A stretch of DNA of 64,000 nt. It comes from Sipunculus nudus (lineage: Eukaryota > Annelida > Sipuncula > Golfingiida > Sipunculidae). This document shows, in pieces, positions 1 through 64,000 of this stretch. Location of the stretch: positions 25,076,401 through 25,140,400 of the forward strand of contig CM049317.1 of assembly GCA_026874595.1 (NCBI GenBank), in the 5' to 3' direction. The notes beneath the pieces are model-generated. The model ran no database searches. It was not told where the DNA came from and was given only the letters and a program-made list of their open reading frames with translations. Numbering within the stretch: the stretch's first letter is position 1; each line of letters begins with the position of its first letter. A program made the translations under genes and the position numbers.

Positions 1-1849
1 TTGAGAGGCTAACGAGCAGAACCAGTGCTAGTTTCACCACACAATTGAATGTTCTATATATTTTTAAGTAACCGCTTTGTTTTTTTTTTTTTTTTTTTTT
101 TTTTTTGGTTCTAATCTTATTGATTATTGGTATTTATCGGTTATAAAAGCATATTCGATAACTGAAAGATAAAATTGATCGATTATTAATCGATATTTTA
201 TGTACCTTCTATATTTCCATGACGTCTGATGTACAAATTTTACCTAAAATATTGACCTAATGAAGTGAGTCTGGCTGATACGTTACGCTAATGGTACAGG
301 TAACGGTCGTGTTATTGACACTCGTTCTTTGCACAAGGTTCAGGTATTAAAGTTAATCGCTATTTTGTGCCCGTCTATCTTATATCTCTGACAAAATTGA
401 AACGTATTATCCGGAATTTATGACTTTTTTTTATGTGCATACATGATGGTCTATTATCTGTTATGCAACAATTTCAAACGATTAAATCGATTATGGAAGA
501 AAACGATCATCCATCGATATAATCGATTAATTGACACAGAACTATTATTGGTATTATATTACAGTGTACGATATAAGATAATTTAATAATATATACTTAA
601 TTACTCATCTTCAAACGATATACCCCAATGTCTAAAAAAAATTGCTTGATCATATATGTATATATGTTATGCATGAAGTAAACATCTGACAGTTAGAATT
701 TGATTTTTTAAATACTCCATCCACTAAGGATATGTTTATATATATCGTAATTATTTTTAGTTAAGATAGGACGAGCCGAAGCCAGATTTAGTAAACTCGT
801 GAAAGATTATCTTCACTAATCCTTTGAACTGCAACCGTCAGATTAAATATTAAATCCACCAGGGCTCACTACACGAGGAAATAACAGAAGAACAAGCCTT
901 TCCATAGATAATGAACAGAAAAGAAAAAAATTCATCGGTGGATAGGCGTCTATTAACTTATTTTCGTTTTGTCTCCTTAATCTAAATTTAGAATTTCTCC
1001 AGGTTCCGACTGCATCACATGACAGCTGACGTTACAGTATCATAAAACACTCTATACTAGGACAGGGATTATCAGGAATATCTAAATTATGACTCTGTGA
1101 TACAGAAACGCATCTTTAAAGCAATCTCCATCAGTGTATCGAAATCCTATCGTCAGCAGTCAACCCGAAATAAACCCATACAAAGTATATACGGTAATAA
1201 AGCAAGTCACTAAATGAACCGTGTTAAGGTTTTTTCTTTCTAGGTCTCACTTTGTAGTGTCGTTCTTAGAAAATTAGTCTTGTGAATAATACTATAGCTG
1301 TTAAAGTATAGAGCCGAAGAAATAAGAGACATTCGTTTAAGTAGTCTTCATTAAGGAAGGGCCTCTGTCAACTTTTGGTAACAGATAAAAGAAAAAGCTC
1401 AGCCGAAATATTGCTTTAAGATATTAGAGCTATTTGTGATACGTACTTTCAAAAAGTGCATTAGAATCATGCCTCAGTTTTGTCATAAGTAAGTTCTAAG
1501 TATGTATCACAAAATCGAAAGGGGCTTTATCCTATATCAGGTATGTTTACTACATCCTTAAAGTATAAGGGTATATGCCAATATTCAGTTCTAAAACCGT
1601 TTGCGTATTCCTGTTGTTGAATTAAGCTTGAATCGGGCGCGATCAGTGGGGCAATACAACAACAAAGCGCAAATGATGATTTTTAAATCCTAGACCTGTG
1701 GTTCTTTGTTTTTTATTTCTTTCAGTTTTCTTCTCCTGGTTTGGGCGTTATTCCAAATGTTCAAAATCGGATATCTATTCACGCAGTTTTGTAATGATAA
1801 ACAAAAACACGTGAATTGTGTGTGTGTTTTTTTCACACAGAGAGACAAC
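1..1849. other. AT-rich intergenic DNA, no gene seen
   Basis: No reading frame, RNA gene or clear transposon end is visible. A run of about 29 T occupies roughly 78-106. The rest is AT-rich unique-looking sequence. Confidence 0.6.
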
Positions 1850-1980
1850 GTATATTACAGGTGAAATGGAGACAGTAAGTCAGTATGCCGGGACGGTTTT
1901 GCTGGAAAACTTTTGTATGCATCAAGAATGAACTCCTTACTGATATGATACACATATTATGCAAATGATTTTACCTTTAA
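1850..1980 (+). repeat. 3' remnant of the TTAAAGG-ended MITE family
   Basis: The segment with 'gccgggacggttttgctgg', 'aacttttgtatgcat' and the ending 'ttacctttaa' matches the last ~130 bases of the longer copies at 20.69-21.18 kb and 48.05-48.55 kb in the same order. Only the right end is preserved. No coding capacity is seen. Confidence 0.5.
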
Positions 1981-2329
1981 TGAACGTACTTCTTCGAACG
2001 TTAAATTAACGTATTTGATTCCATATTCTTATACGCATTTTTTCTGTATAATTAGGAATGTCACATTAAATAATCAAACCATTCACAAAATAAGCAGCAA
2101 TATGTAATTCTTAAGTATTATATGGTCTGTTCATTATAGGACATCGTCAATAAATATAAATGTATGTGTGTGTAGGTTTAGTTGCGTGTGTGTCACAACG
2201 TGTCATGACGACATCTTTTGGCGGTTCTTGAAGTTGCCCTGCTAGCTCTCTTCACTGTACAATATGAATTTCCATCAATGTGATCGTATAAATGGTAGGG
2301 GTAAATGACAGGAGATAAACCCGACATGG

Positions 2330-2660
2330 TCGATGCACACAGGGGCGCAGCTAGGAATTTCCGGAAGGGGCCGGGGGAGGGGGGGGGGGGGGTAGCAAAC
2401 CCGCTGGCCAAGATCACATACATACATACATTTCAGAAACAGCAAAGAGCTTGTAACATTCTTAGACTCAAAACAAGAGAGAAAAGTTCACTTGTCCGTG
2501 CGTGTGAGAGAGAGAGAGAGAAAGAGAGAGAGGGGGGGGGGGTTGACATCGAGCCAACAACATTGTGACAGGTATGACATGTTGTCCTGAGCCACGTTTA
2601 AACCAAGTGTCAGGGGTCGACCCCCCCCCCCCCTCCCACCCTCCCGCGCTCTTAACCAAC
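2330..2660. repeat. Cluster of poly(G) and poly(C) runs with a (GA)n tract
   Basis: A G14 run (2379-2392) follows the phrase 'aggggcgcagctagga'. A (GA)n stretch near 2505-2531 leads into G11 (2532-2542). A C13 run lies at 2621-2633 and a C17 run at 2952-2968, just outside. The reading frames across these runs are simple-sequence artefacts. Confidence 0.7.
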
Positions 2661-3894
2661 GACCTTTTCTTAGACAATTTATATGCATGACACCCGTTGA
2701 CCTCTCCATGCAAAATATCCTGGATCCGCGTCTGAATTTAGTTCATCCTCGCCAGTACGTGTCAACACTGTTTTCAGGGAAGTGATTATCTGACGCTACA
2801 TTCCACTGTGATCCCCATGGCTTTGTAGTTTACCAATAACGGCGGATAATGGTGGCGCCCGCACATTGTCATTCCAGGCCATTACATACGGATGAGCTAA
2901 TTTTGTTAATACTTTTTCATGTTCCAATAACTGTGAGAGCCACTTGCCCCTCCCCCCCCCCCCCCCCCAACAGTGTCATTATAGATATTGTTCATTGACT
3001 TTACCCTTACGAATATACAGAACACAATATATTATAATTATGTATAACGGAATGCTTTTTTAAAATAAAAATACAAAGTTAATAATCACAAAAATTGATC
3101 AGTTCATATTCAAAATGAAAAAAAATAATAAGACTGGTCCTAAAATGTCCAAGTTAGGATTGTTTGAAACAGGTGAGCCCTTGCTCTGCCCAAAACATAC
3201 ATTCTTCAACATACCCAATGTATATATCATATACCTAATGATATACCTAATCATATCTTGATATTCTGAATTTTACGGGGTATTTATTGGAAAAACGGTA
3301 ACTTCATATAGAAACTATTAATCAACTCCATATCATTTTCCATTTTGACTTCATTCAGGGATAAAGCAAGATATATGGACAAATGACTATAATCTGGCAA
3401 CAGTTGTGTGCATAATCGATTCTGTATTTTGCAGTTTTGCCTGTAGGCAATTCGTCAGGGGGACCCTCGAACACGAGATCAAACGCCAAAGTCCAGGGGA
3501 CTACAATAGCTCCCACTGGACTGAACAGTTTTGTAAATAGGTTTATGTTTCAATTTTCAAAGGCGGAGAGATCGTTCTCGTTATTTCAATCTCCTTGACG
3601 ACGCATGCTAGAGCCGTTTGTGGCACTTCCGGCGACAATTATGTAGCAATATAAACGAATGCGAACACGTCAGCTTAAAGTAAATCCCCCGACCTCGACG
3701 AGAGCATTATGGCGGCGAGGAGCCGCTTAATTCTCCGGAGACGGGTATCTAAACAAGGTGTCATGATAAATAAACAGACATTTGTGGCCTGAGAGTGCTT
3801 TAAGTGGCCGGTCTGGAATACAGACGCTCCTTTCGGCCAAACGTTGATGGTGTTCTAGACCGAACCTCACGTAGGACAGCCTCGTTCTGGAATA

Positions 3895-4072
3895 TACAGT
3901 GGACCCCCACCTTGCGACCACCCCGCAATTGCGACCACCCCCACAAATACGACCACTTTCTTGGTCCAAATATATGATCTAGGTAATTAAGAGTCTCGCA
4001 AATACGACCACCCCCAAATAACGACCACTTGGTCAGTCCTCAAGGTGGTCGTAATTGTGGGGTTGCACTGTA
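3895..4072. mobile_element. Tc1/mariner-type MITE (GACCAC family), complete
   Basis: The 178-bp segment begins TACAGTGGACCCCCACC and ends with the reverse complement of TACAGTGCAACCCCACAA, giving ~29-bp terminal inverted repeats bounded by TA on both sides. Inside are repeated GCGACCACC / GGTGGTCGT blocks, so the element could fold on itself. It is non-coding. TA boundaries and CAGTG termini are typical of Tc1/mariner-derived MITEs; the family assignment is an inference. Related pieces are at 4260-4433 and in TIMELESS intron 1. Confidence 0.75.
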
Positions 4073-4259
4073 GTTAAATTGACTGGGCAGTGCCGTGAGA
4101 CCCAGGCACTTCCGACACTAAATACCAGTCAGAATATCCCATCAATACACGTGACACTCTGAGTGAGTATACCTCCGAAAAGGCTGGGTTTTATCTAGCG
4201 CACAATCCATTTTCAATCATACAGCATTTTATTCCTTCCCTCGTGATCCAATTTGTTTA

Positions 4260-4433
4260 TACAGTAAAACCTTGCCTGACGACCACCTCTGTTTAGCGAC
4301 CAGTTCAAAAGAACGACCGATTGTTCAATATCTCGATTTTTTTTGCTCTTTATGAGACCTTTATATTAGATAAAACAGTTAAACCTTGCCTAACGACCAC
4401 AACAGTTTAGCGCCCACCTCGAAAATGCGACCA
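4260..4433. mobile_element. Two truncated GACCAC-family MITE ends
   Basis: Two successive left-end-like segments begin TACAGTAAAACCTTGCC (4260) and ACAGTTAAACCTTGCC (about 4375). Each is followed by 'acgaccac' and 'gcgaccac' blocks as in the complete copy at 3895-4072. No matching right end is present. Confidence 0.55.
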
Positions 4434-4440
4434 CTTTATT

Positions 4441-4487
4441 GACGGGGCGGATTTAGGGGGACCGAAGGGGGCAACCCCCCCCCCCCG
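4441..4487. repeat. GGGGCGGATTTAGG-flanked poly(C) run
   Basis: The phrase 'ggggcggatttaggggg' leads into C12 at 4475-4486. Similar wording next to C or G runs recurs in the window (2342, 6260 and 21,330 in reverse complement). Confidence 0.5.
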
Positions 4488-5900
4488 CCCCTTTCGACCT
4501 TACCAAAAAAAATCTGGGGAAAAAAGACCATTGAAGACTAAGGGTATAAAACAGTTACAATGTATTTCTTGCTTTATAATAAATTTAAGTTACCCCAAAT
4601 TGCACGATTACAACCTAAATTTAAAAAAAAAAAATTCTACATCAAGAGAACCTTCTTGGACTGTTGGTGTCATGATTTCTATGGAAAGATCTAGGAAAGA
4701 TACAGAAGTCATAGCCGGTAGTGAGAGATGTTTTAAGACATCATTAAAGGGTGTTATACCTCAAGTGGGATCTAAACTGTAAGAGAGAGACAGCCAAATA
4801 TAGACAGAGAGAGGGGGAGGGTTAGAGAGAGAAACAGATAGATAGAAAGACAGACAGCCAATTACATTTGAATTTTTTATTGAACCAATTTTAAAAATTA
4901 AGCTTTAAAGTTAGAAAGAAACTAAGCGGAATGACCAAAAAAAGGGTTTTTGGAATTTTGTCATGTAGTTTTAATACAAGCCACCTAAAAAGTGTTCTGC
5001 TGTTACTAGATACTTAAAATCGTTTACCATTTAAAGGAAATATTTACAGAAATATAATATGAATAATATGAATTTGAATTTCATAATTACATATTAAATT
5101 AGAAAGAATTCTGTACCACGTTTAAAATTAGTTATGTAATTTATGGGGTGATATTATGCATTTGAAAGAACTTAGGAATTAATTTTAAATATCGGGGTAT
5201 TTTTGCCTGAGATGCAATACCTTTAATGGATTCCTTCTTTTTCAGAATTTAAGAGGTTTTCGGAATGCAATTACTGAAAAGGACATTTTCCTGAATACTG
5301 TTTTCACATATCAAAAGCTTTACAATAAAGATTTAATACATCAAACGCCTTTCAAAACCGCATGACAATACATTTGATATTGACAAAGAGTCTTGCATTA
5401 GAGTGTAATGATAACCTACTGTCACAAGATAATACAAATTTGGTTCTATATAAAACTCTGCCAAACTCTGAACAATTAAGGTTTTGTAAAGATGAGAAGT
5501 ATTCTGAACCTGTACTGTTCATATACATGTGATAATCTGTTAGATCTATGTAAATGAAAGATAATTAATACTACAGGGGCAATAGAATTCCTTTGTAACG
5601 ACTGTGTAAAAGCTAGAGTAATACCGAGAGTTTCCCTCACATGTATAAGATTACCAGTAAATGTTGTTGGTCCTTAGTGAGAACTGTGTAGTTGTTGCAA
5701 GATTTCAAAGACCTGTTTGTCATGTTACATGCAGCTACAGTTTGTGTAAGTAATATGAGAAATGATTCGTTTTACATATTCCAACGTGCCACTTTGCTAA
5801 TTAACATATACGCGGTTATATATAAGCCTGAAGGAAGTACTGTACATCACTAAGCTTATATTCTGTACGCTGACTTATCTCCTAATGAGCAAACAAAATG
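4488..5900. other. AT-rich stretch, nothing recognised
   Basis: A weak (GA)n-like patch lies near 4780-4830. No conserved reading frame or element ends are visible. Confidence 0.5.
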
Positions 5901-5902
5901 AG

Positions 5903-5903
<1 letters not shown>

Positions 5904-5951
<48 letters not shown>

Positions 5952-6000
5952 TATAAAATAAAATATATATATATATACATGTATATATATATATACATAA
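5904..6000. repeat. (TA)n microsatellite, interrupted
   Basis: An uninterrupted TA run covers about 5904-5948. Shorter TA blocks follow near 5963-5996. The apparent Tyr-Ile protein here is the translated microsatellite. Confidence 0.85.
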
Positions 6001-6100
6001 ATAATCATCATTGCAGTTTTCTCTTTATAAGTCCAGAATAACACTGAGTTCATTAATTCGAATGGAAGAATTTATCCAAATTGAAAACGCGGGTCTGGAA

Positions 6101-6300
6101 CCCCCCCCCCCCCCCTTCTTCCAGCCACCTCAGCCTTTTTTACAAAGTGTTTAAGACCAATTTTTGCGGCTTGTACCCCCCCCCCCCCCTTTCACAAGAC
6201 CTGAGGACGTTTTTTGGTTTGTCATTAGTCCTTCTGGGTTGGGCCCCTCGTTTTCCTAAATCCTCGACCCGCCCCTGTCACCTGAACACCTGCGTACGAC
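6101..6300. repeat. Two poly(C) runs in a shared context
   Basis: C15 (6101-6115) and C14 (6176-6189) are separated by ~60 bp. They are followed by 'cctaaatcctcgacccgccc', the reverse complement of the gcggatttagg wording found beside other C/G runs. This suggests one dispersed repeat carrying the homopolymer. Confidence 0.5.
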
Positions 6301-9300
6301 GACTGCCGGGCTTATCGTTTTTGACATAATCAGTACTCAATACGACACTGATAAATTTACAAATCAACTTTAAGATTATTTCAACCTACAGTTTTGCCGA
6401 AACTGTCAAATAAATGATAGATATGAGGGAATGATAACATAATTGGTTCCATAATGTTTGTTGCGTATAAAGGGTAAACATGTATTGACGAAAGTGAGGT
6501 CTATGTATTTAAAAACCCTTCCGTACATAACGAAATGCATCAATTATTTTTACATTTTTTTTATATACAAAGTACGTTTCTCAAAATGTTTAATTATACA
6601 TTGAATTAGTTTTTGAATTCTCACAATTTTAATTTTGGATGACTATAAACGTTAATAATAAATATAAATATGTGTCGCCACAGTTTACTTTTAAAATTTC
6701 ATATGATAGTTCATCTGATGAAATGTCTTACTTACTATGGTTTCATTTGCAGTTTCGTAATTTGGCGAAAATAAAGAGGAATAACAAACTTACCGTTATA
6801 TAGAGGAAGGGGATGCAAAAACTGGTACACAGTCAATTTGGGCCCCTCTGTTTATGACGTCTGACTGATAGCGAACCACAAAGTCTCCGCTGGTAATAAG
6901 GGATACACTTTCAGATGAAATAGGTTTGACTGAATTGTGTCCGGGCTGTCTATATATCACTTGTCTGACGCTGTGCTGATTCGCGGAAACTGGCGGCTGG
7001 GGATGCTCGATTTTTGCACACGCCCCGCTCGTGACGTCGGACACGCTGTCTTCCCGCCAATCGTTGGTCGTCTGCTGCGCGAGCTTGATTGTAAGCTGTT
7101 GGACCGTGGGAGTCAATTTGCCAGTGGGTCTATATTGTCACAAGCCGCATATAATTCAAAGAGCCAATTAGGCAATATGTCATTCGGAACTGGCAATGTT
7201 CTCTGGAACTGAAACACTTTGCAACGACGATACGTGGCATGACCACGAAGATATTTGAGGACTTTTTTTCTGAAACTAGTGAGAACGTTGCCACAAAAGA
7301 TTATTTATAAAAGCAGTCTTTAAAATGATATCTCCACCATGTATTTCACTTAATATCCTTAATAAGCCCTCCGCCGGGACCCGGAGAGCGTAATAAAAAT
7401 CCAAGGGTCTCCATTTATGAGTTAAAATTGTAGGAAATTTTAATATGAGCAATGAAATGCCTTAAATATGAAACGCTGCATGAAGTCCTACATAAAAAAA
7501 TATTTTGTCCATACACTTCATTAATACAGCATTTCGTGGCTTTGTCTCAAAAGGCATAACACGAGGGGTTTTTTAAAGGATGGGTCCTGTCTTTGACACA
7601 CGAGGTTTTTAAGTAACCTTATGATCAGAATTATATGTAATTAACTATGTCCTCAGGACATCAGGTTATATTATATATATTTATTTATATTTTAGCCATC
7701 AGGTGCCATTAAGATTTTATAACGAGTTTCTGAGAATCTTCTGCCGCTAATTTCGAATGCTTGATCGCCAGGGTATGTCACTAGCCAAAGTTCAAAGGTA
7801 ATTAATTAAGTTGTTATCTCTTATAGTAATTTGCAACAGAAAAAAAAATCAGAAACAGTTAACTGCCAGTTCTGTAAATATTGATCTCACGAAATCTCCG
7901 ATAACCAATCCCTGTTGTGTTCTTATTATTTTAAAGAACAAATGATGATTCTTCGGGAAGTGCTCAATCGATTTATCATGACTTAATAATCAGTTGAGGA
8001 CTCCTAATTTCTCTATTTTTATAAACGCAGTTCGGTTGTCTTTCAAGGCTATCCTATTTTATGGCCGGGCTGCTTTTGTTACTAAGGTCGCTGTTACATA
8101 AAATGTATGGAAGATTAGATGAAAATTTTCCAAAATTCCAAAATATAATGGTATGGTATTTTATGATGTTAAGCAGAGGGCATGACGTTCATTTATCAAT
8201 GACAGATGCGCTTGCCCGATTCTTTATTCTTGTTAGAGCTATAAGAACTGCTCTTGTGCCTGTCTGATTGTTGAATTGTCTCTTTGAATAGATACAGGTC
8301 TTTTTTTTATGTTTGCTCATGTTTAAAAGTGAGAAAAAAAATTAAAAATAAAGCTGTTCAAAGCACCAAGTAAGATCGAGCCTCCTTTTAATGGGTACAT
8401 GTTTAAGTAATTAACATTGTCGCTACATATTTTGTTTGTACATCTACCGTGCTTTCCTCTTGTATTAATTAATATTTTTTGGTACCGGACTAACGTAAGT
8501 CATTATTAAAACCTCCCGCTTGCACGAACACCCCTGTAACATAACCAGTTTGGCAGGTCCTTAAGGTATTTTTGTTCAAGTCGGTTTCATCCCCTCGTGA
8601 CTACCTAATTATTTTAAAATACGAGAAATCATTCTACATTTTTAAATGCATCAGCCCCACTTATGACAGTAAACTGGGACTGATGTATTGCAAAAACAGC
8701 AAAAACAGTCTCACTTGAGAGCTGCTGACATGATGATGTTATCTAAACACGCTAACATATATGACCAACAAAAAATAAAGATGGCTACTCATGCAAGGCG
8801 ACATCTAATGAGTCAGATCATTAGAAAGCGTCCAAAATTTGTGAAACATAAACTGGAGATTTATTTTAAAATTCGGGATTGCAATAATAGATCGTCATAT
8901 CTGTATACAGTAAATTATTTGCAAAATATTGCGAATTTCCCTGTATTTAGTAGAACATGTATCAGCAACCATCTGAGAAATCTGTACTAAGGTATCTGTC
9001 TTGTTTATATAACTACCTGCTCCCGTGGAAAATCCACGGCTTTATCTGATGCATATTTTTGTAATGAGCTGATAGGAACTAAACGACGCATATATATTTT
9101 AATCCTAAGGTTTATGCAGGAAATTTTGTCACGTGTTTCACTTATATGATATAAAGATTACTTCTGCTAGAATAAAATTATTCTATTCCAGAAATGTCAC
9201 CAAAAAAATTGGAAAGAGACATGAGGCATATACAGGGTGTACGAATTTCAAAGTTAGAAGTTTTTTCCGATAAACAACAAAGGTCCGAAAGCTTCATTAC

Positions 9301-10103
9301 TGGGAAAATATCGTACATTTAACGATTGTAAAAAGAGGCATTCTACCGTGAAGTTAAATGAGAGATGCTTTGTATTGTTTGAATCTAAGGCGACATCGTG
9401 AAACACGATGTTTATTCAGTGTAGTTAGTTTAGGGTGTAGTCTAAGGGTGTAGTTTAAGGCATGAAAACAGACACATGCTTTATTTTATAAACATGTATA
9501 TGTCGTTGAAGTCCCTCGTACGCGAAACGTATAGCTGCCAGTGTAAAAAGGATAGGCCCAGAAAAATATATTCCAACAGTATTAAAGTTTTGGTTTTAGT
9601 ACTGTAAATTGTCATGGAATAAGAAGGTATGATGCAAAATTGACAACTCTCCCAGATAAAAAGAAAGCAGGTTGATATATTTCGATGAAAGCATTTAGCA
9701 AAGAAACCACTTCAGCCTTGGTTCGTTGCATTGTCTTTCAGCAAATTAACGCAAAATGTAATATACAGATTTTGCTGAAAATTTGTAGAGGGATAGAGTA
9801 AAACTGCATCCATAATCCATTACATTTTGGAGGTAATAGGAATCACCATAATATATTTTTTCTTAAGTGTTATAATCACAATTCCCCAAAGGAATACTTA
9901 TAAGGGGCTATTCCTTTGTCCCTGAGTATGAAATCCGTATGCAGTTGTTCTGCCACTTGCCTGGTGAACTCGTGTTTCTTAACCATGACAATGTTTCACA
10001 TGACAATGTGAAACGTGCACCTATGAACGAACGACTGATTAGTAGATTCTGGCGGGGGTTTCAAAGTCCCCAAGAGATTGAAGACCCTTGGAAGTGTGTG
10101 CAA
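6301..10103. other. Unassigned AT-rich DNA
   Basis: Short open frames near 6796-7212 (both strands) and 8688-8990 show no recognisable motif or splice context. No element ends or RNA genes were found. Confidence 0.5.
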
Positions 10104-10129
10104 CCCCCCCCCCCCCCCCCCCCCCCCCC
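10104..10129. repeat. C26 homopolymer
   Basis: One of the longest poly(C) runs in the window, ending in a single G. Confidence 0.85.
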
Positions 10130-12061
10130 GAACTATTAAACCATGGTTATCATGGAAAGATATTTTTGAATGTATAAAAATCAACATACCTGTAACACAT
10201 TAAAACAATTGTCAAACGGTGGTCACATCACTGACTCAGTGCCCAGTGATGACCAAATTGAAAAGCCCTCGCATTTAAAGTGGAGTCATGTGGTCTTTAG
10301 TTTCCTTTGACAGAGAAAATTCCTTTAGAGGCGTTACAATGGATATGGAGGATCAATGGGGATTACAGTAGACCAGCGTGACCGCGTATTGCACGGAAAT
10401 GCCCTTTGGGCAGGACATGCGCGCTGGCCACGGTCTTAATCCTCGAGGTGCCTCCTGAAAAAGCGTCACAGGCGTGGAGGACCTTGCGGCACAAAAGAAA
10501 TAGGGGCACCTAATGGGAAAATACTTCAATTATTAATTATTCAGCCTAATAGGGCATAATCCCGCAAAATAAAACAAACTTGTTATAGAAAAGCACACCG
10601 CCGATACGTCTGCCGAATTTGGAGAGTCAGATCGGAGCAGAAGCAGGTAAACCGTGGTCAAGAAAAAATTCCAACTCCGTATTAATTATATTGATGATTA
10701 GCATACACTAGAAATCGTCATTCTGAGGAATGGAAGCCAGGTTCATTCGTGCATAAGTGAATGTATACATGTGTGAGTATTCCTGGAATTGTTCCTGGGT
10801 CCGGATTATGAATCGGACCCACACCAAAATCTGATCGATTCTTCAATGGCCAATTTCCGAGGTGCCCTGAAAAAAATTCATGGGATTTCGTTGATATCCA
10901 CATGCACACGAATGGAAATGAACGCATACCCACTTGGCGGAGGTAATAAATTCATTACATGTATAATTAGATGAATAATGTTAAAACACTATATGGAGTG
11001 GTACTTTTGTCTTTGTATTTCAGTCAGGGTTGTTTGTCTCTAGTCATTTACTTAACTACGGGGGACAACTTGTCTGGGTTCCCGGAGGCAGGCGGGACGC
11101 GATGTAATAAAATATTCTTGTTATTGTCGGTGATCCATCACCCTACACGGAGGAAAGCGGTGACAATATGAAATTTTAATTAGTCACTGCGTTAACCAAT
11201 ATGTTAAATCCCACTAAGTTAGTCATCTTCCCCCAAACAGCTGCCACTGTTAGTGTCACGATGCCTCAATGCATCGTAAATCAACGGTGCACTGTACATA
11301 CATAATGGAAGGGTTGTCATTTACCGATTTAACCGGAAACAGAAATAATTCATGATAATGTTAAATCACCTCCGGTTTGCCAATGAGGTAATGTTTTCAC
11401 ACGATCTGTTTGAATGTTTGTTTGTATATATGTAAGCTCCCTGGGGAAAAACAGAAATACTCAATTGATTTCCGTGAAACTCCATGGAAGTGTGGTACAT
11501 GTGTTACGGAAAACCCTAATACATTTCGGGACCGATCGGGCTGGAGGGAAGTTCCAGTAAGTTTGTTTATCCCCATCGAGCTATATGCTCCAGTTAGTTT
11601 CATTCTATTTCCTACATCTACCGGTGCCTGTGCATTATATACTGTGTATAAAATGATATTTTCTGATAAATATAAAAGAAGAAAAAAGGTCTCCTAGCAG
11701 ATTTAAGATTGAAGTACGAAGTAACGAAATTCATAACGGTACCTGCATGCTGGTAACAAAATGCTCTTTGGGAAAGTCTGTTTGCGAGAGTGGAAGCCAT
11801 CGTAAATAAATGACAAGGCTAGTACTAAATTCATGACCAGATATCAGTGTCAGGGGTAGTTTCGTTCTTTTAATGAGATGAAAAGATCCTCTAACCCCCA
11901 CCCATACGTGAATATTCTCTAATTTTCAATCATAATTCCATGCATGTGTTTTTCATCAGCTGACAGAAAGGAAATTCAATGTACACAGGTATAACTTGTT
12001 ATACCGATGGATGAAAGGTTCATACAGTAAGCCCAACTGGAAGGAACGAAGGACGTAGCAT
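10130..12061. other. No feature recognised
   Basis: Unique-looking sequence with several short frames on both strands, none with recognisable domains. Confidence 0.5.
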
Positions 12062-12310
12062 GTTGGTTAAAGGGACCTATTCAAATATTAAGTATGTTAA
12101 ATATACATTAAACATAATATTTTCTCCTTAAAATATTATCATTTGTCAATATTTCGTTCTAAACCGTTCTAAAGCGCACGATAAGTGGTTAAAAAAGTAA
12201 ACATAGTTTCCAATAGTTATTTCATCTTGGTTTCTGCTGTCCTGTTCCTCTTCTTTACCTAGGAGTTGTCGCACAAACGCATGCACGATCGGACCTCTGG
12301 TTTAATTATG
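12062..12310 (+). repeat. 5' part of the TTAAAGG-ended MITE family
   Basis: It begins GGTTAAAGGGACCTATTCA and continues with 'aagtatgttaaatata', 'aatattat' and 'cgcatgcacgatcggacct', in the same order as the fuller copy at 20.69-21.18 kb. The right half is missing. Confidence 0.5.
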
Positions 12311-13379
12311 GAAGCAAGTCCTGGGTTCCGAGATAGTTCTGATGAGGATTTTTTTTTTGTATTTACCCGAAATGAAATAATAGCTTGAGATTAATACCCA
12401 TATAATTACAAATGCGTATGTACCTTCAAGAGGTTGGACTGCGGATCCGACCGCCCCAGGTTTGAACCCTGCCAGAGCACCGACGACAGGAAGGTGAAAT
12501 ACAACCCCAAAAGTTCGAAAGGTCATGATTATTTGTTATTCTGATCCCCTTGCATAAGTAGACCACTCTTACTTTTTCGACAGTGAAGCGTAGAATTGAC
12601 GGGAATTGTATTACTTGAAAGTCAGTTAATTAGTAAAACGTGAAATGAATTAGAATGGAATTTCAGTTCGACGTGAACTAGGTTTGATGAGCTGAGCTGA
12701 AATTTTGAAAATGTTCCAGCATTCACATCATCAGAAATGTCGGTCATCAATAGCTGTTCGTATCCTGTATTTCAATTTATGGCGCCATTTCGGTCCTATA
12801 ACATTAGGGAGTCCACGACCAGTGAATAAGAGAGAGGTGCCTTTATTCTTTCCGAGTGGACCGCACTTTAAGACTGTTTATATATGAGGATGCAAATATT
12901 TTCATTTTGTACAAAGCCTGATGGCCTACAAGTACGCTATCACTTGACATAAACCAGAACACACCAGGGTTTTTTGTGGTTTTTTTTTTTTTTTTTTTTT
13001 TTTTTGGCTCAGAAATTTATTTTTAGGAACTCATTTGCTGGGTTTTTCATCACGATTTGGGGGATAAGTGCATGTGAACTATGTTTTGTAGAATAACCTT
13101 TAGATTTAAAGTTAACCGTATGTTCCCTGATTGTATATTACTATTAACCTTTCTTGGTAAAAAAATAGTATAATGCCTAATGGTCGTCCTTAAATGTAAA
13201 TCTTATTCACCGAAATATTTTTAATGTTCATTTCTCCAACGTATTCAAATATGTACAAGGACGTACACAAGACAAATCATATATGCACGTAAGCATGATT
13301 GCAACACATTACACAATTACATACATGCATATACATATACATACATAATATGTACATACCATACATATATGTATCTATG
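12311..13379. other. No gene seen; poly(T) run
   Basis: A T-run occupies about 12980-13005. Nothing else is recognised. Confidence 0.5.
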
Positions 13380-13385
13380 ATCATA

Positions 13386-13440
<55 letters not shown>
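13380..13440. repeat. (TA)n microsatellite
   Basis: Nearly pure TA dinucleotides with one interruption, preceded by TACA-rich sequence from 13320. Confidence 0.85.
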
Positions 13441-14690
13441 CCAATAACATAAACAAGTATTTGTAAATATTTGCACAAAAACAATAAACACGCACAAAAC
13501 ACGCATCTGCATATAGTTACTATAGTCGATAACTAGCCTGATTTAATTTTAACATTAAAAAAATCATGATCAGAAACCTTCAGTACAAAAAACAATCATT
13601 TACACTCGTGGTTATTATACTTTATACTTGTATATTCGACCACCTGTCACGTAATTTACTAATTCTATTATTTTTCTTTCCGATAAGAAATTCAAGCATG
13701 CACTTGGTGTATATATCGTATCTGTTCCTGATAGGTATGATTTTACAAATTTTTTTAATGCAATCAACAGAACCAAGTGTGGCCACAGATGTTTATGGCC
13801 GCCCTGACAGATTAATTATTTCAAAATTTCATCGATTCGTTTTTGCACCGATAAACATCTGGTTATTACCTCTTTTTTTTCTTCGCTCACTATTTTCTAT
13901 ATCTTGAAGGTTGTCGCTCATCACTGACATCACGATAAAAGCTCCAAGCACTTAAAAGCCTCCGGGCTAATATACAACCTATAATCAGGGAGGATCACGT
14001 TGACTAACTCGGTCGTAATAATTTCAATCTGTACAGAGTTTAAATTTTATTACAGAGTCAAGAGATGCTTATTGCAATATGTCTTGGAAATCATTAATGT
14101 AAGAATATACTTTTAACGGTCATTCAGTCCACGTGTTAATTAACCTTCGTGTTTTTTAAATTATTTTTTTTATTAAAATTGTTTCCAGTTTTTTTTAATA
14201 CTGGGGGTTGAGCGTTGGCTCAAATAACCATGGCATCCAGGCCATTTTAAAATAAACTGATAGGAGCCTGCGAGTCATATAAGTCATAACAAAACCCCCA
14301 TACTAAGGCTCGGATTGAAATGTATGTGCCGTGTGGTAGTATTATAAACATTAATGTATATGTTAATGTTGTCATTTTCTTTCCTTTGATCTATAGATTT
14401 AGATGTCGTATAACCATCCAGAGTAACTCTTGATTAAGATTCAAACCGGGGGAATCAACATTCCCTCTGAGGGAATTCCAATCATAGCTTGTCCTTGATG
14501 AAATTCAAATTCTACCTATAGGGAATTTCACTTCCAAGTTCCACAGGAATTGTGACTTCCCTCTGCAAAGTCTTGATTCCCCTATAGAAATCTTGTTTCA
14601 GAAAACCCCGATGGAACCACACTAAACATAAACCAATATTTGCGATGCATGACCTACAATAACGTACCTGTATTCCGTCTAAAGTAGTCT
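13441..14690. other. No gene recognised
   Basis: An open frame of 113 codons (13566-13907, +) is hydrophobic but has no recognisable motif, as expected of AT-rich sequence. Near 14420-14600 'GGGAATT'-like phrases recur irregularly. Confidence 0.4.
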
Positions 14691-14739
14691 AGTATATATA
14701 CAGGCCAAGACATACATACACGCAACCCTCATCGCACAC

Positions 14740-14825
14740 AAAGACACACACACACATATACATACATAGAATATATACACATGTATAAACGGATATATAT
14801 ACACACATAAATACATATATATATT

Positions 14826-14895
<70 letters not shown>
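14740..14895. repeat. (CA)n/(TA)n compound microsatellite
   Basis: (CA)n at about 14827-14844 runs into a long TA tract to 14895, with looser ACACATATA repeats before it. Confidence 0.85.
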
Positions 14896-14899
<4 letters not shown>

Positions 14900-15502
14900 G
14901 AAGGATAGGTGTATACATATTCATTTTCCTTCTCTGTATACATCCATGAACCCTAAGTGTATACATTTAACGATGACGGTATATGTACGATGTATTACTC
15001 AGTGTCCCTTTTAACGTTCGGAGACACTTAAACTCAGATGTTTGCTTAGTTTGATTTCTTCATGGAGTTTGTTAGTTAATTTTTATTAAGTTTTTTAACA
15101 GGACGAGCACCTCCACTGTGATGGTTAGTTTGTAGTGGGTCTGGGGTCTCTCTAGGCAGTCGGAGAAATCCCCTGAGAAGTCATCAAAGAATGCCGCATC
15201 TCTTAATCACGATTTAAGTCATATAATAAAAAAAATCATGCTGTCTATAAAAAAATGTAATCAACATCAAATGTAGCACATCAAGTATTTATCAACTGAC
15301 TGAACCTACATGCCTTAGTAAATATGACATACCTGATATTTATTAATAATTTTTTTAATGTTCCTTGAGATTACCTCAATTTCTAAATAAGCAACTTCGA
15401 TTGATATTATCGAAAACTCGAATCACAATGGGGTTGACATTATAATGTTGTAAGAATGATAGTATCCTGTCATGGATAGCACATATATTATCATATCATA
15501 TG

Positions 15503-15507
<5 letters not shown>

Positions 15508-15589
<82 letters not shown>

Positions 15590-15620
15590 GAGGTGGGGGG
15601 AGGGAAAGAGAGAGTGACAG
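15508..15620. repeat. (AT)n-(AG)n compound microsatellite
   Basis: AT dinucleotides (about 15508-15532) pass directly into AG dinucleotides (to about 15592), then into GACA/CAGA repeats. Confidence 0.85.
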
Positions 15621-15744
15621 ACAGACAGACAGACAGAGACGCTGGAAGAGAACGAATGAGAGCTTAAAATAGCTATAAATTAAAAAGAGTTTATATATTT
15701 TGTGACATGTATCTGTTTATAATGCGCCTGGCGTTCTGATTTCG

Positions 15745-16419
15745 TGTTAGGCTCAAGCCCTGGGCGTTCCTATGGGAACCGCTCTTCCTGAACCCTGACT
15801 TGTAGTAAACACAGTACTCCGTGTAGTCTAGAAATTTTGGGTCTGTTCAGGCGCTATGGACGAATGTGTATTATTCTGTAGTCTAGAGAGTCCCAGAATG
15901 GAATTAAGTTTCTAGGCTTCGAGTGAAAAAGCTGTAAATAGGGGCTGTGTTTAGAGCCGGCAGAGAGAAAATACCAGCGGACATGGAAGAGTGTGACTCT
16001 CTCGTCAGTGTTCTTTTTGGACCGTTCTGATAATTGCAGAACTTACTGATCTTTAACGGATTTTATACAGACTTTATATAGAAATTGTCTTCAGTTTGCC
16101 TTTGGGATAATTATCAGAACTTCACGTTTTGATTACAACAGATTGTTTTTGAGACTTAATCGGACTATTCTCTGAGAAGATTAACTTGAACTGTTTATGT
16201 GGATTATTTATGTTAAAGGACTCTTGTTGAGCTGTGACAGTGGTCGTATCCAGAAATTAAAGCCTAGGATCCGGACATTCTGGTACTGTACATATTATTA
16301 TTCTTATACTGTGTAATTGTATTGATTTAGGGTATTGTAATGTTAGGATTATTCCAAGAATAAATTACAATTATTTGTTAACAAAAAAACCACTGACTTC
16401 TTTATTCATTCCCCTAACA
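15745..16419 (+). mobile_element. Solo LTR of a retrotransposon
   Basis: The 675-bp block begins TGTTAGG and ends CCTAACA, a perfect 7-bp inverted terminus of TG...CA form. It is flanked by tttcg (15740-15744) and tttca (16420-16424), a 4/5 match to a 5-bp target duplication. In order it carries a TATA-like TAAATAG (15935-15941) and an AATAAA polyadenylation signal (16359-16364), as expected of U3-R-U5. No second LTR, primer-binding site or gag-pol is adjacent, so it looks like a solo LTR left by recombination. A Gypsy-type origin is possible but cannot be decided here. Confidence 0.6.
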
Positions 16420-16434
16420 TTTCACGCTGCCTAG

Positions 16435-16469
16435 TGTTGCGGAATCTGATTTTTTTTATTTCCGTAACA
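16435..16469. repeat. Short inverted repeat resembling LTR termini
   Basis: TGTTGCGGAA and TTCCGTAACA are near-perfect inverted partners separated by 15 bp. Another 'gttccgtaac' lies near 16510. They may be relics of a second LTR family next to the solo LTR. Confidence 0.3.
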
Positions 16470-16524
16470 TTATTTATGCTTTTCACGATTACATGATCTG
16501 TTGTTATTAGGTTCCGTAACTATA

Positions 16525-16530
16525 TATGTA

Positions 16531-16587
<57 letters not shown>
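16525..16587. repeat. (AT)n microsatellite
   Basis: Pure AT dinucleotides of about 60 bp. Confidence 0.85.
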
Positions 16588-16589
<2 letters not shown>

Positions 16590-17159
16590 CCTGGACAGAT
16601 GAATGACAATAAGTATATCACGTTAAACATTTGACAACCCTTAATAGTACCTTACCTTATCTGTCGCTGCTTATTATCAGAAGACAAAAGCTTTGAGTAA
16701 AACCACTAAATCATCACACGTAAAATATGCAGGATGTTACATAAAATCATATATAAATTGAACCATTACCATCACCAAAAAGTAAGGCCATGCATGGTTG
16801 TCAGATGGATATTTTGACAACCTGGCTTGTTGTTTTTGGTACACCCATTTGAAAACCGTTAAGTTGTCGATTTGACAATCACATGTTTTCGATGTTATAT
16901 ATGCCTTGATGTTTATGCCTTGTGCGAGCATGTCAGAAATTTAGTAAACAAAGGAGAATCATGGCCGAGTACCGCAAACGTATCTAGCTTAATATTTTAA
17001 TAGAGAATTTAGTCCCTGTAGAATAGATGAATATATGCTGTAATTAGCTCAAAGATTATGAATGACTTAATAGACAAATAATGAGAATGTGTCCGGTAAT
17101 CCATACACAAAACGATGATAGTCTTAAAGTACTCTGTTTATATGTTTATCTTTTGCTTT
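16588..17159. other. No feature recognised
   Basis: AT-rich sequence without element ends or a convincing reading frame. Confidence 0.4.
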
Positions 17160-17400
17160 TGATTCCACGGGGTTAATCCGTGTGGGACACTGAAATCAAT
17201 TTAGAGCTGAATTTTAGAAAAACCAAGACGATTATTGATTATTGACCCTCAGTAAAATTCAACACTGATATACCTCCTTATGGAGATTAACAGTTTGGGG
17301 ATAAAAATCTTTGTTGTATTAAATTTTTTGGTGTCTATATATCATCAGATTTGAAATCTCTAGATAACGTTTAGGGACATAAGCATTGAAGAAAAGGGAC
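17160..17400 (+). pseudogene. Possible LINE reverse-transcriptase relic
   Basis: One frame reads NFRKTKTIIDY and, further on, IKFFGVYISSDLKSLDNV. This resembles the post-catalytic KxK/FLGV.I..DLK region of non-LTR reverse transcriptases. Stops interrupt it and no YxDD box is visible nearby. It may be chance similarity. Confidence 0.25.
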
Positions 17401-18859
17401 ATAAGCTTTTGCAATGATATGTGTATTATCTGACGCTTTTATTTCATTTTGCTTAATTCAATAACACCCCAGCAAAACTATGTATCGTCAGATTTGAGTG
17501 GGTGGACAAATTTAATGACTGCATGCTCGAAGAAGGCCAAGCAGGTTTGGTACTTTTTGAGAAACTTTATTGATTTTGTTTTAGGCTTAGCAAAGCTGTT
17601 GAAATATTATTCAGCAAATTATTGACAGTTATAGCGTCTTGACGCTGTCACTGTATTTGGAGTCGGCATTAGTGTTGAGGAACAAATTCTTCTTAATAGG
17701 GTTATTAATTCAGATTGAAGGAAAATCAAAACAAAACAAGAGATTACTTAAGAAAGCGAAAACTATTTTCAACATGGAACAACACATTCGTTAGCATTAA
17801 GGAAAACTGGAGTTGGCTTTCGCATTAAAATGTTTATAAAGAACTTTAAACCAGCTATTCACCTATCATCTGTTAAGATTATGTGATTTCTAGTTCACTC
17901 TGGATGAACTCTTGGTTATTCCGATTTAGAAAGGTACAAAATCATGTCTCTTTCATGGGTATTAGAGCTATTCCATCTACAAGCTGTTAGTAAACATGGT
18001 ACTTTCACCAATGTTGACAAACAGAAAAACATTGTAACCTATATGCTGGTCGGTTGCTTATTTATGTGCAGAAAGTGAAAGATCACTAGTTAGAAAACAC
18101 CACTTTCATATCTCTGAGTTTTCAGGGCACTTCGGGAAAGAGTCAGTAAAGAAACGATTAGATTATGTTGTAGATCCGGCACATGAAACGGATTCAGGGA
18201 CGCCAACCAAGGAATATCCACAAATGTGCAGTCACTTTTACACGCATGAATCTGGATATGTTGTTGCAAATACGCTTTTGGGAGCACCCGACAATAGGGA
18301 CTCCAATATGACTAAGGCTTGCATTCAAGAGAATGCAGATTTTTAGATGTATACATTACCCCTCTAATGAGTGCCACTCTAGTTTGGTATAACATAAACA
18401 ACTTGGCCTCTGGTTGGACCAAGGTGTATCGCTCAGGATGTGGTTGAAGATGAGATTGACAGGTTTTTGTGGTGTTTTGGATAGGGCAATGAAAGGTTGC
18501 AGGGCAAATGAAAATTCAAGCAAAAATTGTCGAGGGTACTTTGAAATATTATTTCTAGCAGGTGGATGATAAGGGAAATTTAATCAAATAACAAAATGGC
18601 ATTGTTGGCCTTTTTTGCTGATGTTGGGGTAATTTAAAGTTGTATGTCTGTTTCTGTGAAAAAAAAGTGCTTGGCAGGTGGCGACTTCTGTTGCCAGTTT
18701 GTTAAATGTTGCTATTTGATGCAAAAACGATATATACATAATACAACCCCTGCTCTCCTGGAGAAAAATAAAAGTGCAGGTGTAGAGCCTGAGTTTGATG
18801 TATAACATAATGCCGAGGCGGTGACATGTTTTACGATTGGCCCCATCCAGGGTAAGCGG
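17401..18859. other. No gene recognised
   Basis: Part may be further decayed retrotransposon sequence following 17,400, but no motif can be read. Confidence 0.35.
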
Positions 18860-18950
18860 TCTTCAGATTTAATGGGCAGGTCGTGCCTAACGGTCGTCCT
18901 TCACTCACAAACGAATGCGCCTTTCGAGGGTTCCTTGGTGGGATGACTTT
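18860..18950 (+). mobile_element. SINE body fragment, inverted to the two copies downstream
   Basis: In reverse complement the segment 'aacggtcgtccttcactcac' followed by 'aaacgaatgcgcctttcga' matches the body of the two SINE copies at 19.2 and 19.6 kb (GCRCTCRTTTGTGAGTGAA and CGGTCGTTGG). Only the non-tRNA part is present. Confidence 0.5.
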
Positions 18951-19204
18951 ACATGAAAAAATATGCTTTGCATCCCTTTTGTTCTTTGATGTATATACAG
19001 TAATTATCGATGTATATGGTACTCTGTTGTATATGTAATTACTACTGCAGAATAACATATGTCCATCATCAAAAATTATGATTGTCTATTTTTGAACCGG
19101 CCTAACAAGATAATCTACGTGGTAACCGGCTCATTTTTTTAAATGCTAGCTTAACTCTTAAGTCTATGTATATCTCGAGAAAGCCTTTTAGGTTTCAAAC
19201 TAAG

Positions 19205-19460
19205 TGACACGGTAGTGTTACACGCACCTTAGGGGTACTGGGTCGGTAATCGTCCAAATTTCTAGGTCATACCACGGATGAACCCCTGAAAGACGCACTC
19301 ATTTGTGAGTGAAACACGGTCGTTGGGCTCGGTCTTCCGATTAAGCTTGCAGAGCGCTCGCCCTTGTTGGGGGCCGAATGAGAAAGGTGGGCTGAGATTC
19401 GAACTCACAATCTCCCAGTTTAGAGGCATATATATTCTACCCCTGAGCCACAGAAACCGG
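19205..19460 (-). mobile_element. tRNA-derived SINE, copy 1
   Basis: Read on the minus strand it starts with a tRNA-like head. An A box (TGGCTCAGGGGTAGA) lies at 19436-19450 and a B box (GAGTTCGAATCTC) near 19394-19408, spaced as in a pol III promoter. The head is followed by a ~170-bp tRNA-unrelated body with GTGAGTGAAACACGGTCGTT on the plus strand. The head does not form a full tRNA cloverleaf. A near copy follows at 19.6 kb. Confidence 0.65.
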
Positions 19461-19611
19461 TATATACATTGACAATTGAATGGGTCTTTTGGTTAGAAAC
19501 TAGTGGAAAAGTTTCGACTTTCTTAAATACAGATAATGAGCATACACATGAAAAGCAATAGACAAGACTATATCCTGATGTTAACCAAGCCTGGTGATCA
19601 CTGCACCTGCG

Positions 19612-19825
19612 GGCCCTAGGTCATACCACCAACGAAAACCCGAAAGGCGCACTCGTTTGTGAGTGAAACACGGCCGTTGGACACTTTCTTTCAATTAAGC
19701 CTGCAGAGCGCTCACCCTGCGTGGTGGCCGACAATCTTACTGCCTCGAACTCATTATCTCCTGAGTCCTGCATGTGATCTGTCCCTGAGCCACATGCAGA
19801 AGCCGGCATATACATCGACTATTGG
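19612..19825 (-). mobile_element. tRNA-derived SINE, copy 2 (diverged head)
   Basis: Same orientation as copy 1 and the same body: 'taggtcataccac' then 'cgcactcgtttgtgagtgaa' and 'cacggccgttgg'. The minus-strand head retains TGGCTCAGGGACAG as a degraded A box; the B box is damaged ('cgaactcattatctc' on plus). Confidence 0.6.
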
Positions 19826-20689
19826 GGTGGGTCGGTTGGTAAGAAACTCTTAAATGCTGATGATTAGGAATGGCCCTGAGTGATATATTGCAGCCGTTCA
19901 TATTTTTCCAACACTTTAAAATATATATACATATCTGTTATATATTATTGGAATGTATAATTCTTTTATCAAGGTCTTTATTTTAAGAATGAAGAACCTG
20001 CTATTTATAACTTAAAGCTTTAAAGGTATCCTCGAATATTGATGAATCTTGAGCAAAATTCTTGTTTCTAATTTTGTCCATTAATTTGTGGTATTTAAAA
20101 CCTTTTTCATCAGTGTGCATGAGATTAAACTGTACCTTCTAACATATATCACATTTTTTTTATCTCAGCTGTGAACCATTTTGTATTGAAGAATGATTCC
20201 TGAATTGAAGTGCTCTTCGCTTTATCTAATGGATAGCTTTACACATTATTCTTCAATATGTTTATGTAACATATATTGTATTTTCCATGACTAATATTTT
20301 TGTATTACGCTAACACACGGCGTTAGCTGTTGAAACAAACGCGAATGAACATGCATGTTCTATTGTGTCTTATTTTAGTAACAACAACCTTTTACATAAT
20401 ACTGATATTTAGAATAATAATACTACTTCTTAAGGTTGCATCCCTTGCCAAAAACGTCTATCACAATCAGCCGTAAAGTCATATAAATCAGTATTAAACC
20501 CATGAAATATATATTACATTTAAACCTGGTGCAGTCTCATTTACGGTGGTAATCATATTTTTTTAATAACCATTCATTTATATATGATATTTTCACAATA
20601 TAAAAACATAAGAATTCTAAATTGTACGATAATATGTAGCATAAGATAAACGCAATGTCTATATGAAGATTTAAGGCAAATTTAAAGGA
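19826..20689. other. No feature recognised
   Basis: AT-rich sequence without conserved frames or element ends. Confidence 0.4.
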
Positions 20690-21182
20690 TTTTAGACTAT
20701 AGAGACCTATTCACAAACCAAGTATGTTTAATATAAAAGGGGTATATTGATTTCTCTTTACAATATTATGGTATCTGTCATGCAGTATTTCGCTCTAAAA
20801 ATCATCGATTTACGCCTATACACAAGAAGAGCTAAAATTGCTCCAGGTGCCATTAGTGGCACTAAACAACATAGCGCGCATGCTACCTGGTGGGCGCACC
20901 GCGTAACTTCAAAAATATACAGTTTGCATGCTTCCATTAGGTGTTTTATCTGTTAGGTGTTTTCGCACATGCGCAGAATCGGTCCTCGAGTCACACAGTC
21001 TTGATATAGTAAACAGACACACGTGGACTGCGCTTCGTCCAACACAGAACCATAACAAGACAGTCAGCATGCATGCCGGGATGGTTTTGCTGTGGGACCT
21101 TCGTAGCCTTATGTAGGCAAATTAAACGTATAGAATGAGATCATGCACATATTACTGGACGTTTTTATGTACCTTTAGGGAA
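20690..21182 (+). mobile_element. TTAAAGG-ended MITE, near full-length copy
   Basis: It starts with a degraded end ('tagagacctattcacaaa') and ends 'tatgtacctttaggg'. Internal phrases shared with the copy at 48.05-48.55 kb include 'taaacagacacac' and 'gggatggttttgctg'. The family ends are weak inverted repeats (TTAAAGGGRCC... / ...GTCCCTTTAA). No transposase is encoded. The superfamily is uncertain; TTAA boundaries would fit piggyBac-type targeting. Confidence 0.55.
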
Positions 21183-22589
21183 TCTTGTGAGGTATAAACT
21201 TTGAATAGAAGCCTAGAAAGAAACGGACATGAGACTCAAATTGCGGGGCTACTGTTAAGTATTAAGTTATTTTGTGGTTTTACTATTACTATTTCATGGA
21301 TTTTTGCGGCTACCTCTGCTACCTCTTTAGATCCGCCCCTGGAAATGTTTGTGATTAAAGCCCTGCCTTAGTGAGACATGTATAACTCATGTTGGGTCTT
21401 ATATACATTGCAAAATTGTATATATATTATGTGTAGCAAATATTTTTATATTTTGAACCTGTACTAAGTTCGATTGGTGTTAATGTTACATACTTTATAA
21501 GAACTTGATGTAATCTAAGATACTGTATTTGCCATGTTATTTTAAATACAGTATTTTGTTTTGGTTCACATTCTTGTAAAAATATATCTTAAGTAATATA
21601 ACCTTAAATTATTTCACTAGGCTGTTAACATCATGTTAACCCTCTCAGAGCATTTATGAACAATGGGCTATAGAAATTTGCTTTAGTATAATTACCACTT
21701 GTACCGGTATTAATAATTAATAATATGGGACGTTTTGTATCGACTTTATAAGCATGTAAACTGGTACGTCTGTTATTAATTCGCAGATAAATAATCACAT
21801 CGGGACATAACACTGGGAAATCCCTTTGGTCTACATGAATAATTCAGAAGACAGTTATTATAAACAATATTAATGGGTAGCCCCCTCAGCATTAAATCAA
21901 AAGCTTGGGGGCACGCGGTGTCAGGGGAACGCATGAGATGTTGTTATATGAACTAATCCTATAAACCATGCACCGCTGTCTCAAGATGAGCCACTTGCGC
22001 CTGATAAACCATTTATTGTATCCCTTTATTGATAGCAGCTAGTTGATTTGATTTAAGGAATGTAAAAACTACACAATCAGTCAGTTTTGTCACTCTATAA
22101 ACATGTTGCCTTGTCTGTAACTAGTGAGTGATTTTAATATCACGCCAATAGAATATGGCTATTTACCAGGGTCAGCTAACCAATAAAAATACAAGTTTTT
22201 CAACATCAGTTTCTTTGGAAGATATATAGACATTTCTAAACACCACCTCTTGAACATACCGAAGCATATTCTCTCGTCTAAATAAAACTTATTTTAGTGT
22301 ATATAATCACGGGAACTATTATACATAGCATTAATTCATAAAACTAAACCATAAAACAATATTCATTTATGTACAACTGCATAGTCGCAAAACAAATGAT
22401 ATTATAATATGTATTGGGTATACGTGGGAAATACTAATAAAGAAAAGGCATTTTTTCAATCGGTAGTTTATATATATTTCTGACACAATCCTCGCGTCTG
22501 CCAGTTCCAAAAGCTAGGCATCAGTGTTTCGATATGGTACTAGATAAAAGCAGACCGCGTGACTGTTATGGTTAACCCAAAAACTACGG
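21183..22589. other. No gene recognised
   Basis: Contains 'agatccgcccctgg' at about 21,330, the reverse complement of wording found beside poly(C/G) runs elsewhere, here without the run. Confidence 0.4.
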
Positions 22590-23785
22590 TGGCTCGTAAA
22601 GGATACACAGAGAAGTATATTATATCTCGTTCCAAGGACATAATATCTCGTTCCCACGCAATAGTATCGCGTTTCCACGCGATAATTATTTTTTTTTCCA
22701 AGCGATAGTATCACGTTCCCACGTGATAGTTATCTCAATCCCACGCGATATAGTAGCTCGTTCCCACGCGATAAAGTAGCTCGTTCCCACGCGATAATTA
22801 TCTCGTTTCACGCGAAAGTATCGCGTTCGCCATCGATAAATATAGTTAGACAATTTAATTCAGTAAGATCTACTTCTTTAATCCTTAAAGGCATGTTTCT
22901 CTACATTGGATTACGTTTATGCTCGATTTATTTATATGGATATGAAGCGGGCTTAATACGCTGAGAGCCGAAATGGTGCAAAAGCCACCCTTATAATACT
23001 CATGGGCTATTTTTTCTTCAAGGAATGTGTTGACGGGGAGTGGGGGGGGGGGGGGGCGTACAGGACTACGGATATAACATGTGCCATAACAAATTTTCGT
23101 TATATTAAATGCTTTTTAAATGTTATTGTGTAAAAATCAGAGGGGGGAACTTGAGCAACTTTTTCATAAAAAGTTAAATTCCCCGAAAGATTTAGGGGAC
23201 AAAAGTTACTTGGTGGCCTCTTAAAAAGTGAGGGGAACTTGTGCCCCCCCCCCTACCCCCCCCAACCCCCCTTTAGCCTATATTGAAGTTCATGACTAAC
23301 ACCTTCTGTTGTAAGCTTTTCTCTTGAGAATAACACAAAAGGACAAGTTGTTTCCATGTTTGGTATATACCTTGGGTAATTATTCAACCCTAATCCGAAA
23401 CCCTAATCCAAACTGTGGAAGTTAAAATAGAAACAAGTGTTTCAGTTTGTTTAATTTGTTAAGTGCAGAAAGGTTTACATAACCCTTACTATGAGGGCTC
23501 TGGCTAGCATGGTATACTTAAATTATATATGCGAGTGGGAACGAGATACTATCGCGTGGGAACGAGAAAATTATCGCGTGGGAATGATATACTATAATGT
23601 GGGAACGAGATAATTTTCGCGTGGGAACGAGATACTTCCGCGTGGAAAAGAGAAAATTATCGCGTGGGAACGAGATACTATCACGTGAGAACGAGATCAT
23701 TATCGCGTGGAAACGAGACACTATCATGTGAAACGAGATAATTTTCGAGCGGGAATGAGATAAAAATTCTGCGTGTCCCATACCA
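22590..23785. mobile_element. Foldback-like element with tandem-repeat inverted arms
   Basis: The left arm (about 22600-22850) is a tandem array of ~21-23-bp units of the type TCTCGTTCCCACGCGATA. The right arm (about 23525-23785) is the same array inverted (CGCGTGGGAACGAGATACTAT alternating with CGCGTGGGAACGAGAAAATTAT). The outer edges also match as inverted repeats: ggatacacagagaa on the left against gggacacgcagaat read from the right. About 670 bp lie between, holding G15 (23042-23056) and several C runs but no open frame. Arms built of tandem repeats are the hallmark of foldback/Galileo-type DNA elements. No target duplication could be identified. Confidence 0.6.
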
Positions 23786-24189
23786 TGCACCGTATACAAA
23801 ACAGGCTAATGCTGCACTCGTTATCTGTGGGTTAACACGAGTCGACAAGTGGATGGAAAGTAGCGTGCGACACGTGGTCCCAGTGGTATGTACCACTGGT
23901 GAACAATGGCTTGTTGGAGTAACTCGGTTTTCCCACTTGGCGACTTTCACCTTTGTCTGTGACAATGACGGCAGCCAGGGAGCGAATAATAAAACCAAGA
24001 TTTTTACGTGTGAAAATAATAGTTTTTAGTGTAAAAAAAAATTGAATAAATGAAACATGAATGTCATGAAATATATATTATAAATCAGTTCATGTTTGGT
24101 TACTATTACAGTCTAGACATCCAGTCATTAGGCCTTTTATTCTATTAAATGGCTACCGAAAGGTTGCAAGTTGTTTGCATCACTTGACA

Positions 24190-24800
24190 TCTGGTGATTA
24201 CCATTAACTCCAGAGTTAACTAACGAATGCAGCAATACGCGCACGTCAAGCTAGCGTCAAGCGTCACAGCGCTAAACACGCGTCAGTTTGTAAGATATAA
24301 ACCAAGCTCTTGTCGTATGTTTGGTTTTATCTTTTTGAAATAGTGTTGTAATATTGATAATCATTATTGGTATAATTGTAAATCATGTTTCTGTTGTTAA
24401 AGAAAATGTTCATATATGACATTTTTCTTCCACTATATGTTAATTATATTTGTATTTTGCTTTGTGAAACTGTTACTATCCATATATACGTCAATTATTA
24501 TGATATAATAAATCATTATAAATTGTTACAAATATTTTCCCATCAGGGTAAACTTAATGCGCATGTTGTGCGGGGAAACCCTCTCTGAAATATTGTTAAT
24601 CACACTGCAAGAATCCAACGCGGTAAGCAAGCGTTACGCGTCCTTAATCGCTTAAGGAGCGATACCTCACTCGTGGGGCGCGGGTAAGTTGGTTTGTTCA
24701 AGAAAAATTGAATGTAGCGACTCCTTTTATATTTGACGCTTGACACATGACGCTTATATAATTGACGCCCGTTAGCGTGTTTTGGTCTTTCTGCGGTTTA
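24190..24800. repeat. GCGTCAA-rich flanks in inverted orientation
   Basis: Clusters of gcgtcaagcgtc-like words (24236-24290) and their reverse complements (about 24733-24780) bracket ~450 bp. 'cttaatcgcttaagg' is an internal palindrome. This may be a small DNA element with subterminal repeats; ends are not defined. Confidence 0.3.
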
Positions 24801-25379
24801 TGAAACGAGGATGCAGATATGGTGCTCGTGTATTAGACTTTCCATCGATGTATCCGATAGCCTGTTGTCTTTTGAAACACTCCTCGGGTCAATTTAGTTC
24901 GAGGCCGGTCTTATGACTGCGCAGCCCTGGACATACAACCAGCGGGTACTGACGGCAGCCCGAGCAAATCGATGTGTCGGATTGTAACTGCCGCCAGCAA
25001 CGGCGAGGCTGCGACATGATGTCCGGTTTCAACTGTTCTCCTATGACATGATACCAATCCAAGGTCTTCATATGTCCAAAATTTGTTCCCTCTGGGCCCA
25101 GGTGTTCATGAGTACAGATATAGGAGATGTAATCCTGTGGTGGGTTCAATGACAGCTTATTTGGACAGCCCCTCATGAAGTCACGCAGACACCGATACTA
25201 GGATTACCAGCTTTTACCCGGCAGAGTGCATGATAAAATAATATAGGGGCCTACTAAAACTTCTCCCTCCCTGCTAACACTGAAAAATCACTTGCAAATG
25301 TTTATTTTAATGATCCAAACATTCATTACTCATGCAAACATACTAGTATTTATATATGTGCAGTCCAGAACTGATGGTG
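24801..25379. other. No gene supported
   Basis: A 95-codon minus-strand frame (24889-25176) has balanced composition with several Cys and Trp but no recognised domain, splice sites or neighbours. Confidence 0.35.
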
Positions 25380-26600
25380 ACAGGCATACAGCTCCTGTAC
25401 GCACAGCATGACGGACTGCGTGACTTGATTGTGTAAATCATTTAAATTGCAATCCCATTATTATTGCCGGTGACTGTAATGTGGACTTATGCAGGCATGA
25501 AAGTCATACAAGTTACTTAAACCACTTTTGTTCTAATAACAACCTATATTTTGCTTGGAATAGCCCGAAAGCGCTGTCTGATAAGACTTACAGGTATTGT
25601 GAGGGAGAGGATACCTCCACTTTTGTTCACTTCATCTGCTCAGGTGATATCTATAAATCAATTTGTCATGTGGGAATTTTGATGACCAATCGAATGCCTC
25701 TAATCATCTGAAGGAGGTTATTGCACATTACATATGGAACGGGTCATCAGTGTACAGTACGTTGTTTTGTTGATGCGTCACGCGCTTTTGACAGAATTAA
25801 TATTCCCAAGTTGTTCCATCGCAATGAAACGCAATGTTTCACCTACTGTCATTAGAATACTAGCAGATACCTACCAGAGACCTGTTATTAAGACAAAATG
25901 GAATGATGTTGAATCTGAACAGTTTGGTGCTAATAATGGTGTAGGCTAAAGGGTGTATTATCCCCCCCCCCCCCCCCCCTTCTGTTTAATAGTTATATGG
26001 ACGAGCTTTTAAAACGTCTAAAAAATAAGGGAATAGAATGTTATATTGGAAATTTTTTTGCTGGTGCCGTTGGTTATGCGGACGATCTTACTCTCTTATG
26101 TCCGACTTGGACTGGGCTTCAACAAAAGGTTAAAGAATGTGAAACGATTGCTAGAGAATTGGATATTTTATATAACGCTAAGAAAACAATATGTGTTATG
26201 TTTAACAGGGTGTATCCAACTAGATCTGATAAGATCGTTGTAAATGTTGTTTCTCTAGAATGGCAGGATTATGTACAGTACTTGGGGAATACAGTAACTT
26301 GGAACTTGTCAGATAATAATGACGTCTTCGGTAAAAGAGTCAAATTTGTTGCTAGTTTTAACACCATAACGACGATTTTCGTATATCTGTCTAGCAAGGT
26401 TAAGAACAGGCTATTTCACTGTTATTGTTGTTTCTTTTTCGGCTGTCAGACCTGGTTATTAAAGCATAAGTCAATTGATCGATTAAGTACATCATATATT
26501 AAAGCTCTGCGTCACCTATATGGTACTTACCATAAAACTCGCAGAAGAATATTGTTCATGCATTGGCGGGCTCTCCTGTTCGGATTTATTTCTTAACATG
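25380..26600 (+). pseudogene. Decayed LINE (endonuclease-reverse transcriptase)
   Basis: Around 25433-25710 the frame NPIIIAGDCNVDL, then NNLYFAW and DTSTFVHFICS, fits the C-terminal half of an AP-like endonuclease (GDxN box). Around 25763-25820 CFVDASRAFDRINIPKLF is RT motif A (DASRAFD). A shifted frame gives VIRILADTYQ and an FGANNGV segment (motif B region). The open frame 25997-26596 starts MDELLKRLKNKG, contains the catalytic box GYADDLTLLCPT (YADD at 26075-26086), then YNAKKTICVMF and QYLGNTVTWNLSD. The motif order is that of a non-LTR retrotransposon of Jockey/CR1 type. Frameshifts, a stop, and an 18-C run between motif B and LFNSYMDEL show it is dead. The 5' end and poly(A) tail were not found. 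Confidence 0.85.
25962..25979. repeat. C18 run inside the LINE reverse transcriptase
   Basis: The run sits where an intact RT of this type would encode the short segment before LFNSYMDEL, so it appears to have grown from a few C residues in the coding sequence. Confidence 0.7.
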
Positions 26601-28460
26601 CAGGATGTTGCAAAATACTTTGTAAATTTTATGACAAAAAAGCTCATTATACCTCAACTGGTGCACTTGGAGGCAACTTAGGATATCTGAAAAGTCATAT
26701 GCACAACCATTAGATACAACAAGACATTAGAAATATAAAGATACTTAAGAGACAGTTAATTATGGTTACACCTACCATTAATTTAGATTTACTGTCAGAA
26801 TTGATAGAATGCAAAGATGGGATATGTACCTCGCATTTGACCTCCGATGAGGTTGAAACGCTAATTGGTTTATTATCAACCAATTTTGAAATAGGTATGG
26901 ACTGAACTTTCATTTTTCTGTCCTTCTTTCTGTATATCTTTAATTTATTTATATTTCCATTCATTGCATAGAATGTACTGTACTCCCTTGTACGAATAAA
27001 GATATTTATATATAAAGAACCACATTTATGCATTTATTCAGAAAAATACAATGTGTCACTCACACGATTATATGAGATTTCTTTGTACAAAATATCTAAA
27101 TAAGCTAAATTCCAAAGATTCTTGCATGTTTAGCCTTTTTATTTGCAGTGTTTTTTTTTATCTTAGATGGTTTTTTATCTGTTATATAAGGCTGTTCAGG
27201 AATGACTTGAGACTGATATATGTGATAACTGACACAGCTAGGCATACATGTCACAATCTAACTTTGCACTCGTATATCAAACTTCGGGTGACACCATTAA
27301 TTTAACTGTTTCATTGTATGTGTGAAATCAAGAGATACACGCATTTCCTCAAACTTTCAGTAAATACGCGTAATTCCTAATTCACCTATGCATTAACTTC
27401 ATGCATGTATTTACTGGTATTCCTTGGAATTACATGTATTTCCTTAAGTTCAAAACCAAAAGGTTCACACATTTACTCATATGACAACCATGGACTATCT
27501 TTTTCTGTTGCATATTTATTAACTTACATCGATCGATAAAATTAATGCTACCATGGCCTAGCTGTGCATCACAATTAAAATACCTCTTCTAAATGCAAAT
27601 TTTTAGCATAAAATAGCATAACTATTTTATAATATTATAAAAACAGTGAAGTAGGCAACCGATGAAATTTTGCACTTCACTCTGTGTACCGCTGCATAGC
27701 TCCCGTGGTTATAGGTCCGACAGCCATGGCATTGCAACCGAGGACGCGCTTTCTGATTGGTTAATATGTCTTCTACTGCATGGAGTCTTCAGATGGTGAC
27801 ACCGCTGACGTAACAATGGTACAGTCAATGCATGTGCTTCAAAGTTTGCCTGAAACCGATGTGCCATGGCTGTGGGGCCTAATAACGGAGGCTCCATGCC
27901 TGCCTATCTCAAATATTAAGTAAATAATAAGGAGATGAACCATATAAACCAAAAAAAATAGTAATTTTCAACAATGAATGCATAATAATAAGAAACACAA
28001 TATGCTATGCATGTTGATCTTGGATATCGCCTCATGCATACCGATAAAACTGGACTGTATACATAAAGTAGTGTCAGCTGCAAGTTCGTGATCAGGTACA
28101 CAATAATCTTTGTTGGTTTTAGACTTGTGTTTCGAAATATAAAGCAGTCATATATATCCTGTGTATCAGAATGACAATTAGATATTATACATTTGGCCGT
28201 CCAATTAGGCCTAAGATGACATATTTCAATCAGACGTACCGGTATACTCTTGTAATCCTGCAAAGGACTGGGTCAAATATTTCTTTAAAATATGACTAAC
28301 AGCGGTGAGATTTCAGCATATATAGAGTTAGTTGGTATTCAGAAATCTTCATACGCATAGAAGCACAAATTTACTTGATAATAAACGCACGGGCTGCCTT
28401 GAAATTTGTTACGTGTGTTGTTCTATTTAATTTATTATATTCAATTTTATTATTCAATTT

Positions 28461-28462
<2 letters not shown>
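26601..28462. other. No gene recognised
   Basis: AT-rich. Short frames (e.g. 26710-27033 minus, 27916-28263 minus) have no recognisable motif. Confidence 0.4.

Positions 28463-28525
<63 letters not shown>
28463..28525. repeat. (TA)n microsatellite
   Basis: TA dinucleotides with one interruption at about 28485-28490. Confidence 0.85.
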
Positions 28526-28528
<3 letters not shown>

Positions 28529-29066
28529 ATACACTTTTTTTTATTTTGCTAGCTCAATGACTATTTTGAAATGACAAATATAAGACAAAATACAGTTTTA
28601 TTCTGGCTATAATCTAATCTAAATAAAAACTAGTATTCCTGTCCCCCTGCAAATTTAATTTGGAACAAAGTGGGCCATCAAAGTCTCGAAATATATTACT
28701 AACATTGTTGAATGCGAAACAGCTTAGCGTCATGATCCATGGGCCACTTGTTTTCTTTTGTTTGTTGGACACCTATTTTACATTGGATACATTTAAGAGC
28801 GAAAGTGCTAAGTCCGTTTGGTATGTACAATGTAGTACTATCAATTGCATGCTGCGTGGCTGCATCTGTGAGCAAATTATATAAGGTCACGCAGGTATAC
28901 GATTCTGATTCTGAAACAGTTTCAAGCGCCGGGTTTACAAAGTTTCACAAAGTGAGCCCTGTGTTCATTCTTACATCATATTGCCGAATTATTACATCAT
29001 ATTCCCTGTCATAAACAAGTTTCTCTGGAAAAGTCTAAAGTTCTCGCTTTTTACTGAAGGTTTTCT

Positions 29067-30534
29067 GCTTGCCGGAAATCTTCGATTTCGGCAAGCATGT
29101 TGGTCAGTTCCGTATGTCTGTTTGTTTGTTTGTAACGATGTTTGTCTGTCTGTCCCCAGTCTAAAATGCACAGTTTTGGAGCGATCGCTTTCAACCTCTC
29201 ACAGTTGATAGAACATAAAAAGTCCCCGAATCCTATTGATTTTTGTCAATATCGGGTAATGGTCAAGGTCAAGGTCATCGAAAAACGTCGAACGTTTATT
29301 TTCATCATAACTTTGTAACAAATGGTCCTATCTACTTCATTCATAGCTCATTTTCTTCATCATTCCACGGTCTTTCTCCTGATATGTAGCTGCTTCAAAT
29401 TTGTTGTAACCATAGTTACGCATTTTTTGTATAAAATCATGATATTCGAAAATAAAAGGTCTAATTTTTCTAACTTTTTCAGTGCTACCTACCTTTTCTG
29501 CATTACCGGTAGGTGGGGTTCAATTAGTACTTCAATATTTTAGTACAAGCCTCGCAATTCCTGGTACAATATCTCGTCGAACGAGATATTTTGATATATC
29601 ACATTGTGATACCGTAGACGCCACAAGTATGAAGGAATCACCTTGAAACTGATACTTATATCTTATGTCCTAAACCAATGTCTAATAATTGTTTTTTTTT
29701 TCATTTTTGGAATATGACCTCTAGGGGGCGCTGCACTCGTAACACAACAACATATCATTCTTAGCTATATCTCCAAAACTATAAACCTTACCTACTTAAT
29801 GTTAAGCTCATTTTGTTCCTCTATACCTTTTTTTTATAAGATTATTAAGTCATCTGTTATCTCAGACGTGTCACATTGTCAATATGTCTGTATTTTTGTC
29901 AGTTGCCTTCTTGCTTTTTCTTGCTCATGACATATAGCATTCTACAGGCCACATTTTCGCAGGAATCACTTTGTAACTTAAACATATGGTATATTGGAAG
30001 AAAATATTGAACGCGGTTGTGTTTTATTTAAATAGGTCAAAGTTCAAGGTCAAGGTGGTCAAAGCATATAAAAATCTTATTTTCCTAATAACTTTGTCAA
30101 TGTTGGTCCTATTTTAACAAACCATGGCTCATTTTCTTCCTCTTCGTCTTGTTCGTAGCCTGATCTAGTCATCTGCCCTCAACTTTTTGTCTCTTTGTCA
30201 GTATGTATGTCTGTTTTTCAGCTGTCCTAAATTGAGCTTTTTTTTTTGGTTCTTGCGCCTTATGTATAGCATTCTACAGGCTACATTTTAGCAGGAATAA
30301 CTTGTTTACCTTAACATATCGTATAAAGGAACTATTATTTTTTTATTATTTATATAGGTCAAAGTTCAAGGTCAATTTCATCAGAACACGTCAAAATTTT
30401 GTTTCCCTCATAACTTGGTCAATATAAGTCTTATCTTCACAAACAATGGCTCATTTTCTTCCTTTTCTTCATTGCTCATTCATTTGACTATTTTTAACTC
30501 ATTTTCGGCAAGCGCTCGACCTCTGGTCGTCTAG
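29067..30534 (+). mobile_element. Helitron-like element, non-autonomous
   Basis: The right end has a stem-loop (CGACC TCT GGTCG, 30517-30529) followed by CTAG and T (30531-30535), the classic Helitron 3' signature. The left end is a strong hairpin at 29067-29096: GCTTGCCG ... CGGCAAGC with an extended stem AAATC/GATTT. TTTCGGCAAGC occurs at both ends. The interior holds three diverged direct repeats with 'caaggtcaaggtc' and 'ggctcattttcttc' (near 29265, 30045 and 30365). No Rep/helicase frame is present. The exact 5' base is uncertain. Confidence 0.5.
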
Positions 30535-30670
30535 TATTTTTTTTTTTTTGCTTCGTTATTTAGAATCCTTGAGGTGGATACGTATATCGTCAGTGTCGTC
30601 AATTTATTTTCAAGGATGGTGTTGTTGGGAGGTATGACTCGCAAGCGTGGGAGGGTATTCAAAGTTTTAA

Positions 30671-30763
<93 letters not shown>
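30671..30763. repeat. (TC)n-(TA)n compound microsatellite
   Basis: TC dinucleotides to about 30712, then TA dinucleotides to 30763. Confidence 0.9.
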
Positions 30764-30765
<2 letters not shown>

Positions 30766-30955
30766 CTTCATTATTCAGAATCCTAGATGTGGATACGTAC
30801 GTATCCATATGACAACCCGACTCAGTAGGCAATCGTATAATTGGGCTGTTAAACCAAATCGAGTCGTGATACAAGTAATATCGAGGAACGTATCGCAGTG
30901 GCATAGTGGTAAACGGCTCATTGTCTCAACATTATGCTAACAATGATAAACTAAC

Positions 30956-30958
<3 letters not shown>

Positions 30959-31007
<49 letters not shown>
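30959..31007. repeat. (TA)n microsatellite
   Basis: Pure TA dinucleotides. Sequence on either side shows no gene. Confidence 0.85.
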
Positions 31008-31013
<6 letters not shown>

Positions 31014-31969
31014 AGCTCACGACCCAAACTGAAACACCGTCTCCATTGACACGGGTCATTTCCTGTATCGTCTGCAAGCTCGCAGGCTGCGTCCTGTAAC
31101 CAGTGCGAGCCATGCTTGTGTTCATGCGGTCAAAAATTCAACAAACATGATAAGGGGTTTACCAATGTGCTGGATTAAAACGTACGGAACTTTTCCCTCT
31201 CATTGTTGGGTGTTATTAGAAAGTACACAAAAAATGCTAACGATTGGCCTGGTTTATGTTGATTGACAGTGTACCTGTAGGCCATAAAGCATTGTCAGAA
31301 ATGCCGAAGATATTTGCATCTGCAAATGGCCTAATATATATTGTCATTTTATTGTCTCTACGACACATTCCTAATACATTACAATGAAGTTTAAGGGTTT
31401 TAAAAAAAATGTAAGTATCTTGTTAACAGTATAGTTATTTTTATAAACCATATCAAGGTTAATAATTAATATTTCATAATAACCTGAGAAATTGAAAAAA
31501 AAAGTCTTTAATTCTAATTATTAATATATTTTATTTTCAATAAATAAATATTATTCTTTGAATATCATGATGGTTAAATTGACCCTCCCCTTTCTAAAAA
31601 GTGCCCCCCCCCCAAACCCCACAGGCAACCGTCGTATCAACCGAGTCTTTACCGGTGTACAGATACCCCAGGCCACCGAGACAACGTTCAACTTCCAATC
31701 GCGTCCTCTGGTGTACACAGTATGAACGAATTGTGAAGTAAAACGCATGATTCACTTTCTCGGGCAAATTAACTTTCTTATGCTGTTCTTCATCACGGAA
31801 CGTTTGTGAAATTGATGAGCTTGTGGTATTATTTTCAAGCATCTGCACAACATCACCTTGATTAGCCAGTTGAACCTGCTGCAGTGTTCTTCAGTGTTAA
31901 GTACAACGTGAGATAATGCTTCATGGATGATTAAAATTCCACATTTTATAATTGGAAAGAAAACTTTGG
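31008..31969. other. No gene recognised upstream of the tRNA
   Basis: Contains a C9 run near 31604. No conserved frame is seen. Confidence 0.4.
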
Positions 31970-32041
31970 AGGCCCGACGGGGGATCGAACCCCGGATCTT
32001 CGGTTTACGAGACCGACGCCTTACCACTTGGCCACCGAGCC
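31970..32041 (-). tRNA. tRNA-Thr-CGT: tRNA-Thr (anticodon CGT)
   Basis: Read on the minus strand, a 72-nt sequence folds as a complete tRNA. The acceptor GGCTCGG pairs with TCGGGCC, with discriminator T. The A box is TGGCCAAGTGGT and the D arm is normal. The anticodon stem GGTCT/AACCG region carries loop CTCGTAA with anticodon CGT (complement of 32007-32009). The T arm is CGGGG TTCGATC CCCCG and serves as the B box. No intron and no encoded CCA. The sequence is close to animal nuclear tRNA-Thr(CGT). A T4 run just downstream on the minus strand (plus-strand A at 31960-31963) fits a pol III terminator. Confidence 0.95.
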
Positions 32042-32289
32042 CGCTGACATGGCGGGGAAGATTGTAAATATTTATTTCCTCAAGACAATTTCAGCTTCCA
32101 CGGCTGAATGTTTTTCAGTTCGTGACACATTTTGTCATAAAATAAACACTATAAATCTTTAAAGTTTGATGTAACCAGGTAACAGTGGTCAGTCTCACTG
32201 CACGATTTGTATGAGACGGGATCACTGTTCTCAATGGAGTGTTTTCAGCGTGTTGTCTGATCTGCTATTCCGCTGTCTGATTGCTATCC

Positions 32290-32480
32290 GGCTGCTCTCA
32301 GCCAATCACAGCCATGAATGATAGTTTGTCGATGGATTTAACATCGTGCGTGAACATGCCGTGATTCAAGGCTCGATCTGCAGTGAATGTAATTTTGTGA
32401 GGTCATGACCTTTCACTCGCGCCTTTTCTCAGAGACCAAAAGAACAACACTGAACTACGACAGTGAATATTCTGTGTAAG
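32290..32480 (+). promoter_or_regulatory. Alternative distal promoter / 5' exon candidate
   Basis: An AGCCAATCACAGCC CCAAT-type box (about 32299-32312) precedes a TTTCACTCGCGCC E2F-like word (about 32410). A possible donor GTGTAAGTAA lies at about 32470-32480. A spliced non-coding first exon of TIMELESS could lie here, 8.7 kb upstream of the ATG. There is no direct proof; the closer CCAAT/CRE block at 41.05 kb is the simpler promoter. Confidence 0.2.
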
Positions 32481-32635
32481 TAACGCATAAATCGTTTATA
32501 AATTTGTTATTGATAGTCCGATGATGTGAGATATGTAGCTAGTTGGTGAGCACTTCGCTGAATGGTTCTTCGTAGTGAGGTCTATGGAATTATCGTTATG
32601 TCAGCAGTGTTTTTCACTTATTATCGCTCACTATT

Positions 32636-34045
32636 GGCAATAAATAAAACTCGGAAGTCGGAAGCCCTCGGAAGTCGGAAGCCGTTATAATTTTTGATAT
32701 AATGTTAAAAATAACGATCATACCAACACTTTTTCGTGTTAAAATGGAAGATATAGACCCCCTTTGCAAAACCAGAAAGTCGCACAAACGTATATTCCCA
32801 TATATGAAAATCAAAGCATTTTTAATGCGTCGGAAGCCTCTCGGAAGTCATCCTGAGGTGACAGATGATGTTCAAAATGCATAAAACTCGGAAGTCAAGA
32901 CCATATAGCACCAACCAAAAATGACACAGAAAAAGTCTGGCATAATTCCAAATTTTAATTTAAGTTATATTTATGTATTTGAATGAAACCATAACGTATA
33001 TTACTAATTAAACATAATAATATATAAAATAGAAAAAATAAATGTTGAAATATGCATTCAAATGTAATACATTATATATCATATCGCGACGTAATATTTT
33101 AATATGGAATGTTATTTCTAATAAATATAATATAAAAGCATTTAAAATTTCGTAATTTTATCAAAAAGGTGTGATAATTTTTTTCCTTATATAACAAAAT
33201 AGATAAGAATATTTTATCATATAAAAAAAGTTAAGTATTCTAAATTAATTTGTATTATAATATTTTTACATAATAATATTCAAATATTTGATAAATACAT
33301 ACTTTTTTAATATTTATTTTATCATATAATATAATTTAATATCAAATTATATCGATGTTGAATGAATATATAATTATATCGTCATCTGTGTTATTTAACA
33401 CATTATGTATACATTTTATTATACTTGTATTATGTAATTATATTTTGCATCATATATGTATTTGTTCAATGAAAAAAATAGAGAATACCAAAACAAATCT
33501 GTATTGTATTATACTTTTTTTTATTTATAATTATAGTATTTTATATTCATGTTTTATATTTTAATATGAATTTATATATTATGTTGTTAGTTATATACAT
33601 TATGATTTTATTCAAATACATTAATATCACTTAAATTAATTTTTGGGTTAATGCATATATTATTTTGTTAGTTATATACATTATGATTTTATTCAAATAC
33701 ATAAACATTACCTAAATTAATATTTGGGTTGATGCAAGACCCTTTTTGTGTCGTTGTCGGTTGGTATACTGTGGCTTGACTTCCGAGTTTTATGCATTTT
33801 GAGCATCATCTGTCACTTCAGGATGACTTCCGAGAGGCTTCCGACGCATTAATTATGCTTAAATTTTCATATATATCAATATATATCTTTGAAACTTTCT
33901 CGTATGAAAAAGGGTGTCTATATCTTCCGTTTTAACACAAAAACTTGTCGATTTGTTCGTTATTTTTAAAATTATACTAAAATATAAAACGGCTTCCGAC
34001 TTCCGAGGGCTTCCGACTTCCGACTTCCGAGTTTTATTTATTGCC
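32636..34045. mobile_element. Mutator-like (MULE-type) non-autonomous element
   Basis: The left arm (32636-about 32955) begins GGCAATAAATAAAACTCGG. The right arm (about 33725-34045) is its inverted copy ending CCGAGTTTTATTTATTGCC, so the inverted repeats are ~320 bp. Both arms contain GGAAGTCGGAAGC-type tandem words. The element is flanked by a perfect 9-bp direct repeat CTCACTATT (32627-32635 and 34046-34054). Long TIRs with a 9-bp duplication are diagnostic of the Mutator superfamily. The ~770-bp interior is extremely AT-rich with no transposase. Arm identity is high but clearly diverged, so it is not brand new. Confidence 0.8.
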
Positions 34046-34662
34046 CTCACTATTGGTTTTGACAGCTGCACTTGTCACCAGGTCACAAGAGAAACGTCAG
34101 TTTTATGTTATGACCTGAATGTATCTTAAACACTTCAGCTTTAATTGATCAAAGTTATTCACTGAGTCACTGTTTCTAAATTATGCAAAATTTTAAAAAT
34201 GATTGATGAGTGCTGTCAGTTTCATTTTTGACTATAGAGGTGGCAGAACTATAGAAACCGGCTTCAGCCTACCGCCGGTACCTTATGCACAAGGGGTGTT
34301 GCATAATAAATTGTTTCCTGAAAAAGGCCGATGGTACGACTGTACAATCAGTACCTACCTATCTGACAGTCCTAATGGGTTAGTGCTATCCCAACAAATT
34401 CACAGGTGTGCTTATTGTACCGTCTGGAACTTATGTTCCTATTTCGCATGCTATTACATTCCTTGTTCTTAATCCTTATCCTGCCTGTAACTGTCTGTAT
34501 TCTTTTCCTCCTTGTCACCACGCCATCTTACAATATGAGGGATCAATACGGTAATAATCAAGTTCAACTACCGTAAATGATCTTGCACGCATCAAGGGGT
34601 TCTTACGGGTTATTTACTCATTCTAATTTACATGCATAAATGGTCTCACATTATCATTTTTC

Positions 34663-34790
34663 AGGGGGGGGAGGGTGTGGGGGGGGGTGCCCCCCCCCCC
34701 AATTGCTCATCATTTCATTTTATGATAGTCCTTTATATTTTATACATTTTTTTTAATTTTCCAGGGGGGTGTTGGGGGGGTTCCCACCCA
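34663..34790. repeat. G/C homopolymer cluster
   Basis: G7-G9 runs and a C11 run near 34691-34700 are followed by a partial repeat of the same phrase ('ccaattgctcatcatt' occurs twice). It sits directly before the Helitron-like element. Confidence 0.6.
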
Positions 34791-34806
34791 ATTGCTCATC
34801 ATTAGC

Positions 34807-37800
34807 TCAGCTGACTATAAGTCATCTGAGCTATAGTCATGGTCCATTGTCCGTCGTCTGTCTGTCCGTCCGTCTGTCCGTCTGGATGTCCGTCCGTAAG
34901 ACTGGCACGTTTCGACACCGTTGGACCTACGAATCTGAATTTCGGCATACAGTTAGATGTCCCCATAATCTCCTACCATGCCAAAAATTGGGTCAATAGG
35001 ACTTCGTTCCTTTGAGATATTAAGGAAAAACCTCAATTTTTTATTAGAAATCTATTTTCACACTTCAGGACTGCCTAATATCAAAACCACTCATCTGGTT
35101 TTCTTCATATTTACCATAAATATTCCTCTATATAGTTCCTATGTACATGCCAGATATTAAGTCAGTATTATATAATTTAAAAAAGTTATGGGCCCAAACA
35201 TAATGGACTTTGTAAAAAAATCAGGAAGATATTTGGTCACTTAAGACCAAAAGTGTTAAAGGTAGGGACTTTTTTCCAGTAATACAACTTTAATTAATCA
35301 AAATTTAATTGTATACAAAAAATTAGATCAAAATTTGTTAAATTTTTTTAAATATTGGCAAAAATATAAAATTGGTACCTTAAATTTTGCCCAACTTTGG
35401 CCATGGCACATATTTTTCCTGTAAGTACTGTGGATTTAATTTTCACACCATGTATACATAAGGATTTAATCTGTTAAAATCTGAAATTTGAAAATAAAAG
35501 CTGCAAAATTAGGCTAGTTATTGAATTTTTTTGGAGGCTCTTGTTGTATTCCTTTACATTGTCAAGCAGTCCACTTTGATGACTGTAGGTCATTCAGTGC
35601 ACATCTCTATGCTCCCCAGGCTGTTGACATAATTTTTGATGTCCCCAAAATCTCCTACCATACCGAAAATTGGGTCATTAGGACTTTGTTCCTTCGAGAT
35701 ATTAAGGAAAAAAAACTCTGTTTTCCATAAAATAAAGCCATTGTTACACTTCAAGGCTGCCTAATATCAAAACCACTGAACTGTTTTTGATCGTATTTAG
35801 TATTCACATTCTTTTATACATTTTCTATGAACAAACCAAAAATTAGGTCAGTATTGGGTATTATTTTGAAGTAATAGGCCAAAACATAATGCAATTTTTA
35901 AAAAAATCAGGAAATATATTTACTCACCTAACATGAGAATTGCTGAACCTAGAGACTTTTTTTTCAGGAATATAACTTTATTTTATCAAGATACAATTGT
36001 TTACCCAAAATTAGATCTGAATTTTGCAAATTTTTCAAGTTATTAGCATAAATAAAAAAATCAATACCTTAAATTTTATCCAACTTTGGCACTGTTGATT
36101 TAATTTTCCCAGCATATATGCATAAGGATTTAATCTTTTAAAATCTGAACTTTCAAAAGAAATTGATTGGAATGAATAGCTTTTATTCATGTTTTCATAC
36201 ACCATGTCAAGTGTTGTTTACATCTAGCCCACCTAGTGGTACAGCCTTCACTTGCATTATGTAACCCACCCCAGGCAGCTTACCTTGGCCCAGCTTGGCC
36301 ACTACTAGCAGGCTTCCCCCCTGCCCTGCACTCATCCCCCCCCCCAGCTGGTGCATAAACTAGATGAATGTTATAATTTTTCTGTATTTTATTTTATTCT
36401 TGGACATGCTACATTTTAGATTTTGTATTGAACCACCAGGGTTACAATGATTAAAGTGTACATTTAATTGTGTCCACAAAGTGGTGTATTGCTGTGAAAG
36501 TGTGGATGTTCATGAGATAAGTAATTCCTTACTTCAGAAGAGTAAAAACTTCACCAGGTGTGAAATTGACTATTAATTCCAGTAATTAATTAAAACTGGG
36601 ATAGTAATTAGCACAATGATATTGTTTGTCCCTCATTCAACCAACAGTGTGTATACTTTATTTGAAAAGATGTTTTATTTTATCAAATTTACTTTTATTT
36701 TATTTTGGTGAATAAAATTAAGCATATCCTGAAAACTCCAATGTGCAAAACTTTTTAATAGTGATTCAAGGAATATTCTTGTAGATGCCATGTTGTGGCA
36801 TTATTTTCTTTTAAAATCAGTTTAAACATTTATGATTTAAAAATAATAAAATATATGTGTATGCATAATATGACCCAATGTTTTTTACTCTGTACATATA
36901 ATGATTGCAACTTTTGCAACAATTCTAATATTTTAACCTATATTTTCAGGTTTTTTAATTAAAAATTTATAAACCTGTTAATAAAAAAATGATTCAGTTT
37001 GTAAAAACTTCTTAATGGAAAAAGTGGATCTGCTTAAAAAAATAGGATTATATATAAACTTAAATGCATTATTCTCTTGAAAGTGAAATAAAGGTATTAG
37101 TCCATTCTGTTCACTTGCCTGTCCATCTGTAAATTTTCGTATGCAACACAGTGTCTCAAAACTTTTACTGTTTTTCCTCATGACAGTCTTGTCAGAGTAT
37201 TAGTTTGCAATCATATATTTAGAACTTTACTATAACCAAGTAGGAGGGCCTCTTTCCTCTTAGCTTTTCATATTCTTATATAAATGAAAATCATTACAAT
37301 AGAATATTTCTACATCCACCTTCGTGCTGCCCTCACTTTTCCCTTCTCCGAACCCCATCCCAAAGTCAGCCTCAGTAAGCAAGAACAAGATGAATCAGAT
37401 ATATTCATACTTTAATATTTTGTATAACTATTCGTCCATAGGTACCTATGTACATGCCAGAAATTATGTCAATATTGTGTAATATGTAGACATAGTGGGC
37501 ATCACAATAATGTACCTTGTCAAGACTAAAGAGATATTGTGTCATACAGTCACATATTCATAAATCACTTCATCAGCATAGTTAATCATAACATCATATC
37601 TGTCAAATTGAACGCTTGCAGACTACCATACACTTTAGATCCTTCAACAAATAGCCTTATCATCTACTACTGCTTATTACTGCTGTCATTGCATTCATAT
37701 TTGCTCAAATATATCACAATTTTCAACCCCTCCTAAATAAATAAAAAATAAACCACTTTATTTGACTCTATTAATCCATCAGTCAGGTAATTTCATTTAT

Positions 37801-37974
37801 CATTTACTCACATATTACATTACATTCCTTTAAAATAGCCCAACATGTACATGATATTCATAAGCTTTATCGACTCGATATAGTATCACTGTGGAGAAAC
37901 ATTTATAGTCCAATCACGATCAGCTGAGCGCCGTGACCCATGGGTCCCTTGTTCTCTTTCTTTCTCCATCTTTC

Positions 37975-38017
<43 letters not shown>

Positions 38018-39386
38018 AATTGCCTCCCTTCCTCCCTCCATCCGATTCTGTTGACAGGTACTATAAACTAGATACATTAGCTGTAAATGTTGATGCAATT
38101 TAGAAATGTGAATCAACTGAAATATTCACAATCAAATGTATGTTATACTGTAAATTTATAGTACCATTCGGAAACTTGGATTAAAATTATGTAATGAAAA
38201 AAAGGAATAAATGCAAATATTGTTAATTTTTTCTTGAGTCAGTAGAATGGGGAAAAAATTATTTGCTTTGTTTCTCCATCTTTCTGTCTGTTTTAAATAT
38301 TTAATGTTCATGAATAAACTTTTTTTATAAGCACTGTTGAATTAAATTTCAAATACTGTATGTATATGCAAGGGTGTTGTATCTCTCACCATCCCCTTCT
38401 TCATCCCACTGAGGCTTTGCTCCTTGGCACTGTGAACAATAGTTCTATGGCTATAGCATAAAATTTAATAATTAAAGAAAATATCTACTGAGAGACAGAG
38501 GCATTGTAACTCTGATTATAACACAACACCCCTCCCCCCCCCCCCCCCATCAAGTCATTGCACCTGTGGAATGGGGACGTTATGGCAACTGTATACATAT
38601 CATAAAATTGATAAAAAAGGTTTTCCAAATAAATTGGATCTCATCAGACAAATGTGTAAACTGTTGAACTGTCAACAGCTTATCAAAAAGGTAACCAATG
38701 GAAAGGCATGGTCAGGTCTCAAATATTATTTGCAACATTTTCTTCAATCACATAAACCAACCATGGCCCAGATTACCTCTTCCTCTCAAACATTATCTAC
38801 ATTTCATCATATTTTTAAGATTTTAACCTTCCAGGTGGTTCAGTACTGTTGACCATTTGTCCATAGGTACCTATGTACATGCCAGAAATTATGTCAATAT
38901 TGTGTAATATGTAGACATGAGGGGCATCACAATAATGCACCTTGTCAAGAGCGATCTTGTCAAGATATTATGTCATACAGTCACAAATTCATAAATCCCC
39001 TCATCAGTATAGTTAATCATAACCTTGTATCTGTCAAATTGAACTCTTGCAGTTTTCCGTACACTATAGATCCTTCAACAAATAGCCTTATCATCATTAT
39101 ACCACTGCTTGGCATACTGTCACTGCATTCATATTTGCTAAAATAAATTGCTTTTTTCGACCCCTCCCAAATAAATAAAAAATAAACCACTATATTTTAC
39201 TCCATATTAATCCATCTGTCAGGTTATTTCATATATCATTTATTCACATATTACATTATATTCCTTTATAAAAGCCCAACATGACCATGATATTCTAAGC
39301 TTTATCTACTCAATATAGTATAACAATGGTGATACATTTATAGTCCAATCATGATCAGCTGAGCGCCGTGACCCATGGGTCCCTTG
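34807..39386 (+). mobile_element. Helitron-like element A with two 3' ends
   Basis: The left end is a 29-base hairpin (34804-34832: AGCTCAG..TGACT ATA AGTCA..CTGAGCT) with TC at 34807. The right end is CAGCTGAGCGCCGTGACC with the palindrome GACCCATGGGTC and CCTTG (39370-39386). An earlier copy of the same right end lies at 37921-37951. The ~500 bp before each end are near-identical ('ggtacctatgtacatgccag' at 37441 and 38866). About 690 bp near the left end are also duplicated ('tctcctaccat' phrases at 34970 and 35650). It contains a (TC)n tract (37969-38015) and C15 (38534-38548). It is homologous to element B in intron 13. CTTG differs from the canonical Helitron CTRR, so classification is tentative. 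No Rep/helicase frame. Confidence 0.55.
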
Positions 39387-39829
39387 TTTTGTTATTCTAG
39401 GTAATCCAGAGTGACAGTCTTGATGGCCTTTCAGTATTTATATACACTATTACACAGTCATATATCAGTACACAAGAAATGGTGCTTTGATGACTGAATT
39501 GCTGCTTGACTTAGCTGAATGATTTTTTTTAATCTAGGTTATCCAGGGTGATAGTTTTTTTGGCCTTTCACAGCAGTTGGTAATAGTTTATGAAAATAAT
39601 ACTTATACTATAAGAAATATGAATATTATATATACAATTACACAGTCATATATCTGAACACAAAAAGGTGCAGTTGATGCTTGAATTGCTGAATTTCTTT
39701 GTATTCTAGGTAATCCACGGAGATGTCTTGATGGACTTTTAGTCTTTCACAGCGACTGGGAATAGTTGATGAAAATAATATATAGTTGTCATTTTCATCT
39801 ACATTTCATTTAGTTATGCATCCACAAGC

Positions 39830-40151
39830 TGTCATTGCACTTGATGAACATTATACATTCAAAGTTTTTGTCCATAAGTCAGCATCTGTCAGGTCAAAAA
39901 ACTTTGCCAGCAATGCTGAAGACTCTCTCCACAGGTGCAGATGAAGCTGGAGTTGCCAAATGTGTTTTTGCTAATCTAGCTAATCCAGGGAGAGAGTCCT
40001 GATGGCCTTTCCCAAAGGCAAGTCGGTCACTGTATTCTGCCATACAAGGCTGACTGGTATAGCGGGTCACCTCACCAGTAGGGTCCAGTCGCATTTCTGT
40101 TGTTTCTGATGAGACAGTCATGAAACTGAAGAGTTTCTTTCTTATAATCAT
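39830..40151 (-). pseudogene. hAT transposase C-terminal fragment
   Basis: The minus-strand frame beginning at 40151 ends LARLAKTHLATPASSAPVER followed by VFSIAGKVF. This is the hallmark of the hAT C-terminal dimerisation region (LAxxxLxxPAtSAPxERvFS). After an interruption at 39894 the next codons downstream read FECIMFIKCN in another frame, as in the family's extreme C terminus. There is no catalytic DDE core or BED finger, so this is a truncated, frameshifted relic. Confidence 0.8.
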
Positions 40152-40375
40152 ATAATTTCATATAATTAGGTCTGAGGATCTGAGCAGTTTAGGACTGAGG
40201 TATAGTTTTGGTTCATCAGAACAACTCACAAAACAGGTTGAATTATTCAGTCTAGTTTCAGTTCTGTCTGAGTCTATCAGTCATACAAAGTGCTAAGATT
40301 TTATGTCTGACCTGAGGTCTCCTAATGCTGTGTTTATGGTAAGGAGATAAGTGGCTCTGTATTCAAAATAATTTT

Positions 40376-40560
40376 AGAAGTACATGTACTTGACTAGTAC
40401 TTGAAATGTACTTGATTTTTCAAGTACATTTTTAGTAAGTACAAGTACAGTACAAGTACTGTACTTGGTAAAAAGTACCAAGTACATTTACAGGCCAAGT
40501 ACTGAAAATTTTGTACTTGAGTACAAGTACTAAAGCAAGTACATGTACTTGACCCAAGCT
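40376..40560. repeat. Palindromic CAAGTAC/GTACTTG cluster
   Basis: About 20 occurrences of CAAGTAC, GTACTTG or close variants are packed into 185 bp on both strands. The cluster lies on the 5' side of the hAT relic (minus orientation). Subterminal short repeats in both orientations are common in hAT ends, so it may be the end of the same element. Confidence 0.6.
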
Positions 40561-40832
40561 TGATATGTATTAAAATTAAGGTAAAATACTGCTTATAATA
40601 TGCATTCAGTTTTAACAAATGTCCTCATGGTGCTGTGGGGATGATAACATACCCAGGGCCAGCAGGTGCAGTAGTCACTGGACCTGATTAACACAAGGAT
40701 ATAAAATGAGAGGAAGCCTGTGATACTGCCCTGTCAAGTAGTCAAAAAAGTTAATGGAATTCTGCAGATATACATATACTTAGTAAAGCTAGCATCCCCC
40801 CCATGCAAAAAAAATAAGAGGGTTTATTAGGG

Positions 40833-41217
40833 CTTCCGGTTGCAGTCACATGGTCAGCAGTGGTGTAAGATAAACACAACAGTTGATGCTGAAGGAAAAA
40901 GTAAGGGCTTCATCCATGAGTTTTAAATTTGAAGTAATGTAAGGCAATTCTGCTTTAAACTCAGTTAAATATTAATCTTACTTAGGTGTGATTTTAGAAT
41001 AGAGACCTGTACTCCTATATAATAACAGGTCAAACTCCACTCCCACTTTGGACCAATGCTGACGTCAGGCCATCTAGACCATTGTCCTTTTTGTCCCTGC
41101 CACCTCTACAGACTCCAGCCTGATAACTGTCATTATTTTACAGCTATTCTCATATTATGATGGTTTTATGTGTAACTTTGTAGGTTTGAGTGAAGGTGAA
41201 ATAAGTGGGTCATCACC
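40833..41217 (+). promoter_or_regulatory. TIMELESS proximal promoter and 5' leader candidate
   Basis: An ETS-type CTTCCGG lies at 40833-40839. CCAAT (41053-41057) is directly followed by the perfect CRE palindrome TGACGTCA (41060-41067) and GGCCATCT, a YY1-like word. No strong TATA box is at a suitable place. An in-frame TGA (41197-41199) closes the frame 18 nt before the ATG. 'ctttgtag' at about 41176-41183 could be an acceptor if the leader is spliced. CCAAT plus CRE/ETS without TATA is typical of housekeeping and replication genes. The TSS is not determined. Confidence 0.4.
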
Positions 41218-41305
41218 ATGGTGATGCATGTAGAACTCCAGGCAACTTGCAGTGCCCTTGGTTACCAGGAAGGAAACGTCTACCACAGAGAACCGGACTG
41301 TTTAG
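41218..41305 (+). CDS. TIMELESS: TIMELESS coding exon 1 (residues 1-29)
   Basis: The ATG is in optimal context (CACCATGG) and is the first after an in-frame TGA at 41197. It reads [20 protein letters not shown], matching the human N terminus. A second ATG follows at 41224. Donor g|gtaaaa; one base carried over (codon 30, GAA). Confidence 0.9.
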
Positions 41306-44300
41306 GTAAAATATGTGGTTAACTTGTCTTTGTTGTTTTTTTTGTATGCGTTTCTATCTTTGAATTGTTTTTGTTATCAGGTTTTGTATGTCCATGGGGT
41401 CTGAACAAAGTACTCATAATTTTTGTGTGGTTGTATATGTGAAATTCTAAGTTACCTGGATCATATATTTTGGACCACGAAAGGTGGTCGTAATTGATGG
41501 GTTGGTCTCAATTGTGGGGTGGTTGCAAGGCAGGGTTTTGCTGTATATTGTACCGTGATAAGTGCATGGTACTTCTTAAATTATATTAAAAGCTTAAACT
41601 TAGAGAAATTTCACTGTGGCTTAAGAAACACTTAAGGGAACACACTTTTATTTATTAATCCCTTGATGGTGCTTTTTGGTATTTTGGCTTGACAATACAA
41701 TACAACTGCTTGATCCAGTAACAATCAGTCCTCACCAGAGGATTGCTCTGCAGGACAAAATTAAGTGAGAATGTTGAGTAGCTTGCCTATGTATAATAAT
41801 TTTACCATGCCATGGACAAGGACAATATGCCTAGGACTTTCTTCTGAAAGGAGACCCAACAGATCATCCATAGTCTAGTATTCTAAGATTATTTGGGTGT
41901 ATGGATATGGTTAGAAAAAAATATTCTTCTGTTCTTAACTTTGGCAGCACCATTCAACTCATCATCAGTTAATATCTTGGAATGCCTTATATGGACTTCC
42001 TTAGAAGGAGAAATATTTAATATACAAATGTGTTACTACAGAAACAGTCAAGGATTTGATCCGTTACCTGAAAAAGGAGGACGAGACGTGTGACATTCGA
42101 CGAGAGCTCGGTGAAGCTCAGATCCTGCAGAAAGATCTTCTACCAATCATAAAACAGCACAACGAGGACCGCATCCTCCTGGAAACTGTCATAAGGTCAG
42201 TGCTGGTTAGAGAACACCAAAAATAACATTACAATATATTCTAAAAACATCCAAATTTTATTATTTAATTTTCCATGGTGTATCACTATATTGAATATAT
42301 ATGCTTCACGTTTTTCTTGATTTGAGGAATATGTGCACAGTACAATATTATGTGATCACGTCCTTTTTAAAACTGCATTAATATATACTTGTACAGGGAT
42401 GTGCTCAGAATAATTTGAGTGCCAGGCGGGGGGGCCATGCACGTGAAATGGGGGGGGGCACGGGATATTTAAAGTTAAACTTTCATTTTTTATAGACGTG
42501 ATTTGTGATATTTCAGCTGCATGAATAAATCATTAGTAATACTAAAAAGTATTATTAATTTCCAAAATGCCGACAGCAATGCCGCCACTGAGAGCAAATT
42601 TTATTGTAAAAGTTAAAACATTGTGGTGAACTCATCTGTCAGTTCAGATTCTGTCGCGTGTCGGTCAGGATTTGTTGAATACTTCCATATAATATGGTTA
42701 TAAGAAAGGACCGTATTCAATTTTTCACGCTTAAAACCTGATACCAAACATCATATTCCACTTTTCTACGGCAGTTTGGCCTCATTAGGAACTTTGACCT
42801 TACAAATGTTTTCGAATATTTACGTCGATCATCAATTATATTCAATCAAACATCGTTTGGCGCGTCATATGATTTCATAGAAGCTGATATCAGCATTAGT
42901 CTTTTATACAGATACAAGGTGGTGCTACCATAGCAGCTACGTTTACTTCTTTTGTACCAAATTTTATTCATCAACATTCACTTAATACGGCACATTTTGA
43001 AAGAGTACCTTCTATTAAATATTCATTTTGGGCGCCACTGGATGTCATCTAGTGTGAAAGACTTAGAAATATTTGACAGGGGTCACTAATTGTAATACCG
43101 GTAAAACACCGCTAAATAAGCTTAAATGTGTGTATTTTTGTTCATGGCTTAAACAATTTAAAAATATTACTGCCAGGCAGGCATTGCCACTTTACAGTCA
43201 AGTGCCTGTTTGTAAAGTCATGAAATTAGGTGAACCCTGCATACCTCATTTATTTTAAATGTAACCCTTCAAATGGTAATGAATTAATTTAGTATTGTTC
43301 CCTTTTTTAAATAATATTTGGTTTATGTATATCTGCAGATTGTTGGTTAACCTAACACAGCCTGCAGTCCTGTGCTTTCAAAACTCCATACCAGAGGATA
43401 AAACAACACGTCATCACTACCTGGACATAGAGTCACACCTGCAGGCTTACAAGGAGGTAAGTCTCATTAACTGGATATAGTGTCACACTTTCATGCCTAT
43501 AAAGGTGAAGCAACATTACCTGGACATAATGTCACACCTTCCGGCTAACAAGGTTAGTAAAACTGACTGGAAATAGTGTCACACCTGCAGGCGTACAAAG
43601 AGGTGTCTCTCATTACCTGGACATAGAGTCACACCTCATGGCTTACAAAGAGGTGAGTCTCATTACCTGGATATAGTGTCACACTTTCATGCTTATAAAG
43701 GTGAAGCAACATTACCTGGACATAATGTCACACCTTCAGGCTAACAAGGTTAGTAAAACTGACTGGAAATAGTGTCACACCTTCAGGCGTACAAAGAGGT
43801 GTCTCTCATTACCTGGACATAGAGTCACACCTGCAGGCTTACAAGGAGGTGAGTCTCATTACCTGGATATAGTGTCACACTTTCATGCTTATAAAGGTGA
43901 AGCAACATTACCTGGACATAATGTCACACCTTCCGGCTAACAAGGTTAGTAAAACTGACTGGAAATAGTGTCACACCTTCAGGTGTACAAAGAGGTGTCT
44001 CTCATTACCTGGACATAGAGTCACACCTCATGGCTTACAAAGAGGTGAGTCTCATTACCTGGATATAGTGTCACACTTTCATGCTTATAAAGGTGAAGCA
44101 ACATTACCTGGACATAATGTCACACCTTCAGGCTAACAAGGTTAGTAAAACTGACTGGAAATAGTGTCACACCTTCAGGCGTACAAAGAGGTGTCTCTCA
44201 TTACCTGGACATAGAGTCACACCTGCAGGCTTACAAGGAGGTGAGTCTCATTACCTGGATATAGTGTCACACTTTCATGCTTATAAAGGTGAAGCAACAT

Positions 44301-47300
44301 TACCTGGACATAGTGTCACACTTTCATGCTTACAAGGGGGTAAGTCTGAGTCAAAAGAGGTGAGCTTATTTTTACTTGTGAACTGTAAGCTTACAGCTTA
44401 AAATTGAATAATAGCAGAACTAAGCAGATACCATTAAATATTAATGAGAAAACACTCTATTTCATTTATCTGACATACCCAGTATATGAATGGGTCCCTG
44501 TAATACACGTTAGAAAATGTAATAGTCTGCTTAAGAATATTATATAAAACATTTGCAGGTCAGGCTGTTACAGCTTTTAGCTTTGTTTATGTCCAGTGTT
44601 TTATCCTGTGGTTTGTGGGTGTAGCTTTTTACATTACTTGTATTGCAGACCTTTGCTGATGAAGCTTTGTTTGCTGTGCTGACAAAGAAGCTAGGAGACT
44701 TGCTTCAGCTGGTAAGTCAGTAATCCCAGTATCACATCATGTAAAAGGACATCATATCACAGCTTGTAAGTAAGGTGCCAGATTCGGAGCAGAAGGCCAG
44801 GGAAACATTAATATGAGAATAAATATTTGATTAAAATTAAATTTTGTTTTACTTTTTTTACTGGAATTTGAAACCCATGAAATTTATTTAGAGGATAACT
44901 GTTTAATTGATTTTAAAATTAACATTGGCCATATACATGTTTCATGTTGAAACACCAAAAATGTTAAACATTTATTTAAAGGACTAAAAGTTTTAGGCAG
45001 ATGGAATATAATTTATTGATATAATCTAATTGATTAAGGCCAGTGCAGGAGATCTGGTAGACTCTAGTTTAATTGCCACCATGCATCTAGCAAGGAGTTT
45101 TGGGATGCTTATACAGATAATATAATGATCAAAGTTATTATCTCTATAGATGATTCATTGCTGCCTCAATTCTTCAGTCTGTTAATGAGTAACAAATTTA
45201 TTACAGGATTGGGAACACAGACAGGAGGAGGATCGACTGCTTATTGAACGGATCCTGATCATCGTGCGGAACATTCTCCACGTGCCGCCCAACTCATCCC
45301 GGGAGCAGGTACAACATGGTGGCTCTCAGAGAGCACACACCTCACCTGTCGTATGATTGATCATATCAACATTGTTACAATTATTGACTCTATAAGATAA
45401 CAATCATTTTACCTTTATGTTGTTTTGCACAAGAAGACTAGTTTAGTTTTATCCCAAATTGATTGGTGGTTCTGCAAGTTCATCTACTGGATACACTGGC
45501 CTATTTTCTGAGAGATTGTGCTGCCATTGCCCCTTAATAAGATGATAATGTTAAATTTCTCAGGGTTTATAGGAAAATATAGAAAATGAAACCCCTTAGA
45601 ACACACTTGGCATCAACATTGGCATTTTTCTTGAATTCAGATAATAATATCTTATGGCAAGAAGTAATAGCATGTCATAATATGATGAATTTTTCTTATG
45701 ATAAGATAATATATCTTTGTTTTATGAAAATCTAGAAAGATTTTCTTGACTTTAAGCATGCTGCCTATAAATATATTAGTCAAGAAAAAATTATCCTTAG
45801 CATTTCTTGTCGACAGAAAATGTTCTTTAGTTTAGAAGTACAATTTTATTTCTGGCAGTGTGAAGCTAATCTGATGCTGTCAACTTGTTTCTGACCAGTG
45901 ACATGTCACTTATGGTTATATCATACCTCTTGTTCACGAAAAGCTAAATTCATTCATGTGATCCTTATCTCAAGGATAATGACTGTGTAACATTTCATTG
46001 AAAGTGAAACCTTTTTGAGATCAACACAGCTCAGACTATAAACATCATGTTATTGATATAAAACATTGATACAGTGCTGAATATTTAATGCCCTCGGTTA
46101 ATTACTAATTAAATATTGCACTCATATTGCACTCCATAAGCATCTCTCATAAGGATCTGCCTCTCTGTTCAATACATTTACTGTGGTAGGCTTCATATTC
46201 AGGAAGTTAAATTTTTGTGATTTTCACTTTTTCATTATTTATCGAGGGTTCCATTTTTCTGATCTTCCAAAGCAGTAACTTATACAAAGTATATCCGCAT
46301 TATCACATAATTTGATTAATTGATGAGGGCCTACATGAATGAATAGAAATTCTTGATTCCTGTAGGCAGATAATATGAAAATGTGATATTATTTGTAAAA
46401 TAAATGCTTTTTGACTCTAACATCTACAGGCATAGTGACATGAATATTAGAAAGGCATAACATGTAAATGGGGCTATATTTAAATGACCTGTTCACCTGT
46501 GTAGATGAGATGTCTTATTCACAAAGGTTTCATTTTTGCTGAAATTTCCCATTTGCGAATTTTCCACATTTGAAACCCTTGCAAACAAAAAGACAACTAC
46601 ATTATTAAAAGAAAGAGATAAATTGATGGATCTAGTCTAAAAGCTACACTGCCAGTAAAATATGTTTAGTCATTTCTGGAATATTTTTTTTATGTTTGTT
46701 TTTTTTTTTTACTTCCACAGAGGACAGATGATGATGTGTCAGTTCATGATCAAGTTTTATGGTAAATATAATTACTTTTACAGTGGTTGAATCAAATATA
46801 ATATATTCCTAAAGAGTCATTTGGTCCATAGTGACTGAGAGAGTTTGTACTCAACCTAGAAACCTGGAATACTCATGTATATTATAAAAGACTTTTCCAG
46901 ATACTGGAAAACCTGGAAAAAATGTGAACAAACACACACAAAAACAGGAATTGACGCATACCTTCCTGGCCGTGGTAATAACAACAATTTGTTAACTTAT
47001 CCCACAGGGCACTGCATACCAGTGGCATGGAGGATTTGTTGTTGTATCTGGCCAACTCTGATGATGAAAGAAGTTTTGCTTTCCACGTTCTTGAGATCAT
47101 CACACTGATGTTCAGAGAACAGGTAAAGCTGAAAAAAAAAATAATTACATCATACTTTGACATGCATTTTATTTATACAAAATTTTGTGATATTATCTGA
47201 ATATTATAGAAAATTTTGAATATTTGCATTTCATTAATATGAAATTTTGATTATTTATTAGAATATCATTAGAAAACTTATCAGGAATTGTTGACAGAAA

Positions 47301-50300
47301 TAGCACCATTCTCCTTGAAAAACAAATATAATTTACAGTTTTTAAATGATTTTGCTGTAAAATTTCATTTTATGATTAATATTGTAATGAGTTATTTTAT
47401 TTATTGGTGTATTGAATTAATGATATATATTGTAATGTTATTACAATTTAGTTATTTTATTCAGCGTTCTGTCATTCTGTTTTGTACTTCATATTGTAGA
47501 CACCACAGCAACTTGCAGATACAGGAAGGGCAAAGAGCAGCTCTCAAAAAGAGAAGGAAGAGAAGTATGTTTACTTTCACTGTTGATTTCTTGCTGGTTT
47601 CCAAATCTTAAAGACGGCCATTCACCTACTTTTTCTATAAAATGTGTGTTATTTCTGACTTACTCTGTGGAGATATAAATTAATTCTAGGTAATTCCTAT
47701 TGAGAAAAGGCCTATAACACGGTTACATGTCTGTCACGAATGTTTGAGAGGTTTTTTAAGTGTTCAGTGGAGTTTTCATTTGCAATGTTACATGCGTGAA
47801 AAATAGTTGTTCCCATGTGTTGCTATATGCATGATTTAGCAGGATCATATGGTACAGAGGACTTAGCATGCTTTCCCCAGAATAGATGCTGGAATGAAGT
47901 TGATTTTTTTATGGGGAATCCTTGAGTTCACACCAAAACTGTAGCAATGTTCGAGCATGTACACACTTGATGGATATCTTGGCAATTATTCACCCATGCT
48001 GAGCTCAGGGTTCCAAATTTGCCATATTACTGAAAGAAGAATTATAATGGTAATTAAAGGGGCCTAATCCCCTGTAAAGCATGTTGAATTAACACCAAAA
48101 ATAGCTTCTTCCCTTAAAAATAAATTTGTGCCTGCAAAAATTTTGCCCTGAAACTGTTTGCTTGCTCCTGTAAAAAACAGTGGACTGGGGGCGATGACAG
48201 ATGTTAAAATAAACACAGTGCATGCATCGCCCATGGACACAAGATGTATCAAACAGATGATGCCCTGACTGATTTGGCCTAGAAAAATGTAATACATGAT
48301 CACGCTGGTTGAAACATAACATGTTGTGGCTCACAATCTTACCTCTGGTCATATGCCCGTTGTTATGGTAAACAGACACACATGGTATGTGTTTACAAAC
48401 AAGCAGAGCCATAATAAGGTGTTGAACAGCTGTATGCGAGGAACTGAGACTGTGTGCTGCGATGGTTTTGCTGGGAAACTTTTGTATAAAGCAAAACTGA
48501 ACCGATAGTTGAAAAGAATAGGCACAATATTGCTATATGTCCCTTTAAACCTTTCAGAATAAGACGCCCCAATTACACAGGTGAACGTCAACTTGCACTG
48601 CAGCCTCATTTTCATTGTAAGCATCTGTGCTTGTAGCATCACAAGGGAAAATTTGGATATAATTAATATTAACAGATCTTTTATGATATCTGTATGTCAG
48701 TGATTGATATTATGAATCAGCTGAGATCTTTTGCATTATTGACCTATAATGAAAGAGATTTGCAGCTCATTTGATGTTCCTCATGACCTCTGATATTAAA
48801 AATCTTTGAGAACATAAATGTTTTTCCTACAGTTTAAGGAGATATTCTCTGTAATTAACTGTATGGTGAGATCATGAAAATGGCACCATAAAAAACTCTT
48901 ATAATTGGAAATCACCAACTTTAAATATTTCAAATAAGAAGTCAATCACAAATTATCCAAGCACATATAAACACAGCGTTAGGTCAGTTGACGGTAACTT
49001 TTTTATTTTCCACACATATACCAACATATTAAAACAAATACATTATAAATATTTATTCTTTATATCTTTTTTACAGACGCAAGATAACACTTAAAAATGT
49101 GATTGCTACATGATAAGGATTATTTGAATTTGAGATAGTAATTGAATAAAATAAGCCAAGTGTGTCTGAAATTAGTTATTGTAGATATTAAAAATATTTA
49201 AATTAAATTTCAGAGAATTGGAGTTGTTGCGAGAAAAGGAACGGCAAGAGAAGAAAGCATCAGCATTCAAACTGAGTTCAAGGTATGTCACAGTCGTTGT
49301 TTTCAACTAAAACAAGTTTGCATTGGCCTGCCAGTTGTCAGAAAAATCCACAAAAACAAATAGACCCAGGTAAAATCATAACTTCCATGGCATGAACAGC
49401 CAGTTGAATAACATTAATAAGGTTTTTGTCATGTTTTATACATCTTTCCAAATCTGACCTTATACTTTGTCTTCATTCAATTGACAGTGTCCACTACAAG
49501 CCATTGAACTCCTTTTCCCAATTGTTACTCTACAGTAACCTTTACTTTGGAATGCTGAAGAATTTCAGAACTTTAATTTCTATATTTTAAATCTGTTATT
49601 TAATGTTTCTATATTTATTGTTTTTATCTCCTTTTTATGAACCTAATGTAGACAGGTCATATAATTGCATACCCAATGTCCGTCCGTAAACTTTCAGTGT
49701 CACTGCCATTACTTATAAGGGCTTTGATGGGGTTTAACAGATTTCGCTGTAACTGCTTACCAATTAAATATCTTGCCAGAGTATGATTCTGGGCAAAATC
49801 ATGCATATTTATTGGGGTCAGAGGTCACCAGGCTCCTTTGTGGTGTTGCTGCCATAACTTACCATGAATATGATGGATTTTGATGAAACACAGCAGAAAA
49901 ATTAACCAATATAAGATCTTACCTAAGTAAGATCCTAGCAAAGTCTACACATATTTATTTAGGTCAGAGGTCACAAGACATAAAACAAGCCTAATATGCA
50001 CTCTTTTGGACCTCTCGTTTATATTGAGATTTTTTCTCCTGTTTTGTAGGCATTCTCGGTTTGGTGGAACTTTTGAGGTAAAAAATATGAAATCTATTAG
50101 TGATAGGAATGTCATCTACCATAGATCAGTTCTCAACTCCAAAGAAATCTCATTTGATCATAACAAAAACCATAAGAAAAAACCAAAGAACCGGCGACCA
50201 ATCAAAGAAGACAAACACACTCGACGTTCAACGCTGGCTATTCGGATGTTCATGAAGGAGTTCTGTGTGCAGTTCCTGGAAAACTGCTACAACCCACTCA

Positions 50301-53300
50301 TGTATGCTGTTAAGGTTAGTTTGATTAGCTAAGTTTTTTATATAATACATGGTGGTACCACTCCACCTTTGTCATGGAACTCCTCTGTGGTCACATCTCA
50401 GATATGCATGTTCTTAACCTGTTGAAAGCAATACCAAGCGTGTCCTAAGGGGGTTAGATATTTTCCCATAAATCATTTAAAAAAATATTGTTTACCAGGG
50501 GGCTATCACAGTTTAGTGTAATTATCTACAGTCCCATGATAATTTTTCATTCTTGCTGACAGGAGCTTTGAATATTAGAGGACATATAAAAAAAAATCAC
50601 CTTTGAATAAAGGGAAAATTTTCTAGGAAGAAACAGGGATTTGCCCCAAAATAGGCATTGGCCTGGGTGCTTTTTTCGTCTTGTCAAAACAGTATATCAA
50701 CAGGATGGATAATGCCCATGGTGGCCTAAAATGTGAAAATTTGCTGGAAAAAATTCATTCTAAACCTAAGGACATTCAGGGTAATATCACAGGGTTTATT
50801 ACTTTTATTGCTGGGTCGCCTGAAATTTAGAGGAAATGGAAGTAATGTAATCAGAAATAAAGTGATTTATTTCATGGCACGTTTAGTTTTGCTGTGAAAA
50901 ACCTGTACAGTCACAACCACTTATTTAAGCTCAGCTTGGAAGATGAATTAATAACTTAACAATGGACCCATGGGTCACAATGCTCAGCTTTTTAGCAAAT
51001 GCAAAACACACTTACTGTATTTGATGTAATAGGCTTCCCTAATGAATTTTTATGGGTTTTTGAGAAAACAGAAGGAACAAGCCCTTCTCCCTTAAAAGTT
51101 TTGGTAGTACTTGCTGTTGGTTTGCCACCTGGCATGAAGACTTTGTTTGTGTGCTAAAAATGTTCATTCATATTACTCGTAAATCTTCCAAATGACCACC
51201 ACATGCAGTTATAAGTCCTTATGGTTTTGCTGTATTTCAGGATGCATTAGCAAGGTCCAAAGCTCAGGAGAATGACGAGACTTACTACTTGTGGGCTATG
51301 AGGTTCTTTATGGAATTCTCCAGGAAATATCAGTTCAGGGTGGACATTATCAGGTAAGAAAAACGCTGCATCATGTAGACCCTCAGAGTAAGTGTTGATA
51401 TATGTTCGAGTTTTTTTTTACAAATGTAAGTTTTGACTGCACACATCAGATTTACGCTCCATTGTTATTCAGTGCATTCATCCCAGGTCTCCTTCTTTGT
51501 AACTGCAGCCTTGTTAAGCAAGGTTCTCTGGGTCTCCGCACCAGGGCTTGCACAGAGCAAAGAACTGTAATAAAAACAAAGAGAGCATGGTATCACATTG
51601 TGCATTCAGCTCCAAATTTTGAACATGTGACACCAGCTCTCATTGGTCTGATTACACCAGTTCTAGCACAGAGCCAAGAATATTTTATTCTCTCTTGTCT
51701 TGTCAGAATTTATTAAATTAATTTTTGATGATCAATCGTATAACTTTATACAGAACATCCAGAACTTGACCGTGTCCATTTCACCACTGCTAGCGATTGA
51801 GTGAGGCCACTTCCCTGCAGTCACTTTGGGCCAAACAATCAGGTGATATTAATTGTAAAAAAAAATTTTAAATCTAGTGCAGTAGAGCTTCGTTTTTCCA
51901 AAAGCATCGGGAGACAAGCTTTCTGTTTGGTCAAGGTTCTAGCGGCAAGTTCTTTCGACAGTGAATGATTAACTTAATGCCATTTTTTCCGAGAAACACA
52001 GTGTTTCTTTCGATCTACATAATTGATGACCAGGACATATAAAAGACATTGGATTATTGCCGAGCATAATTGGCAAAGATCAGGCCAACCTGCTTTTAGG
52101 ATATGTGCATGCCATTTTTACATCAAATTTACCAGAGGGGAAGGTCAGATGACATTACCATGGAACACAGTGTTTCTTTTTGATCTGCTTAATTGACAGA
52201 CGGGACATATAAAATATATAGGATTTATTGCAGAGCATAATTGGCAAAGATCAGTCTAATGTGCGTGCCCTTTTTCCATCAAATTCACCAGAGGGAAAGG
52301 TCATATGACATCACCATTGGTGAATCTCTGTTAGTTTCTTAAATAAGCCAACAGGCGGCACCAGTGCAGCATAGGCAAAACAAATGTAAGGTAGTGGAAT
52401 ATAAAATGTATTGAATGATCGCCAAGCCTTCCAATTAAAATTGATGATTATAATTTTCAGATCTAAAGTAGGTTTAATCTTAATGAATACCCTAACAAAC
52501 TTTGCATATATCAAAGTTATTTGGCCTGACATCTTATCCCAAGCCAACAAACTATGCTTACTTGAGTACAAACAAGATATTGTTCATTACACACAAGTGC
52601 TTCTAGATAAACTGCTCAGTCCCTTGCTAGGGGTATAGGGAGCTGAGCGTTGTGGGGCGGCTAGCTGTAGTTTTCATACCTTTGCCCCTCTGAACACATT
52701 GGTCCAGAACTAATTAATTAGGGTAACCACTGGGCTAATACACGTCTCCAGGCCTTGTTACTCGTAATTACCAATATTCATTTTAGGTATTTACATACTT
52801 GAAAAATATTTAGTTAATAATTTTTCGGTTCCTGTTTTAAATTATTGGAAAAACAAATTTTTAGAATTCGGCATTTAGAAAAAGGGGGCTCTACTGTATT
52901 TTAATGTTTAATCTGTTTATACTGCATAAGATTTAGTCATTATGTAAATAATATTTTAAGAATCACCCACATATGTTTTGTGTTTATTATTATGTTCATT
53001 ATAAAGCACTTTGTAGCACTCTTTCAGTCAAAACATGTTATAATAATGATATTAATAATAATAATCAGTGAACATTGTAATCTAACGGTTACCTTCATCC
53101 TTATTCAACAGACAGTGCCACCTACTGGCCATAGACTTATATTTAAAAAGTATGAGAGATGTTATGTTTTCCCTTGCCTGTTGTATGTCTGTCTGTACAC
53201 CTGTCTGTCTCGCTGCTTGTTTTTTAAAGATACCTGAAAAATAACCTAGGAATATCAGGGATAGTTAGAGAAAAGGTGCACCTTGTTAAAAAGAGGGAGT

Positions 53301-56300
53301 TGATTACATTTTTGCATTGTATCTTGGACTACACTGTTTGTACATTTGTTTTGTGGAATTCCCATTAATTTTAAGAGCACACAGTTTTATCAAGTAACTC
53401 ATCCTTCACCTGAATTATTATTTTCCAAAGCATATTTGTAAATAAATTGAAATACCCAGTACAATTCAGTGAATCATGAACATAATTCCCTCCAGCTTAT
53501 TTGCATTCTGCTGAATTTCTATCAAGCTTAGGGAGCTATGCTTGTGTCCCTCAAGGTAACCTTAAAATATCTTTAAGTGAGACCATGTATTTGGTTTGTG
53601 TTTTACAGTGAGACCATGTATTTGGTTTGTGTTTTACAGTGAGACCATGTATTTGGTTTGTGTTTTACAGTGAGACCATGTATTTGGTTTGTGTTTTACA
53701 GTGAGACCATATATTTGGTTTGTGTTTTACAGTGAGACCATGTATTTGGTTTGTGTTTTACAGTGAGACCATGTATTTTGTTTGTGTTTTACAGTGAGAC
53801 CATGTATTTGGTTTGTGTTTTATAGTGAGACCATGTCCATGCCGACCTTCCACTACGTACAGGTTCAGATGATTCATTACCAGGAGATGATTATGACGGA
53901 CAAGAAGCAGGCCCTTATCTGGAGCAGAAGGTACTGATGATTATACTATGTCATCATTATGAAGGAAACAGGAGCACATTCCTCCATTAAAACATGTAAA
54001 TCCAGACAAAAATTATTTTAGAGGCAATTAATTTGAAATGAAAAGTAATAACATACCAGAAAAAAGTCATGAATATTTCATAAAATATACACTGATGCCT
54101 CAATGAACCTGATATTCAGCACTCAAACCTCATGTTACCTTATGTAATGGGATGCTTATTAACAGACTACATCTATCGCTGCAGGCATACTGTGAGCTGC
54201 TACAGACAATGTTTTGTGAAACAGTATGCTTATTAACAGACTTCATCTAGCAGTGCAGGCTTACCATGAACTGCTACAGATCATGATTTGTGTAATAGTG
54301 TCTTTATTTACAGACTACATCTAGCACTGCAGGCCTTCTATGAGCTGCTACAGATCAAGTTTTCATGTAACAGTGTGTTTATTTACAGACTACATCTAGC
54401 ACTGCAGGCTTACTTTGAGCTGCTACAGAACATGTTTGGTGTAAAAGTATGTTTATTGCAGACTTCATCTGGCACTGCAGGCTTTCTATGAGCTACTACA
54501 GATCAAGTTTCGTGTAACGGTGTGTTTATTTACAGACTTCATCTAGCACTGCAGGCTTACTATGAACTGCTACAGAACATGTTCCACATGGACAGATCAG
54601 GTGATAAACAACTCAGAGAGAGTGCTAAGGTACTCAAAGGTAAGTTATGTATTACACAATCTGTTTATCTCAATGTATTCCATGATATCAGCTCTTTACT
54701 AAGAATGGCGCTTTGTGGCTAAGCTTTGGATGTCTATTTTATAATTGATGGTGGTGGCATTGGACTTTTGTCACAGAACTCCTCTCTGGCCACATGTCGA
54801 ATATGCACGTTTTTAGTTTTGTACTTTCAGGAATGATGCAAGTGTGTCCTAAGGGATGTGAATGGCCTGAGGCCCCCCATGGGGTTCATACAGCATTAAC
54901 TTATGCCTTATTTATTGCTTATTAATTCAGAAATCAACTGAATACATGTTATTCCAAAGCTCTGTGGAACAAAATGTTCACCTGGCATGGGTGTGTTGTT
55001 GCTGTATCTATCAATATTACCGCAAAATCTCCACTTAAAACCACACTTCCGATTAAAACCGCACCCAGACTTTGCCGAAACCCCAGGTGAGACACCGCGA
55101 GGGGCTCAAATACTAAGAACCCCCCTTTAAAACCGCACCAACTTTCGCTAGGGAATGATTTGACACAAGACACAATCATGCTATCATCAAGAAATCAACA
55201 CGCGTAGGTTGCGACTCAGACATTCCTGTATACTATAAAATTCCTTGGGCATTTTATTCAAACACATCAAAAAACTTTTTTTGCAGGTTCACTCAAGCAT
55301 GGAGTTTGGGAAGACGCAAGGGCCGGTGAACTTCCGTGTGTTTATACAGATTTAATATGCCGTGCCGTGTTCTTGATTATCCATTATATTTTAGAAAAAT
55401 GTTCTGCTGATCCATTTCAAGTCACTGTATATTTTAAGTCTAAAAGTAATATTTTGAAATCTTAATCTATGATGAAATTTCCATTTTCTTGAATTACTCA
55501 GAAGATTCAAATTATTTTCATACCGGTTACTTCGGTATTATCATCGTCACATTGTATGTTGACATCGCTCCATGTCACACTTTGCTGGTGCGTTTGAAAA
55601 CATGCCGGTCAACTTAACTAAGTATAAAAGTAACTGATGTTATCTTGTCAAGATACTCACATATAGGAAACTTGACACGTGAAAACAAGTAATTTTGTAG
55701 TAAAATTAAAGTGGCCAGCCGGGGTAAGCAAGTTTTTTTATTGAAGAAAGTTTCCATGTGGGGAGACATTTTGTCAAGGCAGCGTTGCGCAAGGCACACT
55801 GGGACGGGATAGGTGGCTGTTCTGTTTACCACCCACCGAGTACAGCAGCTCTAAATATTCTTAGCAGAAGTGTTTAAGCACATTGCGGCACTCAATCTTA
55901 ATTTTAAAACGAACGTCCCCCATTGTGCGACCCTTTACGACTCAGTTTTTTATTCATTTTACGTTTCAAACAAATACTGTGGTTGCCTTTATATTGGCGG
56001 GGCTGAATTTTCGCGGTTTTTATATTTTTAAAAGTTTCACGGGGTTCCTTTTTCGCGCTCTATCATTTGTTTAGTAGTATATTTCATTATCAAAAATAGT
56101 TTCATTTACCGGTGATTTCACTGTTATCTGGGTCTCCTATTTCTCTGTCCGGATATCGCATGTTTGAACATTCACAGACGGCTGAGCGGACGCCTGCGGG
56201 AAGCATTGACCCCGCTGGCTGTAATTAGTTCAGGGCCGAGGCTCATTAAAAACAACTCAAATGTTATTAAGGTGTGTAGAGAAACCAACCTGTAACTACA

Positions 56301-59300
56301 AAACGGTATATTAAGTTTGTTTAGGGAAACTGTCTTGATAAGGGTATCTTACTCCTGTTAATTAAAAGTCGAGTCGTAATCACCTGCTCAACCAACAAGG
56401 GACGTCTGTAGGTAGCCCCCTTGTTTAAGTATCAAAGGCAGGGATGTGCCCAGAATAATTTGAATGCCGTTTATATATGTTGCTAATTACTTCCATACAG
56501 GTGGAAGAAGGAACCGTATTCAGTTTCTCACAGTTAAAATCTGAAGCAAAACATAATATTCCACTGTTTTAAGGCACTTTGGCTCCAAAATGAACTGCGA
56601 CCTTTCAAATATATTCAAAACTCACGTCATCATTAGCCAATCATACATCGTTTGGCGCGTCATGATTTCACAGAATTAGTCTTTTATACAATTACAAGGT
56701 GGCGCAACCCTAGCGGCTATGTTCACTACTTTAGTGGCAAATTTTATTCATTAACATGACTAAATACGGCACAATGTGAACGAGTACCTTCTACTCAATA
56801 TTCATTTTTAAGGGGCACTGGATGTCATCTAACTTGGCACACATACACGTAATTTTTAAATATTACTGCCCAGCGGGCATTGACACTTTCCAGTCATGTG
56901 CCGGGGGAAAGGAATAACTGCCGGGCGCGTCCGCTGGAGTTAGAACGCACCTGCAAAGGGTCCCGGTTTTTTGCATCAAAGCCAACCGATATTATTTAAA
57001 ATGGGCCCAGCATTCTCCCTGAATCATTTATCGTATATGCACCAAGCTCGATGGACAATCACTACGTAGCTGAAGATGAATATCAACTGTCGCAAACTAT
57101 CGGCAGCTTCTGGAATTAATGATTATGGTCTGGTATATGTGCATTCAAAACTGCGCGGTTTCATTTTCGCGGTCAGGGAGCGACCGCGAATATCGCGAAT
57201 TTGAAACCACCGCAAATAAGAAGACAACTACAGTAATCGTTGCTAAATAATGCCGCAAATGAGTTTAAAGTAGGCATTTATTTTAATTTTGCTTGACAAT
57301 GCCCAACAAAGTGGGCCGCTGTGTTACAGAAGGGGTGTTATAATATTTAGTGACAATTACCAAGATTTTTATAATAATTTATATATCGCACGATATATAA
57401 TCAACAACATTTAATTTAAAATTACAAATAATCATAAATAATAAATTTACACACGGCTCCCATGCATGCGAGACTGCTGCTACGGGTGGCCTTCGCAAAT
57501 CCTCATATATTCGCCGCCTGAGCCTCGCCGGCCCAAAAACGATGTCTGCCGGGAAGATATTCAGGAAACCCTTCTAGTAAAAACCGCACAGAGCTTTCTG
57601 GAAAACAACCTGATTTCAAGATTTTTAATTTCTTGATTAAACCGTGGTTTTAAGTGGATATTTTACAGTTAAATAATTTAGCCAGTCTTCATTATGACAA
57701 AGGGCCATCTGTTGTATTTGGGATGACATTGAACTGGTCTACAGTTGCATAATAATGGATGGGTAGGATTTGCTAGTTGTCACTAAAGGTCTCCAGGCTT
57801 GAATTCATAGTCGCATGAAATGGTTCATCCCAAAAGAACTTGGGGAAATTTCTTATGGTGTGTCAAGAAAAACCTTTCAGTTTTCAATTTTGTATGTCTG
57901 CTTTTTTAGCTCAGCTGACTATAAGTCATCTGAGCTATAGTCGTGGTCCTTTGTCCTCAGTCCGTCCGTCCGGCCATCCGGCCGTCCGTCCGTTAACAGG
58001 GCACATTTTAAAACCGTTGGACCTATGAATCCAAAATTCTGCATACAATTCTGTCCCCAAAATCTCCTACCATACCAAAAATAGGGTCATTAGGACTTCG
58101 TTCCTTCGAGAAATTAAGGAAAAACCTCTTTTTTCCATAAAAAAGTCATTGTTACACTTCAAAGCTACCTAATATCAAAACCACTGATCTGTTTTTAATC
58201 ATATTTAGTATTCATATTTTTCCATACATTTTCTATGCACATACCAAAAATTAGGTTAGTATTGGGTATTATTTTGAAGTTATGGGCCCAAATATAATGC
58301 ATTTTCTTAAAAATCAGGAAATATATTTGCTCACTTAACATGAGAATTGCTGAGAATGGAGACTTTTTCAGGAATATAACTTTATTTAATCAAGATTCAA
58401 TTGTTTACCCAGATTTTGATCTGAATTTTGCAAATTTTTCAAGTTATTAGCATAAATAAAAAATCAGTACCTTAAATTTTGGCAATGGCACGTTTTTTCC
58501 CTGTAAGCACTGTTGATTTAATTTTCACAGCATATATACATAAGGATTTAATCTTTTGAAATCTGAAATTTCAAAGGAATTGTTTGAAAAGAGTAGCTTT
58601 TATTCAAGTTTTCATACACCATGTCAAGTGTTGTTTACATCTGGCCCACCTAGTAATACAGTCTTCACTTGCATTATGTAACCCACCCCAGGCAGCTTGC
58701 CTTGGCTTAGCTTGGCCACTACTAGCAGGCTTCCCCTCTGCCCTGCACTCCCACCCCCCCCCCCCCCAGCTGCTGCATAAACTAGATGAATGTTATAATT
58801 TTCTGTATTTTATTTTATTTTTGGCTATACTACATTTTAGATTTTGTATTGTACCACCAGGGTTACAATTATTAAAGTGCACATTTAATTGTGTCCACAA
58901 AGTGATGTATTGCTATGAAAGTGTGGATGTTCATCAGAGTGCTCATTAAAGATTTTAATTTGTTTGACTTATAACTCATGGTTGTATCAGTTGTTACATG
59001 ATACTGGCTAAATAATCAAAATTTATATTGCTGATCCTTTATTTCAGTTCATAAAATTAAACATTCCCAACTCCAGTTTGCTCCTGGTATAATATATTGG
59101 GTGTTTTGATCCTTGGATTAATTTTAACACATGTATTAGTTTCATAGTTGAGAATACTTTTCTTTTTTCCTGATACCATTTAAATAAATAAAAATATTTA
59201 AATTTTTTCCTGTTAGTGCTGTGGATTTAATTTTCACAGCATGTACACATTAGCATTTCATCTGTTAAAATCTGAAATTTGAAACTAATTGATCAAAAAC

Positions 59301-59462
59301 TGTAGATTTTATTCAAGTTTCCAGGTACCAAGTCTTCATTGTTTACATCAGGTCAGTATAAATGCAGTGTACTGGGCAGTTACATAACACCTTCAGGTCT
59401 GACCTACTGCCACTGTGAGTGTCTGGGTCAGGCTGGGTCAGGCAGTATTTACCAGAGAGCCT

Positions 59463-59505
<43 letters not shown>

Positions 59506-59542
59506 CAGTCCAGCTCTTTCTTTCTCTCTCTCTCTCTCTCTT

Positions 59543-59616
<74 letters not shown>

Positions 59617-59642
59617 CTCTGCTTTTTCTCTTTCTCTCTCCA

Positions 59643-59705
<63 letters not shown>

Positions 59706-61544
59706 CCCTTATTGCCTCCCTTCCTCCCTCCATCTCATTCTGTTGACAGGTACTATAAACTAGATACATTAGCTATAAATGTTGATGCAATTTAGAAATG
59801 TGAATCAACTGAAATATTCACAATCACATGTATGTTATACTGTAAATTTATAGTAACATTCGTAAACCTGGATAAAAATTATGTAATGAAAAAAATGAAT
59901 AAATGCAAATATTGTTAATTTTTTATTGGCTCAGTAGAATGGGGAAAAAATGATTTGCTTTGTTTCTCCATCTTTCTGTCTGTTTTAAATATTTAATGTT
60001 CATGAATAAACTTTTTTTAAAAAAAAAAAAGCACTATTGAATTAAATTTCATATCCTGTATGTATATGCAAGGGTGTTGTAACTCTCACCATCCCCTTCT
60101 TCATCCCACTGAGGCTTTGCTCCTTGGCACTGTGAACAATAGTTCTATGGCTATAGCATAAAATAAATAATTAAAGAAAATATCTGCAGAGAGACTGATC
60201 ATAACACAACCCCCCCCCCCCCCCCCCCCCAATCAAGTCATTGCACCTCTGGAGTGGGGACGTTATGGCAACTGTATACATATCATAAATTTGATAAAAA
60301 AAGGTTTACCAAATAAATTGGATCTCATCAGACAAATGTGTAAACTGTTGAACTGTCAACAGCTTATCAAAAATGTAACCAATGGAAAGGCATGCTCAGA
60401 TCTCAAATATTATTTGCAACATTTTCTTCAATCATATAAACCAACCATGGTAATTACCTCTTCCTCTCAAACTTTATCTACATTTCATCATATTTTTAAT
60501 ATTTTAACCTTCTAGGTGGTTCAGTAATGTTGACCATTTGTCCATAGGTACCTATGTACATGCCAGAAATTATGTCAATATTGTGTTATATGTAGACATG
60601 AGGGTCATCAAAATAATGTACCTTGTCAAGACCGATCTTGTCAAGATATCATGTCATACAGTCACAAATTCATAAATCCCCTCATCAGCATAGTTAATCA
60701 TAACCTTGTATCTGTCAAATTGAAAGCTTGCAGTTTTCCATACACTATAGATCCTTCAACAAATAGCCTTATCATCATTATACCACTGCTTAGTATACTG
60801 TCATTGCATTCATATTTGCTCAAATAAATTGTTTTTTTTTTCGACCCCTCCCAAATAAATAAAAAATAAACCACTATATTTTACTCCATATTAATCCATC
60901 AGTCAGATTATTTCATATATCATTTACTCACATCTTACATTATATTCCTTTATAAAAGCCCAACATGACCATGATATTCATAAGCTTTTTCTACTCAATA
61001 TAGTATAACAATGGTGATACATTTATTGTCCAATCATGATCAGCTGAGCGCCGTGACCTATGGGTCCCTTGTTTTAATTCTTTTGCCACCCTTTTAAATG
61101 AAAATATCCTATTCATTACAACAGGTAATAATGTTATTAGTTTTTACAGATAATATACTTCATCTTCTTCTGGTAAAATTAATTTACCATAATATTCCTC
61201 TTTTTTTTAGCTCAGCTGACTTTCAGTCACCTGTGTTTCATTGCTTGTTGCTTTAACTTAAGCTAATATGCATGAATGATGATGCCACATATATTATCTT
61301 AATTAGTTGCCTGTGCAAGGACATATTGTCAACATGTCAGCAGCTGAGCGTCATGACCCATGGATCACTTGTTATTTTTTTACAGGCAACATATTTCATT
61401 ATTTTCTACAGATAAAGGATTATTTTTCATTTTCTACAGGTAATACGTGTCATTATCTTCCACAGGTAATGTGTTCTACATGATGGAATACAGGGACATA
61501 TTCCTGGGTCTCCTGAAACAGTTTAATGAGACGAGGCAGTCTAG
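41218..61544 (+). CDS. TIMELESS: TIMELESS (timeout/Tof1 family), 14 coding exons, 3' part beyond window
   Basis: Joining the 14 exons listed separately gives ~493 codons without a stop; all introns are GT-AG and phases match. Seen in sequence: [20 protein letters not shown] near the start, [14 protein letters not shown], a [20 protein letters not shown] segment, [42 protein letters not shown] and [19 protein letters not shown]. These align colinearly with human TIMELESS (about 1200 residues). This is the TIMELESS N-terminal domain (to ~residue 290) and the following helical-repeat region. Known role: with TIPIN, AND-1 and CLASPIN it forms the fork protection complex on the CMG helicase, supporting fork speed, checkpoint signalling and cohesion in the nucleus. 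The high similarity to the vertebrate protein indicates timeout rather than insect circadian TIM. The C-terminal region (PARP1-binding domain in human) is not in the window. Confidence 0.95.
41306..42041 (+). other. TIMELESS intron 1
   Basis: 736 bp with GTAAAA donor and CTACAG acceptor. It contains a GACCAC-type MITE right half at about 41465-41547. Confidence 0.85.
41465..41547. mobile_element. GACCAC-family MITE fragment in intron 1
   Basis: 'ttttggaccacgaaaggtgg' through 'tcaattgtggggtggttgc' and 'gggttttgctgta' matches the right half of the complete MITE at 3895-4072. The left end is lost. Confidence 0.55.
42042..42195 (+). CDS. TIMELESS: TIMELESS coding exon 2 (residues 30-80)
   Basis: Encodes [15 protein letters not shown] through [16 protein letters not shown]. 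Acceptor ctacag, donor ag|gtcagt. Two bases are carried to exon 3 (Arg81). Confidence 0.95.
42398..43250 (+). repeat. Dispersed repeat in intron 2, also in intron 13
   Basis: It starts GGGATGTGCTCAGAATAATT and contains 'aaggaccgtattcaattt', 'catcgtttggcgcgtcat', 'acaaggtggtgc' and 'cactggatgtcatctag'. The same order occurs at about 56444-56950. G7 and G9 runs sit near the left end. No terminal inverted repeat or coding frame is seen. Confidence 0.6.
43339..43456 (+). CDS. TIMELESS: TIMELESS coding exon 3 (residues 81-120)
   Basis: Encodes [20 protein letters not shown] then [16 protein letters not shown]. Acceptor ctgcag; donor gag|gtaagt at 43457. The last ~45 bases and the donor are the founder of the tandem array that follows. 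Confidence 0.95.
43412..44345 (+). repeat. Higher-order tandem array grown from the exon 3 donor
   Basis: Four related ~49-bp monomers (types A-D) form a 196-bp unit. The A monomer (CTGGACATAGAGTCACACCT..ACAARGAGGTRAGTCTCATT) recurs with GAGTCACACCT at 43430, 43626, 43822, 44018 and 44214, exactly 196 bp apart. Copies 1, 3 and 5 share 'ctgcaggcttacaaggag'; copies 2 and 4 share 'ctcatggcttacaaagag'. C monomers alternate likewise (ttccggctaac / ttcaggctaac), giving a 392-bp superperiod. Copy 1 is the real exon 3 end. Every A copy keeps a donor-like GAG|GTRAGT. Confidence 0.95.
44649..44711 (+). CDS. TIMELESS: TIMELESS coding exon 4 (residues 121-141)
   Basis: Encodes [20 protein letters not shown] + L. 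Acceptor ttgcag, donor ctg|gtaagt; phase 0 at both ends. Confidence 0.95.
45207..45308 (+). CDS. TIMELESS: TIMELESS coding exon 5 (residues 142-175)
   Basis: Encodes [20 protein letters not shown] then [14 protein letters not shown]. Acceptor ttacag, donor cag|gtacaa; phase 0. Confidence 0.95.
45309..46720 (+). other. TIMELESS intron 5
   Basis: 1.4 kb, AT-rich. A short repeat-like segment near 46530-46610 ('atttgcgaattttccac', 'aaaaagacaactaca') resembles 57160-57240 in intron 13. No exon-like sequence is seen inside. Confidence 0.6.
46721..46761 (+). CDS. TIMELESS: TIMELESS coding exon 6 (residues 176-188)
   Basis: A 41-nt exon encoding [13 protein letters not shown] plus two bases of Trp189. 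Acceptor ttccacag after a T-rich tract; donor tg|gtaaat. Confidence 0.9.
47008..47122 (+). CDS. TIMELESS: TIMELESS coding exon 7 (residues 189-227)
   Basis: Encodes [20 protein letters not shown] then [19 protein letters not shown]. Acceptor cccacag, donor cag|gtaaag. Confidence 0.95.
47500..47564 (+). CDS. TIMELESS: TIMELESS coding exon 8 (residues 228-248)
   Basis: Encodes [20 protein letters not shown] + E. Acceptor attgtag, donor aa|gtatgt; the split Lys249 is completed by exon 9. Confidence 0.9.
48054..48548 (+). mobile_element. TTAAAGG-ended MITE in intron 8
   Basis: A 495-bp segment from TTAAAGGGGCC to GTCCCTTTAA with short inverted ends. 'taaacagacacacatgg' and 'gcgatggttttgctgggaaa' match the copies at 20.69-21.18 kb and 1.85-1.98 kb. 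Apparent ORFs here on both strands are not conserved between copies. Confidence 0.6.
49214..49282 (+). CDS. TIMELESS: TIMELESS coding exon 9 (residues 249-271)
   Basis: Encodes [20 protein letters not shown] + SS, a charged helical linker (human has ELEVLRQREMAEKK). Acceptor tttcag, donor ag|gtatgt. Confidence 0.95.
50050..50314 (+). CDS. TIMELESS: TIMELESS coding exon 10 (residues 272-360)
   Basis: The largest exon seen. It begins with the signature [20 protein letters not shown], continues through a basic stretch ([20 protein letters not shown]) and ends [14 protein letters not shown]. The basic segment could act in DNA contact or nuclear import; that is inference. Acceptor ttgtag, donor aag|gttagt. 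Confidence 0.97.
50940..50990 (-). mobile_element. Helitron-like 3'-end fragment in intron 10
   Basis: On the minus strand the segment reads GCTGAGCATTGTGACCCATG followed by GGTCCATTGTT. This matches the right end of elements A and B with the same GACCCATGGGTC palindrome. Only the end is visible. Confidence 0.5.
51241..51353 (+). CDS. TIMELESS: TIMELESS coding exon 11 (residues 361-397)
   Basis: Encodes [20 protein letters not shown] then [17 protein letters not shown], with the conserved DETYY.WA..FFM.F core. Acceptor tttcag, donor ag|gtaaga; Ser398 is split. Confidence 0.97.
51880..52896. mobile_element. Tigger/pogo-like MITE in intron 11
   Basis: The left end CAGTAGAGCTTCGTTTTTCC is mirrored by a right end whose reverse complement starts CAGTAGAGCCCCCTTTTTC. 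TA follows at the right (52897-52898) and TG precedes at the left. TA-targeted CAGTRGARC termini are typical of Tc1/mariner Tigger/pogo elements. No transposase. The inside holds a tandem duplication (51995-52330). Confidence 0.6.
51995..52330 (+). repeat. Two ~169-bp direct repeats
   Basis: 'aacacagtgtttcttt' starts at 51995 and 52164. Both copies continue with 'gggacatataaaa'-like words, 'agcataattggcaaagatca' and 'accagaggg'. They lie inside the Tigger-like element. Confidence 0.8.
53577..53835 (+). repeat. 31-bp tandem array containing the exon 12 acceptor
   Basis: GTGAGACCAT occurs at 53577, 53608, 53639, 53670, 53701, 53732, 53763, 53794 and 53825, exactly 31 bp apart. The unit is GTGAGACCATGTATTTGGTT then TGTGTTTTACA. 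Seven internal copies end TTTTACAG; the ninth, which leads into the real exon 12, reads TTTTATAG. Only two point differences (ATAT for GTAT, TTTTG for TTTGG) occur in the middle copies. Confidence 0.97.
53826..53930 (+). CDS. TIMELESS: TIMELESS coding exon 12 (residues 398-432)
   Basis: Encodes [20 protein letters not shown] then [15 protein letters not shown] (human SETLSVRTFHFIEQ...). The acceptor is the last TTTTATAG of the 31-bp array. Donor ag|gtactg; Arg433 is split. Confidence 0.93.
54160..54580 (+). repeat. ~74-bp tandem array of the exon 13 acceptor and exon start
   Basis: Six acceptors of the form TTAACAG, TTTACAG or TTGCAG end at 54165, 54239, 54313, 54388, 54461 and 54535 (spacings 74, 74, 75, 73, 74). 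Each is followed by a copy of ACTTCATCTAGCACTGCAGG and a sequence coding for an (R)[13 protein letters not shown]-like peptide in its own frame. The sixth is the real exon 13 start. Copies have diverged more than in the exon 12 array. Confidence 0.95.
54536..54639 (+). CDS. TIMELESS: TIMELESS coding exon 13 (residues 433-467)
   Basis: Encodes [20 protein letters not shown] then [15 protein letters not shown] (human RMHLALKAYQELL..MDISPD..VRESSRIIK). Only this sixth copy joins to an open downstream frame. Donor g|gtaagt; Gly468 is split. Confidence 0.95.
55016..57671 (+). mobile_element. DNA transposon-like element in intron 13
   Basis: The left end TTACCGCAAAATCTCCACTT (then AAAACCAC) and the reverse complement of the right end (AACTGTAAAATATCCACTTA then AAACCAC) form a ~30-40-bp terminal inverted repeat. 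The 2.65-kb interior includes segments found inverted at 62.27-64.0 kb (55380-55990 with 63100-63700; 57235-57370 with 62985-63110). It also contains the dispersed repeat shared with intron 2 (56444-56950). No transposase frame was recognised, so it is non-autonomous and unclassified. Confidence 0.55.
56444..56950 (+). repeat. Second copy of the intron 2 dispersed repeat
   Basis: Begins GGGATGTGCCCAGAATAATT and follows the copy at 42398-43250 in order ('catcgtttggcgcgtcatga', 'ggcactggatgtcatctaa'). The two differ by several indels, including loss of the G runs at the left end. Confidence 0.65.
59461..59702. repeat. Long (TC)n microsatellite
   Basis: About 240 bp of TC with short interruptions. 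All three plus-strand frames and one minus frame appear open only because of the dinucleotide repeat. Confidence 0.95.
60210..60230. repeat. C21 homopolymer
   Basis: The equivalent position in element A (38534-38548) holds C15, so the run has changed length since the copies diverged. Confidence 0.85.
61110..61465 (+). repeat. Acceptor-like repeats before exon 14
   Basis: Segments of the form T-rich..ACAG|GYAAYA or ACAG|ATAA end at 61124, 61149, 61385, 61411, 61439 and 61465. The last four are spaced 26-28 bp and each is followed by an AT-rich 'cattat' block. Only the last is the exon 14 acceptor. A 160-bp mini Helitron-like element (61212-61371) interrupts the series. Similarity between units is low, so an old array is likely but not certain. 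Confidence 0.5.
61212..61371 (+). mobile_element. 160-bp mini Helitron-like element
   Basis: The left end TTTAGCTCAGCTGACTTTCA and right end CAGCTGAGCGTCATGACCCA, then TGGATCACTTG, match both ends of elements A and B, but almost all of the interior is missing. It lies 140 bp downstream of element B in the same orientation. Confidence 0.6.
61466..61544 (+). CDS. TIMELESS: TIMELESS coding exon 14 (residues 468-493)
   Basis: Encodes [20 protein letters not shown] then ETRQSR (human [22 protein letters not shown]). Acceptor ttccacag, donor ag|gtgaga. No following exon was found before 64,000. Confidence 0.95.
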
Positions 61545-62269
61545 GTGAGAAAATATGATGGATTGATATTTTAGAGAATAAAAAATTGAGAAGAAAAATA
61601 AATTTCATATAGGTAATAGCCTTGTTGCTGAGGTGAACTCAGAGCCAAAAGTCCTAGGTTAGCTCCCTACCAGCACATAAAAAGTCCCACCCTCCCCCCC
61701 CAAAAAAAATAAAAAAAAGGGATATGCTCAGAACTGTAGAGAATTTTCTTATAACCACAGGTATTGATTTCTTGTATAGTTTGAGCCTTAGGAATAAAAA
61801 ATGAAAGGTTAAATATTCTTACTATATGATTGTCTTCTTCCAGTTCAGTTGAATGGACCTGTCCTGAAAAGAAATAATAATTAAGAATTTATTCTGATAA
61901 TTAGTAAATTAAAAACAAAAAAAAATGCTAGTGATAGGCCATGATTTCCTTATATTTTGGGACTTGTGACTGATTTCATCACATGATGAAACATTATGTA
62001 AACTTGTTCAGGGTTCAGCATTAACTTTTGCTGGGCAAGTAATATCAAGTTTTTACTTGCCCTGCATGAATTTTTACTTGTCCTGCAAATTTCAGTGATC
62101 TCAGCCACAAACTCAAAAAAACATTATTTTGCTGAGGATTATTTTGCAAGAATAAACAAGTTAAGATGTTTGTTTGTTCATATTATTTCTCCTTAACATT
62201 GCACAGATAAACATACAGGTAACTTAAGACATAATATTTCATCTCCAAGAAAAAAATACTATATTAAGA
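61545..62269 (+). other. TIMELESS intron 14, first part
   Basis: A C/A-rich stretch near 61689-61715 and the phrase 'gggatatgctcagaa' (61720) recall the left end of the intron 2 repeat. No exon is visible. Confidence 0.6.
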
Positions 62270-64000
62270 TTACCGTAAATCTTGTTTTTATGGCCGCACG
62301 TCTATTTATAGCTGCACCCCGACTTTGCAAGGTCTCTTAAAGGAGCTCCCACTAAGGTCCAAAAACCCAAAACCCCCCTTAAAGGCCACACCCTGACTCC
62401 GTCTCTGGCCTGAGGGTAAGATTATCAGCTGCACGTTGCAAAATAAATCACAACAAAGCTGCTTTAATGAAGACTAGAATAAAAAGTATTAATTACAGAG
62501 TTATATATGTTGCCAGATTACATATATTAAATATATTTAATCCTTGAGATAGGGACAAAATATCTGTTTGTTACTAACGAATTTTGCACATGGATGGGCA
62601 GGCATTTATCAGAAAAAGAAAGATTCCTCGAATGATCGTTTCGTTTGAATGGTAGTTACGCAAAACGATTCTTGTATGCATCAAAACGCTTCTTTGCATG
62701 TACGTGCAATTGTCAAAGACCATAGTATGAACACTGAATTGAGGTTTATATGTACATTTATTGAAGCAAAAAGCCTGAATACTATCCACTATTACGCACC
62801 ATCACGCAGTAGCCTTCAGGGGGGGACATGATGGCTAAGACTGCTGAAACTGTCAGATTTTCAACCTGCAGAAACTTAATCAAGGCTCGTGGTATACATA
62901 TAAAAATTTACATGTAGAACCTTGACATGTATATCTTTCGTGCAATCTATAACTTGTTATAAAAAATCTTGGTAATTGTCACCAAATAATATGTTTAATA
63001 TACCCCTGCTGTAACACAGCAGCCCACTTTGTTGGGCATGGTCAAGCAACATTGAAATAAATGCCTACTTTAAACTCATTTGCAGCATTATTTAGCAACG
63101 ATTATTTGTTTAGAAAGTAAAATGAATAAAAAGCTGACATCATAAAGAGTCGCACAATGGCTGACGATCGTTTTAAAATCAAGTTTGAGTGCCGCCATGG
63201 GCTGAAATGCCCTGGTGTTCTGCTAAGAATATTTTGAACGGCTGTAGGCGGTGGATGGTAAACAGAACAGCCACCTATTCCATCCCTGTGTGCCTTGCGC
63301 AAACGTTACCTTGACAAGATGGCTCCCCACACGGAAACTTTCTTGAGGAAAAAAACTTGCTTACCTCGACGGGCCATTTTAATTTCACTTTAAAATCACT
63401 CGTTTTCACGCGTCATGTTTGCTATACGTGTGTATCTCGACAAGGTAACTTCAGTTATTTTGATATTTAGTTAAGCTGACCAGCAATGTTTTCAAACGCA
63501 TCAGCAGATTGTGACATGGAGCGATGTCAAGGTACGATGTGACGATTATAATACCGAAGTAACCGGTATGAAAATGATTCGAATCTCAAATCCGAGTAAT
63601 TCAAGAAATGGAATTTTCATCATAGATTAAGATTTCAAAATATTACTTTTAGAATTAAAATATACAGTGACTTTAAATGGATCAGCAGAATATTTCTATC
63701 CAAAATATATTGAAAAATCGGTAGCAAACAAGAATACGGCACGGCATGTAAAATCTGTACATTCGCCAAATTCCATCGGCCGTTGTGACATGTTCTACCA
63801 TTTATATCTACAAGCGGTTTCCCCTCTAACAGTATTTCCATTCATACAATATATCCGTGATTGTATAAAAAAAACAATGATTAAACAGAAGTAAATGACC
63901 GGGCTATATGCATTCAAGGATGAAGGTTTTCAAGAAAAATGACATGTTTAATATTGATAGTTAATATTATTTAATATTGAGGTGCATGTATCAGACATTA
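62270..64000 (-). mobile_element. Second copy of the intron 13 transposon, inverted, cut by window edge
   Basis: It begins TTACCGTAAATCTTG, followed by 'tatggccgcacg' and 'accccgactttgc', matching the terminal region of the element at 55016-57671. Segments 62985-63110 and 63100-63700 match that element's 57370-57235 and 55990-55380 in reverse. Short frames inside (e.g. 63635-63841 minus, 63667-63894 plus) are not conserved between the copies. Confidence 0.5.

Follow-up and report, generated by a model that had tools for sequence, protein, structure and literature searches.

Tandem arrays across exon-intron junctions of TIMELESS in the annelid Sipunculus nudus, and their likeness to the mirages of amphioxus

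At three exon edges or more, the TIMELESS gene of Sipunculus nudus runs into a tandem array whose repeating unit crosses the splice junction itself. These arrays are real, and they are neither unknown as a kind nor special to TIMELESS. We consider it probable (roughly 0.74) that they are mirages, that is, minisatellites whose founding tandem duplication happened across an exon-intron junction: their units carry exon, intron and splice signal together, they differ in unit length and age, and several unrelated genes of this annelid bear them. The window (the whole 64,000-nucleotide stretch of DNA that was analysed) is situated on C12 of an assembly of 1.43 Gb. A 14-exon TIMELESS model built from its sequence gives a stop-free protein of 493 residues, which matches the Pfam family TIMELESS (PF04821, 2.6e-74) and aligns in a single stretch with human TIMELESS (7pfo_K; query residues 2-490, one-residue gap, 5.9e-183). 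Beyond the window, tblastn finds four further TIMELESS exon matches, reaching 67.8 kb in window numbering. In a tree of 22 TIMELESS sequences the protein clusters with annelids (support 95/98), placing the host of these arrays outside the cephalochordates; its best identity is 72%, followed by 69% to Ridgeia and Lamellibrachia, and identity to the lancelet protein is 59%. Searches for RNA of this animal brought up none. No Rfam element reaches gathering score within 41000-64000. The features to which the text refers are these:

41218..61544, + strand: TIMELESS, exons 1-14, by gene model; the gene extends past the window
43339..43456, + strand: exon 3, by gene model, with authentic donor GAG/GTAAGT at 43457
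43411..~44340, + strand: array 1, exon 3 donor, 19 units of 47-50 bp with higher-order periods of 196/392 bp, by TRF and unit comparison
53572..53836, + strand: array 2, exon 12 acceptor, 9 copies of 31 bp at 97%, by TRF and unit comparison
53826..53930, + strand: exon 12, by gene model, with authentic acceptor TTTTATAG/T
54152..54583, + strand: array 3, exon 13 acceptor, 6 copies of 73-75 bp at 81%, by TRF and unit comparison
54536..54639, + strand: exon 13, by gene model, with its authentic acceptor
61378..61480, + strand: array 4 (probable, degenerate), exon 14 acceptor, units of about 26-28 bp with AG, by AG-anchored copies
61466..61544, + strand: exon 14, by gene model, with authentic acceptor CCACAG/GTAATG

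In arrays 1-3 the repeats extend into the intron, with a complete copy still attached to the exon. Each of the 19 units of array 1 contains the end of exon 3 and the GT donor; those of array 2 hold the 3' intron end, the AG and the first 11 bp of exon 12; those of array 3 comprise about 25 bp of intron end with its AG and about 49 bp of exon 13. The splice dinucleotide has been retained in 19/19, 9/9 and 6/6 units, respectively. The initial annotation, made from the letters of the window, had reported arrays at the edges of exons 3, 12 and 13 and a probable one at exon 14, and had given the period at exon 3 as 196/392 bp; that array stands, and its period proves to be a higher-order one, the 47-50 bp units being grouped by fours (196 bp) and eights (392 bp) with a self-identity of 0.958 at lag 196 and 0.982 at lag 392. 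Its 31-bp array at exon 12 and its ~74-bp array at exon 13 are borne out by the copies listed above, and the differing unit lengths bear out the separate origins that it had proposed. Its ~27-bp array at exon 14 is supported in part: two AG-anchored copies lie upstream of the acceptor (15/24 and 16/24 matches, at spacings of 26 and 28 bp), a result that 0/500 dinucleotide shuffles yielded, yet TRF did not call the array. On local alignment to neighbouring DNA, three of the 27 TIMELESS junctions tested score at least 45 and 24 fall below; the exon 14 acceptor, at 28, is inseparable by that measure from the exon 9 acceptor, at 27, and all 23 junctions of exons 1-14 outside arrays 1-3 and the exon 14 acceptor, that of exon 9 among them, stay under 30. 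TRF called no array with a period of at least 10 and a score of at least 60 across 61.0-78.2 kb, the region of the four further exon matches. The arrays differ in age: identity is 97% in array 2, 96% at 196 bp in array 1 (74% between its 50-bp units) and 81% in array 3, and array 4 is too diverged for TRF. Array 1, the one array on which this was tested, has undergone concerted evolution, its inner copies homogenised and its edge copies excluded: GTAAGT occurs in copies 1 and 19 only, and GTGAGT stands in the four inner copies that share the type of copy 1. Close to array 4, a repeat family starting AGCTCAGCTGACT has copies at 61203-61389, 34802-34828 and 57902-57932, with a short copy directly upstream of the array; beyond the family's copy there, at 61125 and 61150, are motifs like those of array 4 that fall below the match threshold.

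What would happen if the spliceosome chose another copy can be read from the model. Just as the initial annotation had held that a single copy per array keeps the frame, 37/37 alternative sites tested lead to an early stop, namely 19 donors (18 within array 1 and one GT immediately past it) and 8, 5 and 5 acceptors in arrays 2, 3 and 4. Such stops are largely expected, because just one copy has the body of the exon attached and most unit lengths would shift the frame; the single 75-bp spacing in array 3 is a multiple of three, and that copy reaches a stop anyway. With exons 3, 12 and 13 the stop comes at least 93 bases upstream of the window's last junction; for exon 14 it falls after that junction, so that decay there would depend on later introns. 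Splice sites were scored with a small matrix derived from TIMELESS's own sites (for acceptors, the 12 others of the gene). The authentic donor comes top in array 1 (10.5 against at most 9.4 for the decoys) and array 3 is even (authentic acceptor 9.3, decoys 5.9-9.7), whereas all eight decoys of array 2 (3.5 for seven of them, 1.1 for the other) exceed the authentic acceptor at 0.8, and all five of array 4 (7.9-12.3) exceed the authentic 5.8. Predicted use of the exon-side copy in TIMELESS thus sits beside decoys that outscore the authentic acceptors of arrays 2 and 4, the strongest pointer to some mis-splicing, if only a hint. It also counts against our preferred explanation, for a view in which the decoys are silent would not predict such scores.

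Arrays of the same build are found elsewhere in the genome. A DNA search of the genome with array 2 also matched C2, at MTTP, where a 27-bp unit, repeated 25 times, runs up to the acceptor of exon 10 (C2:64667882-64668561). The 11 MTTP exons mapped are numbered locally for this analysis, and the identity of the gene is supported by further searches; three open frames tested, including the model's last MTTP exon, matched no Pfam family. Arrays occupy four of its 22 exon edges, with units of 58 bp at the exon 3 acceptor, 77 bp at the exon 4 donor and 27 bp at both the exon 8 donor and the exon 10 acceptor; three score at least 45, and the fourth, at the exon 8 donor, reaches 30 and was picked up by TRF. 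MTTP was reached through one of its own arrays, leaving three of these four unselected, and of its eight TRF arrays four span a junction and four do not. Use of array copies would lead to stops at all four junctions: at every site tested for the exon 3 acceptor (two), the exon 4 donor (three) and the exon 8 donor (two), and at 18/19 candidate acceptors of exon 10, where only the authentic site stays open. A further duplicate, longer and more diverged, precedes the exon 10 array and takes in about 40 bp of the exon.

For an unselected sample, exons of two gene families were collected by family search, irrespective of arrays. Among MCM genes, 26 of 46 matches were examined (loci L020-L045), the 20 left out being bacterial-looking and all on small contigs with open frames of at least 502 residues. 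Arrays are present at 2/52 match edges, both donors of apparently one gene, MCM9; they are the only two arrays in the 26 loci with a period of at most 200 and a score of at least 100, and both are at exon edges. Three weaker TRF arrays (22 and 29 bp, score 85-91) and three of long period (278-337 bp, overlapping loci counted once) lie away from match edges. Among TCP-1/chaperonin genes, 40 of 63 matches were taken, each with 350-bp flanks, leaving out 11 on small contigs, three long intron-free frames and nine others, mostly weak. Here 2/80 match edges, both acceptors, show a duplication, one an array of ~30-bp units (L066) and the other a diverged two-copy duplication that TRF did not call (L072); one of the three TRF-called arrays in these stretches is at a match edge (L066) and two are not (L084, L088). 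Pooled, 4/132 match edges bear an array or duplication, or 3.0% (interval 0.8-7.6%), a rough rate in that match edges only approximate exon edges and may in some cases be inside exons, exons of one gene are not independent, and the edge probe was slid in the chaperonin set and fixed in the MCM set. The small contigs C61-C99 also contain GroEL-like intron-free frames of 547 aa in nine places, plus other long frames, apparently bacterial DNA in the assembly, perhaps from a symbiont.

The TIMELESS models of two tube worms carry tandem repeats as well. In that of Ridgeia a unit of 8 residues, repeated about eight times, starts no more than five residues past DETRQSR, which marks the end of exon 14 in the Sipunculus gene, and a duplicated piece like a read-through intron end lies ahead of TYLKDLVEA. 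In that of Lamellibrachia a unit of 10 residues extends across residues 595-947, between two conserved blocks. Both repeats are in frame and at other places of TIMELESS than those described here. Tandem repeats scoring at least 15 occur in 3/244 proteins, the third of which (P0023) repeats a conserved piece of 52 residues. Read from protein models alone, the tube-worm repeats look like junction arrays translated by gene prediction; on our reading of the letters (DQTVQVSR against DETRQSR) their units may derive from exon ends.

Several known phenomena resemble these arrays. NAGNAG-type tandem acceptors are neighbouring, competing acceptors that shift the product by three bases in frame, whereas the arrays here have units of 27-74 bp and bring in stops. 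The human polymorphism CBS 844ins68 is reportedly a duplication across a 3' splice junction from which normal mRNA is made; it is a single duplication, where TIMELESS has arrays. The closest likeness is to amphioxus, where PMC3087553 and PMC3902484 describe mirages in Adh3, the globins BflGb6 and BflGb9, troponin C and PGBD5 (the last added by PMC3902484, which cites Adh and troponin C) and cite similar structures in presenilin and retinol dehydrogenase genes; arrays of whole junctions, which the initial annotation had believed not to be a described pattern, had therefore been published. As set out there, amphioxus mirages are minisatellite-like tandem duplications across an intron-exon boundary, on the donor or the acceptor side, with many units bearing AG/GT, homogenised inner copies and distinct edge copies, features shared with the arrays here (homogenisation with array 1). 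Units of 10-72 bp in Adh3 and 150-160 bp in the globins are given in PMC3087553, and the Adh3 and globin data presented there suggest that regular splicing is undisturbed. In TIMELESS the units cross the boundary (in arrays 1-3, and only probably in array 4), have minisatellite lengths of 26-28, 31, 47-50 and 73-75 bp, and affect both a 5' boundary (exon 3 donor) and 3' boundaries (exons 12 and 13 acceptors). The present case differs in its annelid host, in three to four arrays per gene and in arrays of up to 19-25 units, and it is known from genome sequence alone. Literature searches on mirages, intron tandem repeats and splicing, with most subscription papers outside their coverage, returned the two lancelet papers only. 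Among annelids, the text available of PMC12783039 reports intronic minisatellites and exon duplications of unknown purpose in earthworm metallothionein genes, not there termed mirages, and that of PMC12130307 puts minisatellites at 2.65% of an earthworm genome with junction repeats unmentioned.

On the mirage reading, a founding tandem duplication would span an exon-intron junction by chance and would be tolerated there, the exon-side copy retaining splice site and reading frame, whereas a duplication inside an exon would be purged by selection. Copies would then multiply through slippage or unequal exchange, the inner ones homogenising and the edge ones staying distinct, with the spliceosome mostly picking the exon-side copy and nonsense-mediated decay clearing mistakes. 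Such arrays would lengthen introns and leave spare splice signals as raw material for new introns. This recalls the Rogers model of intron gain by tandem duplication of AGGT segments, as outlined in PMC4974935 and PMC3087553, in which splice signals are likewise supplied by tandem copies; here, however, existing introns are lengthened and no new intron is shown. What is new is the annelid host, which would take mirages out of lancelets, along with the presence of several arrays per gene and a first, approximate frequency. With about 3% of the sampled exon edges affected, mirages would steadily lengthen introns, create cryptic splice sites and give rise to faulty gene models; the tube-worm TIMELESS models appear to translate such arrays.

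A dedicated role for the arrays in TIMELESS is unlikely. The initial annotation had proposed that they may form poison splice choices tuning the level of the gene. In a rheostat of this kind, decoys would divert a fixed fraction of the TIMELESS pre-mRNA into nonsense-mediated decay. The stop at every alternative site, the unbroken retention of splice dinucleotides in arrays 1-3 and the high-scoring decoys of arrays 2 and 4 would all suit such a rheostat, but almost any intron-side extension would yield stops, and the conserved GT of array 1 is not independent evidence of selection because the inner copies are homogenised. Moreover, MTTP, MCM9 and TCP-1 family genes bear the same arrays, the repeats in the TIMELESS of Ridgeia and Lamellibrachia are located elsewhere, and no array lies near the four further exon matches. 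We regard the rheostat as improbable in general, and regulation specific to TIMELESS is not supported, given the arrays in other genes. Error in the assembly, for which tandem repeats are a known trouble spot, has very little probability, given units that vary in length and by substitutions within an ordered higher-order pattern, and loci on several chromosomes; the lancelet PGBD5 sequence, according to PMC3902484, was confirmed by resequencing data. Just as improbable is a mobile or satellite sequence, introner-like, whose units brought splice signals with them. In its favour, array 2 (53577-53836) and the MTTP exon 10 array have a 13-mer in common, GGTTTGTGTTTTA, just before the acceptor, absent elsewhere in the 203.5 kb examined (including two randomly sampled genome stretches used solely as repeat background). 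The sharing may stem from how MTTP was chosen, as the best other match in 1.43 Gb, for which some likeness is expected, and every unit includes coding sequence of the exon at which it lies. When array 1 was searched against the genome, by a method that skips common words, only its own place matched, and on that ground a dispersed element was rejected as its source.

Whether the founding duplications were blind to junctions is the question on which the mirage reading is most exposed. The initial annotation had offered a local replication or repair tendency as one explanation; a tendency finds partial support, and its locality none, since arrays extend beyond TIMELESS. A mutational process aimed at junctions, for example through breaks or template switching linked to transcription and splicing, is a tentative alternative that we would not favour. 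In the sampled genes repeats cover a similar share of junctions and of intron positions (TIMELESS 3/27 against 96/865, MTTP 3/22 against 132/891, MCM 2/52 against 44/972), the equality with random positions that the initial annotation had set against its own idea; exon interiors of TIMELESS and MTTP are nearly repeat-free (2/119 positions). Each array adds many intron positions, however, so that coverage differs from a count per founding duplication, and, as tandem copies would be inserted rather than laid over flanking DNA, a junction should end up inside an array only when the founding unit had crossed it. Counted in this way junctions look over-represented. For the three TIMELESS arrays the chance per founding is 0.062, 0.040 and 0.093 (4-9% expected for each), and all three span junctions (product P 2.3e-4, in a gene chosen for its arrays); in MTTP the count is 4/8 (P 0.0016), or 3/7 (P 0.016) once the array through which the gene was reached is set aside. 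The only two MCM arrays with period at most 200 and score at least 100 agree, both being at exon edges. Against an aimed process stand the equal coverage, a P of just 0.04 for TIMELESS when whole arrays are dropped at random, the six MCM arrays (three weaker, three of long period) and the chaperonin arrays L084 and L088 off match edges, with one in three at an edge, and the few genes in the sample. A preference of duplications for junctions is thus suggested, not shown; it counts against the mirage reading in so far as a purely blind process does not predict over-representation per founding duplication. Speculatively, and with the same low confidence as in the aimed process, minisatellites of some animal genomes might arise preferentially at junctions, at about 3% of junctions here and by extrapolation thousands genome-wide, through a process tied to transcription or splicing and independently active in lancelets.

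The window holds other repetitive sequence as well. Two arrays of 21-45 bp at 22623-22828 and 23535-23762, about 700 bp apart, have units that are mutual reverse complements (TATCTCGTTCCCACGCGATAG / GTGGGAACGAGATA) and are perhaps the ends of one mobile element. By eye, an A+T-rich stretch at 32641-34040 is flanked by inverted repeats of the CGGAAGTC type and looks like a DNA transposon or MITE, and an open frame at 25937-26596 resembles, on reading alone, a piece of a LINE-type reverse transcriptase.
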